Part shown: positions 1-64,000 of the stretch, in pieces
Layout: each line of letters opens with the position of its first letter
How positions within the stretch are numbered: position 1 is the stretch's first letter
NCBI RefSeq assembly: GCF_023821985.2
Contig: NZ_CP098805.1
Span: 496,001-560,000 of the forward strand
Direction: 5' to 3'
DNA length: 64,000 nucleotides
Source of the DNA: Dyadobacter chenhuakuii
GTDB lineage: Bacteria > Bacteroidota > Bacteroidia > Cytophagales > Spirosomataceae
The notes under the pieces: generated by a model
Database searches by the model: none
What the model saw: only the letters and a program-made list of their open reading frames with translations
What the model was told of the DNA's origin: nothing
Position numbers and translations under genes: made by a program

Positions 1-2
1 TG

Positions 3-656
3 CGTGTGCCCGTTTCGCTGGACGACATTGATCCGGAATATAAGTTTTCGGGACAGGGGATGGAGCGGGTAAAGTATGGGGATAAGTTTGGTTATATCAA
101 TGTCTTCACCGGTGAACTTATCACCGATTTTTTATACACGGACACACGCAAGCCGACTTCCGGGCTATTTTGGGTTAAGAAAAATAACAAATGGGGTTGT
201 ATCGACAAAACGGGCAAAACGCGCATTCCATTCCTATACGAGGAGGCCACAGGCTTTACCAGCGAAGACCGCTCGGCCGTAGCGATCAACGGAAAATTTG
301 GTCATATTGACAAGAAGGGAAAAATCCGGACGCCGCTCAAATACGATTTCGCATCCTACTTTAACCGCGGCATTTCCATGGTCCGCATCAATGATAAATA
401 CGGTTATATCGATATCAATGATCGCTACATTATCGAGCCTATTTACGACGAAGCACTTCCATTTGATAAAGAAACAACCGTAGTGGAACGCCTTTGGCTG
501 CGCTTCGAACTCTCCATGAAAGGCGAAGAAAAATTCATAGGCTTCTCCTACAAGCTCAATGCCATCTTCATCCTCATCGGCCTGGTGCTGTTTGTTTACA
601 TTAACAGCTTCATTTTCAAACGCGTGCAGCAAGCAAGGCTAAGGAAAAAGAAATAA
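3..656 (+). CDS. WG-repeat protein with C-terminal membrane anchor, 5' end outside window
   Basis: The frame is open to the left edge, so the true start is probably upstream; the first possible start inside the window is a GTG at base 6. The visible ~217 residues are a series of short WG-type beta units (patterns such as KYGDKFGYINV, NKWGCIDKTG, GKFGHIDKKG, DKYGYIDIND), each a ~45-residue repeat. A hydrophobic segment near residues 185-202 is followed by a basic tail (KRVQQARLRKKK), so the repeats probably face the periplasm and the C-terminus the cytoplasm. WG-repeat proteins are common in Bacteroidota and mostly of unknown function. It converges with the oxygenase gene with only 29 bases between stops. 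Confidence 0.75.
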   Translation, partial: RVPVSLDDIDPEYKFSGQGMERVKYGDKFGYINVFTGELITDFLYTDTRKPTSGLFWVKKNNKWGCIDKTGKTRIPFLYEEATGFTSEDRSAVAINGKFGHIDKKGKIRTPLKYDFASYFNRGISMVRINDKYGYIDINDRYIIEPIYDEALPFDKETTVVERLWLRFELSMKGEEKFIGFSYKLNAIFILIGLVLFVYINSFIFKRVQQARLRKKK

Positions 657-685
657 TAACCATACCGTAAGATTAAAATGTTTTG

Positions 686-1279
686 TTAACCCACTTTCAA
701 CCAGCCTGTAATGCTCATCCTGGGCCTGTTTGTTAAGAGTACTTCGTGTTCCAGTTCGCTGCTTTTGAAGAAGACACTTTTGCCGTTTGTTGGGATAATA
801 TCTTGTTTATGATCGGTGTTGTGAATGCGGAGCTGGCCGCCGTCGGCCGAAGTCCAGTTGGTGTTCAGATACATGATCATTGAATACTGGCGGCTGGGGT
901 TATTCCGGAACTGGTCAAGATGCTTTTTATAAAAACTTCCCGACGGATAAAACGCATAATGAAATTCGTATCCAGTGATGCCTGTGTAGCATGTGCGGTT
1001 CAAATGTTCCACAAAGCGGTCTATCAAATCAAAAAAATCGTTTTCATACGGATCATTATGTTTGCGGTCCAGCCAGTAAATGCTATCGCTGCGGTATAAT
1101 GTGTTGTGAACGACTTCGGTGTCGTTACCGGTTCCGGCGGAGAGAAGCTGGTTGGTTTCCAGCAGCGACGTGAGATTGGATTTGAGATTGGACGCGAGTG
1201 AAGTGCTCAGAAAGTCCGTGGCTATGCCTACTTTATTGTCGATGTAGCTGTCGATCAGTTCATTAAAGATGGTTTGCAA
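686..1279 (-). CDS. 2OG-Fe(II) oxygenase family protein
   Basis: 197 residues with the double-stranded beta-helix signature of prolyl-4-hydroxylase-like dioxygenases. The metal triad is visible as H120-x-D122 (YKKHLDQF) and distal H178 (ELEHEVLL), with an arginine (R186 or R188, NRPRMSITGWL) positioned to bind 2-oxoglutarate. The HxD loop is preceded by the FYPSGSFYKKH pattern typical of the Bacteroidota and proteobacterial branch. It presumably hydroxylates a protein or small-molecule target in the cytoplasm; the substrate cannot be read from sequence. It lies 75 bases downstream of the DNA glycosylase gene on the same strand and may be cotranscribed. Confidence 0.8.
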   Translation of the reverse strand: MQTIFNELIDSYIDNKVGIATDFLSTSLASNLKSNLTSLLETNQLLSAGTGNDTEVVHNTLYRSDSIYWLDRKHNDPYENDFFDLIDRFVEHLNRTCYTGITGYEFHYAFYPSGSFYKKHLDQFRNNPSRQYSMIMYLNTNWTSADGGQLRIHNTDHKQDIIPTNGKSVFFKSSELEHEVLLTNRPRMSITGWLKVG

Positions 1280-1354
1280 ACGATGTTGATAACCGATCCG
1301 GTGATTTCCGGGTCTGGTGAAGATAGCATTTTTCGCTTACATTATCGCCTAAGG

Positions 1355-2095
1355 TCAGTTCCCATAAAACACCTGACAATTTTCGCAGAAGTAGCTTCGT
1401 CGTTTCGTTTTGCCAAGATATTCTTTGTGAAATGGAATGAGACAGCGGGGACATGTTTTCCTGGTGTGTGCAAGCCAGTGTTTTTTTAAGGTAAATTCTT
1501 TTTTCCAATGCAGAAAATCGAAACTGTAATGGCTGGTTTCCCTGACCAATTCTTCGAGTTTTGCTTTTGGCAGCGGGCCAATGGTGCTGAGCGGGTGCAC
1601 TTGAATGCGGAACAGCACCTCGTTTTTGATAATGTTGCCGCTTCCTGAGAAAATGTTCTGGTCTAAAAGTGCGTCGCAAGCCAGCATTTTCGGCTTGTCT
1701 TGCAATTTTTTGATTGCTTTCTCGGGACTCCATTGATCCGACATAATATCGCTGCTCCAATCATAGATCGAATCGGCGGGCTGTTCCAGGATTGCCACGG
1801 AGCAGGCGTAGAAATTCAGTTCGGCGTCGTCGAAAACAAGCGTGAGACGTGGTGGTGTTTTCTTGCGCTCGTTGATGAGATAGGAACCAAACAGCATGAA
1901 ATGGATTCGTAAGGTAAAGTCCTCGAAGCACACCAGGAAATGCTTGCCCCACGATCGGAAAGCGAGCACTTTCTGGTCGGTTAGCCGGTCCTTGTCAATT
2001 TTGGAATTGCCTTCTGCAAGTCTGATAACCTTACTTTCCAGATGCAGCGCATCGATTGCTTCCCGTAAAATAACAATGGACGGTCCCTCGGGCAT
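1355..2095 (-). CDS. Fpg/Nei-family DNA glycosylase (endonuclease VIII-like)
   Basis: 246 residues beginning MPEGP, where Pro2 is the catalytic nucleophile and Glu3 the partner acid of the Fpg/Nei superfamily. The helix-two-turn-helix is at about 140-160 (DQNIFSGSGNIIKNEV), and a C-terminal zinc finger is formed by C215, C218, C237 and C240. Family members excise oxidised bases and cleave the abasic strand in base-excision repair. The sequence looks more like the Nei2 type than canonical MutM, so no symbol is given. The start is fixed because Pro2 must follow the initiator Met. Confidence 0.88.
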   Translation of the reverse strand: MPEGPSIVILREAIDALHLESKVIRLAEGNSKIDKDRLTDQKVLAFRSWGKHFLVCFEDFTLRIHFMLFGSYLINERKKTPPRLTLVFDDAELNFYACSVAILEQPADSIYDWSSDIMSDQWSPEKAIKKLQDKPKMLACDALLDQNIFSGSGNIIKNEVLFRIQVHPLSTIGPLPKAKLEELVRETSHYSFDFLHWKKEFTLKKHWLAHTRKTCPRCLIPFHKEYLGKTKRRSYFCENCQVFYGN

Positions 2096-2226
2096 GGTAT
2101 GGTTGGTTGATGAATAACTGGCTTGGCCTTCTCAAAAATTAATGCCAGTAGTAATGCTGTTTGCAGGCACACTTATTGAGTAAGTCGACATGCACCTTTA
2201 CTTTTAACCAAAACCAACAAATAGCA

Positions 2227-2472
2227 ATGGGAAAAGGCAAAGATCTTTTTGGATATTATAACGATTTGGCCAAGACGAAAGGTCCGCAAAGCGAGGAGAG
2301 CACTTATGCAGGCGTGTTGTTCCAGGCGCTTCTGATGGTAGGAGAGCGTCGCGTTTTCGAACTCCTGGAAGAAGCCGATGCAACTGGCAAAAAATTACAA
2401 TTGCAAGCCTCCGCAGTTCCGGCGGGAAAAGACGATTGTCCCGACTGCATTGTGCTGGTTGACAAGGACTGA
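2227..2472 (+). CDS. Conserved small protein of unknown function
   Basis: 81 residues starting MGKGKDLFGYYNDLAK. A TTG 66 bases upstream is in frame, but the ATG gives a more natural N-terminus. It is helical in the middle (YAGVLFQALLMVGERRVFELLEEADATGK) and ends with a CPDC pair (DDCPDCIVLVDKD) that could bind metal or be redox active. I do not recognise the family. It stands alone between the glycosylase (minus) and the MscS channel (plus), without signal peptide or membrane segment. Confidence 0.6.
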   Translation: MGKGKDLFGYYNDLAKTKGPQSEESTYAGVLFQALLMVGERRVFELLEEADATGKKLQLQASAVPAGKDDCPDCIVLVDKD

Positions 2473-2593
2473 GCCAATTGGGTTAGGTCCTTGCGCTGCG
2501 TATAACTTGGCACGGTTGCTATTAAAGCGGGCCGCTGGTATGATTTTTAGTTTGAAAAAAGGGTTTTAATGTTCCTGCACAGCTAGAATTCAT

Positions 2594-4918
2594 ATGACCA
2601 AAAGTAAATTCTTTTCAACACTCGTTATAATATTGCTGCTTTCACTCCGGATTGCAGCGCAAGACACCACAAAAAAGACTACACGCACAGTTGCTATTCC
2701 CGATACGCTTTTATTTAGAATTGAAAAAGCACAGGCGGTCATTACCCAAATTAATGGCGCTAATAAAAAAGGTTACGACAGCGGTTTAATCAAAGAAGAA
2801 CTGGTAGGCGTTAAGCGTAATGTCGACCAGATCCAGGCAGCAGTAAGCGCCGAAAATGCCATTCCAAGCAGTAAAGATTTGCAGAATTACAAACTGATGC
2901 TCACCGATGTGCAGCAGCGCACAGGTCAGTGGCGCAAGACGCTGAGCAAGCATAATAATGACTTACAACTGCTCTCCGAACAAGTTATTGAATTTAGCCG
3001 CGATTCACTGCTGGACATCAAAGCTGGTGACAGCACCCAAAAGAAGCTTTACTCCGGGCAAATCGCCGATTTGAAACTGAAATTGCAGGATGCAGGCAAA
3101 ACTACGACTGCAAATCTGGACACAGTGAGCAGCCTTCTGGCCGAGGTCTCTGAGGTTTTCTTTCGTGCAAACGATCTGGAAACTACTATTAATGATTATA
3201 TTAAAGAGTCCGGACGAAACCTGCTTGGGAAGGAGTCGAGTTACATTTGGAAAGCGCCGCCGGGAAATATGAACCGGAGCGCGAATGACATCATTAAGGT
3301 TTCATATACAGGCCAAAATAAGATCCTGCGCTATTTTTTGCAGTCGACCTGGGATAATCGCGTGCTTCTATTTTTGTTTTGTATAGGATTTTTTGTCTGG
3401 ATTTTCGTCAATTTCCGGCTGGCTGCCTCTGCTGCGATCAGCAGGGAAATCGGGCAGCTCGATTTTAAATACATCAATCCGAAGCCAGTTCTTGCCACGT
3501 TTATCATCCTTTTCAATATTACGCCCCTGTTTGAGCCGCGGTCGCCATCGATTTATATTGAGCTGAACCAGTTTTTGCTGCTGATAACGATGAGCATTTT
3601 CTTTATGAAGAGGCTTTCCGGCAAACAGTTGGTATGGTGGTTTTCGGTGCTTATTATTTATGTGCTAACCATCATCAGCAACATTATTGTAGGCGAATCC
3701 CTCTTATCACGCCTGGCACTAATGTTACTGAATGTTGGCTCTATTGCCTTCGGAGTCTGGTTTTTCAGAAAGTTGCGGGAGGTGAAAATGGAGGAAAAAT
3801 TCATCAAGCCGGTCTTGATCATCTACATTGTTTTAAACATTCTGGCAGTAATCCTCAATGCGCTGGGACGCATATCACTCGCGAAAACGTTCAACATTAC
3901 AGCCATCAGCGGGCTTATTCAGGTGTTAAGCCTCGGCATTTTTGTACACATTGTTTTGGAAGCCCTGGACTTGCATATGAAGGTGAGCGTAGCTTCAAAG
4001 AGGCTTTTTTCGCGTGTTAATATTGAGAAGAGCCGCGTTACTTTCACTAAGCTGATGTCGTTCGTTTCCGTTCTTCTATGGATCCTGGTTTTCTGCATCA
4101 ACCTCAGTATCATTGAACCCATATTTGGTTTTCTGCTGGATATCCTTGAAAAAGAGCGCACGTTTGGTTCGGTGACATTTACCCTGGAAAATGTGGTGTT
4201 CTTTTCGGTAATCATCTGGCTGGCTAATAAGTTGCAAAAACACATCGATCTGCTGTTTTCGGGGCCGGATGTTAATTTTACGGCAGATTCTGTCCATAAG
4301 GGCTCCAAACTGGCGCTCGTCCGGCTGGTTATCATTGTGGTTGGTTTCCTGGTTGCCATTACCGTTTCCGGGGTTCCGCTCAGCAAAATTACCGTGTTGT
4401 TAGGAGCATTGGGTGTGGGTATTGGGCTGGGTATGCAGAACATTGTCAACAACTTCGTGTCCGGGATTATCCTGATTTTTGAAAAACCCTTTACGATCGG
4501 CGACTACATTGAACTGGCCGACAAAAAAGGGAAAGTGCTTGATATCGGGATCCGGTCGAGCCGGATGCTTACGCCTCAGGGTTCAAAAGTGATTATTCCA
4601 AATGGCGATCTGCTTTCAGGCAGGCTGGTCAATTATACAACCAGCAACGCGCGTTTGAAAGCGGAAATTACTTTTAAAATCAGCACGGATGCAGATCTGG
4701 AACAAGTAAAAAAAATAATCAACGACATTGTCGACAAGGCCGAGGGCGTCGTTAAAAAAGCGCCCCGGCAAGTGTTGTTCAATGCCATTACAGGTGACAG
4801 CATTGAGCTGAAAATCCTGGTTTGGCTGAATAGCGTTTACTCAGAAACCACTTACAAAAGCTATGTTTTAGAGCAGATCTTAATCCGCTTTAAGGCGAAT
4901 GACATCAAGGTGATGTAA
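2594..4918 (+). CDS. Large MscS-family mechanosensitive channel (MscK-like)
   Basis: 774 residues, much longer than E. coli MscS (286). There is a signal peptide (about 1-22), then a periplasmic coiled-coil-rich region to about 240, then roughly eleven hydrophobic segments. The last carries the pore-lining Gly/Ala pattern GALGVGIGLGMQNI near residue 604, followed by the MscS beta domain (FTIGDYIELADKKGKVLDIG, PNGDLLSGRLVNYT) and an alpha-beta C-terminus. This layout is that of the MscK/MscM large subfamily, which releases solutes on hypo-osmotic shock across the inner membrane. A strong terminator follows immediately, so this is a single-gene unit. Confidence 0.92.
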   Translation: MTKSKFFSTLVIILLLSLRIAAQDTTKKTTRTVAIPDTLLFRIEKAQAVITQINGANKKGYDSGLIKEELVGVKRNVDQIQAAVSAENAIPSSKDLQNYKLMLTDVQQRTGQWRKTLSKHNNDLQLLSEQVIEFSRDSLLDIKAGDSTQKKLYSGQIADLKLKLQDAGKTTTANLDTVSSLLAEVSEVFFRANDLETTINDYIKESGRNLLGKESSYIWKAPPGNMNRSANDIIKVSYTGQNKILRYFLQSTWDNRVLLFLFCIGFFVWIFVNFRLAASAAISREIGQLDFKYINPKPVLATFIILFNITPLFEPRSPSIYIELNQFLLLITMSIFFMKRLSGKQLVWWFSVLIIYVLTIISNIIVGESLLSRLALMLLNVGSIAFGVWFFRKLREVKMEEKFIKPVLIIYIVLNILAVILNALGRISLAKTFNITAISGLIQVLSLGIFVHIVLEALDLHMKVSVASKRLFSRVNIEKSRVTFTKLMSFVSVLLWILVFCINLSIIEPIFGFLLDILEKERTFGSVTFTLENVVFFSVIIWLANKLQKHIDLLFSGPDVNFTADSVHKGSKLALVRLVIIVVGFLVAITVSGVPLSKITVLLGALGVGIGLGMQNIVNNFVSGIILIFEKPFTIGDYIELADKKGKVLDIGIRSSRMLTPQGSKVIIPNGDLLSGRLVNYTTSNARLKAEITFKISTDADLEQVKKIINDIVDKAEGVVKKAPRQVLFNAITGDSIELKILVWLNSVYSETTYKSYVLEQILIRFKANDIKVM

Positions 4919-4929
4919 TAACGTATTTC

Positions 4930-4975
4930 AAAAGGCACATTAATCCGCATTTTCAGGTTGATGTGCCTTTTTTAT
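4930..4975 (+). terminator. Rho-independent terminator of the MscS gene
   Basis: A perfect 10-bp stem (aaaggcacat at 4931-4940 with atgtgccttt at 4961-4970), 20-nt loop, followed by a T-rich run. It lies 12 bases after the MscS stop. Confidence 0.85.
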
Positions 4976-5004
4976 TATTTTATATAAAAATTACGGGACA
5001 ACAT

Positions 5005-5035
5005 TTTGCTGTTTAATCGTTTAAACATACATTTG
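5005..5035 (+). promoter_or_regulatory. Bacteroidota-type promoter of lacI-eda
   Basis: TTTG at 5005-5008, 19 bases, then TACATTTG at 5028-5035. This matches the known Bacteroidota -33 TTTG / -7 TAnnTTTG pattern exactly. Transcription would start near 5039, about 16 bases before the ATG. Confidence 0.7.
5010..5027. promoter_or_regulatory. LacI-family operator (probable autoregulation site)
   Basis: The 18-mer TGTTTAATCGTTTAAACA is a near-perfect palindrome (only one symmetric pair mismatched) with the central CG typical of LacI/GalR operators. It fills the spacer between the -33 and -7 elements of the gene for a LacI-type regulator, so bound repressor would block RNA polymerase. Confidence 0.72.
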
Positions 5036-5055
5036 ACGGCATTAACCTGCCACAA

Positions 5056-6093
5056 ATGAAGAAAATATCCCTTAAAGACATAGCTCAAAAAGCGGGCGTA
5101 TCTACTGCCCTGGTTTCCTATGTCCTTAACGGCAAAGAGAAGGAAACCAGAGTAGGTGAAGCGATTGCTAAAAAAGTGAGAGAGATTGCTAAAGAGCTCA
5201 ATTACCAGCCTAATCATCTCGCCAAAAGCCTCAGAAGTGGCAAAACCCACACCATAGGGCTAATTATCGCCGATATTTCCAATCCATTTTTTGCCAACAT
5301 TGCCAGGGTCGTCGAAGACGAAGCCAAGCGGAATGGTTATACCGTGATCATTGGCAGCTGTGATGAAAATGCAGAGAAGTCCTGGGACTTGCTCAATGTC
5401 CTCATTAACAGGCAGGTCGACGGTTTTATCATCGTTTCCTGCGAAGGTTCGGAAAACCAGATCCGGTATCTTAAAGAACGCAACCTTCCGTTTGTGCTGC
5501 TGGACAGGCACTTTCCTGACATTGAGACAGATTTTGTCGCGACCAACAATTACAAAGCTTCCTATGATGCGGGAATCCATTTGATAGAGTCGGGTTACGA
5601 ACGCATTGGCTTAATTGCTTATCAATCAGAGATGTATCATATGGTCGAAAGGATCAGGGGATACAAACATGCGCTGAATGATAATAATATTGCTTTCGAT
5701 GCTAACTGGTTAAAGGAGGTTACATTCGAAAACATGGAGCAGGAAGTTAAAACTGCTATTGACGCGTATCTGGCGGCGGATTATAAAATAGAAGCACTGA
5801 TTTTTGCAACTTATGGCCTGGCGATCAACGGATTAAAGTATATCAATGAGCTGCGCCTGAAAGTGCCATCGGATCTGGCAATCGTTAGTTTTGGCCAGGC
5901 AGAGGTTTTTGATCTTTATTATTGCCCAATTACTTACCTGCGTCAGCCATTGGAATTATTGGGCAAAACATCCGTAGAATATCTCTTGAAAAAAATGAAG
6001 AATCCCGAAGAAGGAATGAAGCAAACTTTGATGGAAGCCAAGCTGATTGCAAGAGATTCCTCCATGGCCAAATCCACATGGATGGCTGAATAG
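5056..6093 (+). CDS. LacI/GalR-family transcriptional regulator
   Basis: 345 residues. The N-terminal helix-turn-helix and hinge are plain (SLKDIAQKAGVSTALVSYVL at 4-23; hinge near NHLAKSLRSGKT, 55-66), followed by a periplasmic-binding-protein-like effector domain from about residue 65 (IGLIIADISNPFF). It should bind a sugar or sugar acid and control its own operon: a palindromic LacI-type site sits inside its promoter. The next gene, 18 bases downstream, is KDPG aldolase, so the effector is probably a hexuronate, gluconate or KDG-type metabolite. That link is an inference from context. Confidence 0.92.
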   Translation: MKKISLKDIAQKAGVSTALVSYVLNGKEKETRVGEAIAKKVREIAKELNYQPNHLAKSLRSGKTHTIGLIIADISNPFFANIARVVEDEAKRNGYTVIIGSCDENAEKSWDLLNVLINRQVDGFIIVSCEGSENQIRYLKERNLPFVLLDRHFPDIETDFVATNNYKASYDAGIHLIESGYERIGLIAYQSEMYHMVERIRGYKHALNDNNIAFDANWLKEVTFENMEQEVKTAIDAYLAADYKIEALIFATYGLAINGLKYINELRLKVPSDLAIVSFGQAEVFDLYYCPITYLRQPLELLGKTSVEYLLKKMKNPEEGMKQTLMEAKLIARDSSMAKSTWMAE

Positions 6094-6111
6094 TTAAAAA
6101 AAACGCAAGTT

Positions 6112-6750
6112 ATGAATGATCGTATATTTTCCTGGGAATTGTTTAACAAAGCGCCTTTGGTGGGCATTATCCGCAATATTTCACCCGATGATGTCCAGAA
6201 GATCCTTCCTATTTATAAGGAGGCCGGACTGACGACCATTGAAATTACCATGAACACACCCGGTGCCGCCGATATGATCAGGTTGGCTCTGGAAACGGAA
6301 GGTGAAGGGCTGAATATTGGTGCAGGGACCGTGTGTACAAAAGATGATCTGGAAATGGCGTTGGAAGCTGGCGCGCAGTTTATTGTAACGCCGATCATCA
6401 ATAAAAAAGTAATCAAATCGTGCGTAAAAAAGAAGGTGCCTGTTTTCCCAGGTGCATTCACGCCGACAGAGATTTACAACGCCTGGACATTAGGCGCGAC
6501 GATGGTGAAAATCTATCCTGCAACTTCACTTGGCCCTGAATATATCAAGGATCTCAAAGCGCCGATGAACCAGCTGAAACTGCTGCCGACCGGTGGCGTA
6601 AGTCTCGAAAATATGAGCGCTTTCCTGAAAGCCGGTGCCAATGGTCTGGGGGTAGGAGGGCAGTTGTTTGATAAAAAACTGATTCAGGAACAAGACTGGG
6701 AAGGCCTGAAAGCACATTTCCGTCAATTCCACAGCAAACTCGCTTTGTAA
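6112..6750 (+). CDS. eda: 2-dehydro-3-deoxy-phosphogluconate (KDPG/KHG) aldolase
   Basis: 212 residues, normal length for the family. The class I aldolase TIM barrel carries the Schiff-base lysine K133 (ATMVKIYPAT), the general acid/base glutamate E44 (TTIEITMNTP) and the phosphate loop LLPTGGVSLEN. It splits 2-keto-3-deoxy-6-phosphogluconate into pyruvate and glyceraldehyde-3-phosphate, the last step of Entner-Doudoroff and hexuronate degradation. It is cotranscribed with the upstream LacI-type regulator (18-base gap). No kinase or dehydratase of the pathway is adjacent. Confidence 0.92.
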   Translation: MNDRIFSWELFNKAPLVGIIRNISPDDVQKILPIYKEAGLTTIEITMNTPGAADMIRLALETEGEGLNIGAGTVCTKDDLEMALEAGAQFIVTPIINKKVIKSCVKKKVPVFPGAFTPTEIYNAWTLGATMVKIYPATSLGPEYIKDLKAPMNQLKLLPTGGVSLENMSAFLKAGANGLGVGGQLFDKKLIQEQDWEGLKAHFRQFHSKLAL

Positions 6751-6753
6751 TTC

Positions 6754-6797
6754 AATGTAAAAGGCCGCTTGCAAATTTGCAAGCGGCCTTTTACATT
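6754..6797. terminator. Bidirectional terminator between eda and DUF3072 gene
   Basis: A perfect 44-bp palindrome with 22-base arms meeting at 6775/6776. Its core is aaaggccgcttgc, flanked by A and T runs that give U-tails in both directions. It sits between two convergent genes. Confidence 0.85.
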
Positions 6798-6814
6798 CAT
6801 GCATTGCATGTCAA

Positions 6815-7051
6815 TTATTTCAGGCCACGGCCCGTTTTGTGCTGCAACTCATCGATTCTTTTGGACGCTTCTGCTTTGCTTAATGTTTCATCAAATTCTT
6901 CACCAGCTTCATCGGAAAGCGTTTTGAGATAGGATTGTTGCGCACCCGTCATCGGTTCGTCGCCGGTTGTCCACTCGTTAGGATCTTTTACAGTATTGGA
7001 TCCTTTTATCTGGTCATTTTCGTCAGACCCGTTTTTATTTATATCAGCCAT
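6815..7051 (-). CDS. DUF3072 domain protein
   Basis: 78 residues, acidic and soluble, with the family core PMTGAQQSYLKTLSDEAGEE followed by LSKAEASKRIDELQHKTGRG, which I recognise as DUF3072. The function of the family is unknown. The gene shares a terminator with eda on the convergent side. An 11-bp inverted repeat straddles its start codon and may control translation. Confidence 0.8.
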   Translation of the reverse strand: MADINKNGSDENDQIKGSNTVKDPNEWTTGDEPMTGAQQSYLKTLSDEAGEEFDETLSKAEASKRIDELQHKTGRGLK

Positions 7052-7081
7052 GATTATATCGGTTTTTTAAGCTGATATAAA
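7038..7081 (-). promoter_or_regulatory. Inverted repeat spanning the DUF3072 start codon
   Basis: TTTATATCAGC at 7038-7048 and GCTGATATAAA at 7071-7081 are perfect inverted copies 22 bases apart. In the mRNA the 3' arm is codons 2-5 and the start codon with the ribosome site lies in the loop. A third partial copy (TTATATC) is at 7054-7060. This could be a leader hairpin or a protein-binding operator. Confidence 0.5.
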
Positions 7082-7120
7082 AAAACTGAGCCAGGCATTT
7101 AAGTTAAGCGCAGAATAGCT

Positions 7121-7151
7121 TTTGATGATGGAGATTCGAATTGTAGATTTG
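7121..7151 (+). promoter_or_regulatory. Consensus promoter abutting the SDR start codon
   Basis: TTTG at 7121-7124, exactly 19 bases, then TAGATTTG at 7144-7151. All consensus positions match. The ATG is only four bases further on, so the transcript would be leaderless or nearly so. Confidence 0.55.
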
Positions 7152-7155
7152 GGGT

Positions 7156-7812
7156 ATGGAAAACATTCTGATTACAGGCGGCACAGGAAATCTTGGTAAA
7201 ACAGTTGTAGAAACATTAGCAGAAAGTGGCTATCACTTGCATCTCGCAGTCAGAAAAGATGTCGGGGATAGCGCTGAAAATGTGTCGTTTTATCCAACAG
7301 ATTTAGCTGATAGTAAGCAGGCTGATGCATTTGTGCACAACATTTTAGATACAAATGCAAAGATAAAAGCAGGGGTTTTCCTTGCTGGCGGTTTCCAGCC
7401 CGGCAATCTTGCTGAAACTTCCATGGAAGACATTACGAAGATGGTGAACCTCAATTTCGCGACTGCATTTAATGTTGCCCATCAGCTCATCGCCCATTTC
7501 AAAACAGTCGGTGGCGGCAAGCTTATTTTTGTCGGGTCGAAAGCGGCCATGGATTTCAAAAACGCAGGCAGCAATTTCGCCTACTCATTATCCAAACAGC
7601 TGCTCTACAACTTCTCGGATCTCATCAATCAAAGTGAAGCAAATGCCGGGATCGCTTCGCACATACTTCTCCCTGTAACCATTGACACAGTAACAAACCG
7701 CGAAGCCATGCCCAACGCGGATTTTTCCCAATGGACAGATCCGGCCGCTATTGCTCTCACTATCCAGAACATTCTATCAGGAAAAGAGTCAAATGCAGAG
7801 ATACAATTCTGA
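7156..7812 (+). CDS. SDR-family oxidoreductase
   Basis: 218 residues with a Rossmann fold: the glycine motif TGGTGNLGK (7-15), the LAGG segment at 76-79, and the catalytic set S128, Y143 and K147 (FAYSLSKQLL). It is a short classical-type NAD(P)-dependent dehydrogenase; the substrate is unknown. A full consensus promoter ends four bases before the ATG. No partner gene is obvious: the next plus-strand gene starts 163 bases later. Confidence 0.85.
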   Translation: MENILITGGTGNLGKTVVETLAESGYHLHLAVRKDVGDSAENVSFYPTDLADSKQADAFVHNILDTNAKIKAGVFLAGGFQPGNLAETSMEDITKMVNLNFATAFNVAHQLIAHFKTVGGGKLIFVGSKAAMDFKNAGSNFAYSLSKQLLYNFSDLINQSEANAGIASHILLPVTIDTVTNREAMPNADFSQWTDPAAIALTIQNILSGKESNAEIQF

Positions 7813-7975
7813 TTTTAGGGATCAGTATCCGGCTCGCAATGCTGAACCGTTGGTGCTGATTGTAAACCGCTTATGTAAAGTGAGTTAGCTGGGAAAGTAG
7901 TTTGAGGGGTTGTTTGTTTTGTTTTATAGATGCAGAAACAAAAGAAACAGCACCAGCTAAAACACTTTCCAGACT

Positions 7976-9394
7976 ATGCAAAACCGCCCTCTATCCCGGG
8001 ATTTCTATTCCTTCGCTATCTTTTTCGTAACAAGTTACCTTGTTGCCAGCCTGATCCAGGCCGTTATAAGCTTATTACTCGGCAGCAGGTTTATAACTTT
8101 TCAATCGTTTCATTCGTGGCTTGCCGTATTGCAGTCTGTTTTTGCTATCTCATCTTTTGCGCTGCTTAAATATTACTGGTCTAAGGGTTACAAAGTTGTG
8201 TTTGCCACAGCGTTGGTAAGCACTTTGGTCTTATTCGCGCAGATGACCATGATTTATTTTTTGCTCATGCACCGCGATCTGAAATCGTTTTACATGAATT
8301 TGACCGTTGCAGGACTGGTTTTGAACGTGCTTTACGGAACAAGTTTGGTATTTTCCAATGCAGGGCAACGACCATGGTTAAAACGGGGCGGCTGGCTGGC
8401 TATTCTGACGGGGATCCCTTTGTGTGTGATTGCTTTGTGGTCCATAAAATCCCAGGACATTGAATTCCGATTGTTGCTGGACAAGACTTACAGGGTTATC
8501 GCTTTTTTCGGCATCTTGGTTCCGGTTACATTTTTGCTGGATTTATTAATGGAGAGCAAAAGCTTGAACAACGAGCGCGAAAGAAAGCCGGTGATTTTAA
8601 GGGAAGCTCTGAAAGTAGCGGCGATCATTAGCATTTTGTTCTTTGGAATGAGTTTCGTCGGTGAAAGTTATCGTTCCGGGACGGGCCGGGCTTATGTCCC
8701 GTCAATGCAAGTGTTGAAACAAACGGCAGAATTCGGGCCGAGACATTATGTTGACCATAAGGGTGATACATTGCGCTATCGACTGGTCCCGCCGGTTGCC
8801 TATGACTCAACAAAAAAATATCCACTTGTTGTGTGTCTGCACCACGGAGGAGCGCATGGCAAAGACAATGTACGCCAGCTCTCCGCTGATCCCGCACCAT
8901 TTCTGCTAAGCGACTCGATCAGATGGAAATACCCGGCTTTTATTCTCATACCACATTGTCCCGAAGGCGCAGGTTTTGGCGGCATTTCAGAATTTCCTGA
9001 CATTGATACACTTGTTTTTGAGACCATCACAACATTAGAAAAAGAATACTCCATTGATACAACCCGGCGCTATGTAATGGGTATTTCGGGAGGCGGTTAT
9101 GGCTCGTGGCATTTCATCAGCACGCGTCCCGACATGTTTGCAGCGGCCATTCCAATTTGCGGGGCCGGTAACCCGGAATTAGCAAACCGCCTGACGAAAA
9201 AGCCGATCTGGGCGTTTCATGGCGCCAAAGACCCCCTTGTTTCGGTTGATGCCACACGGGATATGATCCATGCGATTGAAAAAGCAGGGGGCAAACCCAA
9301 ATACACGGAATTCGCAAATTCAGGGCATGATATCTGGCGTTACGTACAGGCCGAACCAGGGTTGATGACCTGGCTGTTCGCACAAAAACAATAG
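7976..9394 (+). CDS. Seven-TM membrane protein fused to an extracytoplasmic alpha/beta hydrolase
   Basis: 472 residues in two parts. Residues 1-230 hold about seven hydrophobic segments. From about 245 the protein is an alpha/beta hydrolase of the dienelactone/peptidase-like type, with LVVCLHHGGAHG (oxyanion region), nucleophile S371 in GISGGGYGSW, D419 in GAKDPLV and H451 in NSGHDIW, so the triad is complete. An odd number of membrane segments with a cytoplasmic N-terminus would place the hydrolase outside the inner membrane. It probably cleaves an ester or peptide in the envelope; the substrate is unknown. An inverted repeat follows the stop. Confidence 0.8.
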   Translation: MQNRPLSRDFYSFAIFFVTSYLVASLIQAVISLLLGSRFITFQSFHSWLAVLQSVFAISSFALLKYYWSKGYKVVFATALVSTLVLFAQMTMIYFLLMHRDLKSFYMNLTVAGLVLNVLYGTSLVFSNAGQRPWLKRGGWLAILTGIPLCVIALWSIKSQDIEFRLLLDKTYRVIAFFGILVPVTFLLDLLMESKSLNNERERKPVILREALKVAAIISILFFGMSFVGESYRSGTGRAYVPSMQVLKQTAEFGPRHYVDHKGDTLRYRLVPPVAYDSTKKYPLVVCLHHGGAHGKDNVRQLSADPAPFLLSDSIRWKYPAFILIPHCPEGAGFGGISEFPDIDTLVFETITTLEKEYSIDTTRRYVMGISGGGYGSWHFISTRPDMFAAAIPICGAGNPELANRLTKKPIWAFHGAKDPLVSVDATRDMIHAIEKAGGKPKYTEFANSGHDIWRYVQAEPGLMTWLFAQKQ

Positions 9395-9410
9395 GCTTAC
9401 TAATGGCGGC

Positions 9411-9437
9411 AAGGTCGCTGAGAAAATCAGCGACCTT
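9411..9437 (+). terminator. Stem-loop after the membrane hydrolase gene
   Basis: An 11-bp perfect stem (aaggtcgctga at 9411-9421 with tcagcgacctt at 9427-9437) with a 5-nt A-rich loop, 17 bases after the stop. There is no T-run, so it may act as a 3'-end stabiliser rather than an intrinsic terminator. Confidence 0.5.
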
Positions 9438-9456
9438 CGTATATGCTGCATTTATG

Positions 9457-9885
9457 TCAATGACCCTGTTGCGGGTAATTGATCATCCAGTTGATCCCGA
9501 ATTTGTCCCGGAAACTACCGAAGTAATCGCCCCAGAAAGTATCTTCCAGAGCCATTTCAATTTCACCGCCCTCAGAAAGTCCCGCAAAAAGACGGTCTGC
9601 TTCCTCACGGCCATCGGTAAAAACGGAGATATAGGCATAGTTACCTAACTCTAATTTATGTCCCATTGAAGGAACTATGTCGGAGGCCATTAGCACATCG
9701 TCTTTGCCAATAGGAAGCGAAATGTGCATGATATGGCCTCTTTCATTTTCAGGAAGCTGCTCGGCTCCGGGCATGTCCGACATGCGTTGAATCATCAGAA
9801 ATTCACCTCCGAAAACCGATTTGTAAAAGTTGAATGCCTCCTCGGCTTTGCCGTCGAAGTTAAGATAGGTGTTTAGTTTTGGCAT
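9457..9885 (-). CDS. VOC-superfamily protein, PhnB/YjdN-like
   Basis: 142 residues with the PhnB-like opening (LNTYLNFDGKAEEAFNFYKS, 4-23) and the family end GDYFGSFRDKFGINWMINY. These are vicinal-oxygen-chelate fold proteins, often annotated as 3-demethylubiquinone methyltransferase-like, but their real activity is unknown. Cytoplasmic, single gene. A TAATTTTG -7-like element lies about 40 bases upstream on the minus strand. Confidence 0.85.
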   Translation of the reverse strand: MPKLNTYLNFDGKAEEAFNFYKSVFGGEFLMIQRMSDMPGAEQLPENERGHIMHISLPIGKDDVLMASDIVPSMGHKLELGNYAYISVFTDGREEADRLFAGLSEGGEIEMALEDTFWGDYFGSFRDKFGINWMINYPQQGH

Positions 9886-9927
9886 GACGAAAAAATTGAA
9901 GGTTGATAGAAATTCGTATTAACAAAA

Positions 9928-9935
9928 CAAAATTA
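9928..9935 (-). promoter_or_regulatory. Possible -7 element of the PhnB-like gene
   Basis: On the minus strand this reads TAATTTTG, matching TAnnTTTG. No clear TTTG is found at the expected -33 position, so support is partial. The predicted leader is about 38 nt. Confidence 0.38.
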
Positions 9936-10039
9936 GTGCGTTGCCAGAAACTGCATCGTCCGTAATAAGGACAATCGCAGGGGGAGGTTGGGACAATTGT
10001 GGAAGAAAGCTTATATTAGAGTAACCAAGCCTTTTAGCT

Positions 10040-10543
10040 ATGACTTATAAAACCTCCTGGGATACGCTCGCCAAAATCGTTACCGCCGCTGTGACTGCTT
10101 TGTATATTGGAATTTTCTTGCAGGTCTTCCTGGGCGATGGCGAGATTTCGCAAGGCTCGACCTACGTGATCGGCGTCATACTTATACTTAGTTACGGCCT
10201 GGCTTTTGCATTCCGGCCGGTGGATTACAGGGTCACACCCAACGAGCTAATCATCCGGAGATCATTCGATAAAGTGGTGATAGAGCGCAGCAACATTGCG
10301 AAAGTGGAAGCGCTGGATAGCGACAGGTTGCGATGGAGCCTTCGTACGTTCGGCGTGGGCGGGCTTTTTGGCTATTTCGGCAAATATTATCATCATAAAA
10401 TCGGAAATATGACCTGGTATGCAACCAGAAGAAACAATGCTGTTCTGATCAAGACAGTGAAAGGAAAAAATATCATTATTACCCCAGACCAGGTCGATGC
10501 TTTTGTGGACGAATTCCAGATAGCAGGTAACGTATTGTCTTAG
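10040..10543 (+). CDS. Membrane protein with bacterial PH-like domain
   Basis: 167 residues. Two hydrophobic helices (about 12-30 and 38-57) are followed by a soluble beta-rich domain beginning DYRVTPNELIIRRSFDKVVI and ending ITPDQVDAFVDEFQ, the pattern of small bacterial pleckstrin-homology-like proteins. The domain would face the cytoplasm. The role is unknown. It precedes an orphan receiver protein by 43 bases, but that gene has its own promoter-like signal. Confidence 0.65.
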   Translation: MTYKTSWDTLAKIVTAAVTALYIGIFLQVFLGDGEISQGSTYVIGVILILSYGLAFAFRPVDYRVTPNELIIRRSFDKVVIERSNIAKVEALDSDRLRWSLRTFGVGGLFGYFGKYYHHKIGNMTWYATRRNNAVLIKTVKGKNIIITPDQVDAFVDEFQIAGNVLS

Positions 10544-10565
10544 ACGGTAATGATTAATATATTTG
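10534..10565 (+). promoter_or_regulatory. Promoter of the receiver-domain gene
   Basis: ATTG at 10534-10537, 20 bases, then TATATTTG at 10558-10565 (full -7 match). The predicted start is about 18 bases before the ATG. It overlaps the end of the upstream gene. Confidence 0.5.
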
Positions 10566-10586
10566 TTCTTCAAGTATTGAAAGAAT

Positions 10587-10991
10587 ATGGGAGAAGGACA
10601 GACAGTTCACCTCGCCGATGATGACGAGGATGATAGAATGCTGATTAAGGACGCTTTACAGGAAGCCAATCCCAATCTGACGGTGATCGAAGCGGAAAAC
10701 GGCAAGGAATTAATTGAGAATGTTAAGGAGTCCGGCGACCTCTCTGAAACCGTTGTGCTCCTGGATATGAATATGCCCAAAATGAATGGTATTGAGGCAA
10801 TTCAGGAAATAAGGGCAGAGCCGGGACTGAGCGAGCTGCCCGCCGTAATGATGTCCACTTCCAGCAATCCCGAGCTCAAAAAGAAAGCGCTCGCCGCAGG
10901 AGCAAATGATTTTATCGTAAAGCCCAACACATTCAAAGCATTACTGGATGTGGCAAAAAGCATCCTGTCCCGATTTCTGGGGAAAAAATAA
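10587..10991 (+). CDS. Single-domain response regulator (CheY-like receiver)
   Basis: 134 residues, a receiver domain only. Acidic cluster D11-D13 (ADDDEDD), phospho-acceptor D60 (VVLLDMNMPKMNG), switch S90/T91 (VMMSTSSN) and K112 (FIVKPN) are all present, so it should be phosphorylatable. It has no output domain and no histidine kinase nearby. It is of the type often paired with bacteriophytochrome or hybrid kinases in Bacteroidota; its partner must be encoded elsewhere. Confidence 0.9.
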   Translation: MGEGQTVHLADDDEDDRMLIKDALQEANPNLTVIEAENGKELIENVKESGDLSETVVLLDMNMPKMNGIEAIQEIRAEPGLSELPAVMMSTSSNPELKKKALAAGANDFIVKPNTFKALLDVAKSILSRFLGKK

Positions 10992-11021
10992 CTTATACTT
11001 AGCGCAACTTATTCGAATTCA

Positions 11022-11054
11022 CCTTGGAACTCTTCACTCTTCTATTTAACTTTG
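11022..11054 (+). promoter_or_regulatory. Probable promoter of the DUF2236 gene
   Basis: CTTG at 11022-11025, 21 bases, then TAACTTTG at 11047-11054 (full -7 match), about 32 bases before the ATG. Confidence 0.45.
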
Positions 11055-11085
11055 TTATGCAAAGTACTTTTTATTTTTAATCCAA

Positions 11086-11856
11086 ATGACTAGCGGCATG
11101 AAATGGTTTGTGAAAGAAGATTCTGTTGTACGTGAGATTTGGGGAAATGCAGATACGATCCTATTTATTTTCGCCGGGGCTTCGGCTGAGTTCGCAGTTA
11201 ACAAATCCGTGGACTGGCTTTATTTCACAGGAAAACTTCCGGCCGATCCGCTGGCGCGGCTGTTTTCGACGGTTACTTACTCCCGCCGGATTGTGTTTTC
11301 CGAATATCACGCAGCATTGCAAGCGATTGACCAAATCACGGCCATTCACCAAAAAGTTGAAAAGGAGCGGGGCGCACAGATCCCGGATTGGGCCTACCGC
11401 GATGTGCTCTTCATGCTCATCGACTATTCAATACGCTCATTCGAACTTTTAGAAAGAAAGCTGACACAGGTTGAAAAGGCTGAGGTTTTTGAAGTCTTTT
11501 ACCAGGTCGGTTCGAGAATGGGTATCGGCGGCTTGCCGACCGATTATGAAGCATGGCTCATCATGAGAAATCAGCAGCTGGATGAAAACTTTGTCAAAAG
11601 CGCATTTTCCATTGATTTATATAAACAATACAAAAAACATCTTGGTCTGCCGCGTTATGTCATGCTCAAAGAAGTGCAGGTCCGGCTTGTACCGCAGCAC
11701 ATAAATCAACTGCTTTCCCTGGGAAGCTGGTCAATCCTGAAAATGGTCCTTCCGGCCTACAAAATTGCCCGCAGTTTTCGCCTGCACCAGTTTGTCAAAG
11801 ATTTGATCCTGCCCGCAAAGTATAAAATGGAAATAGCAGGACTGGACGCCCGCTGA
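11086..11856 (+). CDS. Oxygenase MpaB-like / DUF2236 family protein
   Basis: 256 residues, all-helical. The opening (WFVKEDSVVREIWGNADTIL, then AGASAEFAVNKSVDWLYF) and the ARLFSTVTYSRRIVF segment resemble the DUF2236/MpaB family, with a candidate haem-ligand histidine in ITAIHQKVEKE. Some relatives act as b-type haem oxygenases, such as latex-clearing protein. Whether this one is active is unknown. An alternative start is the ATG four codons in. There is no signal peptide. Confidence 0.6.
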   Translation: MTSGMKWFVKEDSVVREIWGNADTILFIFAGASAEFAVNKSVDWLYFTGKLPADPLARLFSTVTYSRRIVFSEYHAALQAIDQITAIHQKVEKERGAQIPDWAYRDVLFMLIDYSIRSFELLERKLTQVEKAEVFEVFYQVGSRMGIGGLPTDYEAWLIMRNQQLDENFVKSAFSIDLYKQYKKHLGLPRYVMLKEVQVRLVPQHINQLLSLGSWSILKMVLPAYKIARSFRLHQFVKDLILPAKYKMEIAGLDAR

Positions 11857-11893
11857 GATAGAAATCACTTATAATAAATCGTTAGCCGCAACA

Positions 11894-12655
11894 TTACACA
11901 GGGTTAGCCGCAGCATTAAGCAAGTTCAAGTTCTTGATCGCTTCTCCCATGGTGTTGTTGAAATAGGCATAAACCGTCTTCCCTTCCGCTATCCAATCCT
12001 GAACCTGCTCGCCCGATTCGTATAAAAAATCATCTTCATAAGTGCCCCGGTAGTTGCCCTGCGGGCCGTGAAAGCGCAGATACTTAAAAGTCGAGTCCGA
12101 TTCTGGAATGCCTGGTGCTGAGCCGGGTTTGTCATGCATGACGATTTCACAACCAAATTGTTCTATCAGCTCAAAAAGCGCATCGTCATACCATGACTCA
12201 TGCCGAAACTCCAAGGCAAGATTCCAATGTTTGTCAGGATCGGCAGCAGCAATCGCAATCAGCAGACTTTCTAATTGCGGCAGCATGATCGCCTTCAGGC
12301 TGGGAGGGAACTGCACCAGCAGCGCACCTTTTTTGTCACCAATGTTATCGATCACCTCAACAAATCTTCTTACATCATCCGGGTCAAAAACAAGCCCCTT
12401 GTTGTGCGAAATCTCACGCCATAGTTTGAAGGTAAATTTGAAGTCATCCGGCACCTGCAACGCCCAATTCCTGACTGTTGAAGCCAGCGGAACCTTATAG
12501 AATGAACTATTGATTTCAATGCTGTTAAACATGGAGGCATAGTAAGTAAGGCGGCTCTTATCTTTGAATTCTTCCGGATAAAACTGCTTGTTAGGCACCG
12601 GCAGCATTAAGCCGCTGGTGCCTGCGTAAAATGGGAAATTGGGCATATCTGTCAT
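11894..12655 (-). CDS. DUF72 family protein (YecE-like)
   Basis: 253 residues with the hallmarks of DUF72: FYAGTSGL near the start, LTYYASMFNSIEINSSFYKV, FTFKLWREISHNK, LALEFRHESWYDD, and YAYFNNTMGEAIKN at the C-terminus. The fold is TIM-barrel-like; the function is unknown. Its ATG overlaps the stop of the upstream NmrA-type gene by four bases, implying translational coupling. Confidence 0.9.
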   Translation of the reverse strand: MTDMPNFPFYAGTSGLMLPVPNKQFYPEEFKDKSRLTYYASMFNSIEINSSFYKVPLASTVRNWALQVPDDFKFTFKLWREISHNKGLVFDPDDVRRFVEVIDNIGDKKGALLVQFPPSLKAIMLPQLESLLIAIAAADPDKHWNLALEFRHESWYDDALFELIEQFGCEIVMHDKPGSAPGIPESDSTFKYLRFHGPQGNYRGTYEDDFLYESGEQVQDWIAEGKTVYAYFNNTMGEAIKNLNLLNAAANPV

Positions 12656-13530
12656 AAAGCCGGATTTGAAACCGCCGCTTTTAGCATTTGTTTAACATAA
12701 TGATGAATGCTGATCTCCCCACGCATCGGCGAGTCGCTTACCTCATATTTTTCTTCCAGCGTAACGTCCGTCATGGCGGCCATCGACTCTGCTGCCTTCT
12801 GAGAAAAACCTGAATTTTTAAGGAATGGGATCCATTCGGTGCGGGGGATAACCTCTACTTCGACTGGTTTAGCCAATGCATGCGCAAATGCGTCGGCGAC
12901 GTCTGCCGGCGTATATTCATCCGGTCCCTCGATGTAATATAATCCAGTGCGTTCAACCGGCTCTGTGAGCAGCTCGGCAGCGAATTTGCCAATCTCTTCC
13001 GGTGCAACCATTGGCAAGGCAAAATCCGCCGGATATAGGGAGTATATTTTGCCTTCCGATTCGGCTGTTTGCAAGAATCCGTCCCAGTTGCTCATATAGT
13101 AAGCCGCCCGGACAATGCTAAATGGAATGTGCGTTCCAGATAGCTTTTGTTCCATTTCATAAAGCACACCCAAATCCCCGACGCCTTCGCCATCATGCGC
13201 TCCGTATGTCGATAGGCCGACAATTTTTTGCAGCCCGGAGCCTTCCAGGGCAGCTATAATGCTCGCCAGGCTTCTCCTTTCCTCTTCAATGGTGTCTGTA
13301 TCGGGTAGGGCAGGTGGATTAAGTAAGAAAAGTCGGGTTCCGGTGCGGAAAACCCGCCGTAGCGATTCTACATCATGCACATCCGCAACGGCAACAACTG
13401 CCCCTTTCTGTCTGAATTTTTCTGCTTTCTCAGCATCGCGCGTGACCACCGTGACTGCCTCTCCGCGGCCTAACAAAGTTTCTGCAACCGCCGAACCTAC
13501 ATGTCCGGTCGCTCCTAATATGATGTACAT
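12652..13530 (-). CDS. NmrA-type NAD(P)-binding protein
   Basis: 292 residues when started at MYIILGATGHVGSAVAETLL; a start eight codons upstream (13554) is possible, but the Rossmann strand normally begins within the first few residues. The glycine motif GATGHVG is intact and no YxxxK catalytic pair stands out, fitting an atypical SDR of the NmrA / NAD(P)H:quinone-reductase group. Its stop overlaps the DUF72 start. A beta-barrel gene lies about 50 bases upstream on the same strand, so the three may form an operon. Confidence 0.85.
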   Translation of the reverse strand: MYIILGATGHVGSAVAETLLGRGEAVTVVTRDAEKAEKFRQKGAVVAVADVHDVESLRRVFRTGTRLFLLNPPALPDTDTIEEERRSLASIIAALEGSGLQKIVGLSTYGAHDGEGVGDLGVLYEMEQKLSGTHIPFSIVRAAYYMSNWDGFLQTAESEGKIYSLYPADFALPMVAPEEIGKFAAELLTEPVERTGLYYIEGPDEYTPADVADAFAHALAKPVEVEVIPRTEWIPFLKNSGFSQKAAESMAAMTDVTLEEKYEVSDSPMRGEISIHHYVKQMLKAAVSNPAL

Positions 13531-13582
13531 GGCTAAATTGGTTTGTTGAAGCAAAACCTGCTACCAATTTTATACCAAACGT

Positions 13583-14257
13583 CTAGAAATTCATTCCCGC
13601 ATTAAGCTGTATTGTTCTCGTCTTCAAGTTATCAAAACCGGGAGATTCATAAAAAACGACTTTGGTTGCATACGTGCCGAAGCCCTCCTGGATCCGCACC
13701 GAAATGGGAATAGTCACTTTCCAAAGGTCCACTTCCAACCCCGCACCTGCTGTGAGGGCAATGGCGTCTTTGCTGGTTATTGACTGCATATCCTGATCGG
13801 TTTCCCGACCGGAGCATCCTGCAATGCCGCAGCCATAGCCATTAGTTTTCAGGGTAAGGGATTGACGCAGTCGAAGGGTAGGGCCGATCTCCGCAAATGG
13901 CCGGACCTTGCCGGATGAAAAGGTGTACCTGAGTAACAGCGGCAGATGCACGGCGCTCCATTGCCACGTGGTTTCAGTATAAAGCTGGGTATGCTTCCCT
14001 TCCTCCTTAAAGTGCCTGAATGTGTTGAATCCCGGTTGGAAATGAATTGCAAACCCTTCCGGTTCCTTGGATAATGCGTAACGAAGATCAATCCCTGCCG
14101 TAAATCCGGTTATTTTATCCAGGTTACTGCTGGTGTATATTTTTCCAAAAAGCTGCGGCCCGCCGTAAATTCCCACACCAACCCGCTTGAATTGCTGTGC
14201 CTTGGCAGAAAAGCTTAAAAGGATAATTGAAAAAACGATTGACGAGATCTTTTTCAT
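13583..14257 (-). CDS. Outer-membrane beta-barrel protein (PorT-like)
   Basis: 224 residues with a signal peptide (SIVFSIILLSFSAKAQQF, cleavage near AKA). The mature chain is made of alternating amphipathic strands ending in GMNF, and the region RVGVGIYGGPQLFGK is typical of Bacteroidota porin-family barrels. It has two cysteines in CGIAGC that could form a surface disulfide. Role unknown. Confidence 0.75.
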   Translation of the reverse strand: MKKISSIVFSIILLSFSAKAQQFKRVGVGIYGGPQLFGKIYTSSNLDKITGFTAGIDLRYALSKEPEGFAIHFQPGFNTFRHFKEEGKHTQLYTETTWQWSAVHLPLLLRYTFSSGKVRPFAEIGPTLRLRQSLTLKTNGYGCGIAGCSGRETDQDMQSITSKDAIALTAGAGLEVDLWKVTIPISVRIQEGFGTYATKVVFYESPGFDNLKTRTIQLNAGMNF

Positions 14258-14360
14258 AATGTCAGGAATTGTTTGGGTTTTACCATGACAGTAAAGGTGC
14301 CAAGAAAGTTGGAAAAGTTAGTGCGCTATTCCCTTTCACATAGGAATGCCGGGACCTAGA

Positions 14361-14417
14361 AGATCGATATCAATTTATAGGACAAAATGTCGATATTTAA
14401 TAAAAATTGATTGATCT
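14361..14417. repeat. Nested inverted repeats upstream of DUF2911 gene
   Basis: GACAAAATGTC (14381-14391) is a short palindrome. It is flanked by imperfect inverted arms AGATCGATATCAATT (14361-14375) and AATTGATTGATCT (14405-14417). It lies in the divergent region between a beta-barrel gene and a DUF2911 gene and could be a regulatory site. Confidence 0.35.
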
Positions 14418-14440
14418 GAAATTTAAAAAACAAAATTGAC

Positions 14441-14971
14441 ATGAAAAACAAATTCATCTTAAAGGGTTTTGTAATGTTTACCTGCATGCTGATTGCCTTT
14501 GCAGGCCATGCGCAGGACAAACCGAAAGCAAGTCCGGCCAAAACGGCCACCGGAAAAGCGGGCGGCGCCAACATTGCCATCAGCTATTCTGCGCCTTCGG
14601 CGAAAGGCCGGAAAGTGTTTGGAGAACTCGTTCCGTTCGACAAAGTATGGCGTGCCGGTGCAAATGAGGCCACGATATTTGAGACCGACAAAGACATTAT
14701 GATTGAAGGCCAGAAACTCCCGGCCGGTAAATACAGCCTTTACGCGCTTCCGGGAGACAGTGAATGGTCCTTTATTTTCAACTCACAAACCGGCCAATGG
14801 GGCATCAAACGCGGCGGCGAAACATCCAAAGACGCTTCCAAAGACGTCCTGACCGTAAAGGCCAAGCCGGCCAAAAGCGCTTCCATGGCTGAAACATTAG
14901 CCTACGAAGTAACCCCAACCGGCTTCCTCCTCCGCTGGGAAAACACCGAAGTACCAGTAACGATCAAGTAA
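14441..14971 (+). CDS. DUF2911 periplasmic protein
   Basis: 176 residues. A signal peptide ends near AGHAQD (about residue 24). The mature part matches DUF2911: ISYSAPSAKGRKVFGELVPF, KVWRAGANEATIFET, LPAGKYSLYALPGD and a tail ending RWENTEVPVTIK. The family is a small beta-sandwich exported protein common in Bacteroidota, with no established function. A terminator follows. Confidence 0.88.
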   Translation: MKNKFILKGFVMFTCMLIAFAGHAQDKPKASPAKTATGKAGGANIAISYSAPSAKGRKVFGELVPFDKVWRAGANEATIFETDKDIMIEGQKLPAGKYSLYALPGDSEWSFIFNSQTGQWGIKRGGETSKDASKDVLTVKAKPAKSASMAETLAYEVTPTGFLLRWENTEVPVTIK

Positions 14972-14986
14972 TCCTACTGAATAATG

Positions 14987-15023
14987 AAATCCCCGCAAAC
15001 CGCAAGTTTGCGGGGATTTTTGG
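14987..15023 (+). terminator. Rho-independent terminator after DUF2911 gene
   Basis: A 14-bp perfect stem (aaatccccgcaaac at 14987-15000 with gtttgcggggattt at 15006-15019), 5-nt loop, then Ts. Confidence 0.88.
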
Positions 15024-15100
15024 TTTAAAAGCATTATTTCACAGGGTACAAACGCGATCACGACAATGCTGGGTTGCAAAACTTTGTGTATTTTAGAGCT

Positions 15101-15319
15101 ATGAAAACAAAGTCAAAAGATTCGGCGGCACAAGCTATAAGCGTTGGTGATCCATATCTTACAAAGCGGTTGTTGGTCAGTAGAGCACAAAGTGCGGGCA
15201 GGGCGGCGGCAAAGGAAGCGATGGAGCTGATGGGTTATGTTGTGACCGTCAAAGATGGCTGGGTCGGGAAACTATATCCGGATGGTTCCTTTCAAAAAAT
15301 GAAGCAACTGGACGGCTAG
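15101..15319 (+). CDS. Small protein upstream of zeta-like kinase (possible antitoxin)
   Basis: 72 residues starting at the ATG (MKTKSKDSAAQ); an in-frame TTG 27 bases upstream is less likely. The chain is basic at the N-terminus, with a helix VSRAQSAGRAAAKEAMELMG and a short beta end (WVGKLYPDGSFQKMKQL). I do not recognise a family. It is 28 bases upstream of a zeta-toxin-like gene on the same strand, so a two-gene toxin-antitoxin or kinase-partner arrangement is plausible. That is inference from position only. Confidence 0.6.
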   Translation: MKTKSKDSAAQAISVGDPYLTKRLLVSRAQSAGRAAAKEAMELMGYVVTVKDGWVGKLYPDGSFQKMKQLDG

Positions 15320-15347
15320 CTTTAACACGGAATAATATCATACACAC

Positions 15348-16124
15348 TTGGAACACACTATATCTAATCAATCGCAGCTAAGGCTTCGCGTTTTTGCAGG
15401 TCCTAACGGTTCAGGAAAGAGCACTGTAATTAAGTCGATCGGAACAACCTTGATCAACGGCAAACCGCTCTATTTAGGCATTAATGTTAATGCAGACGAT
15501 ATCGCGGTTGCGATAAAAAACGGTCAATTCGATTTTTCCACTTACGAAATTGAATGTTCAAAGGAAGAGATTCTTCTTTTCGCCGCTACATCCGGTTTGC
15601 TGACAGCCAGCTTCAACGAAGACCAGATTGCAAAGTCATTTCATATAGAAACTAACAGACTGTACTTGCTCGCGGCTCAGTATGCAGAGCGTCTGGCGCA
15701 GATTATAGCCAGATTGTTAAGGGAAAAACTATTATGGGCAAGAAAACGGTTTTCGTTCGAAACAGTCTTTTCGCACGAATCCAACTTGGATATAATGCGG
15801 GCGGCAGCCGAACAAGGCTATAAGGTCTACTTATATTTCGTTTCAACTGAAGATCCGGAAATCAACAAATACCGGGTGGCCCTGCGGGTGAGAAAGAACG
15901 GCCACAATGTCCCTTCTGACCGGATCGAGAGCCGATATTACAGATCCCTTCAATTGGTGAAACAAGCCTCCGAACTAGCCTATCAGGCGTTTTTCTTCGA
16001 CAATTCCATTGATAATGAACCCTACAAGCTCGTGGGACATTTCAAGCGCGTCGGCGCAGAAAAAATTTGGTATTCCACCAATATAAATGATACATCCAAC
16101 TGGTTCCGGAAATATTGCATTTAA
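15348..16124 (+). CDS. Zeta-toxin-like P-loop kinase
   Basis: 258 residues. Walker A GPNGSGKST at 18-26 is followed by the zeta-family signposts INVNADDIA, FSFETVFSHESNLDIM, KVYLYFVSTEDPEINKYRV and RVRKNGHNVPSDRIESRYYR. Classical zeta toxins phosphorylate UDP-N-acetylglucosamine; chromosomal relatives of this shape are often annotated only as zeta toxin family. The start is a TTG, since no ATG lies before the P-loop. The usual GGH of the substrate loop is NGH here. It is cotranscribed with a 72-residue protein. Confidence 0.75.
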   Translation: MEHTISNQSQLRLRVFAGPNGSGKSTVIKSIGTTLINGKPLYLGINVNADDIAVAIKNGQFDFSTYEIECSKEEILLFAATSGLLTASFNEDQIAKSFHIETNRLYLLAAQYAERLAQIIARLLREKLLWARKRFSFETVFSHESNLDIMRAAAEQGYKVYLYFVSTEDPEINKYRVALRVRKNGHNVPSDRIESRYYRSLQLVKQASELAYQAFFFDNSIDNEPYKLVGHFKRVGAEKIWYSTNINDTSNWFRKYCI

Positions 16125-16328
16125 CCTAATCGTACGAGCGTAAATGCGCGTGGATCAGATAGTGCTATCCCTGAGGGAAGTGGGGAAAATGGGGGGCAGA
16201 TAGATGCTTGTGGTGGGTTGATTCGGATGGCATGAGATTTGGACTGATGTTTAATGAGGCCCGGTTGGTGCCGGGACTGCAAAGACAAATCGTCAACGGA
16301 TTTGTAAATCATTAAACATTTTTAAATT

Positions 16329-16904
16329 ATGAAAAAATTATTATTGGCTGCCGCACTGCTTATCTCAGTACAGTCAGCATTTGCCCAAAAATTTAGCATT
16401 GGACCAAAAGCCGGTCTGAACATCAGCAACTATACTGGCGGTGACATTGAATCGGATGCATTGGTAGGATATCACCTCGGTGGGATTATTAACTATGGTT
16501 TCGGCAAAGTATTTTCATTGCAGCCAGAGGTTTTATTCTCTACACAAGGAGCAAAAGTTGACAACGCGGGAAATAAATCTGACTTTAAAATTAGCTATGT
16601 TACCGTGCCTGTAATGTTTAAATTTAAGACAAACGGCGGGTTTTATGTGGAATTTGGCCCACAAGCGGGTTTCAGGACATCTACCGACATTCCGGATCAG
16701 ACGATCAATAACTTCGCTAAAAACCTTGATTTGGCAGCAGCGGGTGGCATTGGGTATCATTCACCGATCGGACTTGGTGTAGGCGTTCGTTATATTGCAG
16801 GACTTTCCAAGGTTGGTAATTTCTCCGGCCAGAACATTGATCCTGACTTTAAGAACAGCGTAATCCAGGCCAGCATCTTCTGGGCTATTCCGTTGGTGAA
16901 ATAA
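16329..16904 (+). CDS. PorT-family outer-membrane beta-barrel protein
   Basis: 191 residues. A signal peptide ends at SAFAQK (about residue 19). The mature part opens with FSIGPKAGLNISNYTGGD and continues as a small 8-strand-like barrel (LQPEVLFSTQGAKVD, YVTVPVMFKFKTNGGFYVE, GPQAGFR). It is a Bacteroidota porin/OmpA-like small barrel with no peptidoglycan-binding domain. It stands alone, with a terminator downstream. About 204 bases upstream hold no recognisable gene. Confidence 0.85.
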   Translation: MKKLLLAAALLISVQSAFAQKFSIGPKAGLNISNYTGGDIESDALVGYHLGGIINYGFGKVFSLQPEVLFSTQGAKVDNAGNKSDFKISYVTVPVMFKFKTNGGFYVEFGPQAGFRTSTDIPDQTINNFAKNLDLAAAGGIGYHSPIGLGVGVRYIAGLSKVGNFSGQNIDPDFKNSVIQASIFWAIPLVK

Positions 16905-16933
16905 GGCATCTTACCTTCTGAAAAGAATTTGAC

Positions 16934-16966
16934 AGGGAATGGGTTTTGACTCATTCCCTTTTTTTA
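16934..16966 (+). terminator. Rho-independent terminator after the PorT-like gene
   Basis: An 8-bp stem (agggaatg at 16934-16941 with cattccct at 16952-16959) followed by a run of Ts. Confidence 0.8.
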
Positions 16967-17026
16967 CGCCGTGTTTTTAACCGCTCTAAATTAGCATCAG
17001 CGCTGGTTGAAGTGAATTGGTTCTGA

Positions 17027-17034
17027 TATTTTTG
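17027..17034 (+). promoter_or_regulatory. Possible -7 element of the 138-residue hypothetical gene
   Basis: TATTTTTG matches TAnnTTTG; a TTG lies 17 bases upstream (17007-17009). Transcription from here would begin near 17039, upstream of the ATG at 17071 but downstream of earlier in-frame starts, which supports the 17071 start. Confidence 0.42.
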
Positions 17035-17070
17035 ATTTTTGAACGATTCAAAAACACCCTTGCGCTCACT

Positions 17071-17487
17071 ATGCAAATGATCCGTTACACTGTTCACAAT
17101 GAAACAGTTCTGTACAATCTGAATGATTACATCAACCTTCTTCTGGAAGCGAAAGTATTGCACCCGGCCATGCCGCAGCTCCGAAAGAGCCCGAAGTCCG
17201 GAAAAACGCCGATGCAGATCGTTTTGGAAAAATTAGAGAAGTTCGAACCCATGTATTACATGCGCTACAACCACGATTTTTATGTGAATTGGGTGCTGTT
17301 TGAATACTTCTTCCGGCCATTAAAACCGTTGCTAATTAATGTTGCAGACTGGCGAGATGATGATAGTATTTTTAAACAAACACAGCTTTTTATCAACGAA
17401 TCAACGCTTAAATCCCAAAAGAAAAGCGGTGCTCAGGCCGCTTCCTACTTCCAGAAAGTTACCTTGAAGCTGGCCGCCACCAACTGA
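17071..17487 (+). CDS. Hypothetical protein
   Basis: 138 residues from the ATG at 17071; an upstream in-frame start at 17017 would precede the predicted transcription start. No signal peptide or membrane segment. Notable features are an aromatic-rich middle (EPMYYMRYNHDFYVNWVLFE) and basic stretches (LRKSPKSGKTPMQ, STLKSQKKSGAQ). I do not recognise a family. The 265 bases after it contain no gene, only a palindrome upstream of the permease. Confidence 0.55.
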   Translation: MQMIRYTVHNETVLYNLNDYINLLLEAKVLHPAMPQLRKSPKSGKTPMQIVLEKLEKFEPMYYMRYNHDFYVNWVLFEYFFRPLKPLLINVADWRDDDSIFKQTQLFINESTLKSQKKSGAQAASYFQKVTLKLAATN

Positions 17488-17671
17488 TATCTCCTTTCAA
17501 CGCTTCCGAATTTAAACCTTCCTGTATACCACCAAAGCTTCGCTGAATAGTGATCTTAGGTTGGCATAACCGTACAAATGCTGTTCACTATCGGACATCG
17601 GTTGCAAAAGTTTTATGTATAACTATTTAACTTACAGTTGCTTATTGCGAGTGGCGCTAGCTGGCAGTGTT

Positions 17672-17685
17672 TTTTACCGGTAAAA
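17672..17685. promoter_or_regulatory. 14-bp perfect palindrome upstream of the permease gene
   Basis: TTTTACCGGTAAAA lies 67 bases before the permease ATG, in a 265-base gene-free stretch. It is a candidate operator; no regulator is encoded nearby. Confidence 0.35.
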
Positions 17686-17752
17686 TTGGTCCTAGAAAGA
17701 CTAATTCCCCTGTTTTTCTCCGCCCGGTATCAGAACCTTAAAGCAAAAAACC

Positions 17753-20116
17753 ATGATTGTAACCTACGTAAAAATCGCCTGGCGGAACCTGTTGAAGAAC
17801 AGCTTTTATTCGCTTATCAACTGCATTGGTTTGTCGGTAGGGCTTGCAGTCGGGATTTTGATTTTGCTTTGGGTGCAGGATGAGCTTACTTATGACAGTT
17901 TTAATACACAGTCGGAAAGCATTTATAAGCTTGAAAACCGCGTGGGCACCGGCGCCAGCCAGCAAATTTGGACCGGGACGGTTGCACCTATCTCTGAATT
18001 TGCCAAAAGAGAAGTTCCCGGGATCAGGGATGCCGTAAGGATGACTTATAATGGCGCGTATACATTGTTCAGATACCAGGATAAAGTTTTCAATGAAGAA
18101 AACACCTTCTTCGCTGACCCGACCTTATTCACCATATTCGATTTCCGCCTCATTCAGGGAAACCAACGCAAGCCTTTTCTTGATAACCATTCAGTAATCC
18201 TGACTGAAACCACTGCCAGACGCTATTTTGGGAATACAAATGTTGTAGGCAAATCAATAGCTTCCGACACGACCCAATTTACAGTAACGGGCGTGGTGGC
18301 GGATTTTCCCGAAAATTCAAGTATAAAGGGGGACATGATCTTTCCCATTTCGCTCAGGTTCAAAGACCGTTATTCGGCGGTCACAGATGGCAAAACGCAG
18401 GACAACGATTTTCATGAATTTGATTACACCACATACTTTTTGATTCAGCCGGGAAAAGATGTCAAAAATATAGCGAACACGCTCCGCAACATTCACTTGC
18501 GCAACAAACCCGACGATACAGACCTTACCTATCTTTTACAGGCATTGCCCAATGTTCATTTATATAAGTCCGACGGCAGCGAGCAGGGCATTGAAACGGT
18601 AAGGATGTTCCTGATCGTGGCATCACTTATTCTGATCATTGCCTGCATCAATTACGTCAATCTTTCCACGGCCCGCTCCCTGCTGCGTTCCCGCGAGGTG
18701 AGCATGCGAAAGATTATCGGCGCGGCGCGTACGCAGCTTTTTGTGCAGTTCCTGATAGAAACAATTCTGCTGTTTTCGCTATCGACATTGGTGGCCATTA
18801 TGTTAATGTATGTCCTGATGCCGTTTTTCAACCAGATCTCCGGCAAAAAACTGGTGCTCGATTTCGCCAGACCGCATATCTGGCAGGTTTTAGGCGTAAC
18901 CATCACAGGCACGCTGATCGCTTCCAGCATTTATCCAGCATTGCTATTATCTTCTTTCGAGCCGCTTAAATCACTGAAAGGCAATGTCTCTGCCGGGCTT
19001 AGCGAATCAATGTTCCGCAAAACGCTGGTGGTGATACAGTTTACCGTTTCCGTTGTGCTCATTGCAGGCACATTGATCATCAGCAAGCAGCTTAAATATA
19101 TCCGTTCCAAGAGCTTGGGTTACGACAAAACACACGTGCTCTCGTTCTACATGCGGGACCTGCCCAGGCATTATGACGTGGTCAAAAATGAATTACTCAG
19201 CCAGCCGGGCATAACGGACGTCAGCAGGTCTAATTTCAATGTGGTCCAGATCGGCGGGCAAACGGGAAGCAGCAACTGGGATGGAAAAGAGCCGGGAGAA
19301 ACCATGATGATCCGGTTTATGAGCGCGGATAAATCGTTCATTCCATTCTTTAAAATGCAGCTGAAAGAAGGCGCTAATTTTACAGACAAGCCATCCGACA
19401 CCAAACATTATATCCTGAACGAAACGGCCGTAAAAACAGCACGGATCAAGGACCCCATCGGGAAACGTTTCAAGCTCTGGGACAACGAAGGGACGATTAT
19501 CGGTGTGGTAAAAGACTTTCACTTTGCTTCGATGAAGCAAAAAATTGAGCCCGCCGTTTTTCTCTATGATCCGGGTAATATGAATCGTATTTATATAAAA
19601 ACAACTGGTAATGATGCCCAGGAGGCGATTGCAGCCGCAGAGAAGGTTTGGGAAAAATTCAATGCAGATTCCCCGTTTCAGTACGCCTTTCTGGACGAAG
19701 CATTCAACAGTCTCTACAAATCCGAAGAGCAGACAGGCCTTTTATTCAACATTTTTGCTTCCATCGCGATTCTTATTTCCTGCCTGGGATTGTTTGGGCT
19801 GGCTACTTACACGGCACAAGTCCGCAGGAAGGAGATCGGCGTACGCAAAGTCTTAGGATCAAGTCTGGCCGGGATTGTTCAGCTTTTGGCAAAGGATTTT
19901 GTCAAGCTGGTCTTCATAGGGATCATTATTGCCACGCCTATTGCCTGGTATGCTATGGATAAATGGTTAAAGGATTTTGCTTACCGGATGGAAATGCCCT
20001 GGTGGGTCTTTGGTTTCGCTGGTCTGCTCGCATTGGTTATTGCCTTGCTTACAATCTCTTTCCAAAGCATTAAAGCCGCACTAATGGATCCCGTAAAAAG
20101 CCTGCGCAGCGAATAG
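17753..20116 (+). CDS. FtsX/MacB-type ABC transporter permease
   Basis: 787 residues, the two-repeat form common in Bacteroidota. Each half has an extracytoplasmic MacB-PCD-like domain and an FtsX domain. The N-terminus reads KIAWRNLLKNSFYSLINCIG with the first membrane helix at about 21-41; helices follow at about 285-310, 335-360, 380-400 and 430-450, and three near the C-terminus (about 670-775). The FtsX signatures AARSLLRSREVSMRKIIG-like and AQVRRKEIGVRKVLGSS are visible. No ATPase gene is adjacent, so the partner must be elsewhere. Such proteins export or sense peptides or lipoproteins by mechanotransmission. Confidence 0.9.
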   Translation: MIVTYVKIAWRNLLKNSFYSLINCIGLSVGLAVGILILLWVQDELTYDSFNTQSESIYKLENRVGTGASQQIWTGTVAPISEFAKREVPGIRDAVRMTYNGAYTLFRYQDKVFNEENTFFADPTLFTIFDFRLIQGNQRKPFLDNHSVILTETTARRYFGNTNVVGKSIASDTTQFTVTGVVADFPENSSIKGDMIFPISLRFKDRYSAVTDGKTQDNDFHEFDYTTYFLIQPGKDVKNIANTLRNIHLRNKPDDTDLTYLLQALPNVHLYKSDGSEQGIETVRMFLIVASLILIIACINYVNLSTARSLLRSREVSMRKIIGAARTQLFVQFLIETILLFSLSTLVAIMLMYVLMPFFNQISGKKLVLDFARPHIWQVLGVTITGTLIASSIYPALLLSSFEPLKSLKGNVSAGLSESMFRKTLVVIQFTVSVVLIAGTLIISKQLKYIRSKSLGYDKTHVLSFYMRDLPRHYDVVKNELLSQPGITDVSRSNFNVVQIGGQTGSSNWDGKEPGETMMIRFMSADKSFIPFFKMQLKEGANFTDKPSDTKHYILNETAVKTARIKDPIGKRFKLWDNEGTIIGVVKDFHFASMKQKIEPAVFLYDPGNMNRIYIKTTGNDAQEAIAAAEKVWEKFNADSPFQYAFLDEAFNSLYKSEEQTGLLFNIFASIAILISCLGLFGLATYTAQVRRKEIGVRKVLGSSLAGIVQLLAKDFVKLVFIGIIIATPIAWYAMDKWLKDFAYRMEMPWWVFGFAGLLALVIALLTISFQSIKAALMDPVKSLRSE

Positions 20117-20149
20117 GACTTTTTAAAATATTGTTTTAAAAAACAGACT

Positions 20150-20704
20150 ATGGAATCGACATACTTATCGAGTGTAGTAAAGCAATTTGAATACTACAAA
20201 ATGCTGGGTGAGAAGGCGATGATGCAGCTGCCCGACGAAGCGATTTTCTGGCGATACAATGCGGAAAGTAATAGTATTGCATTGATCGTCAATCACATTG
20301 TTGGAAATATGCTGTCGCGCTTCACTGATTTCCTGACAACTGATGGCGAAAAACCCTGGCGCAACCGGGACGCGGAATTTGAGGATATGTTTGCCAACCG
20401 CGAAGAGCTATTGACTTACTGGAACAAAGGGTGGGTTTGCTTGTTGAATGCCTTAGGCGAACTCACGGAAGCAGACCTCGAAAAAATTGTGTATATCCGC
20501 AATGACGGGCATAGCGTTGTGGAAGCCATCAACCGCCAGCTCGCACATTATCCCTATCATATCGGGCAAATTGTATTTATTGCCAAAATGGCTGCCGGTG
20601 AAAAGTGGGAAGCCCTTTCAATTCCACGGAATAAATCCAATGATTACAATGCACGCAAGTTTACTAATGAAAAGTCCGTCCGCCATTTTACAGATGATCT
20701 TTGA
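20150..20704 (+). CDS. DinB-fold protein (DUF1572)
   Basis: 184 residues, four-helix bundle of the DinB/YfiT type. The metal-binding histidine triad is H49 (LIVNHIVGNM), H133 and H137 (QLAHYPYHIGQ). Family members act as small-molecule thiol-dependent transferases or are uncharacterised. It follows the permease by 33 bases and may be cotranscribed, but shows no functional link. Confidence 0.85.
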   Translation: MESTYLSSVVKQFEYYKMLGEKAMMQLPDEAIFWRYNAESNSIALIVNHIVGNMLSRFTDFLTTDGEKPWRNRDAEFEDMFANREELLTYWNKGWVCLLNALGELTEADLEKIVYIRNDGHSVVEAINRQLAHYPYHIGQIVFIAKMAAGEKWEALSIPRNKSNDYNARKFTNEKSVRHFTDDL

Positions 20705-20742
20705 GTAAAATGCCTTTAACACCGCTCCGATCGCTTACCAGT

Positions 20743-21657
20743 TCAGGATAGAGCGCCTGGGGGCGGGCCTCCGGCGGGCCGGGAATTGTCTTTGGGAAGT
20801 GGCACGAATTCGTGATTGTCGGCCGGGGGTAAAATAATCCGGCCCTGTTTCCAATCCTCTTTTGCCTGTTCAATTCGTTCTTTCCGGCTGGAAACGAAGT
20901 TCCACCAGATGTAGCGGTCACCCAAATGTTCGCCGCCCAGCATCATTAGTGTGGTGCTTTCCTTAGCAATGATCAACGGATCCACGCCTTTTGTAAACAC
21001 AATCATTTTACCGGCAGCGTAAGCAACACCATTCACTTCCACACTGCCCCTTACAATGTATACGCCCCGCTCGCTATGGCCAACCGGCAAGCCAAACCTT
21101 GCGCCCTGGTCTAAAACCACATGGAGATAAAACAATGGAGAACTCGCACTGACATTGCTTTTTAAACCATAGGCATCGCCTGCTATCAAGCGCATCCAGA
21201 TCCCTTTTTCCGTAAATACCGGCAGCTGATCGGCCGTGTAATTTTTAAATGCAGGTTCCGACTCTTCGTCTTTTTCGGGAAGCGCCACCCACGTCTGGAT
21301 CATTTCAAGTTCGCCTCCTGCCAGCATAGCCGGATCCTCAAAGCGCTCACTATGCGCAATGCCTTTGCCCGCAGTCATCCAGTTGACTTCACCAGGTTTG
21401 ATAACCTGCTCTACACCCAGGCTATCCCTGTGCGTAACATTGCCACTGAACAGATAGCTTACCGTGGAAAGGCCAATGTGTGGATGTGGCAGGACATCCA
21501 GGTTTGTTGCAGTGGGTGTGGGCAGGTTAACCGGCCCGCCGTGATCCATAAAGATGAATGGCCCTACCATTCGCCGCAGCTGATAGGGTAGGATGCGCTT
21601 TACTTCAAAACCCGGGACAATTTCAGCTCTTCGTGAGTCAATGACGATATCTAGCAT
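20743..21657 (-). CDS. Pirin family protein
   Basis: 304 residues, bicupin. The N-terminal cupin keeps the iron ligands H58, H60 (DVLPHPHIGLSTVSYL), H102 and E104 (GKGIAHSERFE). The C-terminal domain holds the pirin_C stretch WNFVSSRKERIEQAKEDW. Bacterial pirins include quercetinase-like dioxygenases and stress proteins; which applies here is unknown. The last ~20 residues (PKDNSRPAGGPPPGALS) are proline- and glycine-rich. Confidence 0.92.
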   Translation of the reverse strand: MLDIVIDSRRAEIVPGFEVKRILPYQLRRMVGPFIFMDHGGPVNLPTPTATNLDVLPHPHIGLSTVSYLFSGNVTHRDSLGVEQVIKPGEVNWMTAGKGIAHSERFEDPAMLAGGELEMIQTWVALPEKDEESEPAFKNYTADQLPVFTEKGIWMRLIAGDAYGLKSNVSASSPLFYLHVVLDQGARFGLPVGHSERGVYIVRGSVEVNGVAYAAGKMIVFTKGVDPLIIAKESTTLMMLGGEHLGDRYIWWNFVSSRKERIEQAKEDWKQGRIILPPADNHEFVPLPKDNSRPAGGPPPGALS

Positions 21658-21793
21658 AAACGAAATTATAAAATAATGTCAAAGCGAGGGTTTCCGGACA
21701 TGCAAAGTTGTGGATTCCGATGAAAATTTCACTTCACAGGCTACATATGGCACGGTATTCGTAGGGAACTACTCAAACAAACTAAACAAAAAT

Positions 21794-22246
21794 ATGGCAC
21801 TTACAGAAAATGCATCTGGCGTAATTAGTGATCTGATTGAAATTAACAATGACCGCGTTGCTGGTTTTGAAAAAGCAATCGCAGATATTAATGATGAAAA
21901 TATCGACCTGAAACACCTTTTTGAAGAGTATGCACAGCAGAGCCGCAAAAATGTTCAGGAATTGTCTGCTATTGCTGGTTCAGCTCCACACCTGGAAGAT
22001 GATATGAGCGTAAGCGGAACATTGCACCGCGCATGGATCGATGTGAAAGCATTGTTCGGCGGAAGCGACCGCGCAAGCATTCTATCCGAAGCAGAACGTG
22101 GCGAGGATGCAATCAAAAAAGCATATCAGGACGCATTGAACGGCAGCGTTCCATTGCAATCTGCTGAAATTATCAGGAGCCAGGCTCAGGGCATTAATGC
22201 TGCCCACGATAAAATTAAAGCTTTGCGCGATGTTGCAAAAGCTTAA
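21794..22246 (+). CDS. PA2169-family four-helix-bundle protein (DUF2383)
   Basis: 150 residues from the ATG at 21794 (MALTENASGVISDLIEINND); an in-frame start 84 bases upstream would add a non-conserved leader. The ferritin-like helical pattern of the PA2169 / YciE-like family is clear: SRKNVQELSAIAG, SGTLHRAWIDVKALFGGSDR, ILSEAERGEDAIKKAYQDAL. The family is stress-associated and of unknown function. A strong terminator follows. Confidence 0.85.
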   Translation: MALTENASGVISDLIEINNDRVAGFEKAIADINDENIDLKHLFEEYAQQSRKNVQELSAIAGSAPHLEDDMSVSGTLHRAWIDVKALFGGSDRASILSEAERGEDAIKKAYQDALNGSVPLQSAEIIRSQAQGINAAHDKIKALRDVAKA

Positions 22247-22261
22247 TTAGCTGATTATTAG

Positions 22262-22292
22262 AAAAGCTGCTTCGAAAGAAGCAGCTTTTTTT
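22262..22292 (+). terminator. Rho-independent terminator after the PA2169-family gene
   Basis: A 12-bp perfect stem (aaaagctgcttc / gaagcagctttt) closed by a GAAA tetraloop, followed by Ts. Confidence 0.9.
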
Positions 22293-22334
22293 GTGTAATG
22301 ACAGGTCCGTAAATCTCAAACCTTTATCACTGAT

Positions 22335-22589
22335 ATGGCAAAGAAAAACTTAAAAGCCAGTTACCAGAAAATGCTCGAATGGAACCAGTATCGGGCAGAA
22401 GAAAATTCAGGGTCACTTAAAAAACTTCTTCGTTTGCTTTCCGAACTGGACCGTGAGTCAGAAGCTGACGAGACTTATGAAAAGGACATCGACGATTTGG
22501 AGTCACTGAAATTTATTTACGAAACCGGCATCCGAAAATTTGAAAGCCAGGTCGATAAATATAAGGCGCTTATTGCCCAACTTCCCTGA
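22335..22589 (+). CDS. Small hypothetical coiled-coil protein
   Basis: 84 residues, highly charged and helical (NSGSLKKLLRLLSELDRESE, ETGIRKFESQVDKYKALIAQ), no signal peptide or cysteine. I do not recognise the family. It sits between the terminator of the PA2169-family gene and the convergent DUF808 gene, with 22 bases between the two stops. Confidence 0.55.
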   Translation: MAKKNLKASYQKMLEWNQYRAEENSGSLKKLLRLLSELDRESEADETYEKDIDDLESLKFIYETGIRKFESQVDKYKALIAQLP

Positions 22590-22611
22590 GAAACCGGGCA
22601 TTTGCTGCTCA

Positions 22612-23496
22612 TCAGGATTTCGATTTCACCAGGGAAACAACTTTCTTAAATCCTGTAAAGATCAGGAAAGCAGCGAGCCCCATCACCAGGCCAATTCCAA
22701 GTTCTTTCACCGTAGCCGGAATTCCTGGGAAAAGGTGATGGAAAAATTCAATGTTGTGCGCGAAAATTCCTCCTGAAACCAGAAGCAATGCAACCGTTCC
22801 AACGGCACCCAGGATTTTGATAATCACCGGAAGTGCCCGCACCAGCAAATTGCCCAGTGCATTAAAGAAGCCCTTACCTCCTGATTTTTTAATGAGCTTA
22901 TGACCGGCGTCGTCCATGCGGACAATCAGCGCTACAATTCCGTAAACGCCAACTGTTGCTACGAGTGCAACCGTGGCAACAGTCAGGATCTGGATCGTCA
23001 GGTTTTGGTCCAACACACTGCCAAGGGCAATGATGACGATCTCCACTGATAAAATAAAGTCAGTAGTGATTGCAGATTTAACTTTCGTCTTCTCTATATC
23101 GGTTTTCGCGATTGTTTCTCCCTGTTCCGTTTCTTTGATAACGGAATGTTCTTTTTTGGGATGATGAAAAAAGTATTCAATTATCTTTTCAACACCTTCA
23201 TAAGCCAGGTATAGCCCGCCCAGGATAAGGACGTAACTGATCGCCGCTGGCAGAAACACATTGAGCAGCAATGCTATGGGGACAATGATGAGCTTGTTGA
23301 TCAGCGAGCCTTTTGTGATCGCCCATAAGACCGGCAATTCCCTGTCGGACAAAAAACCGGTTGCTTTTTCTGCATTTACCGCCAGGTCGTCCCCCAGGAT
23401 GCCCGCTGTTTTTCTAGTTGCCACTTTCGTTGCCAGCGCAACGTCATCCATCAGAAAAGCGATATCATCTAAAATTGCAAAGAAACCGGACGCCAT
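22612..23496 (-). CDS. DUF808 inner-membrane protein (YedI-like)
   Basis: 294 residues from MASGFFAILDDIAFLMDDVA; a start ten codons upstream is possible but the conserved family sequence begins here. The core KVATRKTAGILGDDLAVNAE and the several membrane segments (AITKGSLINKLIIVPIALLL, TVATVALVATVGVYGIVALI, LGAVGTVALLLVSGG, LGIGLVMGLAAFLIF) are those of DUF808/YedI. Function unknown. Confidence 0.9.
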   Translation of the reverse strand: MASGFFAILDDIAFLMDDVALATKVATRKTAGILGDDLAVNAEKATGFLSDRELPVLWAITKGSLINKLIIVPIALLLNVFLPAAISYVLILGGLYLAYEGVEKIIEYFFHHPKKEHSVIKETEQGETIAKTDIEKTKVKSAITTDFILSVEIVIIALGSVLDQNLTIQILTVATVALVATVGVYGIVALIVRMDDAGHKLIKKSGGKGFFNALGNLLVRALPVIIKILGAVGTVALLLVSGGIFAHNIEFFHHLFPGIPATVKELGIGLVMGLAAFLIFTGFKKVVSLVKSKS

Positions 23497-23645
23497 ATTG
23501 ATATTTAAATTACAAGATTCATTCAAGACCGGACTTCACCGTCAGGATTTGTCAGAACACCTTTCCGGTGCTAATAACAGGCTAATGTAATTTAAAATAT
23601 TATACCATCATGCCAGCAGGATGCATTCCAACGTCCTCGGGCCGA

Positions 23646-24527
23646 CTATTTTTCGTCTGCCGGAATATGTTTCCAGCGGTCATGTGACCAGAGCCAATGT
23701 GCAGGTGCGCGGATGATGTTCTTTTCCAGTAAGTTATAATAGCTGGCCGTAATGTTCAGGGGAAGGCTTTGTGAAGAATGATCGGAAACAAGGTGGAAAG
23801 TGTAATCGTAATGAAAACGCGCCTTCTTAATGCATTCCAGATATACCACAACCGCATCGGATACGACGGCCAGCCGCTCGGCGCCGATCTGGGCAGAAGT
23901 TTTCTGGCCCAGAAAACTAACGAAGTGCTTCCCGCTGGCAGGCGCCGGCCGCTGGTCTGCGATCACAACAACCAGCGATGGCCGTTTGAGTTGTTTCAAC
24001 GCCGACAATGCACCGCGGTAAAAATATTGTTTGGCAATCAGATTGACTCCAAAAAAAGAGCGCATTTTAAGCAGCTTGGCATTGAGCCAGTGATTAGATA
24101 CGGGTGTGAAAGCAGTAAAAACTTTAAATTTTACGACCTTAGGCAGATTGATCAGATATTCCCAGTTACCATAATGTGAAGCTAGTAGAACAACATTCCT
24201 GTTATCGCTGTAAAAATTTTCCAACAGCTCCGGATTTGTGTAGTTAGCGAGCTCTTTTCGCCTTTTTGCACCTATAATCATATGCAGAAACGGTTCGACG
24301 ACAAGGTCGCTCAGATGCCGGTAATAATGCTTAATAAAGACTTTTATCTGCTGCTCTCCACGCACGGGGAAAGAGCTGGACAGGTTTTTCCGGATTACGT
24401 CATACCTGTATTTAAGTACATGGAAAACAATAAAGTAAACCATAGCTGATAATGCTCCCGCTATGGTGAGCAGCAAGTTAAAGAAGGCAGAAGTAAGCCA
24501 TTTTTTTATAGGCTTAATGAATTCCAT
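23646..24527 (-). CDS. LpxL/HtrB-like lysophospholipid or lipid A acyltransferase
   Basis: 293 residues from MEFIKPIKKWLTSAFFNLLL; an upstream in-frame start at 24692 would run into the opposite gene and is rejected. An N-terminal membrane helix (about 13-36) precedes the acyltransferase motif H118-x4-E123 (LLASHYGNWEYL) and later blocks VVVIADQRPAP and GAERLAVVSDAVVVYLE. The family transfers acyl chains to lipid A or aminolipid precursors at the inner face of the inner membrane. It diverges from the sigma-54 activator across a region with an inverted repeat. Confidence 0.85.
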   Translation of the reverse strand: MEFIKPIKKWLTSAFFNLLLTIAGALSAMVYFIVFHVLKYRYDVIRKNLSSSFPVRGEQQIKVFIKHYYRHLSDLVVEPFLHMIIGAKRRKELANYTNPELLENFYSDNRNVVLLASHYGNWEYLINLPKVVKFKVFTAFTPVSNHWLNAKLLKMRSFFGVNLIAKQYFYRGALSALKQLKRPSLVVVIADQRPAPASGKHFVSFLGQKTSAQIGAERLAVVSDAVVVYLECIKKARFHYDYTFHLVSDHSSQSLPLNITASYYNLLEKNIIRAPAHWLWSHDRWKHIPADEK

Positions 24528-24576
24528 ATGTTGTAAAGGGATTGACTTTTTGCATTGTATTGCTCTAAGAACATTA

Positions 24577-24630
24577 TTCGGGACAGCTATGTTTCCTTTT
24601 TTTACTAAAGATAAAATGCGATGTCCCGAA
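24577..24630. promoter_or_regulatory. 9-bp inverted repeat in a divergent intergenic region
   Basis: TTCGGGACA (24577-24585) and TGTCCCGAA (24622-24630), 36 bases apart, lie between the acyltransferase (minus) and the sigma-54 activator (plus). Candidate paired operator sites or a transcribed stem. Confidence 0.4.
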
Positions 24631-24667
24631 AAACGCATTTCTTGCATCAGAATACGACTTGCTGAAC

Positions 24668-26281
24668 ATGGACTACCCTTCTGAAAAACCATTCGAAAAT
24701 AACGATCATCTGATCCTGGAAAGAGAGCGGAAAGTGCTGCAAGAAATTCAGAAAAGCGAAAGAGAAAAGTCGTTTTTACTGGATTTTAGTAATGATATGA
24801 CTGCCGTCCGCACGAAAGACGAGCTTGCAGCGGTGATCAAAACAGCATTGCGAAAGCTGGACCCGCATGGTGGTTATGTGATCCGGTGCATGAATCCGGA
24901 CGGGAAAACGATGACTGCTTACCTGCACGATCCCGGATCATCAACATTTGATCCGGCTTTAATGGATAGCGTGCTGGCGGAAAAGCACCCCATCGAGGAT
25001 GGTCTGCAGAACCGCATATTGGACAGCAACATTCCTTTGTTGTTCAATGTCGAGCGGGAGCTGGCCCGGGGCAACAGATTATCATATCTCGAGCTTTGGA
25101 AAAATATGAATTTCAAAACGATGGTTGGCATTGCGCTGCGCAACCATAACAGCAACATTGGATTGCTTTGGCTAAGCATTGATGAGATCAATATTCCGAT
25201 TCTGCAAGGGATATGCGCGCAGATTTCCACAGCCATTTCCAATATTGTAGCCAACGAACAAATACTGCATTATAAGCGGCAGTTAGAAGAAGAGAATGAT
25301 TATCTCAAAGAGCAGCTTACCAGCAGTTTTGCTGAAATCGTAGGCAGCGGCAAGGCCATGCAGGAAGTGTACCGATTAATCTCTCTGGTATCGAGCAGCA
25401 ATTCCACTGTGCTGCTTTTAGGAGAAACTGGCACAGGCAAAGAGTTGATAGCCAGGGCTATACACAACGCGTCGCCGCGGAGTAAGAAGTTGATGATCAA
25501 GGTTAATTGCGCCGCAATGCCTGCCAGTCTGATTGAAAGTGAGCTGTTCGGGCATGAACGCGGCGCTTTTACAGGTGCTGTGGAACGACGGATCGGGAAG
25601 TTCGAGCTGGCCGATCACAGCACGCTTTTTCTGGACGAAATTGGTGAAATGCCGCTCGAAGCACAGGTGAAATTACTGCGGGTTTTGCAGGAAAAAGAAA
25701 TGGAGCGGGTAGGGGGCAAAAGCACCATCAAGCTCAATGTACGCGTCATTGCCGCAACCAATCGGGATCTGGAAGCAGAAGTGAAGGCAGGTCGTTTCCG
25801 TTCCGACTTATATTACCGCCTCAATGTATTTCCCATCAATCTGCCGCCCTTGCGCGACCGGGCAGAAGACATTGAGAACCTGACCGGCTTTTTTCTATCC
25901 AAATACAGTAAAAACGCAGGCAAAAAGAGCATGCGTATTTCGGCGAATGCATTGCGGCAATTACAAAGCTACGTTTGGCCTGGAAATGTACGCGAACTCG
26001 AACACCTTATCGAACGCAGTGTGCTGCTTGCTACGGGTAATGTGATCAGCGAAGTGTTTTTGTCACCAAGATCCAACGATAACACCGAGTTGGCCGGAAT
26101 GCTTCCCGGCCGTTCGTTGGAGGAAATGGAACGGGCTTACATTATCCAGGTCCTCAAACGCTGCAAAGGAAAAATCTCAGGACCGGGAGGCGCCGCAGAA
26201 ATATTGAATATCCCTGGAAACACACTGCATTCCAAGATGAAGAAACTGGATATTTCCAAAGCCGAATACTACGGAGAATGA
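24668..26281 (+). CDS. Sigma-54-dependent activator with GAF domain
   Basis: 537 residues from the ATG at 24668. A GAF-like sensory region (about 40-195) and a short coiled linker (about 198-220) are followed by the AAA+ domain: Walker A GETGTGKE near 253, the sigma-54 contact loop GAFTGA near 299, Walker [11 protein letters not shown] Fis-type helix-turn-helix ends the protein ([20 protein letters not shown]). There is no receiver domain, so it is probably ligand-controlled, like FhlA or NorR. An NmrA-type gene lies 191 bases downstream, but no clear -24/-12 promoter is seen in between. Confidence 0.92.
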
Positions 26282-26312
26282 GTGCTGCCCGATTTGTCGG
26301 TGTTGTTCGTAA

Positions 26313-26358
26313 CACTTTATTTAGTGAATTACATCGTGTTTTCACTGTATTTAGTGAA
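26313..26358. promoter_or_regulatory. Tandem operator-like inverted repeats upstream of NmrA-type gene
   Basis: CACT-TTATTT-AGTG (26313-26326) and TTCACT-GTATTT-AGTGAA (26341-26358) are two similar inverted repeats on a 30-bp period. They look like a tandem binding site for a dimeric regulator. Confidence 0.55.
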
Positions 26359-26434
26359 AATGAAATGTCATTATTTTTTGTAAATAATTGAAATTCAACA
26401 GATTGGCTCTTTGGCATTATATATGATAATTACA

Positions 26435-26460
26435 TAGTGTTTGCAAGACTTTAAACACTA
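26435..26460. promoter_or_regulatory. Third AGTG/CACT inverted repeat near the NmrA-type gene start
   Basis: TAGTGTTT (26435-26442), 10 bases, AAACACTA (26453-26460). It shares the AGTG core with the tandem sites about 100 bases upstream and ends 12 bases before the start codon. Confidence 0.45.
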
Positions 26461-26472
26461 AAATTTCAAGTT

Positions 26473-27228
26473 ATGAAAATTGTAATTATCGGCGGAACAG
26501 GGTTAATCGGTTCAAATGTTGCCAAAAAACTTCGCCAGCTGGGTCACACAGTTATAGCTGGATCTCCTTCAACCGGCATTAATGCATTAACGGGCGAGGG
26601 CCTTTCCGATGCGCTCGAAAATACAGATGTCGTTATAGACTTGTCCAATTCAACTTCTTTCGAAGAAGGCCCTGCGATACAGTTCTTTGAAACCGTGGGT
26701 CGCAATATTCTTGCCGCAGAAACCAGTGCAGGTGTAAAACATCACTTGATACTTTCTATTGTAGGCACGCACGTAATGGGCAGCATGGGTTATATGCGGG
26801 CGAAGAAAATCCAGGAGGACCTGGTTCAAAAGTCGGGTGTTCCTTATACCATCATCCGAAGCACGCAGTTCCAGGAATTTGTTCCTACCATTACAGCCGG
26901 CTCTGCTTCCGGTGACGCTGTGCACATTTCAACCGTTGATTTTCAGCCCATTGCTGCTGAGGATGTTGCTGCATTTGTTACGCAATTCGCCGTGTCGGAG
27001 CCAGCCAATGCCATTGTTGAAATCGCTGGTCCAGACAGGGCTTTTATGAGCGATTTTGTTGCAAAATATTTGGATAAATCCGGAGATGAGAAAACCGTGG
27101 TGGCAAATGATCGGAATGAATATTTCGGAGTTGTGATTCCTAAGTCTGCATTGGTTCCAGAAGGAACGGCAAATTTGGGCAAAATCCGTTTCAGCGATTT
27201 TCTGGATTCGCTGGCGGTTAAAGCTTAG
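26473..27228 (+). CDS. NmrA-type NAD(P)-binding oxidoreductase
   Basis: 251 residues opening MKIVIIGGTGLIGSNVAKKL, a Rossmann glycine motif at the N-terminus. Later segments (HHLILSIVGTHVMGSMGYMR, VPYTIIRSTQFQEFVP, VEIAGPDRAFMSDFV) match the extended NmrA/YbjT-type SDR group, which binds NAD(P) and often acts as a redox sensor or quinone reductase. The unusual feature is upstream: three inverted repeats with a shared AGTG core. Confidence 0.85.
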   Translation: MKIVIIGGTGLIGSNVAKKLRQLGHTVIAGSPSTGINALTGEGLSDALENTDVVIDLSNSTSFEEGPAIQFFETVGRNILAAETSAGVKHHLILSIVGTHVMGSMGYMRAKKIQEDLVQKSGVPYTIIRSTQFQEFVPTITAGSASGDAVHISTVDFQPIAAEDVAAFVTQFAVSEPANAIVEIAGPDRAFMSDFVAKYLDKSGDEKTVVANDRNEYFGVVIPKSALVPEGTANLGKIRFSDFLDSLAVKA

Positions 27229-27263
27229 GGTTAAGCGTAACGGGAGTTATTTTGGTTAGCATT

Positions 27264-27300
27264 AAAAAAGGGCCGCCAGTTTCAAAACCGGCGGCCCTTC
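27264..27300 (-). terminator. Terminator of the catalase operon
   Basis: A stem of aagggccgcc (27268-27277) with ggcggccctt (27290-27299). Read on the minus strand it ends in a run of Ts, 14 bases after the catalase stop. It also closes the plus-strand NmrA-type gene region. Confidence 0.85.
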
Positions 27301-27313
27301 TAATGTTCGACAA

Positions 27314-29503
27314 TTAAGCCGGGATTTTTCTTGGCTTTTCACGTTCCCAGAACCTGTGCTGGGAGATTGCCAGAATAAATTTATCCGCTAGCTGATCAAC
27401 GTCATCCAAAACAACCAACCCTTCTTTCAGGATGGTTGCATCATCATAATCAGCCGGAAGCTTTTTGCTGAAATAAGTCGCTTCCAAAACCTGGATCGCG
27501 GAAAGATCGGAAGCAATAGGCTTACAATGTTTAAACGCCTCATTCAGGAAATGGACTGCGTCTGCTTCTGCCTCGATGCTGGCGACCGAGTTCGTTCCTC
27601 CGGGCACATATACCGCATCGTAAAGGACAGATGCTGCCGTCAGAAATGTATGGTCGACTGGAAGCTTGGTATCACTTTCGGTCATAATATAATTGTGACG
27701 GGTCGAAATGATTTCCACAACTGCCCCAGCAGACACGAGTGCATCTCTTACGGTCGTTATTGACTTCTCGTCCACACCATCAGCAGCAAGAAACGCTATT
27801 TTACGCGTCTGAATGCTGTCTTTCGGCGTATTTACCATGCTCAGCGCATCTGAAATGGTAACCACTGATTCCTGCATTACTGAATCGTAATCAGCCGGAT
27901 CGCCATCTGCTGGTATGCTGTGGTTAATCGGAAGTTCCGGATCCTGAGGCACATGTACACGAAGGGCGAATGCAACCTCTGCAGCAAGACCTTTATCTAT
28001 CAGCGAAAGAATGCCTACCATCCGCTGACGGATCTCAACAGTCTTCACTTTCCCCAGTTCGAAGCTAAGCGCGTCCACAATGTGGTTTTTTTCCGGATCA
28101 GACTGGCTGTCAAAAAACAGCTTGGCCTGGCTGAAATGGTCGAAGAAGCTTTTGCTTCTTGCCCGTATTTTTTTCGCATCAATCCTTTCGGGATAAGAAG
28201 TAAAACCACCTTCCGACGCCTTGGCCTGAGCAGGGAAACCGCCGCCTAATGTGTTCGGATTGTAGCTGGATTTACCTCTGTTAATCGTCTGGCGCATATG
28301 CCCGTCGCGCTGGTTGTTGTCAACCCGAACGATCGGCCGGTTAATGGGGATCTCCTGGAAATTAGGTCCACCCAGGCGCAACAGCTGCGTATCGGTATAT
28401 GAGAATAACCTGCCCTGCAAAAGCGGGTCGTTGGTGAAATCGATTCCCGGTACAATGTGTCCCAAATGGTATGCAACCTGCTCTGTTTCGGCAAAGAAGT
28501 TGTCGGGATTGCGGTTAAGGGTCATTTTACCAATGCGCTGCACCGGAACGAGTTCTTCTGGAATGATCTTCGTTGGGTCCAGCAAGTCGAAATCAAATTT
28601 GAATTCATCTTCTTCCGGAACAATCTGCACGCCAAGTTCCCACTCAGGGAAATTACCCGATTCGATGGCATCCCATAAATCTCTTCTGTGGAAATCAGGA
28701 TCTTTCCCTGAGATCTTCTGCGCTTCGTCCCATGCAACGGAATGCACACCCAACAGCGGCTTCCAGTGGAATTTTACAAAATGTGAAACGCCTTCTTCAT
28801 TGATAAAACGGAAAGTATGGACGCCAAAGCCTTCCATCATCCGGTAACTGCGCGGTATAGCACGGTCGCTCATGAGCCACATAATCATGTGTGCAGACTC
28901 CGGCATCAGGGAGATGAAATCCCAGAATGTATCATGAGCTGACGCCGCCTGCGGCATTTCATTGTCCGGCTCAGGCTTCACAGCATGAACCAGATCCGGG
29001 AATTTGATGGCATCCTGGATAAAAAACACGGGCATATTATTGCCTACAAGGTCAAAATTGCCTTCCTGAGTATAAAACTTTACAGCAAATCCCCGGACAT
29101 CACGGGCAAGATCCGTAGAACCTTTAGAACCGGCAACTGTCGAAAACCGTACAAATACAGGCGTCTCGATCGATGTATCATTCAGGAATCCGGCCTTGGT
29201 GACGGCCGACATTGGCTCGTAAACTTTAAATACGCCATGCGCTCCGGACCCACGTGCGTGAACAACCCTTTCAGGAATACGTTCGTGGTCAAAATGGGTG
29301 ATCTTTTCGCGAAGGATAAAGTCTTCCAGTAACGTTGCGCCACGGTCTCCCGCTTTCAGGGAATTCTGGTCATCGTTGACCCGAAGTCCGGTGTTGGTGG
29401 TCATAAACTCACCGGTACTATCGGTTGTATGGGGCGCCAGGTTTGCCGTTTTTTCGTTTTCCTGGTTGGCGTTAGAGCCCTCTGATTCTTTATTATCTAT
29501 CAT
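27314..29503 (-). CDS. katE: Large-subunit catalase (HPII type) with C-terminal DJ-1/PfpI-like domain
   Basis: 729 residues, the size of clade-2 catalases such as E. coli KatE. The active-site histidine H82 lies in RVVHARGSGAHG, the distal Asn at about 155 in LVGNNMPVFF, and the proximal haem tyrosine in LFSYTDTQLLRLG. The segment YNPNTLGGGFPAQA is typical. Residues from about 565 form a flavodoxin-like domain (KIAFLAADGVDEKSITTVRD, AVYVPGGTNSVASI). It detoxifies hydrogen peroxide in the cytoplasm. It follows the YciF-like gene by 21 bases, an operon with a general-stress flavour. Confidence 0.95.
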   Translation of the reverse strand: MIDNKESEGSNANQENEKTANLAPHTTDSTGEFMTTNTGLRVNDDQNSLKAGDRGATLLEDFILREKITHFDHERIPERVVHARGSGAHGVFKVYEPMSAVTKAGFLNDTSIETPVFVRFSTVAGSKGSTDLARDVRGFAVKFYTQEGNFDLVGNNMPVFFIQDAIKFPDLVHAVKPEPDNEMPQAASAHDTFWDFISLMPESAHMIMWLMSDRAIPRSYRMMEGFGVHTFRFINEEGVSHFVKFHWKPLLGVHSVAWDEAQKISGKDPDFHRRDLWDAIESGNFPEWELGVQIVPEEDEFKFDFDLLDPTKIIPEELVPVQRIGKMTLNRNPDNFFAETEQVAYHLGHIVPGIDFTNDPLLQGRLFSYTDTQLLRLGGPNFQEIPINRPIVRVDNNQRDGHMRQTINRGKSSYNPNTLGGGFPAQAKASEGGFTSYPERIDAKKIRARSKSFFDHFSQAKLFFDSQSDPEKNHIVDALSFELGKVKTVEIRQRMVGILSLIDKGLAAEVAFALRVHVPQDPELPINHSIPADGDPADYDSVMQESVVTISDALSMVNTPKDSIQTRKIAFLAADGVDEKSITTVRDALVSAGAVVEIISTRHNYIMTESDTKLPVDHTFLTAASVLYDAVYVPGGTNSVASIEAEADAVHFLNEAFKHCKPIASDLSAIQVLEATYFSKKLPADYDDATILKEGLVVLDDVDQLADKFILAISQHRFWEREKPRKIPA

Positions 29504-29524
29504 AATATTCGTTGAAGGTTTTAA

Positions 29525-30076
29525 TTAAGCTTCCTCAGACGCTTTGTAATTGACATCATTTTCAGCAACCTCGGTCAAAAGTTGATCGGCCAGTTTCTCT
29601 TCTTCCAATGTTTTGGCAAGAATTTCGGCCACATCTGTCAGGTTCAAAGTGCTTGCCAGCTGCACCAGGCCGCCATAGGTAGCAATTTCATAATGTTCCA
29701 CTTTCTGAGAAGCCAGGATAATCCCTACGTCGCGCGTAGCGGTTCCTTCATCCGTGCTTTCGATAATTCCTTCGCCTTCTTTCGAAAGGCCTTCCATAGC
29801 ATCACATTTTTTGGCAATTGCATCCACACCCAGTAAGTCGAAAATCACGACCAACCGGCTTACATGCTCAACAGTTTGTTCAAGATGCTGCTCAATTGTA
29901 GAAGCCAGTTTTGGCGATGTGGCAGACTTGATCATTTTTGGTAGTGTCTTAACTAAATGATTTTCAGCCCAGTAAATATCGCGAAGACTGTCCAGAAACA
30001 GCTCCATCAACGCCGGCTCAGCGCCTGCGGAAGTTTTTGTTTTAAATTTTGGCTCAGAGCCCGTGCTAGCGTCCAT
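29525..30076 (-). CDS. YciF-like ferritin-fold protein (DUF892)
   Basis: 183 residues. After a variable ~20-residue start, the DUF892 signature appears: LMELFLDSLRDIYWAENHLV, then KTLPKMIKSATSPKLASTIE, HYEIATYGGLVQLASTLNL and LLEEEKLADQLLTEVA-like C-terminus. The fold is a ferritin-like helix bundle with Glu/His metal candidates. YciF/YciE proteins are induced by osmotic and stationary-phase stress in enterobacteria. First gene of an operon with the catalase. Confidence 0.9.
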   Translation of the reverse strand: MDASTGSEPKFKTKTSAGAEPALMELFLDSLRDIYWAENHLVKTLPKMIKSATSPKLASTIEQHLEQTVEHVSRLVVIFDLLGVDAIAKKCDAMEGLSKEGEGIIESTDEGTATRDVGIILASQKVEHYEIATYGGLVQLASTLNLTDVAEILAKTLEEEKLADQLLTEVAENDVNYKASEEA

Positions 30077-30118
30077 ATGTTATTGTCGTTAGTTGAGCCA
30101 CTCTTATAGCAAAACCCG

Positions 30119-30127
30119 TACCCGTTC
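30119..30127 (-). promoter_or_regulatory. GAACGGGTA element upstream of the yciF-like/katE operon
   Basis: Minus-strand GAACGGGTA followed nine bases later by CTAT, 43 bases before the YciF-like start codon. The same 9-mer occurs on the plus strand at 30217-30225 in front of the divergent SDR. Confidence 0.45.
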
Positions 30128-30216
30128 GGGGATTGCTCTGAGAATAGTTGTTTTTTATTTAGTATGACATTCTAAGCAAAGTAATTTGAAGTTTTGAACA
30201 AAATGAACGCGCACCG

Positions 30217-30231
30217 GAACGGGTAATTTTG
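30217..30231 (+). promoter_or_regulatory. GAACGGGTA element and TAATTTTG -7 element upstream of the SDR
   Basis: GGAACGGGTA is reminiscent of ECF-type -35 motifs, and the overlapping TAATTTTG (30224-30231) matches the Bacteroidota -7 element, 26 bases before the ATG. Which sigma factor reads it cannot be told from sequence. Confidence 0.42.
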
Positions 30232-30257
30232 TCCTATCACAATTAAATAAAAATGAC

Positions 30258-31274
30258 ATGGGACAAAACAATGATCAGGGAGCTTTACAACAGCCAATTG
30301 GCTCGGGCTTTCATGCAACATCAACTGCGAACGACGTAATCAAAGGAATCGACCTGACGGGAAAAATCGCAATCGTAACTGGCGGCAACACGGGTATAGG
30401 CCTGGAAACCACCCGGGTTCTGGCCACAGCCGGCGCAACGGTGATCGTTCCGGCCAGGGACATAGAGAAGGCCCGGAAAAATCTCGCAGGCATTCCGAAT
30501 GTAGAGTTGGGGAAAATCGATTTTATGGATCCAGCTTCGATTGATGCATTTGCCGAAAGTTTTATGGCAACAAACAGGCCGCTCCATATATTGATCAACA
30601 ATGCGGGCATTATGTGGGTGCCTTTACGCCGGGATGTCCGGGGAATAGAATCACAGCTGGCAACCAACTATTTAGGTCAATACCAACTCACCGCGCGGTT
30701 ATGGCCAGCCCTCAGAAAGGCCAACGGCGCACGGGTCGTTAACGTGTCATCGCTCGGGCATCAGATGGCACAGTTCGATTTTGAAGATCCTAATTTTGTT
30801 CATCGCGAATATCAGACCCTGCAGGCTTACGGGCAATCGAAAACGGCCAGCAACTTATTTACGCTGGCGCTCAATAGCCTGGGTGAGCAGTTTAATGTGT
30901 GTGCATACTCGTTACATCCCGGCTCCATACACGGCACGGAGCTGGGCAGGGAAGCCTCTCTGGAATTATTTCAGCAAATGGGTTTTATGGATTCAGCAGG
31001 TAATTTGTTGCCCGAAGTTTTAGCAGCATTGAAAACGATCCCGCAAGGTGCAGCAACCACCGTTTGGTGCGCTACCAGTCCGATGCTCGAAAACATGGGC
31101 GGCGTGTATTGCGAAGATGCAGACATAGCCCGGCTCAGCCCGAAAGGAGATACAGGGCAAAGTGGTGTCCAGGCCTATTCGTTGGATATGGAAAGTGCCA
31201 GGAAATTGTGGGTATGGAGCGAACAGGTAACCGGCATCCCATTCGGCGCGGGCGCTTCACTTGTGCAATCGTAA
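30258..31274 (+). CDS. SDR-family oxidoreductase (retinol-dehydrogenase-like)
   Basis: 338 residues. Cofactor motif TGGNTGIGLE (41-50), the NNAGIM strand (ILINNAGIMWVPL), Ser in VNVSSLGHQ, and catalytic Tyr/Lys in LQAYGQSKTASN near 190. The C-terminal extension is longer than in minimal SDRs and resembles the WWOX/retinol-dehydrogenase group. It diverges from the stress operon and precedes an AraC-type regulator, which could control it. The substrate is unknown. Confidence 0.88.
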   Translation: MGQNNDQGALQQPIGSGFHATSTANDVIKGIDLTGKIAIVTGGNTGIGLETTRVLATAGATVIVPARDIEKARKNLAGIPNVELGKIDFMDPASIDAFAESFMATNRPLHILINNAGIMWVPLRRDVRGIESQLATNYLGQYQLTARLWPALRKANGARVVNVSSLGHQMAQFDFEDPNFVHREYQTLQAYGQSKTASNLFTLALNSLGEQFNVCAYSLHPGSIHGTELGREASLELFQQMGFMDSAGNLLPEVLAALKTIPQGAATTVWCATSPMLENMGGVYCEDADIARLSPKGDTGQSGVQAYSLDMESARKLWVWSEQVTGIPFGAGASLVQS

Positions 31275-31382
31275 AGCTTGTCAGGGCGGGGAGCGGAAGC
31301 AACCCGCAACTATTATTTTTAGTTGATTATTATTACATTCAAAATCTCACTCATGCCGCCCAGGCATCAGAGGCCCGCTTAT

Positions 31383-32237
31383 ATGGATCACATTTCAAAA
31401 TACCTGACCAGGGAGATCAAGCTTTCCAGCTATGACGACAAGCTTTTTAAATCGGACCTTATGTTCGATGATCATATGCTGATTTGGTTTATTTCAGGTG
31501 AAACCAAAATCATACAGGCAGACACAACCTACTACTTTAAAACAGGGGACATTTTTCTGATTCCCAGAAATGAGCTGGCGACCATTGTAAATTATCCCAA
31601 AAACGGACAACCGCACAAAACAGTGGTTATGCATTTGTCCAAAGAGCGGCTCAAACGATTTTACGAAAAGATTGAGATTAATAAAACGAGCGGCCCGCGG
31701 CGGAAGATTTTCAGCTTTACCAATCACCCGTTTCTGGAAAGTTGCCTGGCTTCCTTGGTCCCTTACTTCGATGTTACCGGCCAGTTTCCCGAAAGTATTG
31801 CCACCTTGAAAATTACCGAAGCCATTACCATTTTGAGGGAAATCGACAAAACGGTCGACAGCGTGCTCGCAAACTTCGATGATCCAGGAAAAATCGACCT
31901 GATTGATTTTATGCAGCGCAATTTTATGTTCAATATGCCGATGGAAAAATGGGGTTATCTGACGGGCCGCAGTTTGTCGACATTCAACCGGGATTTCAGA
32001 AAGTTATTTCAGGTAACTCCGCAAAAGTGGCTGACGGATAAAAGGCTCGAACTGGCACATTATCAATTGGCAGAAAAAAAGAAAAAACCCACAGAAGTGT
32101 ATCTGGAAGTTGGTTTTGAAGATCTATCTCATTTTTCTTTTGCATTCAAAAAGAAATACGGAATTGCACCTACGCAGTTGCTGCATGTGACACATACCCC
32201 TGCCTCTTCTTATCGTCCCGACATTGTTACTTCATGA
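31383..32237 (+). CDS. AraC-family transcriptional regulator
   Basis: 284 residues from MDHISKYLTREIKLSSYDDK; an ATG ten codons upstream (31353) is an alternative. The N-terminal half is a cupin-like sensor (LIWFISGETKIIQADTTYYF, KTGDIFLIPRNEL). The C-terminal two-helix-turn-helix domain includes GYLTGRSLSTFNRDFRKLFQ and YLEVGFEDLSHFSFAFKKKY. It probably senses a small molecule and may regulate the adjacent SDR gene. Its 3' end overlaps the convergent HTCS gene by 28 bases. Confidence 0.9.
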   Translation: MDHISKYLTREIKLSSYDDKLFKSDLMFDDHMLIWFISGETKIIQADTTYYFKTGDIFLIPRNELATIVNYPKNGQPHKTVVMHLSKERLKRFYEKIEINKTSGPRRKIFSFTNHPFLESCLASLVPYFDVTGQFPESIATLKITEAITILREIDKTVDSVLANFDDPGKIDLIDFMQRNFMFNMPMEKWGYLTGRSLSTFNRDFRKLFQVTPQKWLTDKRLELAHYQLAEKKKKPTEVYLEVGFEDLSHFSFAFKKKYGIAPTQLLHVTHTPASSYRPDIVTS

Positions 32238-35200
32238 TGCCTCCGCTTTTTTGTCTTGTATTCCGTCGGCAGCATGTTGAACTTGGCTTTGAAGGATTTT
32301 GCAAAATAATTCGGCGCGGTAAAACCCGTCATGTAGGAGATCTGTGAAATGCTTAAATCACTGTTTTCCAATAGTAATGCTGCCTTTTCAAGTTTGATTG
32401 AGCGGATGAACTCGATGGGCGTTTGTCCGCTCATTTCCAGGACCTTGCTGTATAATGTTCCCCGGCTCATGCCGACGTGCTTGCTGAGATTTTCCACGCT
32501 AAGCTGGGCAGTGTGCAGGTTGTCCTCAATGTAAGACAGCATGTCTTTCAGCAGTTTTTCCTGGCTGGATTCCATCTGCGGTGCTTCACCCGACACTTGG
32601 ATGTGCCGCGAGTAAACACCTTTGAGAAGCCTGTTAAGCAGGATCAGATTGTTGATCTTGGCATTTAATATTTCAAAATTAAAGGGTTTGGTCAGATAAT
32701 CGTTCGCTCCGGAATTGAGGCCTTCCAGCTGCTGCTGCTCACCTGTGGATGCCGTCAGAAGAATGATAGGGATGTGTTTGGTGCGCTTGTCGGACTTGAT
32801 TTTCTGGCTCAAAGCAATGCCGTCCATTTCGGGCATGGCCACGTCGCTTACAATCAGTTCGGGATGGTGGCTGAGCGTTTTTTGCCAGCCTTCTTTGCCG
32901 TTGCTCGCTTCTATAACATGATAGAAGGGCATCAGGCTTTCTTTCAGATAATGTCTGAATTCGTCGTTGTCCTCAATGATCAGCACATTGGACGGATCTT
33001 CCAGATTGGCCTTTTCCGATTTAGCGAAGCCACTTTCCGTTTCATTCAGTGTTTTAGGCGTTGAGGCAGGCTGTTCGGTCACAGGAATAAGTTGTTCTGC
33101 AATCGGCAGTTCCACTGTAAACGTGCTGCCCGCGCCCGGCTGACTTACAACATTTATTTTTCCCTGGTGCAACTGCACAAACTCGCGCACAATGGACAAG
33201 CCGATGCCGCTGCCCTGGTTCAGAACCGTCAGGTCCGTATCGCTCTGGAAAAAGCGGTCAAAGATCTTTTCGTGCTGATCTTCTGCAATGCCTATTCCGT
33301 TATCCGAAATGTTGATTTGAAGCCAGTGCTTTCCTTCAACATCCGTTTGCTGCTGAACATTTAAAGCCACTTCGCCGCCTTTTGGAGTGAATTTAAATGC
33401 ATTGGAAAGCAGGTTAAACAAAACCCGTTCGAGCTTGTCCGCATCGAAATCCATCGTAAGCTGATCCGGCGCACTATCAATTTTGAACTGAATCCCCTTA
33501 CGGATGGAAAGATCACTAAACTGGTCGCAGGTGTCTTTGATAAACAGAATAATGTCACGGCGTTTCAGGTCGAGCTTTACTTCCTGTTCCTGCATATTTT
33601 TAAAATCCAGCAACTGGTCCACAAGGTTCAGCAGCCTTTTCGCGTTGCGCTTAATGGCATTAACCGGCGGATGCAGCTCGGTGGATCTGGTCTTGACGAG
33701 CAGGTTGTCAACAGGGGCAAGGATAAGCGAGATCGGCGTCCTGAACTCGTGGCTCAGATTGGTCAGAAACTTGATTTTCATCCGGTCCAGTTCCTGCGCA
33801 CGTTCCACTTCCGCACGCTGCTGCTGCTCTTTAAATTGCCGTTGCAGCTTTTGAATGCCGCGCCGCCGCATATAGTATACAATCGCGAATGGCGCAAGAA
33901 TGTAAAAAATGTAAGCGTAAATGGTCAGGTAAAAAGGTGGTTTCACGATCACCGCCACCGACTTGGTCTGCGGACCCCAGTTAATGCCGTCACCGCTGGC
34001 CTGCACTTCAAAAACGTATTTGCCCGGGCTCAGATTTGTATAACTGGCAAAGTTGGTAAGCCCTGTTTCGTTCCATTCCGACTGCATGCCCACCAGCCGG
34101 TGCCGGTAATGCATTTGTTTTGGATTGGTATAATCGAGGGCGGCAAAACCGATTGAAAAATTCTGTTTGTAATCCAGGCTAATGGTCCTGGCAACGGTAA
34201 TATCAGCATCAATAAAGTTCGAATCGGCGGGTGTAATGCTGCGATTACCAATTTTCAGGTCTTTTAAAATGATCGGCGGAATCCGTTTGCTGTCAGGCAA
34301 ACTCCGTGTATCGATGTAGTTAAACCCAGCAATGCCACCGAAAAAAAGCGTGTTATCAGCCGCGCGGATGCCCGAGCCAAGCACGAATGTCCGGTCCTGA
34401 ATGCCGTTATAGGAAGTGTAGTTGATGAATTTTTTATTTTTCAAATCAAGATAGCTGATTCCCTGGTTGGTACTGACCCAAATCCGCCCCTGCGCATCTT
34501 CCAGCACTTTGTTGACAATGTTGCTGGCGAGCCCTTCCTTTGACCCATAAGTTGAAAACTTTCTGGTACGCGGGTTGTATAACGCCAGCCCTTCACCCGA
34601 TGTGCCCGCCCAGATGTTCCCTCTGCTGTCTTCCAGAAGAGAAAAAACAATGTTGCTGGGCAGTTCGCTGCTTTGCTTGTCCAGCAACAGCGTTTTCTTC
34701 GTCACCGGATCATACACAGCAATGCCGGTGCCGTGCGACGCCACCCAGAGTTTGCCTTTACTGTCCAGCATGAGATCACGGATATAGCCGTTCAAGGGAA
34801 TGCTGCGCTGCAAAACGGGAACCCCCGCATCGTGAAATCTGGTAAACCGTTTCGTTGCAGGATCAAACAAATGCACACCGCCACCATTCGTGCCCACCCA
34901 CAATTGGCCAGACTTATCTTTTTCCAGGCAGAAAATCTCGTTGTTACTCAGGGTGGATGAATCTTTTCCCCTCATATATTGGGTATAAGCGCCCGTTTTA
35001 GGGTTAAACTGAAAAAGCCCGTCCTGAAAGGTCCCGATCCAAAGCTCGTTGTCCGCAACCAGTTCCAGCGTAAGGATAGCAAGCCCGGACGCTGCATTCT
35101 TGTTCTTTGGATTAATTGGAAATTTCCGGAACAAATTCGTTTGCCGGTTATAAACATTTAACCCGCCGCCGTCGGTGCCTACAAAGAGCTCGCCCGATCC

Positions 35201-36322
35201 GGTTTCCGCGAAGGATGTCACAAATGGCGCGCTCAATCCGTATGGGTCATTCACATCTGACCGCTTCAAGCCAAAGATCGCCAGGTTTTTATCGTATTTA
35301 TTTACCCCGCCCTTATAAGTGCCAAGCCAGCAAATGCCCTCATTATCTATGAGTATACTCCGCACCGATTTGTTGCTTAAACTAAACTGCGTCCTTGCAT
35401 CCGGGCCATAGCGCGTAATGTTGCCGCTTCGGGTATCCAGCATATTCAAGCCGGCATCCGTGCATATCCATAGTTGATAGGCGTTTTCCCAGGTAACAGC
35501 AAACACCATATTGGTGCTCAGGGAATTCTTGTTGTTAGGGTCATATTTAAAATGCTTGATAATCTGCCCATTCGCATTGAGTTTGAACACTCCGCTGAAT
35601 GTGGCGGCCCAAATGTTCCCCTCGCGGTCTTCAACAATAGACTTCACCGTGCGCGCACCGGCTTCGTCGGGCAGTGATTGCAGGTAATTGATATATTCCT
35701 CGCTTTTATCAGCCGGATCCATTTTGAACAATCCATTCCTGGATCCGATCCAAACCCTTTTTTTGCTGTCTATCGCAATGCCGAGGATCATTCCTTTGGA
35801 AATTTGGTCAGGCATGTTGGGCCTGGATGCGAATGTGCTGATCTGATGGCTTTCCGGGTCCACATTGATCAGCCCTGCTGTGGTGCCGACCCAAAGTTTT
35901 CCCGTGGCATCGCTGGTGATGCTCGTTACGCTATGGGGGGACGGAATGATCTCGAATGAATCTTTTCTTCTGTTATAAAGGTGCAATCCGCCTTCGATCG
36001 TGCCAACCCAGATCCGGCCTTTGCGGTCCTGATGCAGGCAGGAAATATCATTGGATCTTAGTGAGGTTGAATCCTTCTTATCATGCCGGTAAACGATGAC
36101 ATCCGTGCCGTCGAACCTGCTCAAACCATCGTCCGTTCCGAACCACATCAGTCCATACTGATCTTTCAGAATGGCCGTCACAGTATTTGATGATAACCCG
36201 TCCGTTGATGTCAGCGACGTAAACTTGGGCTCAGCAGGCTGCGCCCATGCTGTAAATGTCGCTGCACAGCATGCGATTATCAGGCAGATAAAACGGAATG
36301 TGAGAAGAATCTCTGAACGCAT
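32210..36322 (-). CDS. Hybrid two-component system (HTCS) sensor-regulator of the xylan PUL
   Basis: 1370 residues, full HTCS length. A signal-like N-terminus is followed by about 12-14 Reg_prop beta-propeller blades to residue ~690 (repeating patterns such as LMWFGTDDGLSRFDG and RIWVGTIEGGLHLYN), a Y_Y_Y domain (~700-790), and a membrane helix at about 798-818. The kinase follows: phospho-acceptor His near 856 (FLTNLSHEFRTPISLI), ATPase with DNGIGIAEDQHEKIF. A receiver has Asp near 1159 (IVSDVAMPEMDG), and an AraC DNA-binding domain occupies ~1265-1365. It should bind xylan oligosaccharides in the periplasm and activate the divergent susC operon. A 21-bp-spaced direct repeat lies in the shared upstream region. 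Confidence 0.96.
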   Translation of the reverse strand: MRSEILLTFRFICLIIACCAATFTAWAQPAEPKFTSLTSTDGLSSNTVTAILKDQYGLMWFGTDDGLSRFDGTDVIVYRHDKKDSTSLRSNDISCLHQDRKGRIWVGTIEGGLHLYNRRKDSFEIIPSPHSVTSITSDATGKLWVGTTAGLINVDPESHQISTFASRPNMPDQISKGMILGIAIDSKKRVWIGSRNGLFKMDPADKSEEYINYLQSLPDEAGARTVKSIVEDREGNIWAATFSGVFKLNANGQIIKHFKYDPNNKNSLSTNMVFAVTWENAYQLWICTDAGLNMLDTRSGNITRYGPDARTQFSLSNKSVRSILIDNEGICWLGTYKGGVNKYDKNLAIFGLKRSDVNDPYGLSAPFVTSFAETGSGELFVGTDGGGLNVYNRQTNLFRKFPINPKNKNAASGLAILTLELVADNELWIGTFQDGLFQFNPKTGAYTQYMRGKDSSTLSNNEIFCLEKDKSGQLWVGTNGGGVHLFDPATKRFTRFHDAGVPVLQRSIPLNGYIRDLMLDSKGKLWVASHGTGIAVYDPVTKKTLLLDKQSSELPSNIVFSLLEDSRGNIWAGTSGEGLALYNPRTRKFSTYGSKEGLASNIVNKVLEDAQGRIWVSTNQGISYLDLKNKKFINYTSYNGIQDRTFVLGSGIRAADNTLFFGGIAGFNYIDTRSLPDSKRIPPIILKDLKIGNRSITPADSNFIDADITVARTISLDYKQNFSIGFAALDYTNPKQMHYRHRLVGMQSEWNETGLTNFASYTNLSPGKYVFEVQASGDGINWGPQTKSVAVIVKPPFYLTIYAYIFYILAPFAIVYYMRRRGIQKLQRQFKEQQQRAEVERAQELDRMKIKFLTNLSHEFRTPISLILAPVDNLLVKTRSTELHPPVNAIKRNAKRLLNLVDQLLDFKNMQEQEVKLDLKRRDIILFIKDTCDQFSDLSIRKGIQFKIDSAPDQLTMDFDADKLERVLFNLLSNAFKFTPKGGEVALNVQQQTDVEGKHWLQINISDNGIGIAEDQHEKIFDRFFQSDTDLTVLNQGSGIGLSIVREFVQLHQGKINVVSQPGAGSTFTVELPIAEQLIPVTEQPASTPKTLNETESGFAKSEKANLEDPSNVLIIEDNDEFRHYLKESLMPFYHVIEASNGKEGWQKTLSHHPELIVSDVAMPEMDGIALSQKIKSDKRTKHIPIILLTASTGEQQQLEGLNSGANDYLTKPFNFEILNAKINNLILLNRLLKGVYSRHIQVSGEAPQMESSQEKLLKDMLSYIEDNLHTAQLSVENLSKHVGMSRGTLYSKVLEMSGQTPIEFIRSIKLEKAALLLENSDLSISQISYMTGFTAPNYFAKSFKAKFNMLPTEYKTKKRRHHEVTMSGR

Positions 36323-36412
36323 TGATATGATAGGGTTAAAAACAGAGCCCGAGTCGAAAGTTATCCCAAAAATGCAAGTTTGTCCCAGAATCGGGCATTT
36401 TTTTAGCCCTTT

Positions 36413-36444
36413 TGAACAATTGTATCCTTAATATGAACAAATGT
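36413..36444. promoter_or_regulatory. Candidate HTCS operator: 11-bp direct repeat with 21-bp period
   Basis: TGAACAATTGT (36413-36423) and TGAACAAATGT (36434-36444) match at 10 of 11 bases and are exactly two helical turns apart, the layout expected for an AraC-type DNA-binding domain. The second copy ends 26 bases before the -7-like element, where an activator would contact RNA polymerase. Confidence 0.6.
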
Positions 36445-36470
36445 GCTCACAGCAGGCTGCCTTGCTGCGC

Positions 36471-36478
36471 TACTTTTG
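36471..36478 (+). promoter_or_regulatory. Probable -7 element of the first susC operon
   Basis: TACTTTTG matches TAnnTTTG. No TTTG is found at the -33 position, as expected for an activator-dependent promoter. The leader would be about 155 nt. Confidence 0.45.
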
Positions 36479-36638
36479 TCGACAATAAATCAAATAATAT
36501 CTGGAAAAAGTGATGCACTGAAAATGACGACAAAGCCAAAGTTACACCCAAATTAAATATTGTCAAATTGACACTTCCATAACAACACCAAGACGACCAC
36601 ATGATTCAATCTAATTTAAACATCAAATCATACACAAA

Positions 36639-39600
36639 ATGCATGAACGTTTATTAAGCAATAACATGCTCGCCAGGATACTGGGTTTTTCTGGCCTACC
36701 TATTCTGCTGCTCGGCAGCATTTCCATGGATGCAGTTGCCGGTAATGCAGCATGGGCAGATTACGGCAACCGGCATCGTTCAGCTCTGGCAGCGGACATT
36801 GAAGTTACCGGAAAAGTAACCGGCCCGGACGGTGAGGCGCTGCCTGGCGCCAATGTGCTCATCAAGTCCACAACAAGAGGCACCAGCGCCGATCAGGATG
36901 GAAATTTCCGGCTCAGCGTCCCGGATGCGAATGCCGTTCTGGTGTTTTCGCTCGTGGGTTACGCGCCCAAGGAAGTGGTTGTAGGAACGCAGCAGATCAT
37001 TAACGTGACTTTGGCGGTCGACAATAAGACGCTCGAAGAAGTAGTTGTCGTGGGTTATGGCGTTCAGCGCAAGCGGGACGTGACGGGCTCGGTGGTTTCA
37101 GTGAGCGAAAGCACATTGAAAGAAGTGCCTGCGCCCAACCTCGTAAGCCAGTTGAAGGGCCGTGCGGCGGGAGTCTCGATTATTAGCAACGGAAGCACAC
37201 CAGGCTCTCAGGGCCAGATCCGGATCCGCGGAAACCGTACATTAACCACCAGCTCAGGTTCCAGCGATGGCTTGGATGGTCCGCTGGTGGTGGTGGACGG
37301 GATCCCGTTCGGTGGCTTGAATGACATTAACCCGGATGATATTCTAAGTCTGGAAGTTTTGAAAGATGCGTCAGCAACAGCGATTTATGGCTCGCGCGGA
37401 GCGGGTGGCGTAATCCTGGTAACAACCAAAAGAGGAAAAGTCGGCAAGCCTGTTTTCAGCTACGACGGTTACCACGGACAAACGCAGGTGATGGGCAAAT
37501 TCAATGTCATGAATGGACAGGAATATGCACAATTCAAAGCCGATGCAGCCAAATATAACCGCACAGCGCCGGGCACATCGGGTTATTTGCTGACCCAGAA
37601 AGAGCAGGAAGCACTTGACAATGGTGTTTCAACAGACTGGCAGGATTTGATTTACAAACCCGGCTTCATGACCAACCATCAGCTGGGTGTGCAGGGCGGC
37701 GTTGAAAACACGCAGTATTCACTCGGATTGGGTTACTTCAACGAAACCGGGATCATTCCGAACCAGAGTTTCCAGCGTTTGAACATTCGCGCAACCATTG
37801 ACCAGAAGATTGGCAAAAACGTCAAAATAGGTCTGAATACATTAAATACGCTGACTTACACCAACACGCCGGGCGGCGGGGGCGTGCCGGGCGGGCTGGT
37901 GCGACTGACTCCATTGGCATCGCCCTACAATGCAGACGGAACCGTAAATAATTTTCCGGCCGAAGGTTCTATTGATGCTGCTATCGTGAGTCCGCTGACC
38001 ATTATGTCCAAAAAGGAATCGGCCCTGGGCCGCACGCGATCATTGCGGACATTCAACAGCCTTTATGCGGAAGTTAATATTTTACCAGGATTGAAATACC
38101 GTTTCAATGCAGGTCTGAATTTCAGTCAGTCCAACCTGAATAATTACAACGGCCCGCTGACCTATTTCAACACGGCCACGACGCAAGCCGGATCCACCGC
38201 CGAGATCAGCAACACCGAATATTGGGACGTGAACTTGCAGCATTTGCTTTATTTTGATAAAACAGTTGCAGACAAGCATAAGCTGGGTTTCACTGCGCTT
38301 TACGAATACACCAAAAACCACTCGCTGGGAAGCCGCTTTACGGTAACCGGTGTGCCTGCCGATTATATCAAAACGTCCAACTTCTCGCTCGCTGCGGGCC
38401 AGCCGGTCGCGCCGTCGGATTTTGGAAACTCGTTTTCAGAGACTGGGTTGCTGTCTTACATGGGAAGGCTTAATTATAGCTATGCAGACAAATATTTGCT
38501 GACATTGACGCTGCGCCGCGATGGTTCGTCCACCTTATCTCCGGCAAATCAATATTTCAATTATCCCGCGATCGGTTTAGGCTGGAATGTGGTGGAAGAA
38601 GGTTTTATGAAATCGGCTCCGTTCATTTCCAATCTTAAACTACGCGGCGGCTGGGGGATTTCCGGCAACCGGAATGTAGGCGCATACTCGACGTTAGGTG
38701 CATTATCCGCGGGTTATTACAACTTTGGATTGGGTACGGCTGGTCAGCAGCTTGCTTACACTGTGACAAGTTTGCCTTCTAGCGACCTGAGCTGGCAGTC
38801 GACCTCGCAGCTGGACATTGGTGTTGATTTTGGTTTGTTCAACAACCGCATTACGGGTTCTGTGGACTGGTATCACCAGAAAACCAAAGACATTCTCCTC
38901 TCCGTACCGCTGCCGCCAAGCAATGGTGCAGGCTCAACATTGAAAAATTTGGGTAAAACAGAAGGCAAAGGATTGGAAGTGGCTGCCACTTTTGAAATTG
39001 TCAGAAAACCAAAAGGGTTCAATTGGAGCATTGACGCAACTTATTTCTTTAACCGGGAAAAAATCACGCAGCTGACCACGCCCGACGAAAAGTCCAATCT
39101 GGGTGCGGGATGGTTTGTAGGACAGCCGCTTTCCGTGATTTTTGATTATAAAAAATTAGGAATATGGCAGACCGCAGACGCAGAAAACGGCACATTAGCG
39201 CAGCAAACATCACCTGTTCAGTTCGCCGGACAGATCAGGGTGGAAGATTTAAACGGCGATAACAAGATCGACGCCAATGACCGCCAGATCCTGGGTAATT
39301 TCCAGCCTAAATGGGAGGGTGGATTAACCAGCCGTTTCAGCTTCAAAAACTTTGATGCATCGGTGGTAACCTATGCGAGAATGGGCATGAAAGTGCTTGT
39401 CCCTTACTTAACGGGTAACTCCACAGGTTCAGGCGGTTTCGCATTCTTTAACCAAAGCCGTGTAAATCAGGTAAAAACCGATTACTGGACCGAAACTAAC
39501 CCCACGAACGCATTCCCGGCTCCCGACGCAAGCGGTGCTGTGGCCAACTTCGGCTCAACATTAGGCTACTATGACGGCTCATTCATCAAATGCCGCAGCA

Positions 39601-39878
39601 TCAACCTCGGTTACACATTTGAGAGCAATGTTATCAAGAAAATCGGCGCGACTTCGGCGAGAATTTACGTCAACCTCACCAACCCGTTCATCATTTACGC
39701 ACCGTTGGTGAAAGACGACCTGGCGATTGATCCCGAAGGAAACAGCTATGCAACAGGCCAGTCAACGCTGAACCCGCAAGGCGCCAGCGACCGTGGCGCA
39801 CCGGAACGCCAGATCTCGGTCAACCTGAATTCTCCACCGGTAAGACAATTCACTGTGGGCGTAAACCTTAAATTCTAA
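36639..39878 (+). CDS. SusC/RagA-family TonB-dependent outer-membrane transporter (PUL 1)
   Basis: 1079 residues. A signal region (about 1-40) is followed by a carboxypeptidase-regulatory-like beta-sandwich (EVTGKVTGPDGEALPGANVL), the SusC hallmark LEEVVVVGYGVQRKRDVTGS near 135-155, the plug domain (VVVDGIPFGGLNDINPDDIL, LKDASATAIYGSRGAGGVIL) and a ~22-strand barrel ending VGVNLKF. With SusD it imports oligosaccharides across the outer membrane, here most likely xylo-oligosaccharides given the downstream enzymes. First gene of the operon, eight bases before susD. Confidence 0.96.
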   Translation: MHERLLSNNMLARILGFSGLPILLLGSISMDAVAGNAAWADYGNRHRSALAADIEVTGKVTGPDGEALPGANVLIKSTTRGTSADQDGNFRLSVPDANAVLVFSLVGYAPKEVVVGTQQIINVTLAVDNKTLEEVVVVGYGVQRKRDVTGSVVSVSESTLKEVPAPNLVSQLKGRAAGVSIISNGSTPGSQGQIRIRGNRTLTTSSGSSDGLDGPLVVVDGIPFGGLNDINPDDILSLEVLKDASATAIYGSRGAGGVILVTTKRGKVGKPVFSYDGYHGQTQVMGKFNVMNGQEYAQFKADAAKYNRTAPGTSGYLLTQKEQEALDNGVSTDWQDLIYKPGFMTNHQLGVQGGVENTQYSLGLGYFNETGIIPNQSFQRLNIRATIDQKIGKNVKIGLNTLNTLTYTNTPGGGGVPGGLVRLTPLASPYNADGTVNNFPAEGSIDAAIVSPLTIMSKKESALGRTRSLRTFNSLYAEVNILPGLKYRFNAGLNFSQSNLNNYNGPLTYFNTATTQAGSTAEISNTEYWDVNLQHLLYFDKTVADKHKLGFTALYEYTKNHSLGSRFTVTGVPADYIKTSNFSLAAGQPVAPSDFGNSFSETGLLSYMGRLNYSYADKYLLTLTLRRDGSSTLSPANQYFNYPAIGLGWNVVEEGFMKSAPFISNLKLRGGWGISGNRNVGAYSTLGALSAGYYNFGLGTAGQQLAYTVTSLPSSDLSWQSTSQLDIGVDFGLFNNRITGSVDWYHQKTKDILLSVPLPPSNGAGSTLKNLGKTEGKGLEVAATFEIVRKPKGFNWSIDATYFFNREKITQLTTPDEKSNLGAGWFVGQPLSVIFDYKKLGIWQTADAENGTLAQQTSPVQFAGQIRVEDLNGDNKIDANDRQILGNFQPKWEGGLTSRFSFKNFDASVVTYARMGMKVLVPYLTGNSTGSGGFAFFNQSRVNQVKTDYWTETNPTNAFPAPDASGAVANFGSTLGYYDGSFIKCRSINLGYTFESNVIKKIGATSARIYVNLTNPFIIYAPLVKDDLAIDPEGNSYATGQSTLNPQGASDRGAPERQISVNLNSPPVRQFTVGVNLKF

Positions 39879-39885
39879 TCCGACT

Positions 39886-41700
39886 ATGAAATCCATAAAA
39901 AACATAATAACAGCAGCCTTAATCGCCTCATTGAGTACGGGTTGCGAAAAGGTGCTCGAAGAACATCCGCAATCTCAGATCGTTCCTACCTATTTCAACA
40001 GCCCGGCGGGTGTGCTGGGCGGCATCGCCGGGGTTTACAATGACATCCGCGGTCAGTGGGGAACCGAAGGTTTCACGGTCGAAATGCAGGCCGGGACCGA
40101 CGAATTCATCCAGGGAGTGAATGGGGGCGGCGGTCCTGCTTACACTTACAATGGTCTCAACAGCAGCAACTTCGGCTCTGCCTGGGGCGTTGCTTTTCAG
40201 GATATTAATACATTGAATGGCGTATTGCAATACGGCGCGACCATTGATCTGCCGGAAGCTACGCGCAAGCAATATCTGGCGCAGGCGAAGTTTTTGCGGG
40301 CATTCTGGTATTTCTATCTCGTACAGACCTGGGGCGATGTTCCCTTGCATACCGAGTTTATCACCGTGCCTTCGCAAGCCGCATCACGCCAGCCGGCAGC
40401 GGACGTGTATGCGCTCATCATCCAGGATTTGACAGAAGCAGCCGCCGACTTGCCTAACCAGCCAACGGCACCTTTCCTGGGCAAAGCCGCCACCAAGCCC
40501 GTAGCGCAACTCTTGCTCGCAAAAGCATATCTGACACGCGGCTGGCTGAACAACACGGCTTCCGATTTTACACAAGCCGCAGCGATCTGCGACGACATTA
40601 TTGCCAAAAAAGCGGACTACGGGCTGGATCTCTGGCAGGATTACGGCGATGCATTCGTGCCTGCCAATGATTATGGCAAAGAAACGATGTTCGTCAGTGA
40701 CCACGTACTGGACCCGAAATACGGCTATTACCAGGTCGGCGGACAGGCTGGGGGTGGAGCAGCGCAAAATTTGAGCCCATGGTTTACTAACTGGAATTAC
40801 CCGAATAACAGCGGCATCAATTCGATTAAAAATGCAGCAGGCGCTTTTGTAAATAATGGCACTTCTGGCATGATCCGGGATTCCTATTATGGCCGTCCGT
40901 ATGTTCGGATGCGTCCGAATTCTGATAAAATCGCCAACGGGCCTCGTGCAGGTAAGAACTATTTTCTGGATCAGGCATTTACCAACCGCAAGGTGGATTC
41001 ACGTTATGCCAATTCCTTTTACACGGTTTATATTTCAAATACTGCGGTGAAAAATGAGGCAAATACTGCCAATAACCTCCGCGGGATTTCCTATACGACG
41101 GTTCCCGGCGTGGACACGGCCGTTTGGCTGCCCGATTATGAAGTGCCGGGCGCGCCGCAGTTTGTGGGAACGAGGCCATTCAAGGGCATTGTGGTGCCGC
41201 CAAGTCTTTGGAACAACGGTATTTTCCCTGCTTTGAAAAAATTCATGGATCCAAGCCGTGGCGCCAATTTTAATGATCCTTCCACACGCCCGGCTGTTCT
41301 GTACCGCTTTTCAGATGTGTATATGACGGGCGCCGAGGCCTATTTCAAGGCAGGTAACAACGCCAAAGCAGCCGCATTGATCAATGTGGTAAGACAGCGC
41401 GCCGCATTCCGCAAAGCAAATACAACGGCCGAAAATGCCGCCGCCGCAACCGCTATGACGATCACCGCAGCACAGGTTACGCTGGACTTTATTCTTGACG
41501 AACGCAGCCGTGAGTTTTTCGGCGAATGGCAGCGCTGGCATGATCTGGTGCGGACCCGCTCGCTCGTGCGCAGGGTGCAGGAGTGGAACCAGGAAGCAGC
41601 ACAATATGTGAAAGATTTCAATATGCTGCGCCCCATTCCGCAGTCGCAGATTGACCGGGTCGTAGAAGGTCCGAAGTTTCCGCAAAATTCCGGATATTGA
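39886..41700 (+). CDS. SusD/RagB-family surface glycan-binding lipoprotein (PUL 1)
   Basis: 604 residues. The lipobox LSTGC gives Cys20 as the acylated residue. The TPR-rich fold shows through QYLAQAKFLRAFWYFYLVQT, VAQLLLAKAYLTRGW, YMTGAEAYFKAGNNAKAAAL and the C-terminal FILDERSREFFGEWQRWHDL, LRPIPQSQIDRV. It should cap the adjacent SusC and bind xylan fragments at the cell surface. Cotranscribed: 7 bases from susC and 13 bases from the GH43 gene. Confidence 0.95.
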   Translation: MKSIKNIITAALIASLSTGCEKVLEEHPQSQIVPTYFNSPAGVLGGIAGVYNDIRGQWGTEGFTVEMQAGTDEFIQGVNGGGGPAYTYNGLNSSNFGSAWGVAFQDINTLNGVLQYGATIDLPEATRKQYLAQAKFLRAFWYFYLVQTWGDVPLHTEFITVPSQAASRQPAADVYALIIQDLTEAAADLPNQPTAPFLGKAATKPVAQLLLAKAYLTRGWLNNTASDFTQAAAICDDIIAKKADYGLDLWQDYGDAFVPANDYGKETMFVSDHVLDPKYGYYQVGGQAGGGAAQNLSPWFTNWNYPNNSGINSIKNAAGAFVNNGTSGMIRDSYYGRPYVRMRPNSDKIANGPRAGKNYFLDQAFTNRKVDSRYANSFYTVYISNTAVKNEANTANNLRGISYTTVPGVDTAVWLPDYEVPGAPQFVGTRPFKGIVVPPSLWNNGIFPALKKFMDPSRGANFNDPSTRPAVLYRFSDVYMTGAEAYFKAGNNAKAAALINVVRQRAAFRKANTTAENAAAATAMTITAAQVTLDFILDERSREFFGEWQRWHDLVRTRSLVRRVQEWNQEAAQYVKDFNMLRPIPQSQIDRVVEGPKFPQNSGY

Positions 41701-41713
41701 TAAAAAAAATTCA

Positions 41714-42772
41714 ATGATGATAAATCGTAATGCATTAGCAGTAATATCTGCGTCGTTGCTGGCCTTCGGTGGCCTCGGAATTCAAACCACTTTCGGGCAG
41801 GGAACCAGCATTAAACCGCTGGTCACCGACCTCTACACCGCCGATCCGTCGGCCCACGTTTTCAACGGGAAGATCTACATTTATCCATCCCACGACATTG
41901 AGGCCGATGTGCCGCAGGACGATGAGGGCGGGCACTTTCAAATGCGCGATTACCACGTTTATTCCATGGATAAGATCGGTGGTAAAGTAACCGACCACGG
42001 TGTGGCGCTGGATGTAAAAGATGTCCCCTGGGCCGGTAAGCAGATGTGGGCGCCTGACGCTGCATTCAAAAATGGCACCTATTACCTTTATTTTCCTGTC
42101 AAAGACAAGGAAGGCGTCTTCCGCATGGGTGTGGCCACCAGTAAATCACCAACTGGTCCGTTCAAGGCTGAGCCTCAGCCGATAAAAGAAAGTTACAGCA
42201 TCGATCCGGCCGTTTTTACAGACACGGACGGTAAAAGTTACATGTATCTGGGAGGGATCTGGGGCGGTCAGTTGCAGCGCTGGCATACAGGCACTTATAA
42301 CAAGAGCTTGATGACGGACCTGGGCAAAGGCCATGAAAATGAGCCCGCACTAAGCGCCAAGGTAGCAGCCATGAGCAATGATATGCTATCCTTCGCCGAG
42401 CCTTTGAAAGACGTTCAGATCCTGGATGAAAACGGGAAGCCGATCTTAGCGTCTGACACCAAACGCCGCTTTTTTGAAGGCGCCTGGATGCATAAATTCA
42501 ATGGTAAATATTATTTCTCCTATTCTACCGGCGATACACATTTGCTATGCTATGCCGAGGGCGACTCTCCTTATGGCCCATTCAAATACAAAGGTGTGAT
42601 TATGAATCCCGTAGAAGGCTGGACGACACATCATTCCATTGTTGAAGTCGAAGGCAAATGGTATATTTTCTATCACGATGCGGCGCTTTCAGGCAAAACG
42701 CATTTGCGCAATGTGAAGGTCAGGGAATTGCTAAGGGATGCCAGCGGGAACATTACAACCATCAATCCTTAA
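41714..42772 (+). CDS. GH43 glycosidase (arabinofuranosidase/xylosidase type)
   Basis: 352 residues with an N-terminal signal peptide ending near TTFGQG; starts MM, so ATG 41714 or 41717. The five-bladed propeller of GH43 has all three acids in place: base D44 (YTADPSAHVF), pKa modulator D164 (SYSIDPAVF) and acid E255 (RRFFEGAWMHK). A single catalytic domain fills the chain, with no accessory beta-sandwich. It probably removes arabinose from, or xylose at the ends of, imported xylan fragments; subfamily cannot be fixed by eye. Confidence 0.9.
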   Translation: MMINRNALAVISASLLAFGGLGIQTTFGQGTSIKPLVTDLYTADPSAHVFNGKIYIYPSHDIEADVPQDDEGGHFQMRDYHVYSMDKIGGKVTDHGVALDVKDVPWAGKQMWAPDAAFKNGTYYLYFPVKDKEGVFRMGVATSKSPTGPFKAEPQPIKESYSIDPAVFTDTDGKSYMYLGGIWGGQLQRWHTGTYNKSLMTDLGKGHENEPALSAKVAAMSNDMLSFAEPLKDVQILDENGKPILASDTKRRFFEGAWMHKFNGKYYFSYSTGDTHLLCYAEGDSPYGPFKYKGVIMNPVEGWTTHHSIVEVEGKWYIFYHDAALSGKTHLRNVKVRELLRDASGNITTINP

Positions 42773-42820
42773 CAAAGTAGGTGAACATTCCCTTTGGCTT
42801 ATTAAATAAAAAAACATCCT

Positions 42821-43909
42821 ATGCATATCGAGAGGCGTGATTTCATATCAACATTGACACTGGCCGGCGCGGCCACATTATTCACAGGAAATTCCCTTCT
42901 GGCCTCCACAAATCCCAAAAAGGATAAACTGGGCATTGCGCTGGTCGGCCTTGGCTATTACAGCACGGACTTGCTTGCGCCCGCGCTGCAGATGACGGAG
43001 AAATGTTACCTGGCCGGCATCGTTACAGGCACCCCATCCAAAGCCGAAACCTGGAAAGCCAAGTACAACATTCCCGACAAAAACATTTACAACTACAAAA
43101 ACTTCGACGATATCGCCAACAACCCGGATATCGACGTCGTGTATGTGGTTTTGCCGCCATCCATGCACAGGGAATTTGTGGTGCGTGCTGCCAAGGCGGG
43201 TAAGCATGTATTTTGTGAAAAACCAATGGCACCGTCCGTCGCAGATTGCGAAGCCATGATCCAGGCTTGCAAAGCCAATAAAGTAAAGCTCGCCATCGGT
43301 TATCGCTGCCAGCACGATCCGAACATCCAGGCCATTATGAAGATTGCCAAAGATCCTAAATTCGGGAAAGTGAAAATGGTGAGCAGTGCAGCGGGTTATT
43401 TTGATGCGCGGACCGATCATTGGAAACAAAAGAAAGCATTAGGCGGCGGCGTAATGGGCGATATGGGTGTATATGCATTGCAAGGCGCCAGGCTCGCCAC
43501 GGGAGAGGAGCCCATCAGTGTTTTCGCCCAGGCTTCCACAACCCGTCCCGACATTTATAAAGAAGTGGAAGAAACGATGATGTTCATGCTCGATTTCCCA
43601 AGCGGCGCCAAAGCATCCTGCCAGACAAGTTTTGGCATAAATATGAATTATCTGCAAGTGAATTATGAAAAAGGCTGGGCCAAGCTGGAACCGCAGTCGG
43701 GTTATAATGGCAATAAAGGCAGCTTGTCGGATGGGACAATCATCAATTTTCCTATCAAGAGTCAGCAGGCCAAACAAATGGATGAAGACTGCACTGCCCT
43801 GATGACCAATGCGGACCTTATCGCACCCGGCGAAGAAGGGCTGCGGGACATTCGTGTGGTAGAAGCGATCTATAAATCTGCTGCGAGCGGCAAAATGGTG
43901 AAAATCTGA
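42821..43909 (+). CDS. Gfo/Idh/MocA-family oxidoreductase with Tat-like signal
   Basis: 362 residues. The N-terminus IERRDFISTLTLAGAATLFT has the twin-arginine form (R5-R6) and a hydrophobic stretch, so export of a folded, cofactor-loaded enzyme is likely. The Rossmann domain (KLGIALVGLGYYSTDLLAPA) is followed by the family motif KHVFCEKPMAPSVADCEAM, with the catalytic Lys in EKP, and the C-terminal beta domain (GGGVMGDMGVYALQG). Relatives include glucose-fructose oxidoreductase-like enzymes. Its stop overlaps the GH95 start by one base (TGATG). A role on a sugar released by the PUL enzymes is inferred. Confidence 0.9.
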   Translation: MHIERRDFISTLTLAGAATLFTGNSLLASTNPKKDKLGIALVGLGYYSTDLLAPALQMTEKCYLAGIVTGTPSKAETWKAKYNIPDKNIYNYKNFDDIANNPDIDVVYVVLPPSMHREFVVRAAKAGKHVFCEKPMAPSVADCEAMIQACKANKVKLAIGYRCQHDPNIQAIMKIAKDPKFGKVKMVSSAAGYFDARTDHWKQKKALGGGVMGDMGVYALQGARLATGEEPISVFAQASTTRPDIYKEVEETMMFMLDFPSGAKASCQTSFGINMNYLQVNYEKGWAKLEPQSGYNGNKGSLSDGTIINFPIKSQQAKQMDEDCTALMTNADLIAPGEEGLRDIRVVEAIYKSAASGKMVKI

Positions 43910-46380
43910 TGCGTTATTTTTTGAAGGAAGTATTTTGTCTTTCGTTAATGGCAATAACGTTGACGGGTTATGCACAAACGCCCCGCGTGCAAAAGCTTTG
44001 GTATAAACAGCCTTCGGGCAAAACATGGGAAAATGCATTGCCTGTCGGAAACGGCAGGCAGGGCGCTATGGTGTATGGCAATGTGGTGAATGAAACGATT
44101 CAGCTCAATGAACATACATTATGGTCGGGCGGACCAAACCGGAATGATAATCCCGAGGCGCTGGCTGCATTGCCGGAAATCCGCAAGCTGATTTTTGAAA
44201 ATAAACAAAAAGAAGCAGAGAAGCTGGCCAACAAAGCCATCATAACTAAAAAATCACACGGACAAATGTTTCAGCCGCTGGGTGACTTGCGGCTGACATT
44301 TCCGGGTCATGATAATTTTACCAATTATTACAGAGAGCTCGACATTGAACGCGCCGTGGCCAAAACCACTTACCAGGTCGATGGCGTCAACTATACCCGT
44401 GAAGTCCTGGCTTCATTCCCCGACCGCGTGATCGTCATCCGCCTCACCGCCGACAAGCCGGGTAAGCTGGCATTCAATGCTTCCTATGCCTCTTTACACA
44501 AAACGAAATCCATTAAAACAAACACCGCAAAAGACCTTACCATTGCCGGCACGACGCAGGATCACGAGGGCGTGAAAGGTCAGGTACGTTTCAAAGGGAT
44601 TACCAGGATCAAAACCGAAGGCGGCAATGTGACCGCGAATGACACTGCACTCAATGTCGCCGGCGCTAATGCAGCGACCATTTACATTTCCATCGCGACC
44701 AATTTTAAGAACTACAATGACATCAGCGGCGACGAAAACGCGCTGGCTGCCGCTTACCTTGATAAAGCTGCATCCAAATCGTTCGCGAGCATGCTAAACC
44801 CGCACATTGCAGCTTATCAAAAATATTTCAAGCGCGTTAAATTCGATCTTGGCACAACAGAACTGGGTAACTTGCCGACGGATGAAAGACTGAAAAACTT
44901 CCGTAATGTCAATGATCCCGAACTGGTTACGCTTTACTATCAATATGGTCGTTACCTGTTGATTTCCAGCTCGCAACCGGGCGGTCAGCCTGCCAATTTG
45001 CAGGGGATTTGGAACAATAAAATGATGCCGCCATGGGATAGCAAATACACCATTAACATCAATGCGCAGATGAATTACTGGCCGGCTGAGCGTACCAACC
45101 TGAGCGAGCTGCATGAGCCATTTTTGAAAATGGTTGAAGAACTTTCGCAAACCGGAAAAGAAACGGCGAGCACCATGTACGGCGCAAGAGGCTGGATGGC
45201 GCATCACAATACGGATATCTGGCGCGCAACCGGCGCTATCGACGGTGCCTTCTGGGGCATGTGGATTGCAGGCGGCGGCTGGACGAGCCAGCATTTGTGG
45301 CAGCATTATCTGTATCAGGGCGACAAGGCGTATCTCGCCAAAATTTACCCGATCCTGAAAGGCGCAGCTACATTCTATGCCGACTTTTTGATTGAACACC
45401 CCAAATACAAATGGCTCGTCGTAAACCCCGGGAGCTCGCCCGAAAATGCCCCGGCCGCGCACGAAGGCTCCTCGCTGGATGCCGGAACGACAATGGATAA
45501 CCAGATCGCATTCGACGTTTTCAGCAGCACGATTCGTGCGGCCGAAATCCTGAAAAAAGACGCCGCATTCACCGATTCGCTTAGGCAAATGCGCAAGCGC
45601 CTACCGCCCATGCACGTAGGCCAGCACGGACAATTGCAGGAATGGCTCGACGATGTGGATGATCCCAACGATCATCATCGCCACGTTTCCCACCTGTACG
45701 GCCTGTTCCCATCCGACCAGATTTCAGCTTATCGCACACCCGAACTATTCTCCGCAGCACGCACCACTTTACTGCACCGCGGCGACGTTTCGACGGGTTG
45801 GAGCATGGGCTGGAAAGTGAACTGGTGGGCTCGTTTACAGGATGGTAACCACGCATTTACATTAATTAAAAGCCAGCTTTCACCATTAGGCACGTCCAAA
45901 GAAGGGGGAGGCACTTATAACAACCTCTTCGACGCCCACCCGCCATTCCAGATCGACGGCAACTTTGGCTGCACCTCGGGAATCACCGAAATGCTCATGC
46001 AAAGCGCAGACGGCTCGGTGCATTTACTTCCTGCATTACCCGACGTTTGGCAAGCCGGAAACATTGGCGGATTACTCGCGCAGGGCGGTTTTGAAGTGGT
46101 GAATATGGAATGGAAAGCAGGTAAGCTCACGAAAGTGGAGGTGAAATCGAAGCTCGGGGGAAACCTCCGGTTGCGGACGCCAAACACATTGAAAATGGCC
46201 AGCGGCAAGTCGCTAAGCGAAGCTTCGGGACAGAATGCCAATGCTTTTTACCAGGTTGAGCCGGTTGCCAGCGCCGTTTTGTCTCCTAAGGCTAATCTGT
46301 CCGCGCCGACGATCAAGGAAACATTCCTTTACGACATTCCTACACAGGCTGGGAAGTCTTATGTCTTTGTCGCTCAATAA
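43909..46380 (+). CDS. GH95 alpha-L-fucosidase / alpha-L-galactosidase
   Basis: 823 residues with a signal peptide (ends near TGYAQT). The opening matches GH95: ENALPVGNGRQGAMVYGNV, IQLNEHTLWSGGPNRND. The (alpha/alpha)6 domain has the catalytic Asn pair in NINAQMNYWPAERTNLSELH, the glutamate region NPGSSPENAP, and QIDGNFGCTSGITEMLMQS near the end. Known GH95 enzymes cleave alpha-1,2-L-fucose or alpha-L-galactose. Within this xylan locus, removal of L-galactose from highly branched (maize-type) glucuronoarabinoxylan is the better fit, an inference from characterised Bacteroides PULs. The start overlaps the Gfo/Idh stop. Confidence 0.93.
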   Translation: MRYFLKEVFCLSLMAITLTGYAQTPRVQKLWYKQPSGKTWENALPVGNGRQGAMVYGNVVNETIQLNEHTLWSGGPNRNDNPEALAALPEIRKLIFENKQKEAEKLANKAIITKKSHGQMFQPLGDLRLTFPGHDNFTNYYRELDIERAVAKTTYQVDGVNYTREVLASFPDRVIVIRLTADKPGKLAFNASYASLHKTKSIKTNTAKDLTIAGTTQDHEGVKGQVRFKGITRIKTEGGNVTANDTALNVAGANAATIYISIATNFKNYNDISGDENALAAAYLDKAASKSFASMLNPHIAAYQKYFKRVKFDLGTTELGNLPTDERLKNFRNVNDPELVTLYYQYGRYLLISSSQPGGQPANLQGIWNNKMMPPWDSKYTININAQMNYWPAERTNLSELHEPFLKMVEELSQTGKETASTMYGARGWMAHHNTDIWRATGAIDGAFWGMWIAGGGWTSQHLWQHYLYQGDKAYLAKIYPILKGAATFYADFLIEHPKYKWLVVNPGSSPENAPAAHEGSSLDAGTTMDNQIAFDVFSSTIRAAEILKKDAAFTDSLRQMRKRLPPMHVGQHGQLQEWLDDVDDPNDHHRHVSHLYGLFPSDQISAYRTPELFSAARTTLLHRGDVSTGWSMGWKVNWWARLQDGNHAFTLIKSQLSPLGTSKEGGGTYNNLFDAHPPFQIDGNFGCTSGITEMLMQSADGSVHLLPALPDVWQAGNIGGLLAQGGFEVVNMEWKAGKLTKVEVKSKLGGNLRLRTPNTLKMASGKSLSEASGQNANAFYQVEPVASAVLSPKANLSAPTIKETFLYDIPTQAGKSYVFVAQ

Positions 46381-46413
46381 GTTATTAGTATCAATGATTA
46401 AGGTCAAATTATA

Positions 46414-48093
46414 ATGATCAAACGATTTATTTCCGCCGCTTGTGTTGCGTGGCTTTGCATGGGACAGCTTGTGTCGGCCCAAACGACATTGGTTAACCCT
46501 ATCCTGACCGGTTTCTATCCCGATCCGAGCGTCGTGCAGGTTGGGGCGGATTACTATTTGGTGAACTCTACATTCTCCTACTTCCCCGGCATCCCGGTTT
46601 TTCACAGCAAGGATTTGAAAAACTGGAAGCAGATCGGCAATGTCATCGACCGGTCTTCACAAATGGATTTCATGGGTGAGAAGCTGACCAGAGGACTTTT
46701 TGCACCCGCGATCAGCCATCACAACGGCACATTTTACGTGACCTGCACGGACATTGACCATGACGGAAATTTTGTAGTTACGGCAAAAAATCCGGCTGGC
46801 CCGTGGAGTAACCCGATCCGCATTCCACAAGCCCGCGGCATCGATCCTTCCTTGTTTTTTGATGATGATAACAAAGCCTATATCATTTACAACAGCGACG
46901 CGCCGGACCGTAAACCCTTGTATTCCGGCCACAGAACGATCCGGATCTATGAGCTGGATCCTGCCACAATGAAGGTTGTGGGCGAGGAAAAACAGCTTGT
47001 GAATGGTGGTGTGGATCTAAGCAAAAAACCGGTCTGGATTGAAGCACCGCATATCATGAAGCGTAATGGCTGGTATTATCTGTACGCAGCCGAAGGCGGC
47101 ACGTCGGTGAACCATACGGAAGTTGTTTTCCGCAGCAAATCGGTGTGGGGGCCATTTGTGCCTTATGAAAATAACCCGATATTAACCCAAAAGGGATTAC
47201 CCGAAGACCGCAAAGATCCGATCACGTCAGCCGGTCACGCGCAGTTTGTAGACGGCCCGGATGGAAAAACCTACGCCATTTTCCTGGCCGTGCGCCCTTA
47301 TGAAGGCAATTATTACAACACCGGCCGCGAAACATTCATCGCGCCAGTGGAATGGAAAAACGACTGGCCGGTGATTAACCCTCCAACAAAAAATGTGGAT
47401 TACGAATACAAAGTCAATTATAAGGAAGTAAAACAAAAAGACGCGCTTCCGCAGGCTGGAAACTTCGCTTACACTTTAACATTTGAAAGCAAACTTGATC
47501 CCGCGCTGCTTTTCATGCGGACCATCGACAGCAGCTCCTTCGCTTTATCGAAGCAGAAAGGATTGACGATGAAGCTGAAACCCGAAACCATCATGGAACT
47601 GGGCAACCCTTCGTTTATCGGAAAACGCCAGCAGCATTTGTTCTGCACAACCGAAGTAGAACTCGATTTTTCTCCCAAATCAGAAAAAGAAAAAGCTGGC
47701 CTGAGCATTTTCCAGGATGAAGCACATTTCTATTTTTTGAGTAAATCAATAAAAGAAGGAAAGCCCATGGTGCAGCTTTTCAAAAGTGCTGCAACGGGAA
47801 AAGAAATGGAGTTAATGTCCGAAATACCCGTTCCGGATTCTTCCAGGCCGGTTAAGCTGCGCATTGTAGCAGAAGGCGACACTTACAGCTTCTATTTTTC
47901 CAAAGGCACTTCCTGGGAATTGCTCAAAGACAAAGTCGACGCCAAATTCCTGAGCACCGAAGTGGCCGGCGGCTTTATTGGCTGTTTGTTCGGCATGTAC
48001 GCAACCTCTTCGGGCGAGCCTACAACCAACTCCGCTTCATTCAAATACTTGAAATACAGCGGCAATGATCCTATTTTCAAAACAATTAAATAA
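46414..48093 (+). CDS. GH43 beta-xylosidase/arabinofuranosidase with C-terminal beta-sandwich
   Basis: 559 residues. A signal peptide (1-22, ending VSAQ) is followed by a five-bladed propeller with base D37 (GFYPDPSVVQ), modulator D144 (ARGIDPSLFF) and acid E210 (PVWIEAPHIM). Residues about 330-559 form a concanavalin-like sandwich (GNPSFIGKRQQHLF, AGLSIFQDEAHFYFLSKS), the usual GH43_C2 partner that completes the active site of beta-xylosidases. It probably trims xylose or arabinose in the periplasm. Different in architecture from the other GH43 in the operon, so the two are not simple duplicates. Confidence 0.92.
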   Translation: MIKRFISAACVAWLCMGQLVSAQTTLVNPILTGFYPDPSVVQVGADYYLVNSTFSYFPGIPVFHSKDLKNWKQIGNVIDRSSQMDFMGEKLTRGLFAPAISHHNGTFYVTCTDIDHDGNFVVTAKNPAGPWSNPIRIPQARGIDPSLFFDDDNKAYIIYNSDAPDRKPLYSGHRTIRIYELDPATMKVVGEEKQLVNGGVDLSKKPVWIEAPHIMKRNGWYYLYAAEGGTSVNHTEVVFRSKSVWGPFVPYENNPILTQKGLPEDRKDPITSAGHAQFVDGPDGKTYAIFLAVRPYEGNYYNTGRETFIAPVEWKNDWPVINPPTKNVDYEYKVNYKEVKQKDALPQAGNFAYTLTFESKLDPALLFMRTIDSSSFALSKQKGLTMKLKPETIMELGNPSFIGKRQQHLFCTTEVELDFSPKSEKEKAGLSIFQDEAHFYFLSKSIKEGKPMVQLFKSAATGKEMELMSEIPVPDSSRPVKLRIVAEGDTYSFYFSKGTSWELLKDKVDAKFLSTEVAGGFIGCLFGMYATSSGEPTTNSASFKYLKYSGNDPIFKTIK

Positions 48094-48102
48094 CTAGTGA
48101 AT

Positions 48103-48615
48103 ATGTCCACGTTTAAGAAGCTATTGACCGTTACAGCGCTGCTGATAGGCGGTTTTGTTCATGCGCAATCCAATTTTACCAGCAAATCCATCGGCGTAGG
48201 CGTCGTGGTAGCGGATATGCAGCGCTCCCTTGATTTTTATGTTAAAGGAATTGGCATGGTCAAAACCGGCAATTTTACAATTAATGCCGAATTCGGGAAA
48301 AGGGGCGGATTGACAGGCGGTGAAGCCGTTGAAGTCAACATTCTGAAACTCGAAAATGGCCCCGAAGGCACGGATTGGAAGCTGATGAGCTTTGGCAAAA
48401 AGGCCAGTCATCCCAAACCTAAATTCATCCAGGACGATACAGGTCCGCAGTACATTACCATTCAGGTCAAATCTTTAACGCCCATTATCGACAGGCTGAA
48501 AGCGCAAAATGTGACTTTCCTCGGCAGCACGCCCACCCCCCTGACCAAAGAATCGCACTTCGTCCTGGTCCAGGATCCGGATGGAACATTTGTGGAGCTG
48601 ATCGGCCCTATGTAA
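48103..48615 (+). CDS. Exported VOC-fold protein in the xylan PUL
   Basis: 170 residues from the ATG at 48103; a GTG two codons upstream is possible. A signal peptide (STFKKLLTVTALLIGGFVHA) is clear, then a glyoxalase/VOC fold: IGVGVVVADMQRSLDFYVKG, the ISVKSL-like strand ITIQVKSLTPIIDRLKAQNV, and FVLVQDPDGTFVELIGPM, with Glu as a likely metal ligand. VOC proteins bind divalent metals and catalyse isomerisation, epoxide opening or ring cleavage. Its presence between a GH43 and an esterase implies a periplasmic substrate, perhaps an aromatic (ferulate) or lactone; this is speculation. Confidence 0.85.
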   Translation: MSTFKKLLTVTALLIGGFVHAQSNFTSKSIGVGVVVADMQRSLDFYVKGIGMVKTGNFTINAEFGKRGGLTGGEAVEVNILKLENGPEGTDWKLMSFGKKASHPKPKFIQDDTGPQYITIQVKSLTPIIDRLKAQNVTFLGSTPTPLTKESHFVLVQDPDGTFVELIGPM

Positions 48616-48631
48616 TCGAAATCATCACTAA

Positions 48632-50587
<1,956 letters not shown>

Positions 50588-50611
50588 TCACTCATCAACA
50601 TTAACATTGTT

Positions 50612-51697
50612 ATGGTAACTCGATCACTATTAAGCACTTGGGTCAAGACAGTTGCGGTTTCGGCTGCGTTGTTGTCGTCTACCAATCTTCTGGCGCAAAA
50701 ATCGCTTAAAGAAGCATATAAGGATTATTTCCCCATCGGCGTCGCCGTTTCACCCAGAAGCGTGGCCGGGCCGGAAGTGGAATTGATCAAGCAGCAGTTC
50801 AGCAGCATAACGCCTGAAAATGCAATGAAAATGGGGCCGATCCATCCTGAAAAAAATGTATACAACTGGAAGGATGCCGATGCCATTGTTGCATTCGGGG
50901 AAGCCAATGGCATTAAGGTGCGCGGTCACACGCTTTGCTGGCATAACCAGACGCCCAAGTGGTTCTTCACCGATTCACTCGGTGCGCAGGTTTCGCGGGA
51001 AGAATTGCTGGCACGTCTGAAACAGCACATTACCGATGTAATGACGCATTACAAAGGCAAGATTTACGCCTGGGACGTTGTTAATGAGGCTGTTCCCGAC
51101 ACGGGCAAAGGCATTTACAGGGAATCCAAATTTTACCAGATCATAGGCGAAGATTACATTGAAAAAGCATTCGAATACGCCCACGCCGTGGACCCGGATG
51201 CAAAGCTTTTTTACAATGATTATAACACGGAGAGCGCGGTTAAAAGAAATAAGATCTTTCAATTGGTCACAAAATTAAAAGAGAAAAATGTCCCGATTCA
51301 TGGCGTAGGATTGCAGGCACATTGGTCAATTTATGAACCGACACAGGCCGAGCTGGAAGAGTCGATCATGCAGTTTGCCAGCTTAGGTCTGGCCGTTCAG
51401 ATTACGGAGCTGGATGTTTCGGTTTACCCCAAAGAACATGAACGAAGACAAAAAAAGGAGGGCGAAGGAAGCACATTTACGCCGGAAATGAAGCAAAAGC
51501 AGGCAGCACATTACAAAATGATTTTTGACACATTCAGAAAGCACAAAGGAGCGATAACTGGCGTCACATTCTGGAATGTTTCGGATAAAACAACCTGGCT
51601 GGATAACTTTCCGGTTCCGGGCCGTAAGGACTATCCGTTGCTTTTTGATCAGAATTTTAAACCCAAGAAGGCATTTGACGGAGTTGTGAATTTTTAA
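50612..51697 (+). CDS. GH10 endo-1,4-beta-xylanase
   Basis: 361 residues: a signal peptide (about 1-28, ending LLAQK) and one GH10 (beta/alpha)8 barrel, with no binding module. Acid/base E159 in YAWDVVNEAVPD and nucleophile E266 in QITELDVSV. Other family markers are SSITPENAMKMGPI, RGHTLCWHNQTPKWFF, FYNDYNTE and GVGLQAHWSI. It cuts xylan or xylo-oligosaccharide backbones with retention. A plain catalytic domain suggests a periplasmic enzyme acting on imported oligosaccharides. Defines the substrate of the locus. Confidence 0.96.
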   Translation: MVTRSLLSTWVKTVAVSAALLSSTNLLAQKSLKEAYKDYFPIGVAVSPRSVAGPEVELIKQQFSSITPENAMKMGPIHPEKNVYNWKDADAIVAFGEANGIKVRGHTLCWHNQTPKWFFTDSLGAQVSREELLARLKQHITDVMTHYKGKIYAWDVVNEAVPDTGKGIYRESKFYQIIGEDYIEKAFEYAHAVDPDAKLFYNDYNTESAVKRNKIFQLVTKLKEKNVPIHGVGLQAHWSIYEPTQAELEESIMQFASLGLAVQITELDVSVYPKEHERRQKKEGEGSTFTPEMKQKQAAHYKMIFDTFRKHKGAITGVTFWNVSDKTTWLDNFPVPGRKDYPLLFDQNFKPKKAFDGVVNF

Positions 51698-51719
51698 AAG
51701 CTATTTCTCAATATATCCA

Positions 51720-54389
51720 ATGCGCTTTACCCGGTTTTTACTTTTCCTGATCTTTCTTTCAACAAACTCGGTTGCCCAAGTCCGCCTGCCTAAGCTGATC
51801 TCGGACAATATGGTGTTGCAGCGCGACCAGCCGATTACGGTTTGGGGCTGGGCAAAGCCTAAGGAAAAGGTGACGGTAACGTTCAAAAACAAGAAGCAAA
51901 GCACATTGACCGGTGAGGATGGTAAATGGAAAATCCAGCTGCCGGCACAACCGGCGGGAACTGGTTCTGAAATGGTCATAAAAGGCAAAAGCCAGCTTAC
52001 GATCAGGAATATAGCCTTCGGAGATGTGTGGCTTTGCAACGGACAGAGCAATATGGTGATCAACATGGAGCGTGTGAAAGAACGCTATCCTGACGATATT
52101 GCCACCGCCAGTTACCCCGACATCCGCAATTTTTTCATTCCCACATTAACCGATCTGAAAGGCCCGCAGCAGGATTTTCCAAACGCCGAATGGAAGGCAG
52201 CCAATCCCAAAGATGTGTTAGGTTTTGGTGCTGTATCTTACTTTTTTGCCAGAGACCTTTACGACCAGTACAAAGTGCCCATCGGCATCATTAACAGCTC
52301 GGTAGGCGGCACGCCCATTGAAGCCTGGATCAGTGAAGGTGGTTACAAGGATTTTGCTGACATTCAAAAGGTTATCAATGAAAATAAAGACACTGCCTAC
52401 GTCCAGGAAAGGAAGCAGAGCACGCTAGCTAACGCGCCGAAGCCAAGTAAATCAACAGATCCGGGACTGACCGAACATTGGGAAATCGATTCCTATCAGC
52501 CCAAAGGCTGGCGGAACTTCAACATTCCTGGTTACTGGGAAGATCAGGGGCTGAAAGACTTAAATGGAGTGGTATGGTTCCGCAGGGAATTTGATTTGCC
52601 CGAAAGCTGGATCGGCAAGCCCGTGAAGCTGTATATGGGCCGCATTGTGGATGCGGACGAGATGTTTGTCAATGGAAAAAGCATAGGTCGCGTAACCTAC
52701 CAATATCCGCCGAGGCGTTATGAAATTCCTGCCGGTTTGTTGAAAGCAGGCAAAAATACATTTGTGATTCGTGTTACCAATACCGCTGGAAAAGGCGGTT
52801 TTGTGCCGGACAAGCCTTACTTCATGACAGCCAGTGATCAGGAAATTGACTTGAAAGGAACGTGGCAATATAAAGTAGGGCAGGTTTTTGAGCCGGCAAA
52901 AAGGTCAGATGACAGCCCAGCTCCCTTTATTGCGCAAAACCAACCTGCTGCCCTGTACAATGCGATGATCGCGCCCGTGCTGCCGATGAAATTGAAAGGT
53001 TTTTTATGGTATCAGGGCGAGACCAATGTGCATGATCCCGAGCCTTACAATGTGCTTTTGCCCGCATTGATTAATGATCGCCGCAAGCTTTGGAATGATG
53101 ATAATTTGCCTTTTTTAGTGGTGCAGTTGCCTAATTTTCAGGACATTGACTTCTTGCCTGCCGAAAGTAACATGGCGCTGCTAAGGGAAGCGCAGAACCG
53201 CGCATTAACATTAAAAAACACGGCTGTCGCGGTAACATTGGACCTGGGAGAGTGGAACGATATTCACCCGTTGAGTAAAAAGGAAATTGGCCAGAGACTG
53301 GCGCTATCTGCCAAAAACCTCGCTTATGGCGACAAAAACGTAGTTCACAGCGGCCCGACACTGAAATCGCAAAGCATAGCAGCCGACAAGATTGTTCTCA
53401 CATTTGACAATGTCGCTGATGGGATTAAGTCAATTGATGAGCAAACATTGCGCTGGTTTGCTATGGCTGGCGATGACAAGAAATTCGTTTGGGCTAATGC
53501 AAAGATTCTGGGAAAAGATCAGATTGAGCTGAGCAGCGAAATGGTTAAAACGCCCAAAGACATCCGCTATGCCTGGCAGGATAATCCTGAGGGAATCAAT
53601 TTTTATAACTCAGCCAACCTTCCCGCTTCGCCATTCCGCACGGACGGTGAACAGCCGGATGAAAGCAAGCCGTGGAAAGGGAAAAAATGTGCAGTCGTAT
53701 TGACTTATGATGATGCCTTGAATGTCCATCTGGACAATGTTATTCCGGCCCTTGATTCGCTGAGCTTAAAAGGATCATTTTATTTAACCGCTTCCTCGGA
53801 CGCCGCCCGAAACCGCATCAAAGACTGGCGCGCCGTGGCAACCTCCGGGCACGAACTTGGCAACCATACGCTTTATCACCCCTGCGATGCAACCGGACCG
53901 GGCATGAGCTGGGTGAAGCCGGAATATGATCTCAGCAAGTATAGCATGGGCCGCATCCAGGATGAGGTCCGGATGTGCAATGCATTTTTGAAATCAATTG
54001 ACGGGCTTGATAAACGCACATTCGCCTTCACCTGCGGACATAAAAAGGTGGCAGAGGGCGAATTTATACAAACGCTTTCCAGCGAATTTATAGCCGCCAG
54101 AGCGGTCAGACATGAAATGCACACATTTGAGGAACAAAAACTGATGGACATTGACTGCTATTCGATGGTGGAACAATCGGGCAAGGATATGATCGAGCTG
54201 GTAAAGCAGGCGCAGCAGAGCGGAAAGTTGCTCGTTTTTCTGTTTCACGGCGTGGGCGGGGAGCATGCTTTGAATGTGTCAAACCAGGCGCACAGTGAGT
54301 TGCTGCATTATCTGAAAGAGAATGAAAAAGAAATTTACGTGGATACAATGCGCAATGTCGCAGAGCATATTCAAAGTTTGAAAAAATAA
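51720..54389 (+). CDS. SGNH (sialate O-acetylesterase-like) acetylesterase fused to CE4-type deacetylase
   Basis: 889 residues. A signal peptide (1-19) is followed by an SGNH esterase with nucleophile S110 (CNGQSNMV) and catalytic D514/H516 (GEWNDIHPLS). A GH2-like jelly-roll is inserted at about 270-385 (VVWFRREFDLPESWIGKPVK), the layout described for xylan/xyloglucan acetylesterases (CE20-like; my inference). From ~655 a NodB/CE4 domain starts: VVLTYDDALNVHLDNV with the Asp pair near 664, and metal histidines in HELGNHTLYHP near 711 and 715. The usual TFDDG reads TYDDA here. Both units would deacetylate xylan. Twenty-three bases downstream of the xylanase. Confidence 0.9.
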   Translation: MRFTRFLLFLIFLSTNSVAQVRLPKLISDNMVLQRDQPITVWGWAKPKEKVTVTFKNKKQSTLTGEDGKWKIQLPAQPAGTGSEMVIKGKSQLTIRNIAFGDVWLCNGQSNMVINMERVKERYPDDIATASYPDIRNFFIPTLTDLKGPQQDFPNAEWKAANPKDVLGFGAVSYFFARDLYDQYKVPIGIINSSVGGTPIEAWISEGGYKDFADIQKVINENKDTAYVQERKQSTLANAPKPSKSTDPGLTEHWEIDSYQPKGWRNFNIPGYWEDQGLKDLNGVVWFRREFDLPESWIGKPVKLYMGRIVDADEMFVNGKSIGRVTYQYPPRRYEIPAGLLKAGKNTFVIRVTNTAGKGGFVPDKPYFMTASDQEIDLKGTWQYKVGQVFEPAKRSDDSPAPFIAQNQPAALYNAMIAPVLPMKLKGFLWYQGETNVHDPEPYNVLLPALINDRRKLWNDDNLPFLVVQLPNFQDIDFLPAESNMALLREAQNRALTLKNTAVAVTLDLGEWNDIHPLSKKEIGQRLALSAKNLAYGDKNVVHSGPTLKSQSIAADKIVLTFDNVADGIKSIDEQTLRWFAMAGDDKKFVWANAKILGKDQIELSSEMVKTPKDIRYAWQDNPEGINFYNSANLPASPFRTDGEQPDESKPWKGKKCAVVLTYDDALNVHLDNVIPALDSLSLKGSFYLTASSDAARNRIKDWRAVATSGHELGNHTLYHPCDATGPGMSWVKPEYDLSKYSMGRIQDEVRMCNAFLKSIDGLDKRTFAFTCGHKKVAEGEFIQTLSSEFIAARAVRHEMHTFEEQKLMDIDCYSMVEQSGKDMIELVKQAQQSGKLLVFLFHGVGGEHALNVSNQAHSELLHYLKENEKEIYVDTMRNVAEHIQSLKK

Positions 54390-54407
54390 TTATGTAAAAC
54401 ACCAATC

Positions 54408-56585
54408 ATGACCAAGAGCCCTTTCTTAATGCTTTTTAGCTGCCTGTTGATTGGCTTCAAACTGCTTGCAGCTGATCCGTCGGGCGCCGAAGCGTCGGGC
54501 GCCGAAGCGTCGGACGCCGAACCGTTAGCTTCTGACGGGAATGACGGTTATCGGTTATGGCTTAACTATGAGCCGGTCAGGAATGCTTCGGTGAAATCGG
54601 AATATCTGAAATATGCAGCATTCATTGGTAGGCCCGCGAGCGGTGAAATCATGCAGAGTGCATCTCAGGAGCTGCAATTGGGATTGGGTAAACTTTTGGG
54701 TAAATCTGTAAACATCACAAACTCATTTGCCGGAAAGTCGGGTGGAATAGTTTTCAAAATAGAAACGAGCGCTGATACTGCACAGCCGGTTGAAGGTTAT
54801 CGGATCCAGTTGTCGGGCGGCAACATGATCATTAGTTCAAAATCGGAGCAGGGGATTTTGTATGGAACATTTGCCCTGCTGCGCCATATGCAAATGCAGT
54901 TGCCGGTCAAGGGATTAAACCTTGCCAGCAGCCCCAGAGTGCGTTACCGGATGCTGAACCATTGGGATAATCCGGATGGCACGATTGAGCGCGGCTATGC
55001 GGGACAATCGCTCTGGAAATGGTATGAGCTGCCCGAGCGCGTGGACCCGCGTTATGCGGATTATGCGCGTGCCAATGCTTCTTTGGGCATTAATGGAACT
55101 GTACTTAACAATGTGAATGCAAGCGCTCGGTTCATGTCACAGGAATACATTGTGAAGGTGGCGGCGGTGGCGAATGTGATGCGGAAATATGGGATCAAAA
55201 CTTACTTGTCCGTATATTTTGCTGCGCCCAAAACATTAGGTGGACTTAAAACATCTGATCCGCTCGACCCGCAGGTGCGCGCGTGGTGGAAAGAGAAGGT
55301 TGCCCAGATTTACAAGGAAATTCCTGATTTCGGCGGGTTTTTGGTTAAAGCCAATTCAGAAGGAGAACCGGGCCCGCAGGATTACGGCCGCATCCACGCC
55401 GACGGGGCCAACATGCTGGCCGAAGCATTCAAGCCTTATGACGGCATTGTGATCTGGCGTGCGTTTGTTTACAAAGCCGATCCCAATGCGGATCGCTTCA
55501 AAGCGGCGCACGAGGAATTTGTGCCTTTGGATGGAAAATTTGATCCCAAAGTAATTGTTCAGGTCAAGAACGGTCCTATTGATTTCCAGCCCCGCGAACC
55601 ATTCTCGCCGCTGTTCGGCAATATGCCCAAAACGCCGCTGGGCATCGAATTTCAAATCACGCAGGAATATCTGGGCTTTGCAACCCACGCAGTTTATGAA
55701 GCGCCCATTTTTGAAGAATGTCTGGATTCGGACACTTATGTAAACGGAGCCGGATCTACGGTTGCCAAGATTGTTGATGGCAGCCTGCACGGTTATGAGC
55801 GCACACTTATTGCTGGCGTGGCCAATACAGGCAACAGCCGCAACTGGACGGGTCATCCGCTGGCGCAGGCCAACTGGTATGCATTCGGAAGACTAAGCTG
55901 GGACCATCAGTTAACCTCAGAACAGATCGCCAGAGAATGGATTGCCTTGACCTTGACCCAAAATCCAAAAGCAAGCGGGCACATTACCGCATTAATGCTT
56001 CGTTCCCGCGAAATTTACGTCGATTACAACACGCCGCTCGGCCTCTCCCGTCCCTGGATGGGCGTCCATTTCGCCCCCGAACCCTGGCAAAACAAGGGCT
56101 CGCGCCCGGATTGGACCGCCGTTTACTATCATCGTGCTGACTCAATCGGGCTGGGTTTCGACCGGACAGCTTCCGGAAGCAACGCATTGGCCCAGTACCG
56201 GCCGGAAGTTCAGAAACAATGGAACAATCCTGACCAAACACCACTTCCTTACCTGCTCTGGTTCCATCACGTTCGCTGGGATAAAAAACTGAGCACTGGC
56301 AGGACATTGTGGGAGGAACTTTGCACCCGTTTTTATACTGGCGCGGACTCTGTTGTATGGATGCAGCAGCAATGGGACCTAGCCAAACCGAGCCTTGATC
56401 CACAAATTTATACGGATGTTGCAGAACGGTTGAAGGTGCAGCGCAGGGAAGCGATCTGGTGGCGTGATGCGTGGGTTCTGTATTTACAAACATTTACGAA
56501 GCAACCTGTTCCCGCAGGTTTTGAACCACCAAAACAGACATTGGAGGAGGTAAAGAAGTCGGTTAATGTGTACTTAATGAGATAA
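54408..56585 (+). CDS. GH67 alpha-glucuronidase
   Basis: 725 residues. A signal peptide (about 1-22) is followed by a Ser/Ala/Glu linker made of three 5-residue repeats (PSGAE, ASGAE, ASDAE). GH67 N-terminal and barrel domains carry the acid E318 (KANSEGEPGPQDYGR) and the base-region E420 (EFQITQEYLGF), as in Cellvibrio GlcA67A by pattern. Other markers are NHWDNPDGTIERGYAG and the C-terminal helical domain. It releases (4-O-methyl-)glucuronic acid from the non-reducing end of xylo-oligosaccharides produced by GH10, so the two genes are functionally linked. Last enzyme gene of the locus. Confidence 0.95.
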   Translation: MTKSPFLMLFSCLLIGFKLLAADPSGAEASGAEASDAEPLASDGNDGYRLWLNYEPVRNASVKSEYLKYAAFIGRPASGEIMQSASQELQLGLGKLLGKSVNITNSFAGKSGGIVFKIETSADTAQPVEGYRIQLSGGNMIISSKSEQGILYGTFALLRHMQMQLPVKGLNLASSPRVRYRMLNHWDNPDGTIERGYAGQSLWKWYELPERVDPRYADYARANASLGINGTVLNNVNASARFMSQEYIVKVAAVANVMRKYGIKTYLSVYFAAPKTLGGLKTSDPLDPQVRAWWKEKVAQIYKEIPDFGGFLVKANSEGEPGPQDYGRIHADGANMLAEAFKPYDGIVIWRAFVYKADPNADRFKAAHEEFVPLDGKFDPKVIVQVKNGPIDFQPREPFSPLFGNMPKTPLGIEFQITQEYLGFATHAVYEAPIFEECLDSDTYVNGAGSTVAKIVDGSLHGYERTLIAGVANTGNSRNWTGHPLAQANWYAFGRLSWDHQLTSEQIAREWIALTLTQNPKASGHITALMLRSREIYVDYNTPLGLSRPWMGVHFAPEPWQNKGSRPDWTAVYYHRADSIGLGFDRTASGSNALAQYRPEVQKQWNNPDQTPLPYLLWFHHVRWDKKLSTGRTLWEELCTRFYTGADSVVWMQQQWDLAKPSLDPQIYTDVAERLKVQRREAIWWRDAWVLYLQTFTKQPVPAGFEPPKQTLEEVKKSVNVYLMR
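54477..54521 (+). repeat. Three tandem 15-bp repeats in the GH67 gene
   Basis: Unit ccgtcgggcgccgaa at 54477-54491, gcgtcgggcgccgaa at 54492-54506 and gcgtcggacgccgaa at 54507-54521. They encode the post-signal linker. Being a multiple of three, gains or losses would keep the frame. Confidence 0.9.
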
Positions 56586-56648
56586 ATCCCCGGCTGTTCA
56601 AAGAATCGCAAAAAATCATAAAAAATTCACATTTTTATTAAGTGTAGC

Positions 56649-56679
56649 CTTGACAAATATCTAAAAGATTATATATTTG
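56649..56679 (+). promoter_or_regulatory. Promoter of the second susC operon
   Basis: CTTG at 56649-56652, 19 bases, then TATATTTG at 56672-56679 (full -7 match). The start would be near 56683, giving a leader of about 130 nt. Confidence 0.6.
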
Positions 56680-56750
56680 TATATAGGATTGATTTGATTA
56701 AAAATTGGACTTAATCTGCGTTCCAAGTTGCGTTTAGCTGTCTTTTTTTG

Positions 56751-56766
56751 ATTCCCATCCGGGAAT
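56751..56766 (+). promoter_or_regulatory. Small hairpin in the second susC leader
   Basis: ATTCCC (56751-56756), loop ATCC, GGGAAT (56761-56766). It lies in the untranslated leader about 47 bases before the ATG. Confidence 0.35.
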
Positions 56767-56813
56767 ATTTTGTGCTGTTCAACAAGTGTCATCTTAACAT
56801 TTAAGTCGGATCT

Positions 56814-59800
56814 ATGAAAAATCGATTACAAATTTTTACCCGCCTCTGGGGTACATGGTTAAGCGGGGCTGTGATATTACTGGCGCTGTCTATGCAGGTC
56901 AGTTATGCCGCCCGGTTCGCAGACAAGCAGGTTGCAGGCAAGGTCACGGCCGATAATGGAGAAGCGTTGCCGGGTGTGAATGTTACCTTGAAAGGCAGTA
57001 GCGTAGGAACCACTACGGATACGAAAGGAGAGTTCTCACTAAGTGTTCCTTCGGAAACCAGTGTGTTGGTATTCAGCTTTATAGGGTATGCCAAACAGGA
57101 GGTCGAAGTGGGCAACAAGACCAGGATCGAAATCCGGCTGGCCGCTGAGAACCAGGCTTTGGAAGAAATGGTGGTAATCGGCTATGGTTCGCAAAAGAAA
57201 TCATCCCTTACCGGAGCCGTATCTTCGGTTTCTCCCAAAGAGCTGACAGCACTGCCGGTGGTTAGTGCGGAACAAGCTTTGCAGGGAAGAGTGCCAGGCG
57301 TCCGGGTAGTGAATAACGGTAGTCCGGGCCAAACTCCGGTTGTACGTATAAGGGGTATCGGTAGTATTAACTATGCTTCTGGGCCGCTTTATGTGATTGA
57401 CGGAATTCCTGCCGGGGACCTGAACAACCTGGATCCGAAGGACATTGAATCATTGGAGGTTTTGAAAGATGCAAGCTCAGCCGCCATTTACGGCTCACGC
57501 GCTTCAAATGGTGTGATCATTATCACAACCAAAAAAGGATCGAAAGACGGTAAGCTGCATGTGAACCTGGATACTTATTATGGCACGCAGTCGGCCTGGA
57601 AAAAGCTGGATGTGCTGAATACAGACCAATATAAGCAATATGCAACGGCCTTGCTTGGTAACGCCGGGATCGCCTTGCCGGGCAGGCTGAATGATCTGAA
57701 CCAGCCCATTTATCCGGGAGCCACGCAAACTTTTGCCCAAACAAATACCAACTGGCAGGACGTGATGTTCCGCAGCGCGCCCATCCAGCAGCACCAGATT
57801 TCAGTTTCAGGAGGCAATGCTGTTTCCCGTTTCTTTACATCGGCTGGCTATTTTGACCAGGAAGGGATTTTGATTGGCACAAATTACAAACGTGCCAATG
57901 TGCGTCTCAACTCGGATCACCAGGTCGCCAAATTTTTGAGCATTGGACAGACTTTGACCGTATCATTTGACAAATCACGCGGCGAGCAGGGATTTGGGGG
58001 AGGGCGTACTGCTGTGATGCAGATGATCCGTAACCTGCCATACTGGCCTGTTACCGACCCAACAAAACCAGGTGGTTACAGTTCGCCAACCGCTGCCGAT
58101 GGAAGTGACCCGGATAACCCGGTCCGCATTGCATTAATGGATGTGACGCGTAACCAGCGTTTGAAGTTGCTGGGATCTTTGTTTGCTGAGGTTAAGCTGG
58201 CCAGTTTTCTAAAATACCGTTTCAGCTTTGGTGCAGATATCGTTTCCGCGAACACCGTCAATCAGTTCCCGATTTATAATGATGGTTTCAAATCGCGTAC
58301 ACAATATGAGATCCAGGATAACCGCACCAATTTCTTCTCACCCGTGCTGACAAACCAGCTGACATTTGAAAAGAATTTTGGCAAACATTTACTTAATGTA
58401 ACAGCGATTGTTGACAAGCAAACCTTCCGGGCCAGCACCCTGAACGGATCCGGTTACCGGCCAAACAATGACATCGACGAGCTGCAAGGCGCCTCCAATC
58501 CAAATGCTACAAGCACGCTGGACGAAAGCTCGCTGATCTCTTATGTAGGACGTTTGAATTATGAATATGCCGGAAAATATCTGCTTAGCGGGTCTATCCG
58601 CCGTGACGGTTCTTCGCGCTTTGCGCCAGGGAACAAATGGGGAACATTCCCGTCTCTTTCGCTGGGATGGCGGATCAGTGAGGAGGAGTTTTTGAAATCA
58701 CTCCCGGAAATCTCCGAGTTGAAAATCCGCGCCAGCTACGGACAAACGGGTTTTAACGGCATCGGAAGCTATGCATGGCAAGCACTTGTATCGGCCGATA
58801 ACAGCAATTATGTTTTTGGCGGCAACAAAGTGCTGGGTTCGTATTTCAGCTCACTGGCCAATACGCAGCTGAAATGGGAAAGCACAACCATGACCAACCT
58901 CGGTATTGACCTGGCCCTGTTCAATAACAGCGTCACATTCACTGCGGAAACCTATAACCGCAAAACAGATGGATTGTTGCTGCAAGTCCCGATCCCCAAC
59001 TCGGTGGGTTACTCAACCTCGCCGCTGTCGAACATTGGAAGCATGAAAAACTGGGGTTATGAATTCCAGTTGGGTTACAGCAAAAATGACGGCGATTTCA
59101 AATGGAATGCTTCGGCGAATTTGGATATCACCAGAAACAAGGTGTTGAGCCTTGCAACCCAAAGCGCAACACTTTTCTCAGGATCTAATGCTGATTTTGG
59201 AGGCGGTGACATTACAAAAACGGAAGCCGGCCACCCCATTCAATCATTCTTCGGCTATGAAGTGGATGGTATTTTCCAAAATCAGGCTGAGATCAATGCG
59301 GCCAATGCATTGGATGGCGATGACAAAACCAAGTATCTGGACGCGGCAGCACCGGGCGATATCCGTTTCAAAGACCGTGACGGCGATGGCCGCATCACGC
59401 CTTCCGACCGGACCTACCTGGGCAGCTTCATTCCGAAGTTCAGCTACGGAGCCAATCTGGGAGGAAATTTCAAAAACTTCGATTTTACATTGTATCTGCA
59501 AGGAGTGCAGGGAAATAAAATTTACAATGGAACAAAGGTTATCGAGCAGGGCATGTTGCGTTTGTTCAATGCCGGAACTGATGTGCTGAATGCCTGGACA
59601 CCAACCAACACGAACACCGATGTGCCACGCGCAGTAAGCGGCGATCCCAACAACAACAGCCGCACCAGCGACCGTTTTGTAGAAAGCGGATCTTATATGC
59701 GGATCAAAAACCTGAGCATAGGTTACACCATTCCGACGAAGATCCTGTCAGCATTGACGAAAGAAACGATTACCAAAGCGCGTTTCTATGTTTCGGCAAC

Positions 59801-59957
59801 CAACTTGCTGACTTTCACCAAATATTCCGGGCTGGATCCTGAAATCGGTGTGAACGGTTCTTCCACGGATACAGCAACGCAGCTCATCAACGGCATCGAT
59901 TACGGTATGTATCCACAGCCAAGAACCTTGCAGGTAGGATTGAGCGTAGGGTTTTGA
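56814..59957 (+). CDS. SusC/RagA-family TonB-dependent outer-membrane transporter (second system)
   Basis: 1047 residues. Signal peptide (about 1-32, ending VSYAAR), carboxypeptidase-regulatory-like domain (VAGKVTADNGEALPGVNVTL), SusC motif EEMVVIGYGSQKKSSLTGAV, plug (YVIDGIPAGDLNNLDPKDIE, LKDASSAAIYGSRASNGVII) and barrel ending QVGLSVGF. It belongs to the same family as the first SusC but is clearly divergent, so not a recent duplicate. It has its own promoter and a long leader after the GH67 gene, which argues for separate regulation. Substrate unknown. Confidence 0.95.
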   Translation: MKNRLQIFTRLWGTWLSGAVILLALSMQVSYAARFADKQVAGKVTADNGEALPGVNVTLKGSSVGTTTDTKGEFSLSVPSETSVLVFSFIGYAKQEVEVGNKTRIEIRLAAENQALEEMVVIGYGSQKKSSLTGAVSSVSPKELTALPVVSAEQALQGRVPGVRVVNNGSPGQTPVVRIRGIGSINYASGPLYVIDGIPAGDLNNLDPKDIESLEVLKDASSAAIYGSRASNGVIIITTKKGSKDGKLHVNLDTYYGTQSAWKKLDVLNTDQYKQYATALLGNAGIALPGRLNDLNQPIYPGATQTFAQTNTNWQDVMFRSAPIQQHQISVSGGNAVSRFFTSAGYFDQEGILIGTNYKRANVRLNSDHQVAKFLSIGQTLTVSFDKSRGEQGFGGGRTAVMQMIRNLPYWPVTDPTKPGGYSSPTAADGSDPDNPVRIALMDVTRNQRLKLLGSLFAEVKLASFLKYRFSFGADIVSANTVNQFPIYNDGFKSRTQYEIQDNRTNFFSPVLTNQLTFEKNFGKHLLNVTAIVDKQTFRASTLNGSGYRPNNDIDELQGASNPNATSTLDESSLISYVGRLNYEYAGKYLLSGSIRRDGSSRFAPGNKWGTFPSLSLGWRISEEEFLKSLPEISELKIRASYGQTGFNGIGSYAWQALVSADNSNYVFGGNKVLGSYFSSLANTQLKWESTTMTNLGIDLALFNNSVTFTAETYNRKTDGLLLQVPIPNSVGYSTSPLSNIGSMKNWGYEFQLGYSKNDGDFKWNASANLDITRNKVLSLATQSATLFSGSNADFGGGDITKTEAGHPIQSFFGYEVDGIFQNQAEINAANALDGDDKTKYLDAAAPGDIRFKDRDGDGRITPSDRTYLGSFIPKFSYGANLGGNFKNFDFTLYLQGVQGNKIYNGTKVIEQGMLRLFNAGTDVLNAWTPTNTNTDVPRAVSGDPNNNSRTSDRFVESGSYMRIKNLSIGYTIPTKILSALTKETITKARFYVSATNLLTFTKYSGLDPEIGVNGSSTDTATQLINGIDYGMYPQPRTLQVGLSVGF

Positions 59958-59985
59958 TATAATAATTTTATAAAAGGAAACTGAA

Positions 59986-61527
59986 ATGAAAAAGAAACTT
60001 ATCATTATATATGTCTGCCTTTTCGGAATCGTGTTCGCCTGTAATGACGACACTTTGGAAAAGACAAACCCCAATGGGGTGACCGTGGAAGGTTACTATA
60101 AAAACGGGGCGGAACTCAATAGCGGCGTTACCAGCGTGTATTCCATGCTCAAATCCAATAACCTCGTCGCCAGGGAATGGTTCTTCCTGCATGACCTGCG
60201 CAGCGACGATGTGGCAGCAGGCGGCGGGCAGCTCGAAACGCCGCGTAACCAGCTCTTGCTCGGGACGCATGACACGGGAAATTCGGTTTTGGGAACAGTT
60301 TGGCTGGCTTATTACCGTTTGATCCACCGCGCCAATGCCGTTGTGGATAATTCGGAAAAGGTGACGGACCTGGCTGATGCGGACAAGAAAAGGCTGCTGG
60401 GAGAAGCGCGTTTTTTGAGAGCTTATGCTTACTATGAGCTCGTTAGCCTTTGGGGTGATGTGCCGCTTTATAAAAATTATGTGTTAACGGTTGACGGCAG
60501 CCTTCCCCGTTCCCCGCAAGAAGAAGTGTACGCATTTATCATTTCCGAGTTGGCGGCAATCCAGGCCGATCTGCCATTGACTTACGATGCAGCGAACCAG
60601 GGCCGGATCACCAAAGGTGCCGCACAGATGCTTCTGGCCAGGGCGCATATGCAAAAAGGTGATTATGCCAATGCGAAAATAGAACTGCTCAAAGTTTACA
60701 GCTCAGGCGTTTATGCGCTTGTTGATAATTACAACGACAACTTTTTGGAAGAAACTGAATTCAACAAAGAGTCTATTTTCGAGGTTAACTTCTTTCCTTC
60801 GGGCGGTGTGTACAACTGGGATGGTGACGGAAACGGCGCTACGGCAGGAACAGAAACCGTGCGGACGCAGGAATATTCGGCTATCGGATGGCGTAACGTG
60901 ATCCCGTCCAACAGCTTGCTTTCGGAATTTGAAAAAACCAAGAAAGGTGATGCCAAAACCGACCCGCGTTATGATGATTCCTTTTATTTCACAGGAGAGA
61001 AATATAACAAAGGCGCCAACACATTAACGGACGGTCAGCAGAATGGTAACGCATCGGTGGTGGATGGTATGACTCAAAAAGTGAGCTGGCAGAAATATTC
61101 GCTCATGTACAAGATGAACGAATCATTCCTGACAGGAGCGATCAACCAGCGGATCATGCGTTTTGCAGAAACCATTCTTTCACTGGCCGAAGTGGAAAAT
61201 GAGTTGGGCAACACAGCCGAAGCTGTAAAATACCTGAACATGATCCGCGCCCGCAAAAGCGTAAGTATGCCAGCCTATCCAACGGCAAGATTTCCTGTTT
61301 CGACCAAAGACCAGGTCTTCGCAGCCATCGTTCACGAAAAACGTGTGGAGCAAAGCGGCGAACAAATCCGCAACCGGGACATTGTAAGGTGGAGGAAAAA
61401 TAAAAAGCTAAAATCCGAACCGCTAGCTTACTTCCAGGCCAACAAACACGAGTTGCTACCCATTCCTCAGCAAGAAGTGGATAACAACGCGAAGATTGAG
61501 CCCGGGGATCAGAATCCGGGGTACTAG
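59986..61527 (+). CDS. SusD/RagB-family lipoprotein (second system)
   Basis: 513 residues. The lipobox FGIVFAC gives Cys19. SusD features include LLGEARFLRAYAYYELVSLW, AAQMLLARAHMQKGDYANAK, the helix AETILSLAEVENELGNTAEA and the C-terminal HEKRVEQSGEQIRNRDIVRW, ELLPIPQQEVDNN. It partners the SusC 28 bases upstream. The operon is followed by a long hairpin, then by a VCBS-type lipoprotein that may be part of the same surface system. Confidence 0.94.
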   Translation: MKKKLIIIYVCLFGIVFACNDDTLEKTNPNGVTVEGYYKNGAELNSGVTSVYSMLKSNNLVAREWFFLHDLRSDDVAAGGGQLETPRNQLLLGTHDTGNSVLGTVWLAYYRLIHRANAVVDNSEKVTDLADADKKRLLGEARFLRAYAYYELVSLWGDVPLYKNYVLTVDGSLPRSPQEEVYAFIISELAAIQADLPLTYDAANQGRITKGAAQMLLARAHMQKGDYANAKIELLKVYSSGVYALVDNYNDNFLEETEFNKESIFEVNFFPSGGVYNWDGDGNGATAGTETVRTQEYSAIGWRNVIPSNSLLSEFEKTKKGDAKTDPRYDDSFYFTGEKYNKGANTLTDGQQNGNASVVDGMTQKVSWQKYSLMYKMNESFLTGAINQRIMRFAETILSLAEVENELGNTAEAVKYLNMIRARKSVSMPAYPTARFPVSTKDQVFAAIVHEKRVEQSGEQIRNRDIVRWRKNKKLKSEPLAYFQANKHELLPIPQQEVDNNAKIEPGDQNPGY

Positions 61528-61541
61528 TAAGCCCATCATCA

Positions 61542-61625
61542 CGCCTGTCACCCTGAGCGGAGCCGAAGGGGGCGTCATCACCTAGGAGTGACGCCCCCCT
61601 TCGGCTCCGCTCAGGGTGACAGGCG
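61542..61625. repeat. 84-nt near-perfect inverted repeat (REP-like hairpin)
   Basis: A 36-base left arm (61542-61577) pairs with a 37-base right arm (61589-61625) with a single extra base, around an 11-nt loop. The arms contain CACCCTGAGCGGAGCCGAAG, a motif I recall as recurrent in bacterial intergenic repeats. It lies 15 bases after the susD stop and has no T-run. Confidence 0.8.
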
Positions 61626-61672
61626 ACAGGGCTAGTCAGGGTTATAATGCCACGAACAACAGCATTTAAAGT

Positions 61673-64000
61673 ATGCGAAGATTTACCATTCTATCCTTCC
61701 TGCTCTTGATCTTTTCCTGCAAAAAACAGCAGGAGACCCTTTTTACGTCTCATAAATCCTCGGAAACGGGGATTTCTTTTTCTAATACATTAACCCCCAA
61801 CGACTCGATCAACCCATTTACATTCACCAACTTCTACAATGGCGGCGGCGTCGGGATCGGGGATGTTAATAATGATGGGAAGCCGGATATTTTCTTTGGG
61901 GGCAACCAGGTAAGCTGCCGGTTGTATTTGAGCAAGATTGATACGCTTTCTAAAAAATGGGCATTTGAAGATATTACTGAGGCTGCCGGTGTGAAGACTA
62001 ACCGCTGGTGCACGGGCATCTCTATGGTGGACATTAACCAGGATGGCTTGCTGGACATTTATGTTTCCGTGGCAAAACACATGAAGATTCCTGCCAAAGA
62101 CACGGAAAACCTGCTTTTTGTAAATCAGGGCCTGGGCAAACATCAAACGCCTGTATTCAAGGAAATGGCCAAAGCTTATGGTTTAAATGATGCTTCGTTC
62201 ACGGTTCAGACTGCCTTTTTCGATGCTGACCTGGATGGCGACCTGGATGCTTTTATGATGAATTCTGCGCCGGACCTGCAAAACCCTAATTATCTCCGCA
62301 AAACCTACCATGACGGCTCTTATCCCAGCACGGGCAAGCTGTTTCGCAACGATGGAGCAGGTGAAAATGGGATTCCTGTTTTTACCAATGTTTCAAAAGA
62401 AGCCGGTGTCAGATTTGAAGGCTTAGGCCTGGGATTAGCGGTAAGCGACTTGAATAAAGATGGTTATCCTGATATTTATTGCTCCAATGACTTCATCAGC
62501 AGCGACATATTTTACCTGAACAACGGTATCAAAAATGCAGGAATGCCCAGTTTCAACAATGTGATCCGGGAAGCGACTGCGCATACGAGCTTGTACGGAA
62601 TGGGATTGGATGTGGCCGACATTAACAATGATGCTTACCCCGACATTTTCCAGCTGGATATGCTTCCAGAGGACAATTTTCGGCAGAAAAAAATGCTGGC
62701 GGGGCAGGATTACGACCGGAAGGAAATGAGTATTTCGGATCAGTATGGCTATCAGTTGCAGTATATGCGAAACATGTTGCAGCTGCACCAGGGAGCCGGT
62801 GCAGGACCGGGTGGCGTGCCCGTGTTTAGTGAGATCGGTTTGTTGGCCGGCATTGCCAAAACAGATTGGAGCTGGGCGCCGCTGATCGCGGATTTTGATA
62901 ATGATGGGAATAAAGACATTTTCATCACCAATGGTTACCGCCGCGACGTGACGGACCGGGACTTTATCCAGTTCAAAGAAGATTTCTCAAATTTTGGCAC
63001 CAATAATTTCAAACAGCAGAATGCATTGGAACTGATCAAAAAAGTGCCTGAGGTGCAGATCGCCAATTATGCCTATAAGAATGCTGATAACCTTACATTT
63101 TCCAACACCTCCAAAGCATGGGGGCTCGACGAACTTTCCTACTCCAACGGTGCCGCCTACGCCGATCTGGACGGCGATGGTGACCTCGATCTGGTTGTCA
63201 ATAATATTGATTCAGAAGCATTTATATACCAGAACAATAGCCGGGAAAAAGGAACATCAAACTTCCTGTCCATTGCATTTAATGGAGCAAAGGGCAACTT
63301 GTCCGGGATTGGAAGCAAGGTTATGATCTGGACGGGCAAAACAAAGCAATATGCTGAAATGAGCGTTGTAAGGGGATTTCAGTCTTCCGTGGACCCGGTG
63401 CTGCATTTTGGGATCGGAAACCATGCATTCATTGATAGTCTGGAAGTGGTGTGGCCGGGGGGCAGGTCACAGAAACTTTCTGGCATTGCTGCCAATAAGC
63501 GGTTGATTTTAAACCAGAAAGATGCATTGCAATCCGAAAAGCCAGCATTAACCAAGCCGAAGCCGCAACATTATTTTACCGACATTTCAAAACAAATGAA
63601 CATTGACTTTCAGCACAAGGAAGGCAATTTTATTGATTTCAAACAGACTGCTACTATGCACAAAATGCTGTCTAAAAACGGCTTTGCGATCGCGTTGGGC
63701 GATGTGAATGGGGATGGTCTGGAGGATATTTTTGCAGGAGGAAGTTATCGGGGAGCGAAGCCCGCAATGTTCCTGCAAACGACCTTCGGTAGGTTTGAAA
63801 AGCGCATTGTTTCTCAGGATTCTTTGCACGAAAATGCTGCCGCTGTTTTCCTGGACGCGGACAAAGATGGTGACCTCGATCTGCTGGTCTCAAACGGGGG
63901 AAATGAACTGCCTGTGACTGAAAAGGTTTTTTACAATGTACAATTATACCTGAATGATGGTAAGGGAAACTTCACGCCAGCAGCGCAATCGGCCTTTCCG
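61673..64000 (+). CDS. VCBS/FG-GAP repeat lipoprotein (ASPIC/UnbV type), 3' end outside window
   Basis: 776 residues are visible and the frame is open at the right edge; such proteins are usually about 1,100 residues. The start MRRFTILSFLLLIFSCKKQQ has a lipobox (LIFSC, Cys16). The body is a propeller-like array of FG-GAP units with calcium-loop motifs: DVNNDGKPD, DINQDGLLD, DADLDGDLD, DLNKDGYPD, DFDNDGNKD, DLDGDGDLD, DVNGDGLED, DADKDGDLD. An ASPIC/UnbV-like segment lies around residues 580-620 (SLEVVWPGGRSQKLSG). Members sit beside SusCD pairs in many Bacteroidota and probably bind glycans or proteins at the cell surface. Confidence 0.92.
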   Translation, partial: MRRFTILSFLLLIFSCKKQQETLFTSHKSSETGISFSNTLTPNDSINPFTFTNFYNGGGVGIGDVNNDGKPDIFFGGNQVSCRLYLSKIDTLSKKWAFEDITEAAGVKTNRWCTGISMVDINQDGLLDIYVSVAKHMKIPAKDTENLLFVNQGLGKHQTPVFKEMAKAYGLNDASFTVQTAFFDADLDGDLDAFMMNSAPDLQNPNYLRKTYHDGSYPSTGKLFRNDGAGENGIPVFTNVSKEAGVRFEGLGLGLAVSDLNKDGYPDIYCSNDFISSDIFYLNNGIKNAGMPSFNNVIREATAHTSLYGMGLDVADINNDAYPDIFQLDMLPEDNFRQKKMLAGQDYDRKEMSISDQYGYQLQYMRNMLQLHQGAGAGPGGVPVFSEIGLLAGIAKTDWSWAPLIADFDNDGNKDIFITNGYRRDVTDRDFIQFKEDFSNFGTNNFKQQNALELIKKVPEVQIANYAYKNADNLTFSNTSKAWGLDELSYSNGAAYADLDGDGDLDLVVNNIDSEAFIYQNNSREKGTSNFLSIAFNGAKGNLSGIGSKVMIWTGKTKQYAEMSVVRGFQSSVDPVLHFGIGNHAFIDSLEVVWPGGRSQKLSGIAANKRLILNQKDALQSEKPALTKPKPQHYFTDISKQMNIDFQHKEGNFIDFKQTATMHKMLSKNGFAIALGDVNGDGLEDIFAGGSYRGAKPAMFLQTTFGRFEKRIVSQDSLHENAAAVFLDADKDGDLDLLVSNGGNELPVTEKVFYNVQLYLNDGKGNFTPAAQSAFP

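Follow-up and report, generated by a model that had tools for sequence, protein, structure and literature searches.

The window analysed here, the whole 64-kb stretch of DNA from position 496001 to 560000 of a 6.08-Mb Dyadobacter genome, carries a gene for an HTCS regulator of 1370 residues (32210–36322, minus strand) that is 98% identical to an HTCS of D. alkalitolerans. The protein comprises the Reg_prop, Y_Y_Y, HisKA, HATPase_c, Response_reg and HTH_18 domains in one chain, uniting the sensor, histidine kinase, receiver and AraC helix-turn-helix of an AraC-type HTCS, and is, as a candidate identified from sequence, the proposed reader of the operator described below. At the HIP position of the receiver we observed the motif KHIP, which is shared by 23 of 30 Dyadobacter relatives, with AHIP in all nine members of a paralogous group (HTCS 57–59% identical). 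In Bacteroides, serine or cysteine precedes HIP in 84% of the HTCSs (PMC11253607), and the published inhibitory contact may therefore differ in the Dyadobacter HTCS.

Divergently from the HTCS gene, a gene for a SusC-like TonB-dependent transporter (36639–39878, plus strand) opens the target operon, which presumably continues on the same strand from SusD to GH67 (39886–56585). The eleven genes from the start of susC (36639) to the end of the GH67 gene (56585) span approximately 20 kb with intergenic gaps below 50 bp; after susC, the order is SusD, GH43, a GFO/IDH/MocA oxidoreductase, GH95, a further GH43, a glyoxalase-like protein, an esterase, GH10, a SASA/polysaccharide deacetylase and GH67. 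Because GH10, GH67 and GH43 are all present, xylan is the probable substrate. A second susC/susD pair begins 228 bp after the GH67 gene, with its SusC gene at 56814. By eye, the interval between them (56586–56813) contains a promoter-like TTGACA...TATATTTG ahead of the second susC and no 21-bp repeat, so that this pair may escape direct control by the HTCS. The same interval includes a palindrome with one mismatch (56787–56799), which is identical in three of the four alignable relatives (from 20 regions fetched) and carries one mismatch more in the fourth.

A direct repeat and a lone -7 element

The predicted HTCS operator lies between the two divergent genes and consists of an upstream half-site, TGAACAATTGT (36413–36423, plus strand), and a downstream half-site, TGAACAAATGT (36434–36444), which together with its conserved extension GCTCAC (36434–36450, plus strand) adjoins the would-be -33 position. 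The 11-bp direct repeat with a 21-bp period named in the preliminary description is confirmed at 36413 and 36434: the two 11-mers differ at a single position (10/11 identical) and start 21 bp apart. After a spacer of 26 bp from the second 11-mer comes the -7 element TACTTTTG (36471–36478, plus strand), which conforms to TAnnTTTG.

Housekeeping promoters of Bacteroidetes carry a -33 element, TTTG, approximately 19–21 bp upstream of the -7 element. Here, only the -7 part of this TAnnTTTG/TTTG promoter (described in PMC7366714) is present, and the TTTG box at -33 is missing, which is consistent with dependence on an activator.

The pattern of the repeat pair matches once in the 64-kb window (none in 100 shuffles) and once in the whole 6.08-Mb genome (none for the reversed control). 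A 38-bp extended pattern allowing up to three mismatches likewise matches this site alone, so that the genome gave no other candidate site for this regulon. Among 5000 dinucleotide shuffles of the 316-bp region, a match of 10/11 or better arose at lag 21 in 18 and at any lag from 12 to 40 in 584; by the latter count, the repeat of a single genome is not beyond chance and is therefore not proof. In the window as a whole, seven positions start a match of 10/11 at lag 21, namely, the run 5160–5164, 36413 and 43246. Judged from this genome alone, the repeat thus provides modest, only suggestive evidence.

A set of 47 Dyadobacter loci whose HTCSs are more than 58% identical yielded 30 different intergenic sequences for comparison, that of the window among them; these sequences are related and hence not independent. 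Both half-sites are kept in all 30, with the best lag-21 pair fitting the consensus at 16–20 of 20 positions (two 11-mers, the eighth position of each half left free) and the two halves matching each other at 7–10 of 11 positions. The TAnnTTTG element starts exactly 58 bp from the start of the repeat in every sequence, and none of the 30 has TTTG 19–21 bp upstream of it, in agreement with the earlier claim of a -7 element without a -33 box. The share of columns at least 90% identical reaches 73% and 82% in the half-sites, 75% in the -7 element and every column of the six-base extension after the second half-site, whereas the 20-bp stretch from the extended operator to the -7 element has just one such column. 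Conservation is not confined to the repeat: upstream of it, 56% of 45 columns are also conserved. Using no matrix, the mean self-match across the 30 regions peaked at lag 21 (10.4 of 14), the other lags between 14 and 40 giving 8.3–9.2. The locus thus has a direct pair with a period of about 21 bp that is linked to an HTCS gene, precedes a susC/susD operon and is conserved among species bearing the HTCS. The search for such pairs at 21-bp spacing that the preliminary description had proposed returned the site once in this genome and in all 30 Dyadobacter sequences.

The same alignment reveals a conserved block just upstream of the HTCS start, TGCAAgTTTGTCnnnGAATCnGGCA (36368–36404, minus strand), which is possibly the HTCS promoter. 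An inverted weak half-site near 36371–36404, seen by eye only, was considered in connection with autoregulation.

Sites at distant loci and in other HTCS families

We applied a weight matrix built solely from the 30 Dyadobacter sequences to three regions near the HTCS gene, at 26 lags, in 61 non-Dyadobacter loci with HTCSs 40–49% identical to the present one (Chitinophaga, Niastella, Pedobacter, Sphingobacterium and others), among which loci from one clade are not independent. Lag 21 was the best in 34 of the 61 loci, with about two expected, and any other lag was the best in three at most. These 34 sites comprise 22 that are divergent from the HTCS gene, nine downstream of it and three before the HTCS itself; TAnnTTTG accompanies 20 of them, at the Dyadobacter distance in three cases and one bp closer in 17. 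Lag 21 was not favoured in the remaining 27 loci, ten of which belong to Sphingobacterium or Pedobacter. The matrix-free mean self-match over 60 non-Dyadobacter regions was 9.52 at lag 21 and between 8.4 and 8.95 at every other lag in the 14–40 range. A looser scan of whole loci placed the top match away from the HTCS promoter in many loci.

Within Dyadobacter, the site follows the HTCS. In four of the 17 named loci (L006, L007, L008 and L010), the repeat and the -7 element are retained in front of a SusC that is 40–43% identical to the one here. Moreover, a whole-locus matrix scan located the site opposite the HTCS in all six further Dyadobacter loci (HTCS 58–64% identical) and in all nine loci of the paralogous group, with scores of 24.7–41.4 across these 15; at the threshold of 15, four loci of another family also passed (15.8–17.6). 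An earlier lag scan had detected no lag-21 repeat in several of the 15, L159–L161, L164, L167 and L169 among them, apparently because the region searched was anchored on a misplaced ORF start; in that scan, the 57–59% group peaked at lag 20, and the 58–64% group was tied at lags 15, 21 and 30. Both paralogous loci checked for a target (L163 and L168) have a GH43 gene behind the same operator. In L168, the GH43 gene is followed by one for a GFO/IDH/MocA oxidoreductase, resembling genes 3–4 of the present operon under a regulator of their own.

Two other Dyadobacter HTCS families also have repeats with a 21-bp period. In the family L171–L188, 14 of 15 loci show the half-site CACATTTGTCC, the second copy of which varies more; in the family L195–L203, all eight loci show TTGAGAC twice. 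Since these half-sites were derived from the very loci in which they were counted, and the mean spectrum does not have lag 21 as its single maximum, we regard them as supporting rather than independent evidence. In the former family, TATyGGAAA is often found downstream instead of TAnnTTTG. The output domains of the HTCS families have different helix-turn-helix segments. No convincing 21-bp repeat was detected in four other Dyadobacter HTCS families, denoted in this analysis TNLT (six loci), KSPVD, ISGK and SPLE (three loci each), and three single Dyadobacter HTCS genes are likewise without a clear one.

Assignment of the repeat and a model of activation

Considered together, these comparisons indicate that the repeat is very probably the operator through which the divergently encoded HTCS switches on the susC-to-GH67 operon. 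The preliminary description had predicted an HTCS site controlling a xylan PUL, and this prediction gains support from the conservation in 30 of 30 Dyadobacter sequences, from the 34 distant loci (of 61) that prefer lag 21 and from the linkage to the HTCS gene. That the repeat is instead a functionless chance match, or reflects simple sequence similarity, would accord with the 584 of 5000 shuffles that produced a 10/11 match at some lag from 12 to 40, but appears extremely improbable when the pair and its fixed distance to the -7 element persist in all 30 Dyadobacter sequences while the spacer varies, and when lag 21 recurs as the preferred one in those 34 distant loci. A different owner of the repeat is conceivable next door, where a gene for a stand-alone AraC-family protein (31323–32237, plus strand) adjoins the 3' end of the HTCS gene; its product combines an AraC-type helix-turn-helix with an ExsA-type N-terminal domain, AraC proteins also use direct repeats, and 45 of 48 genomes hold some relative at E = 1e-40 or better. 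However, a close copy of this gene lies near the HTCS in just two of the 17 named Dyadobacter loci, which extend 6 kb past the HTCS, and a third has a relative of 34% identity instead, whereas the repeat is present in all 17. Furthermore, the best match found anywhere in genomes G023, G029, G030 and G040 is 36–40% identical, and the repeat is retained there (L125, L116, L127 and L126), so that ownership by the neighbouring AraC gene seems highly unlikely.

The remaining alternative keeps the repeat as an HTCS operator but has it act mainly on the HTCS gene, by autoregulation, or on both divergent genes. The conserved block at 36368–36404, between the repeat and the HTCS start, would suit such a role, as would the three of 34 distant sites that precede the HTCS gene in its own direction. 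Conversely, the -7 element at its fixed distance points away from the HTCS in all 30 Dyadobacter sequences, and nine of the 34 distant loci have the site downstream of the HTCS gene; we consider this alternative improbable and favour activation of the susC-to-GH67 operon.

Beyond the observed sites, their conservation, their fixed geometry and their linkage to the HTCS, we infer the ligand, phosphorylation, binding and activation as follows. Xylan-derived oligosaccharides in the periplasm would be sensed by the Reg_prop/Y_Y_Y domain, and the HTCS kinase would phosphorylate the fused receiver. An HTCS dimer would then place its two AraC-type output domains on the two TGAACAAwTGT half-sites, which, spaced by two helical turns, would lie on the same face of the DNA. 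With the second half-site ending at the would-be -33 box, the HTCS would take the place of this box and recruit the principal sigma factor to the -7 element TACTTTTG, turning on the operon from susC to GH67. An activator that substitutes for the -33 contact would be expected to show just these traits: half-sites on the same face, the second ending at the would-be -33 position, and a fixed distance to a solitary -7 element. The earlier suggestion that the geometry suits an AraC-type output domain fits well with the HTH_18 domain of the divergent HTCS and with the distance from the pair to the -7 element, which is the same in 30 of 30 Dyadobacter sequences.

A leader palindrome and the 21-bp design

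The presumed susC leader contains a conserved palindrome, TGTCAAATTGACA (36561–36573, no strand assigned), a candidate operator for a second regulator. In all 30 Dyadobacter sequences, TGTCAAnnTGACA occurs downstream of the -7 element, at distances of 51–153 bp, and the palindrome is therefore not tied to the promoter by spacing. Within 800–1000 bp of the HTCS gene, TGTCA-n1-4-TGACA is found in four of the six further loci (58–64%) and seven of the nine paralogous loci; it is absent from all 45 loci examined for other Dyadobacter regulator genes and from all 61 non-Dyadobacter loci. The arms are invariant among the 30 Dyadobacter sequences, so that compensatory pair changes cannot be counted, and a search of 36250–36750 against Rfam for an RNA element found nothing up to E = 1. 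Kept in every one of the 30, the palindrome suggests a second regulator. The early leader (36486–36514) is also conserved; many of the 30 Dyadobacter sequences share CTGGAAAAAgTgATG there, and it gave no Rfam match.

Exact TGTCANNNTGACA is found at two other sites in the genome, neither of them a xylose gene and one falling within a 515-aa open frame. The other, in TGTCATTTTGACA (L236:1501–1516), is located 2 bp before the start of a gene for a LON-domain protease in the same genome. Additional palindromes in genomes G005 and G009, approximately 6.3 kb downstream, were taken for coding variation, because the equivalent position in the window is the start of a coding region.

A published precedent for two signals at one operon is the arabinan operon BT0365-60, which is under dual control by HTCS_Ara-1 and the NrtR-family AraR (PMC3878776); a palindromic operator beside an HTCS site would give the same logic. 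The Dyadobacter locus differs from this precedent in that the palindrome is unlike the AraR probes, two sequences of which are printed in PMC4666351, and in that no NrtR-type gene lies near any listed match. On these grounds, we rejected AraR and, more generally, an NrtR-type XylR/AraR as the reader: the genome encodes four NrtR domains, and the closest of them is some 78 kb away from any listed match carrying one mismatch or none. We tentatively propose, as a possibility slightly short of even, a two-key switch of Dyadobacter xylan-type loci, in which the HTCS operator would read periplasmic oligosaccharide and the palindrome would be the operator of the second regulator, either a roadblock repressor or a catabolite sensor. 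Both elements would then accompany the HTCS when its target gene changes.

The arrangement of the repeat itself has clear antecedents in Bacteroides. The 16 HTCS motifs of B. thetaiotaomicron predicted in 2013 (Ravcheev et al.; PMC3878776) are direct repeats spaced 21 bp apart on average, located, as here, upstream of susC/susD-type operons, and similar HTCSs have similar motifs in Bacteroides. Compared with that work, the present site belongs to another branch of the phylum and the distance to the -7 element is measured here; a xylan HTCS is not among the regulons named in a passage of the table in PMC3878776. In EMSA, the response-regulator fragments of two HTCSs, BT4124 and BT4663, bound promoters carrying predicted sites, and DNA binding was repressed without phosphorylation (PMC11253607, mBio 2024). 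These cases share with ours the AraC-type output domain of an HTCS and a susCD promoter with a predicted site; their binding was demonstrated by EMSA, whereas that of the Dyadobacter HTCS is predicted. The statement in the preliminary description that few HTCS operators have been defined therefore needs a qualifier, with 16 predicted at 21 bp (PMC3878776) and two fragments bound in EMSA (PMC11253607). For Dyadobacter, we found no HTCS operator in print in the open-licence literature. Given that the 21-bp design was already predicted in 2013, the operator described here is well supported as a further example of a known design and not as a new mechanism.

These findings provide a concrete, mutable candidate operator for a probable xylan-sensing HTCS beyond the gut Bacteroides, with an almost fixed distance to the -7 element that has now been measured. 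The 21-bp design holds across this Dyadobacter HTCS group and in about half of the distant loci examined. Moreover, the seemingly different half-sites at equal spacing within one genus offer a natural set for matching residues of the output domain to bases.
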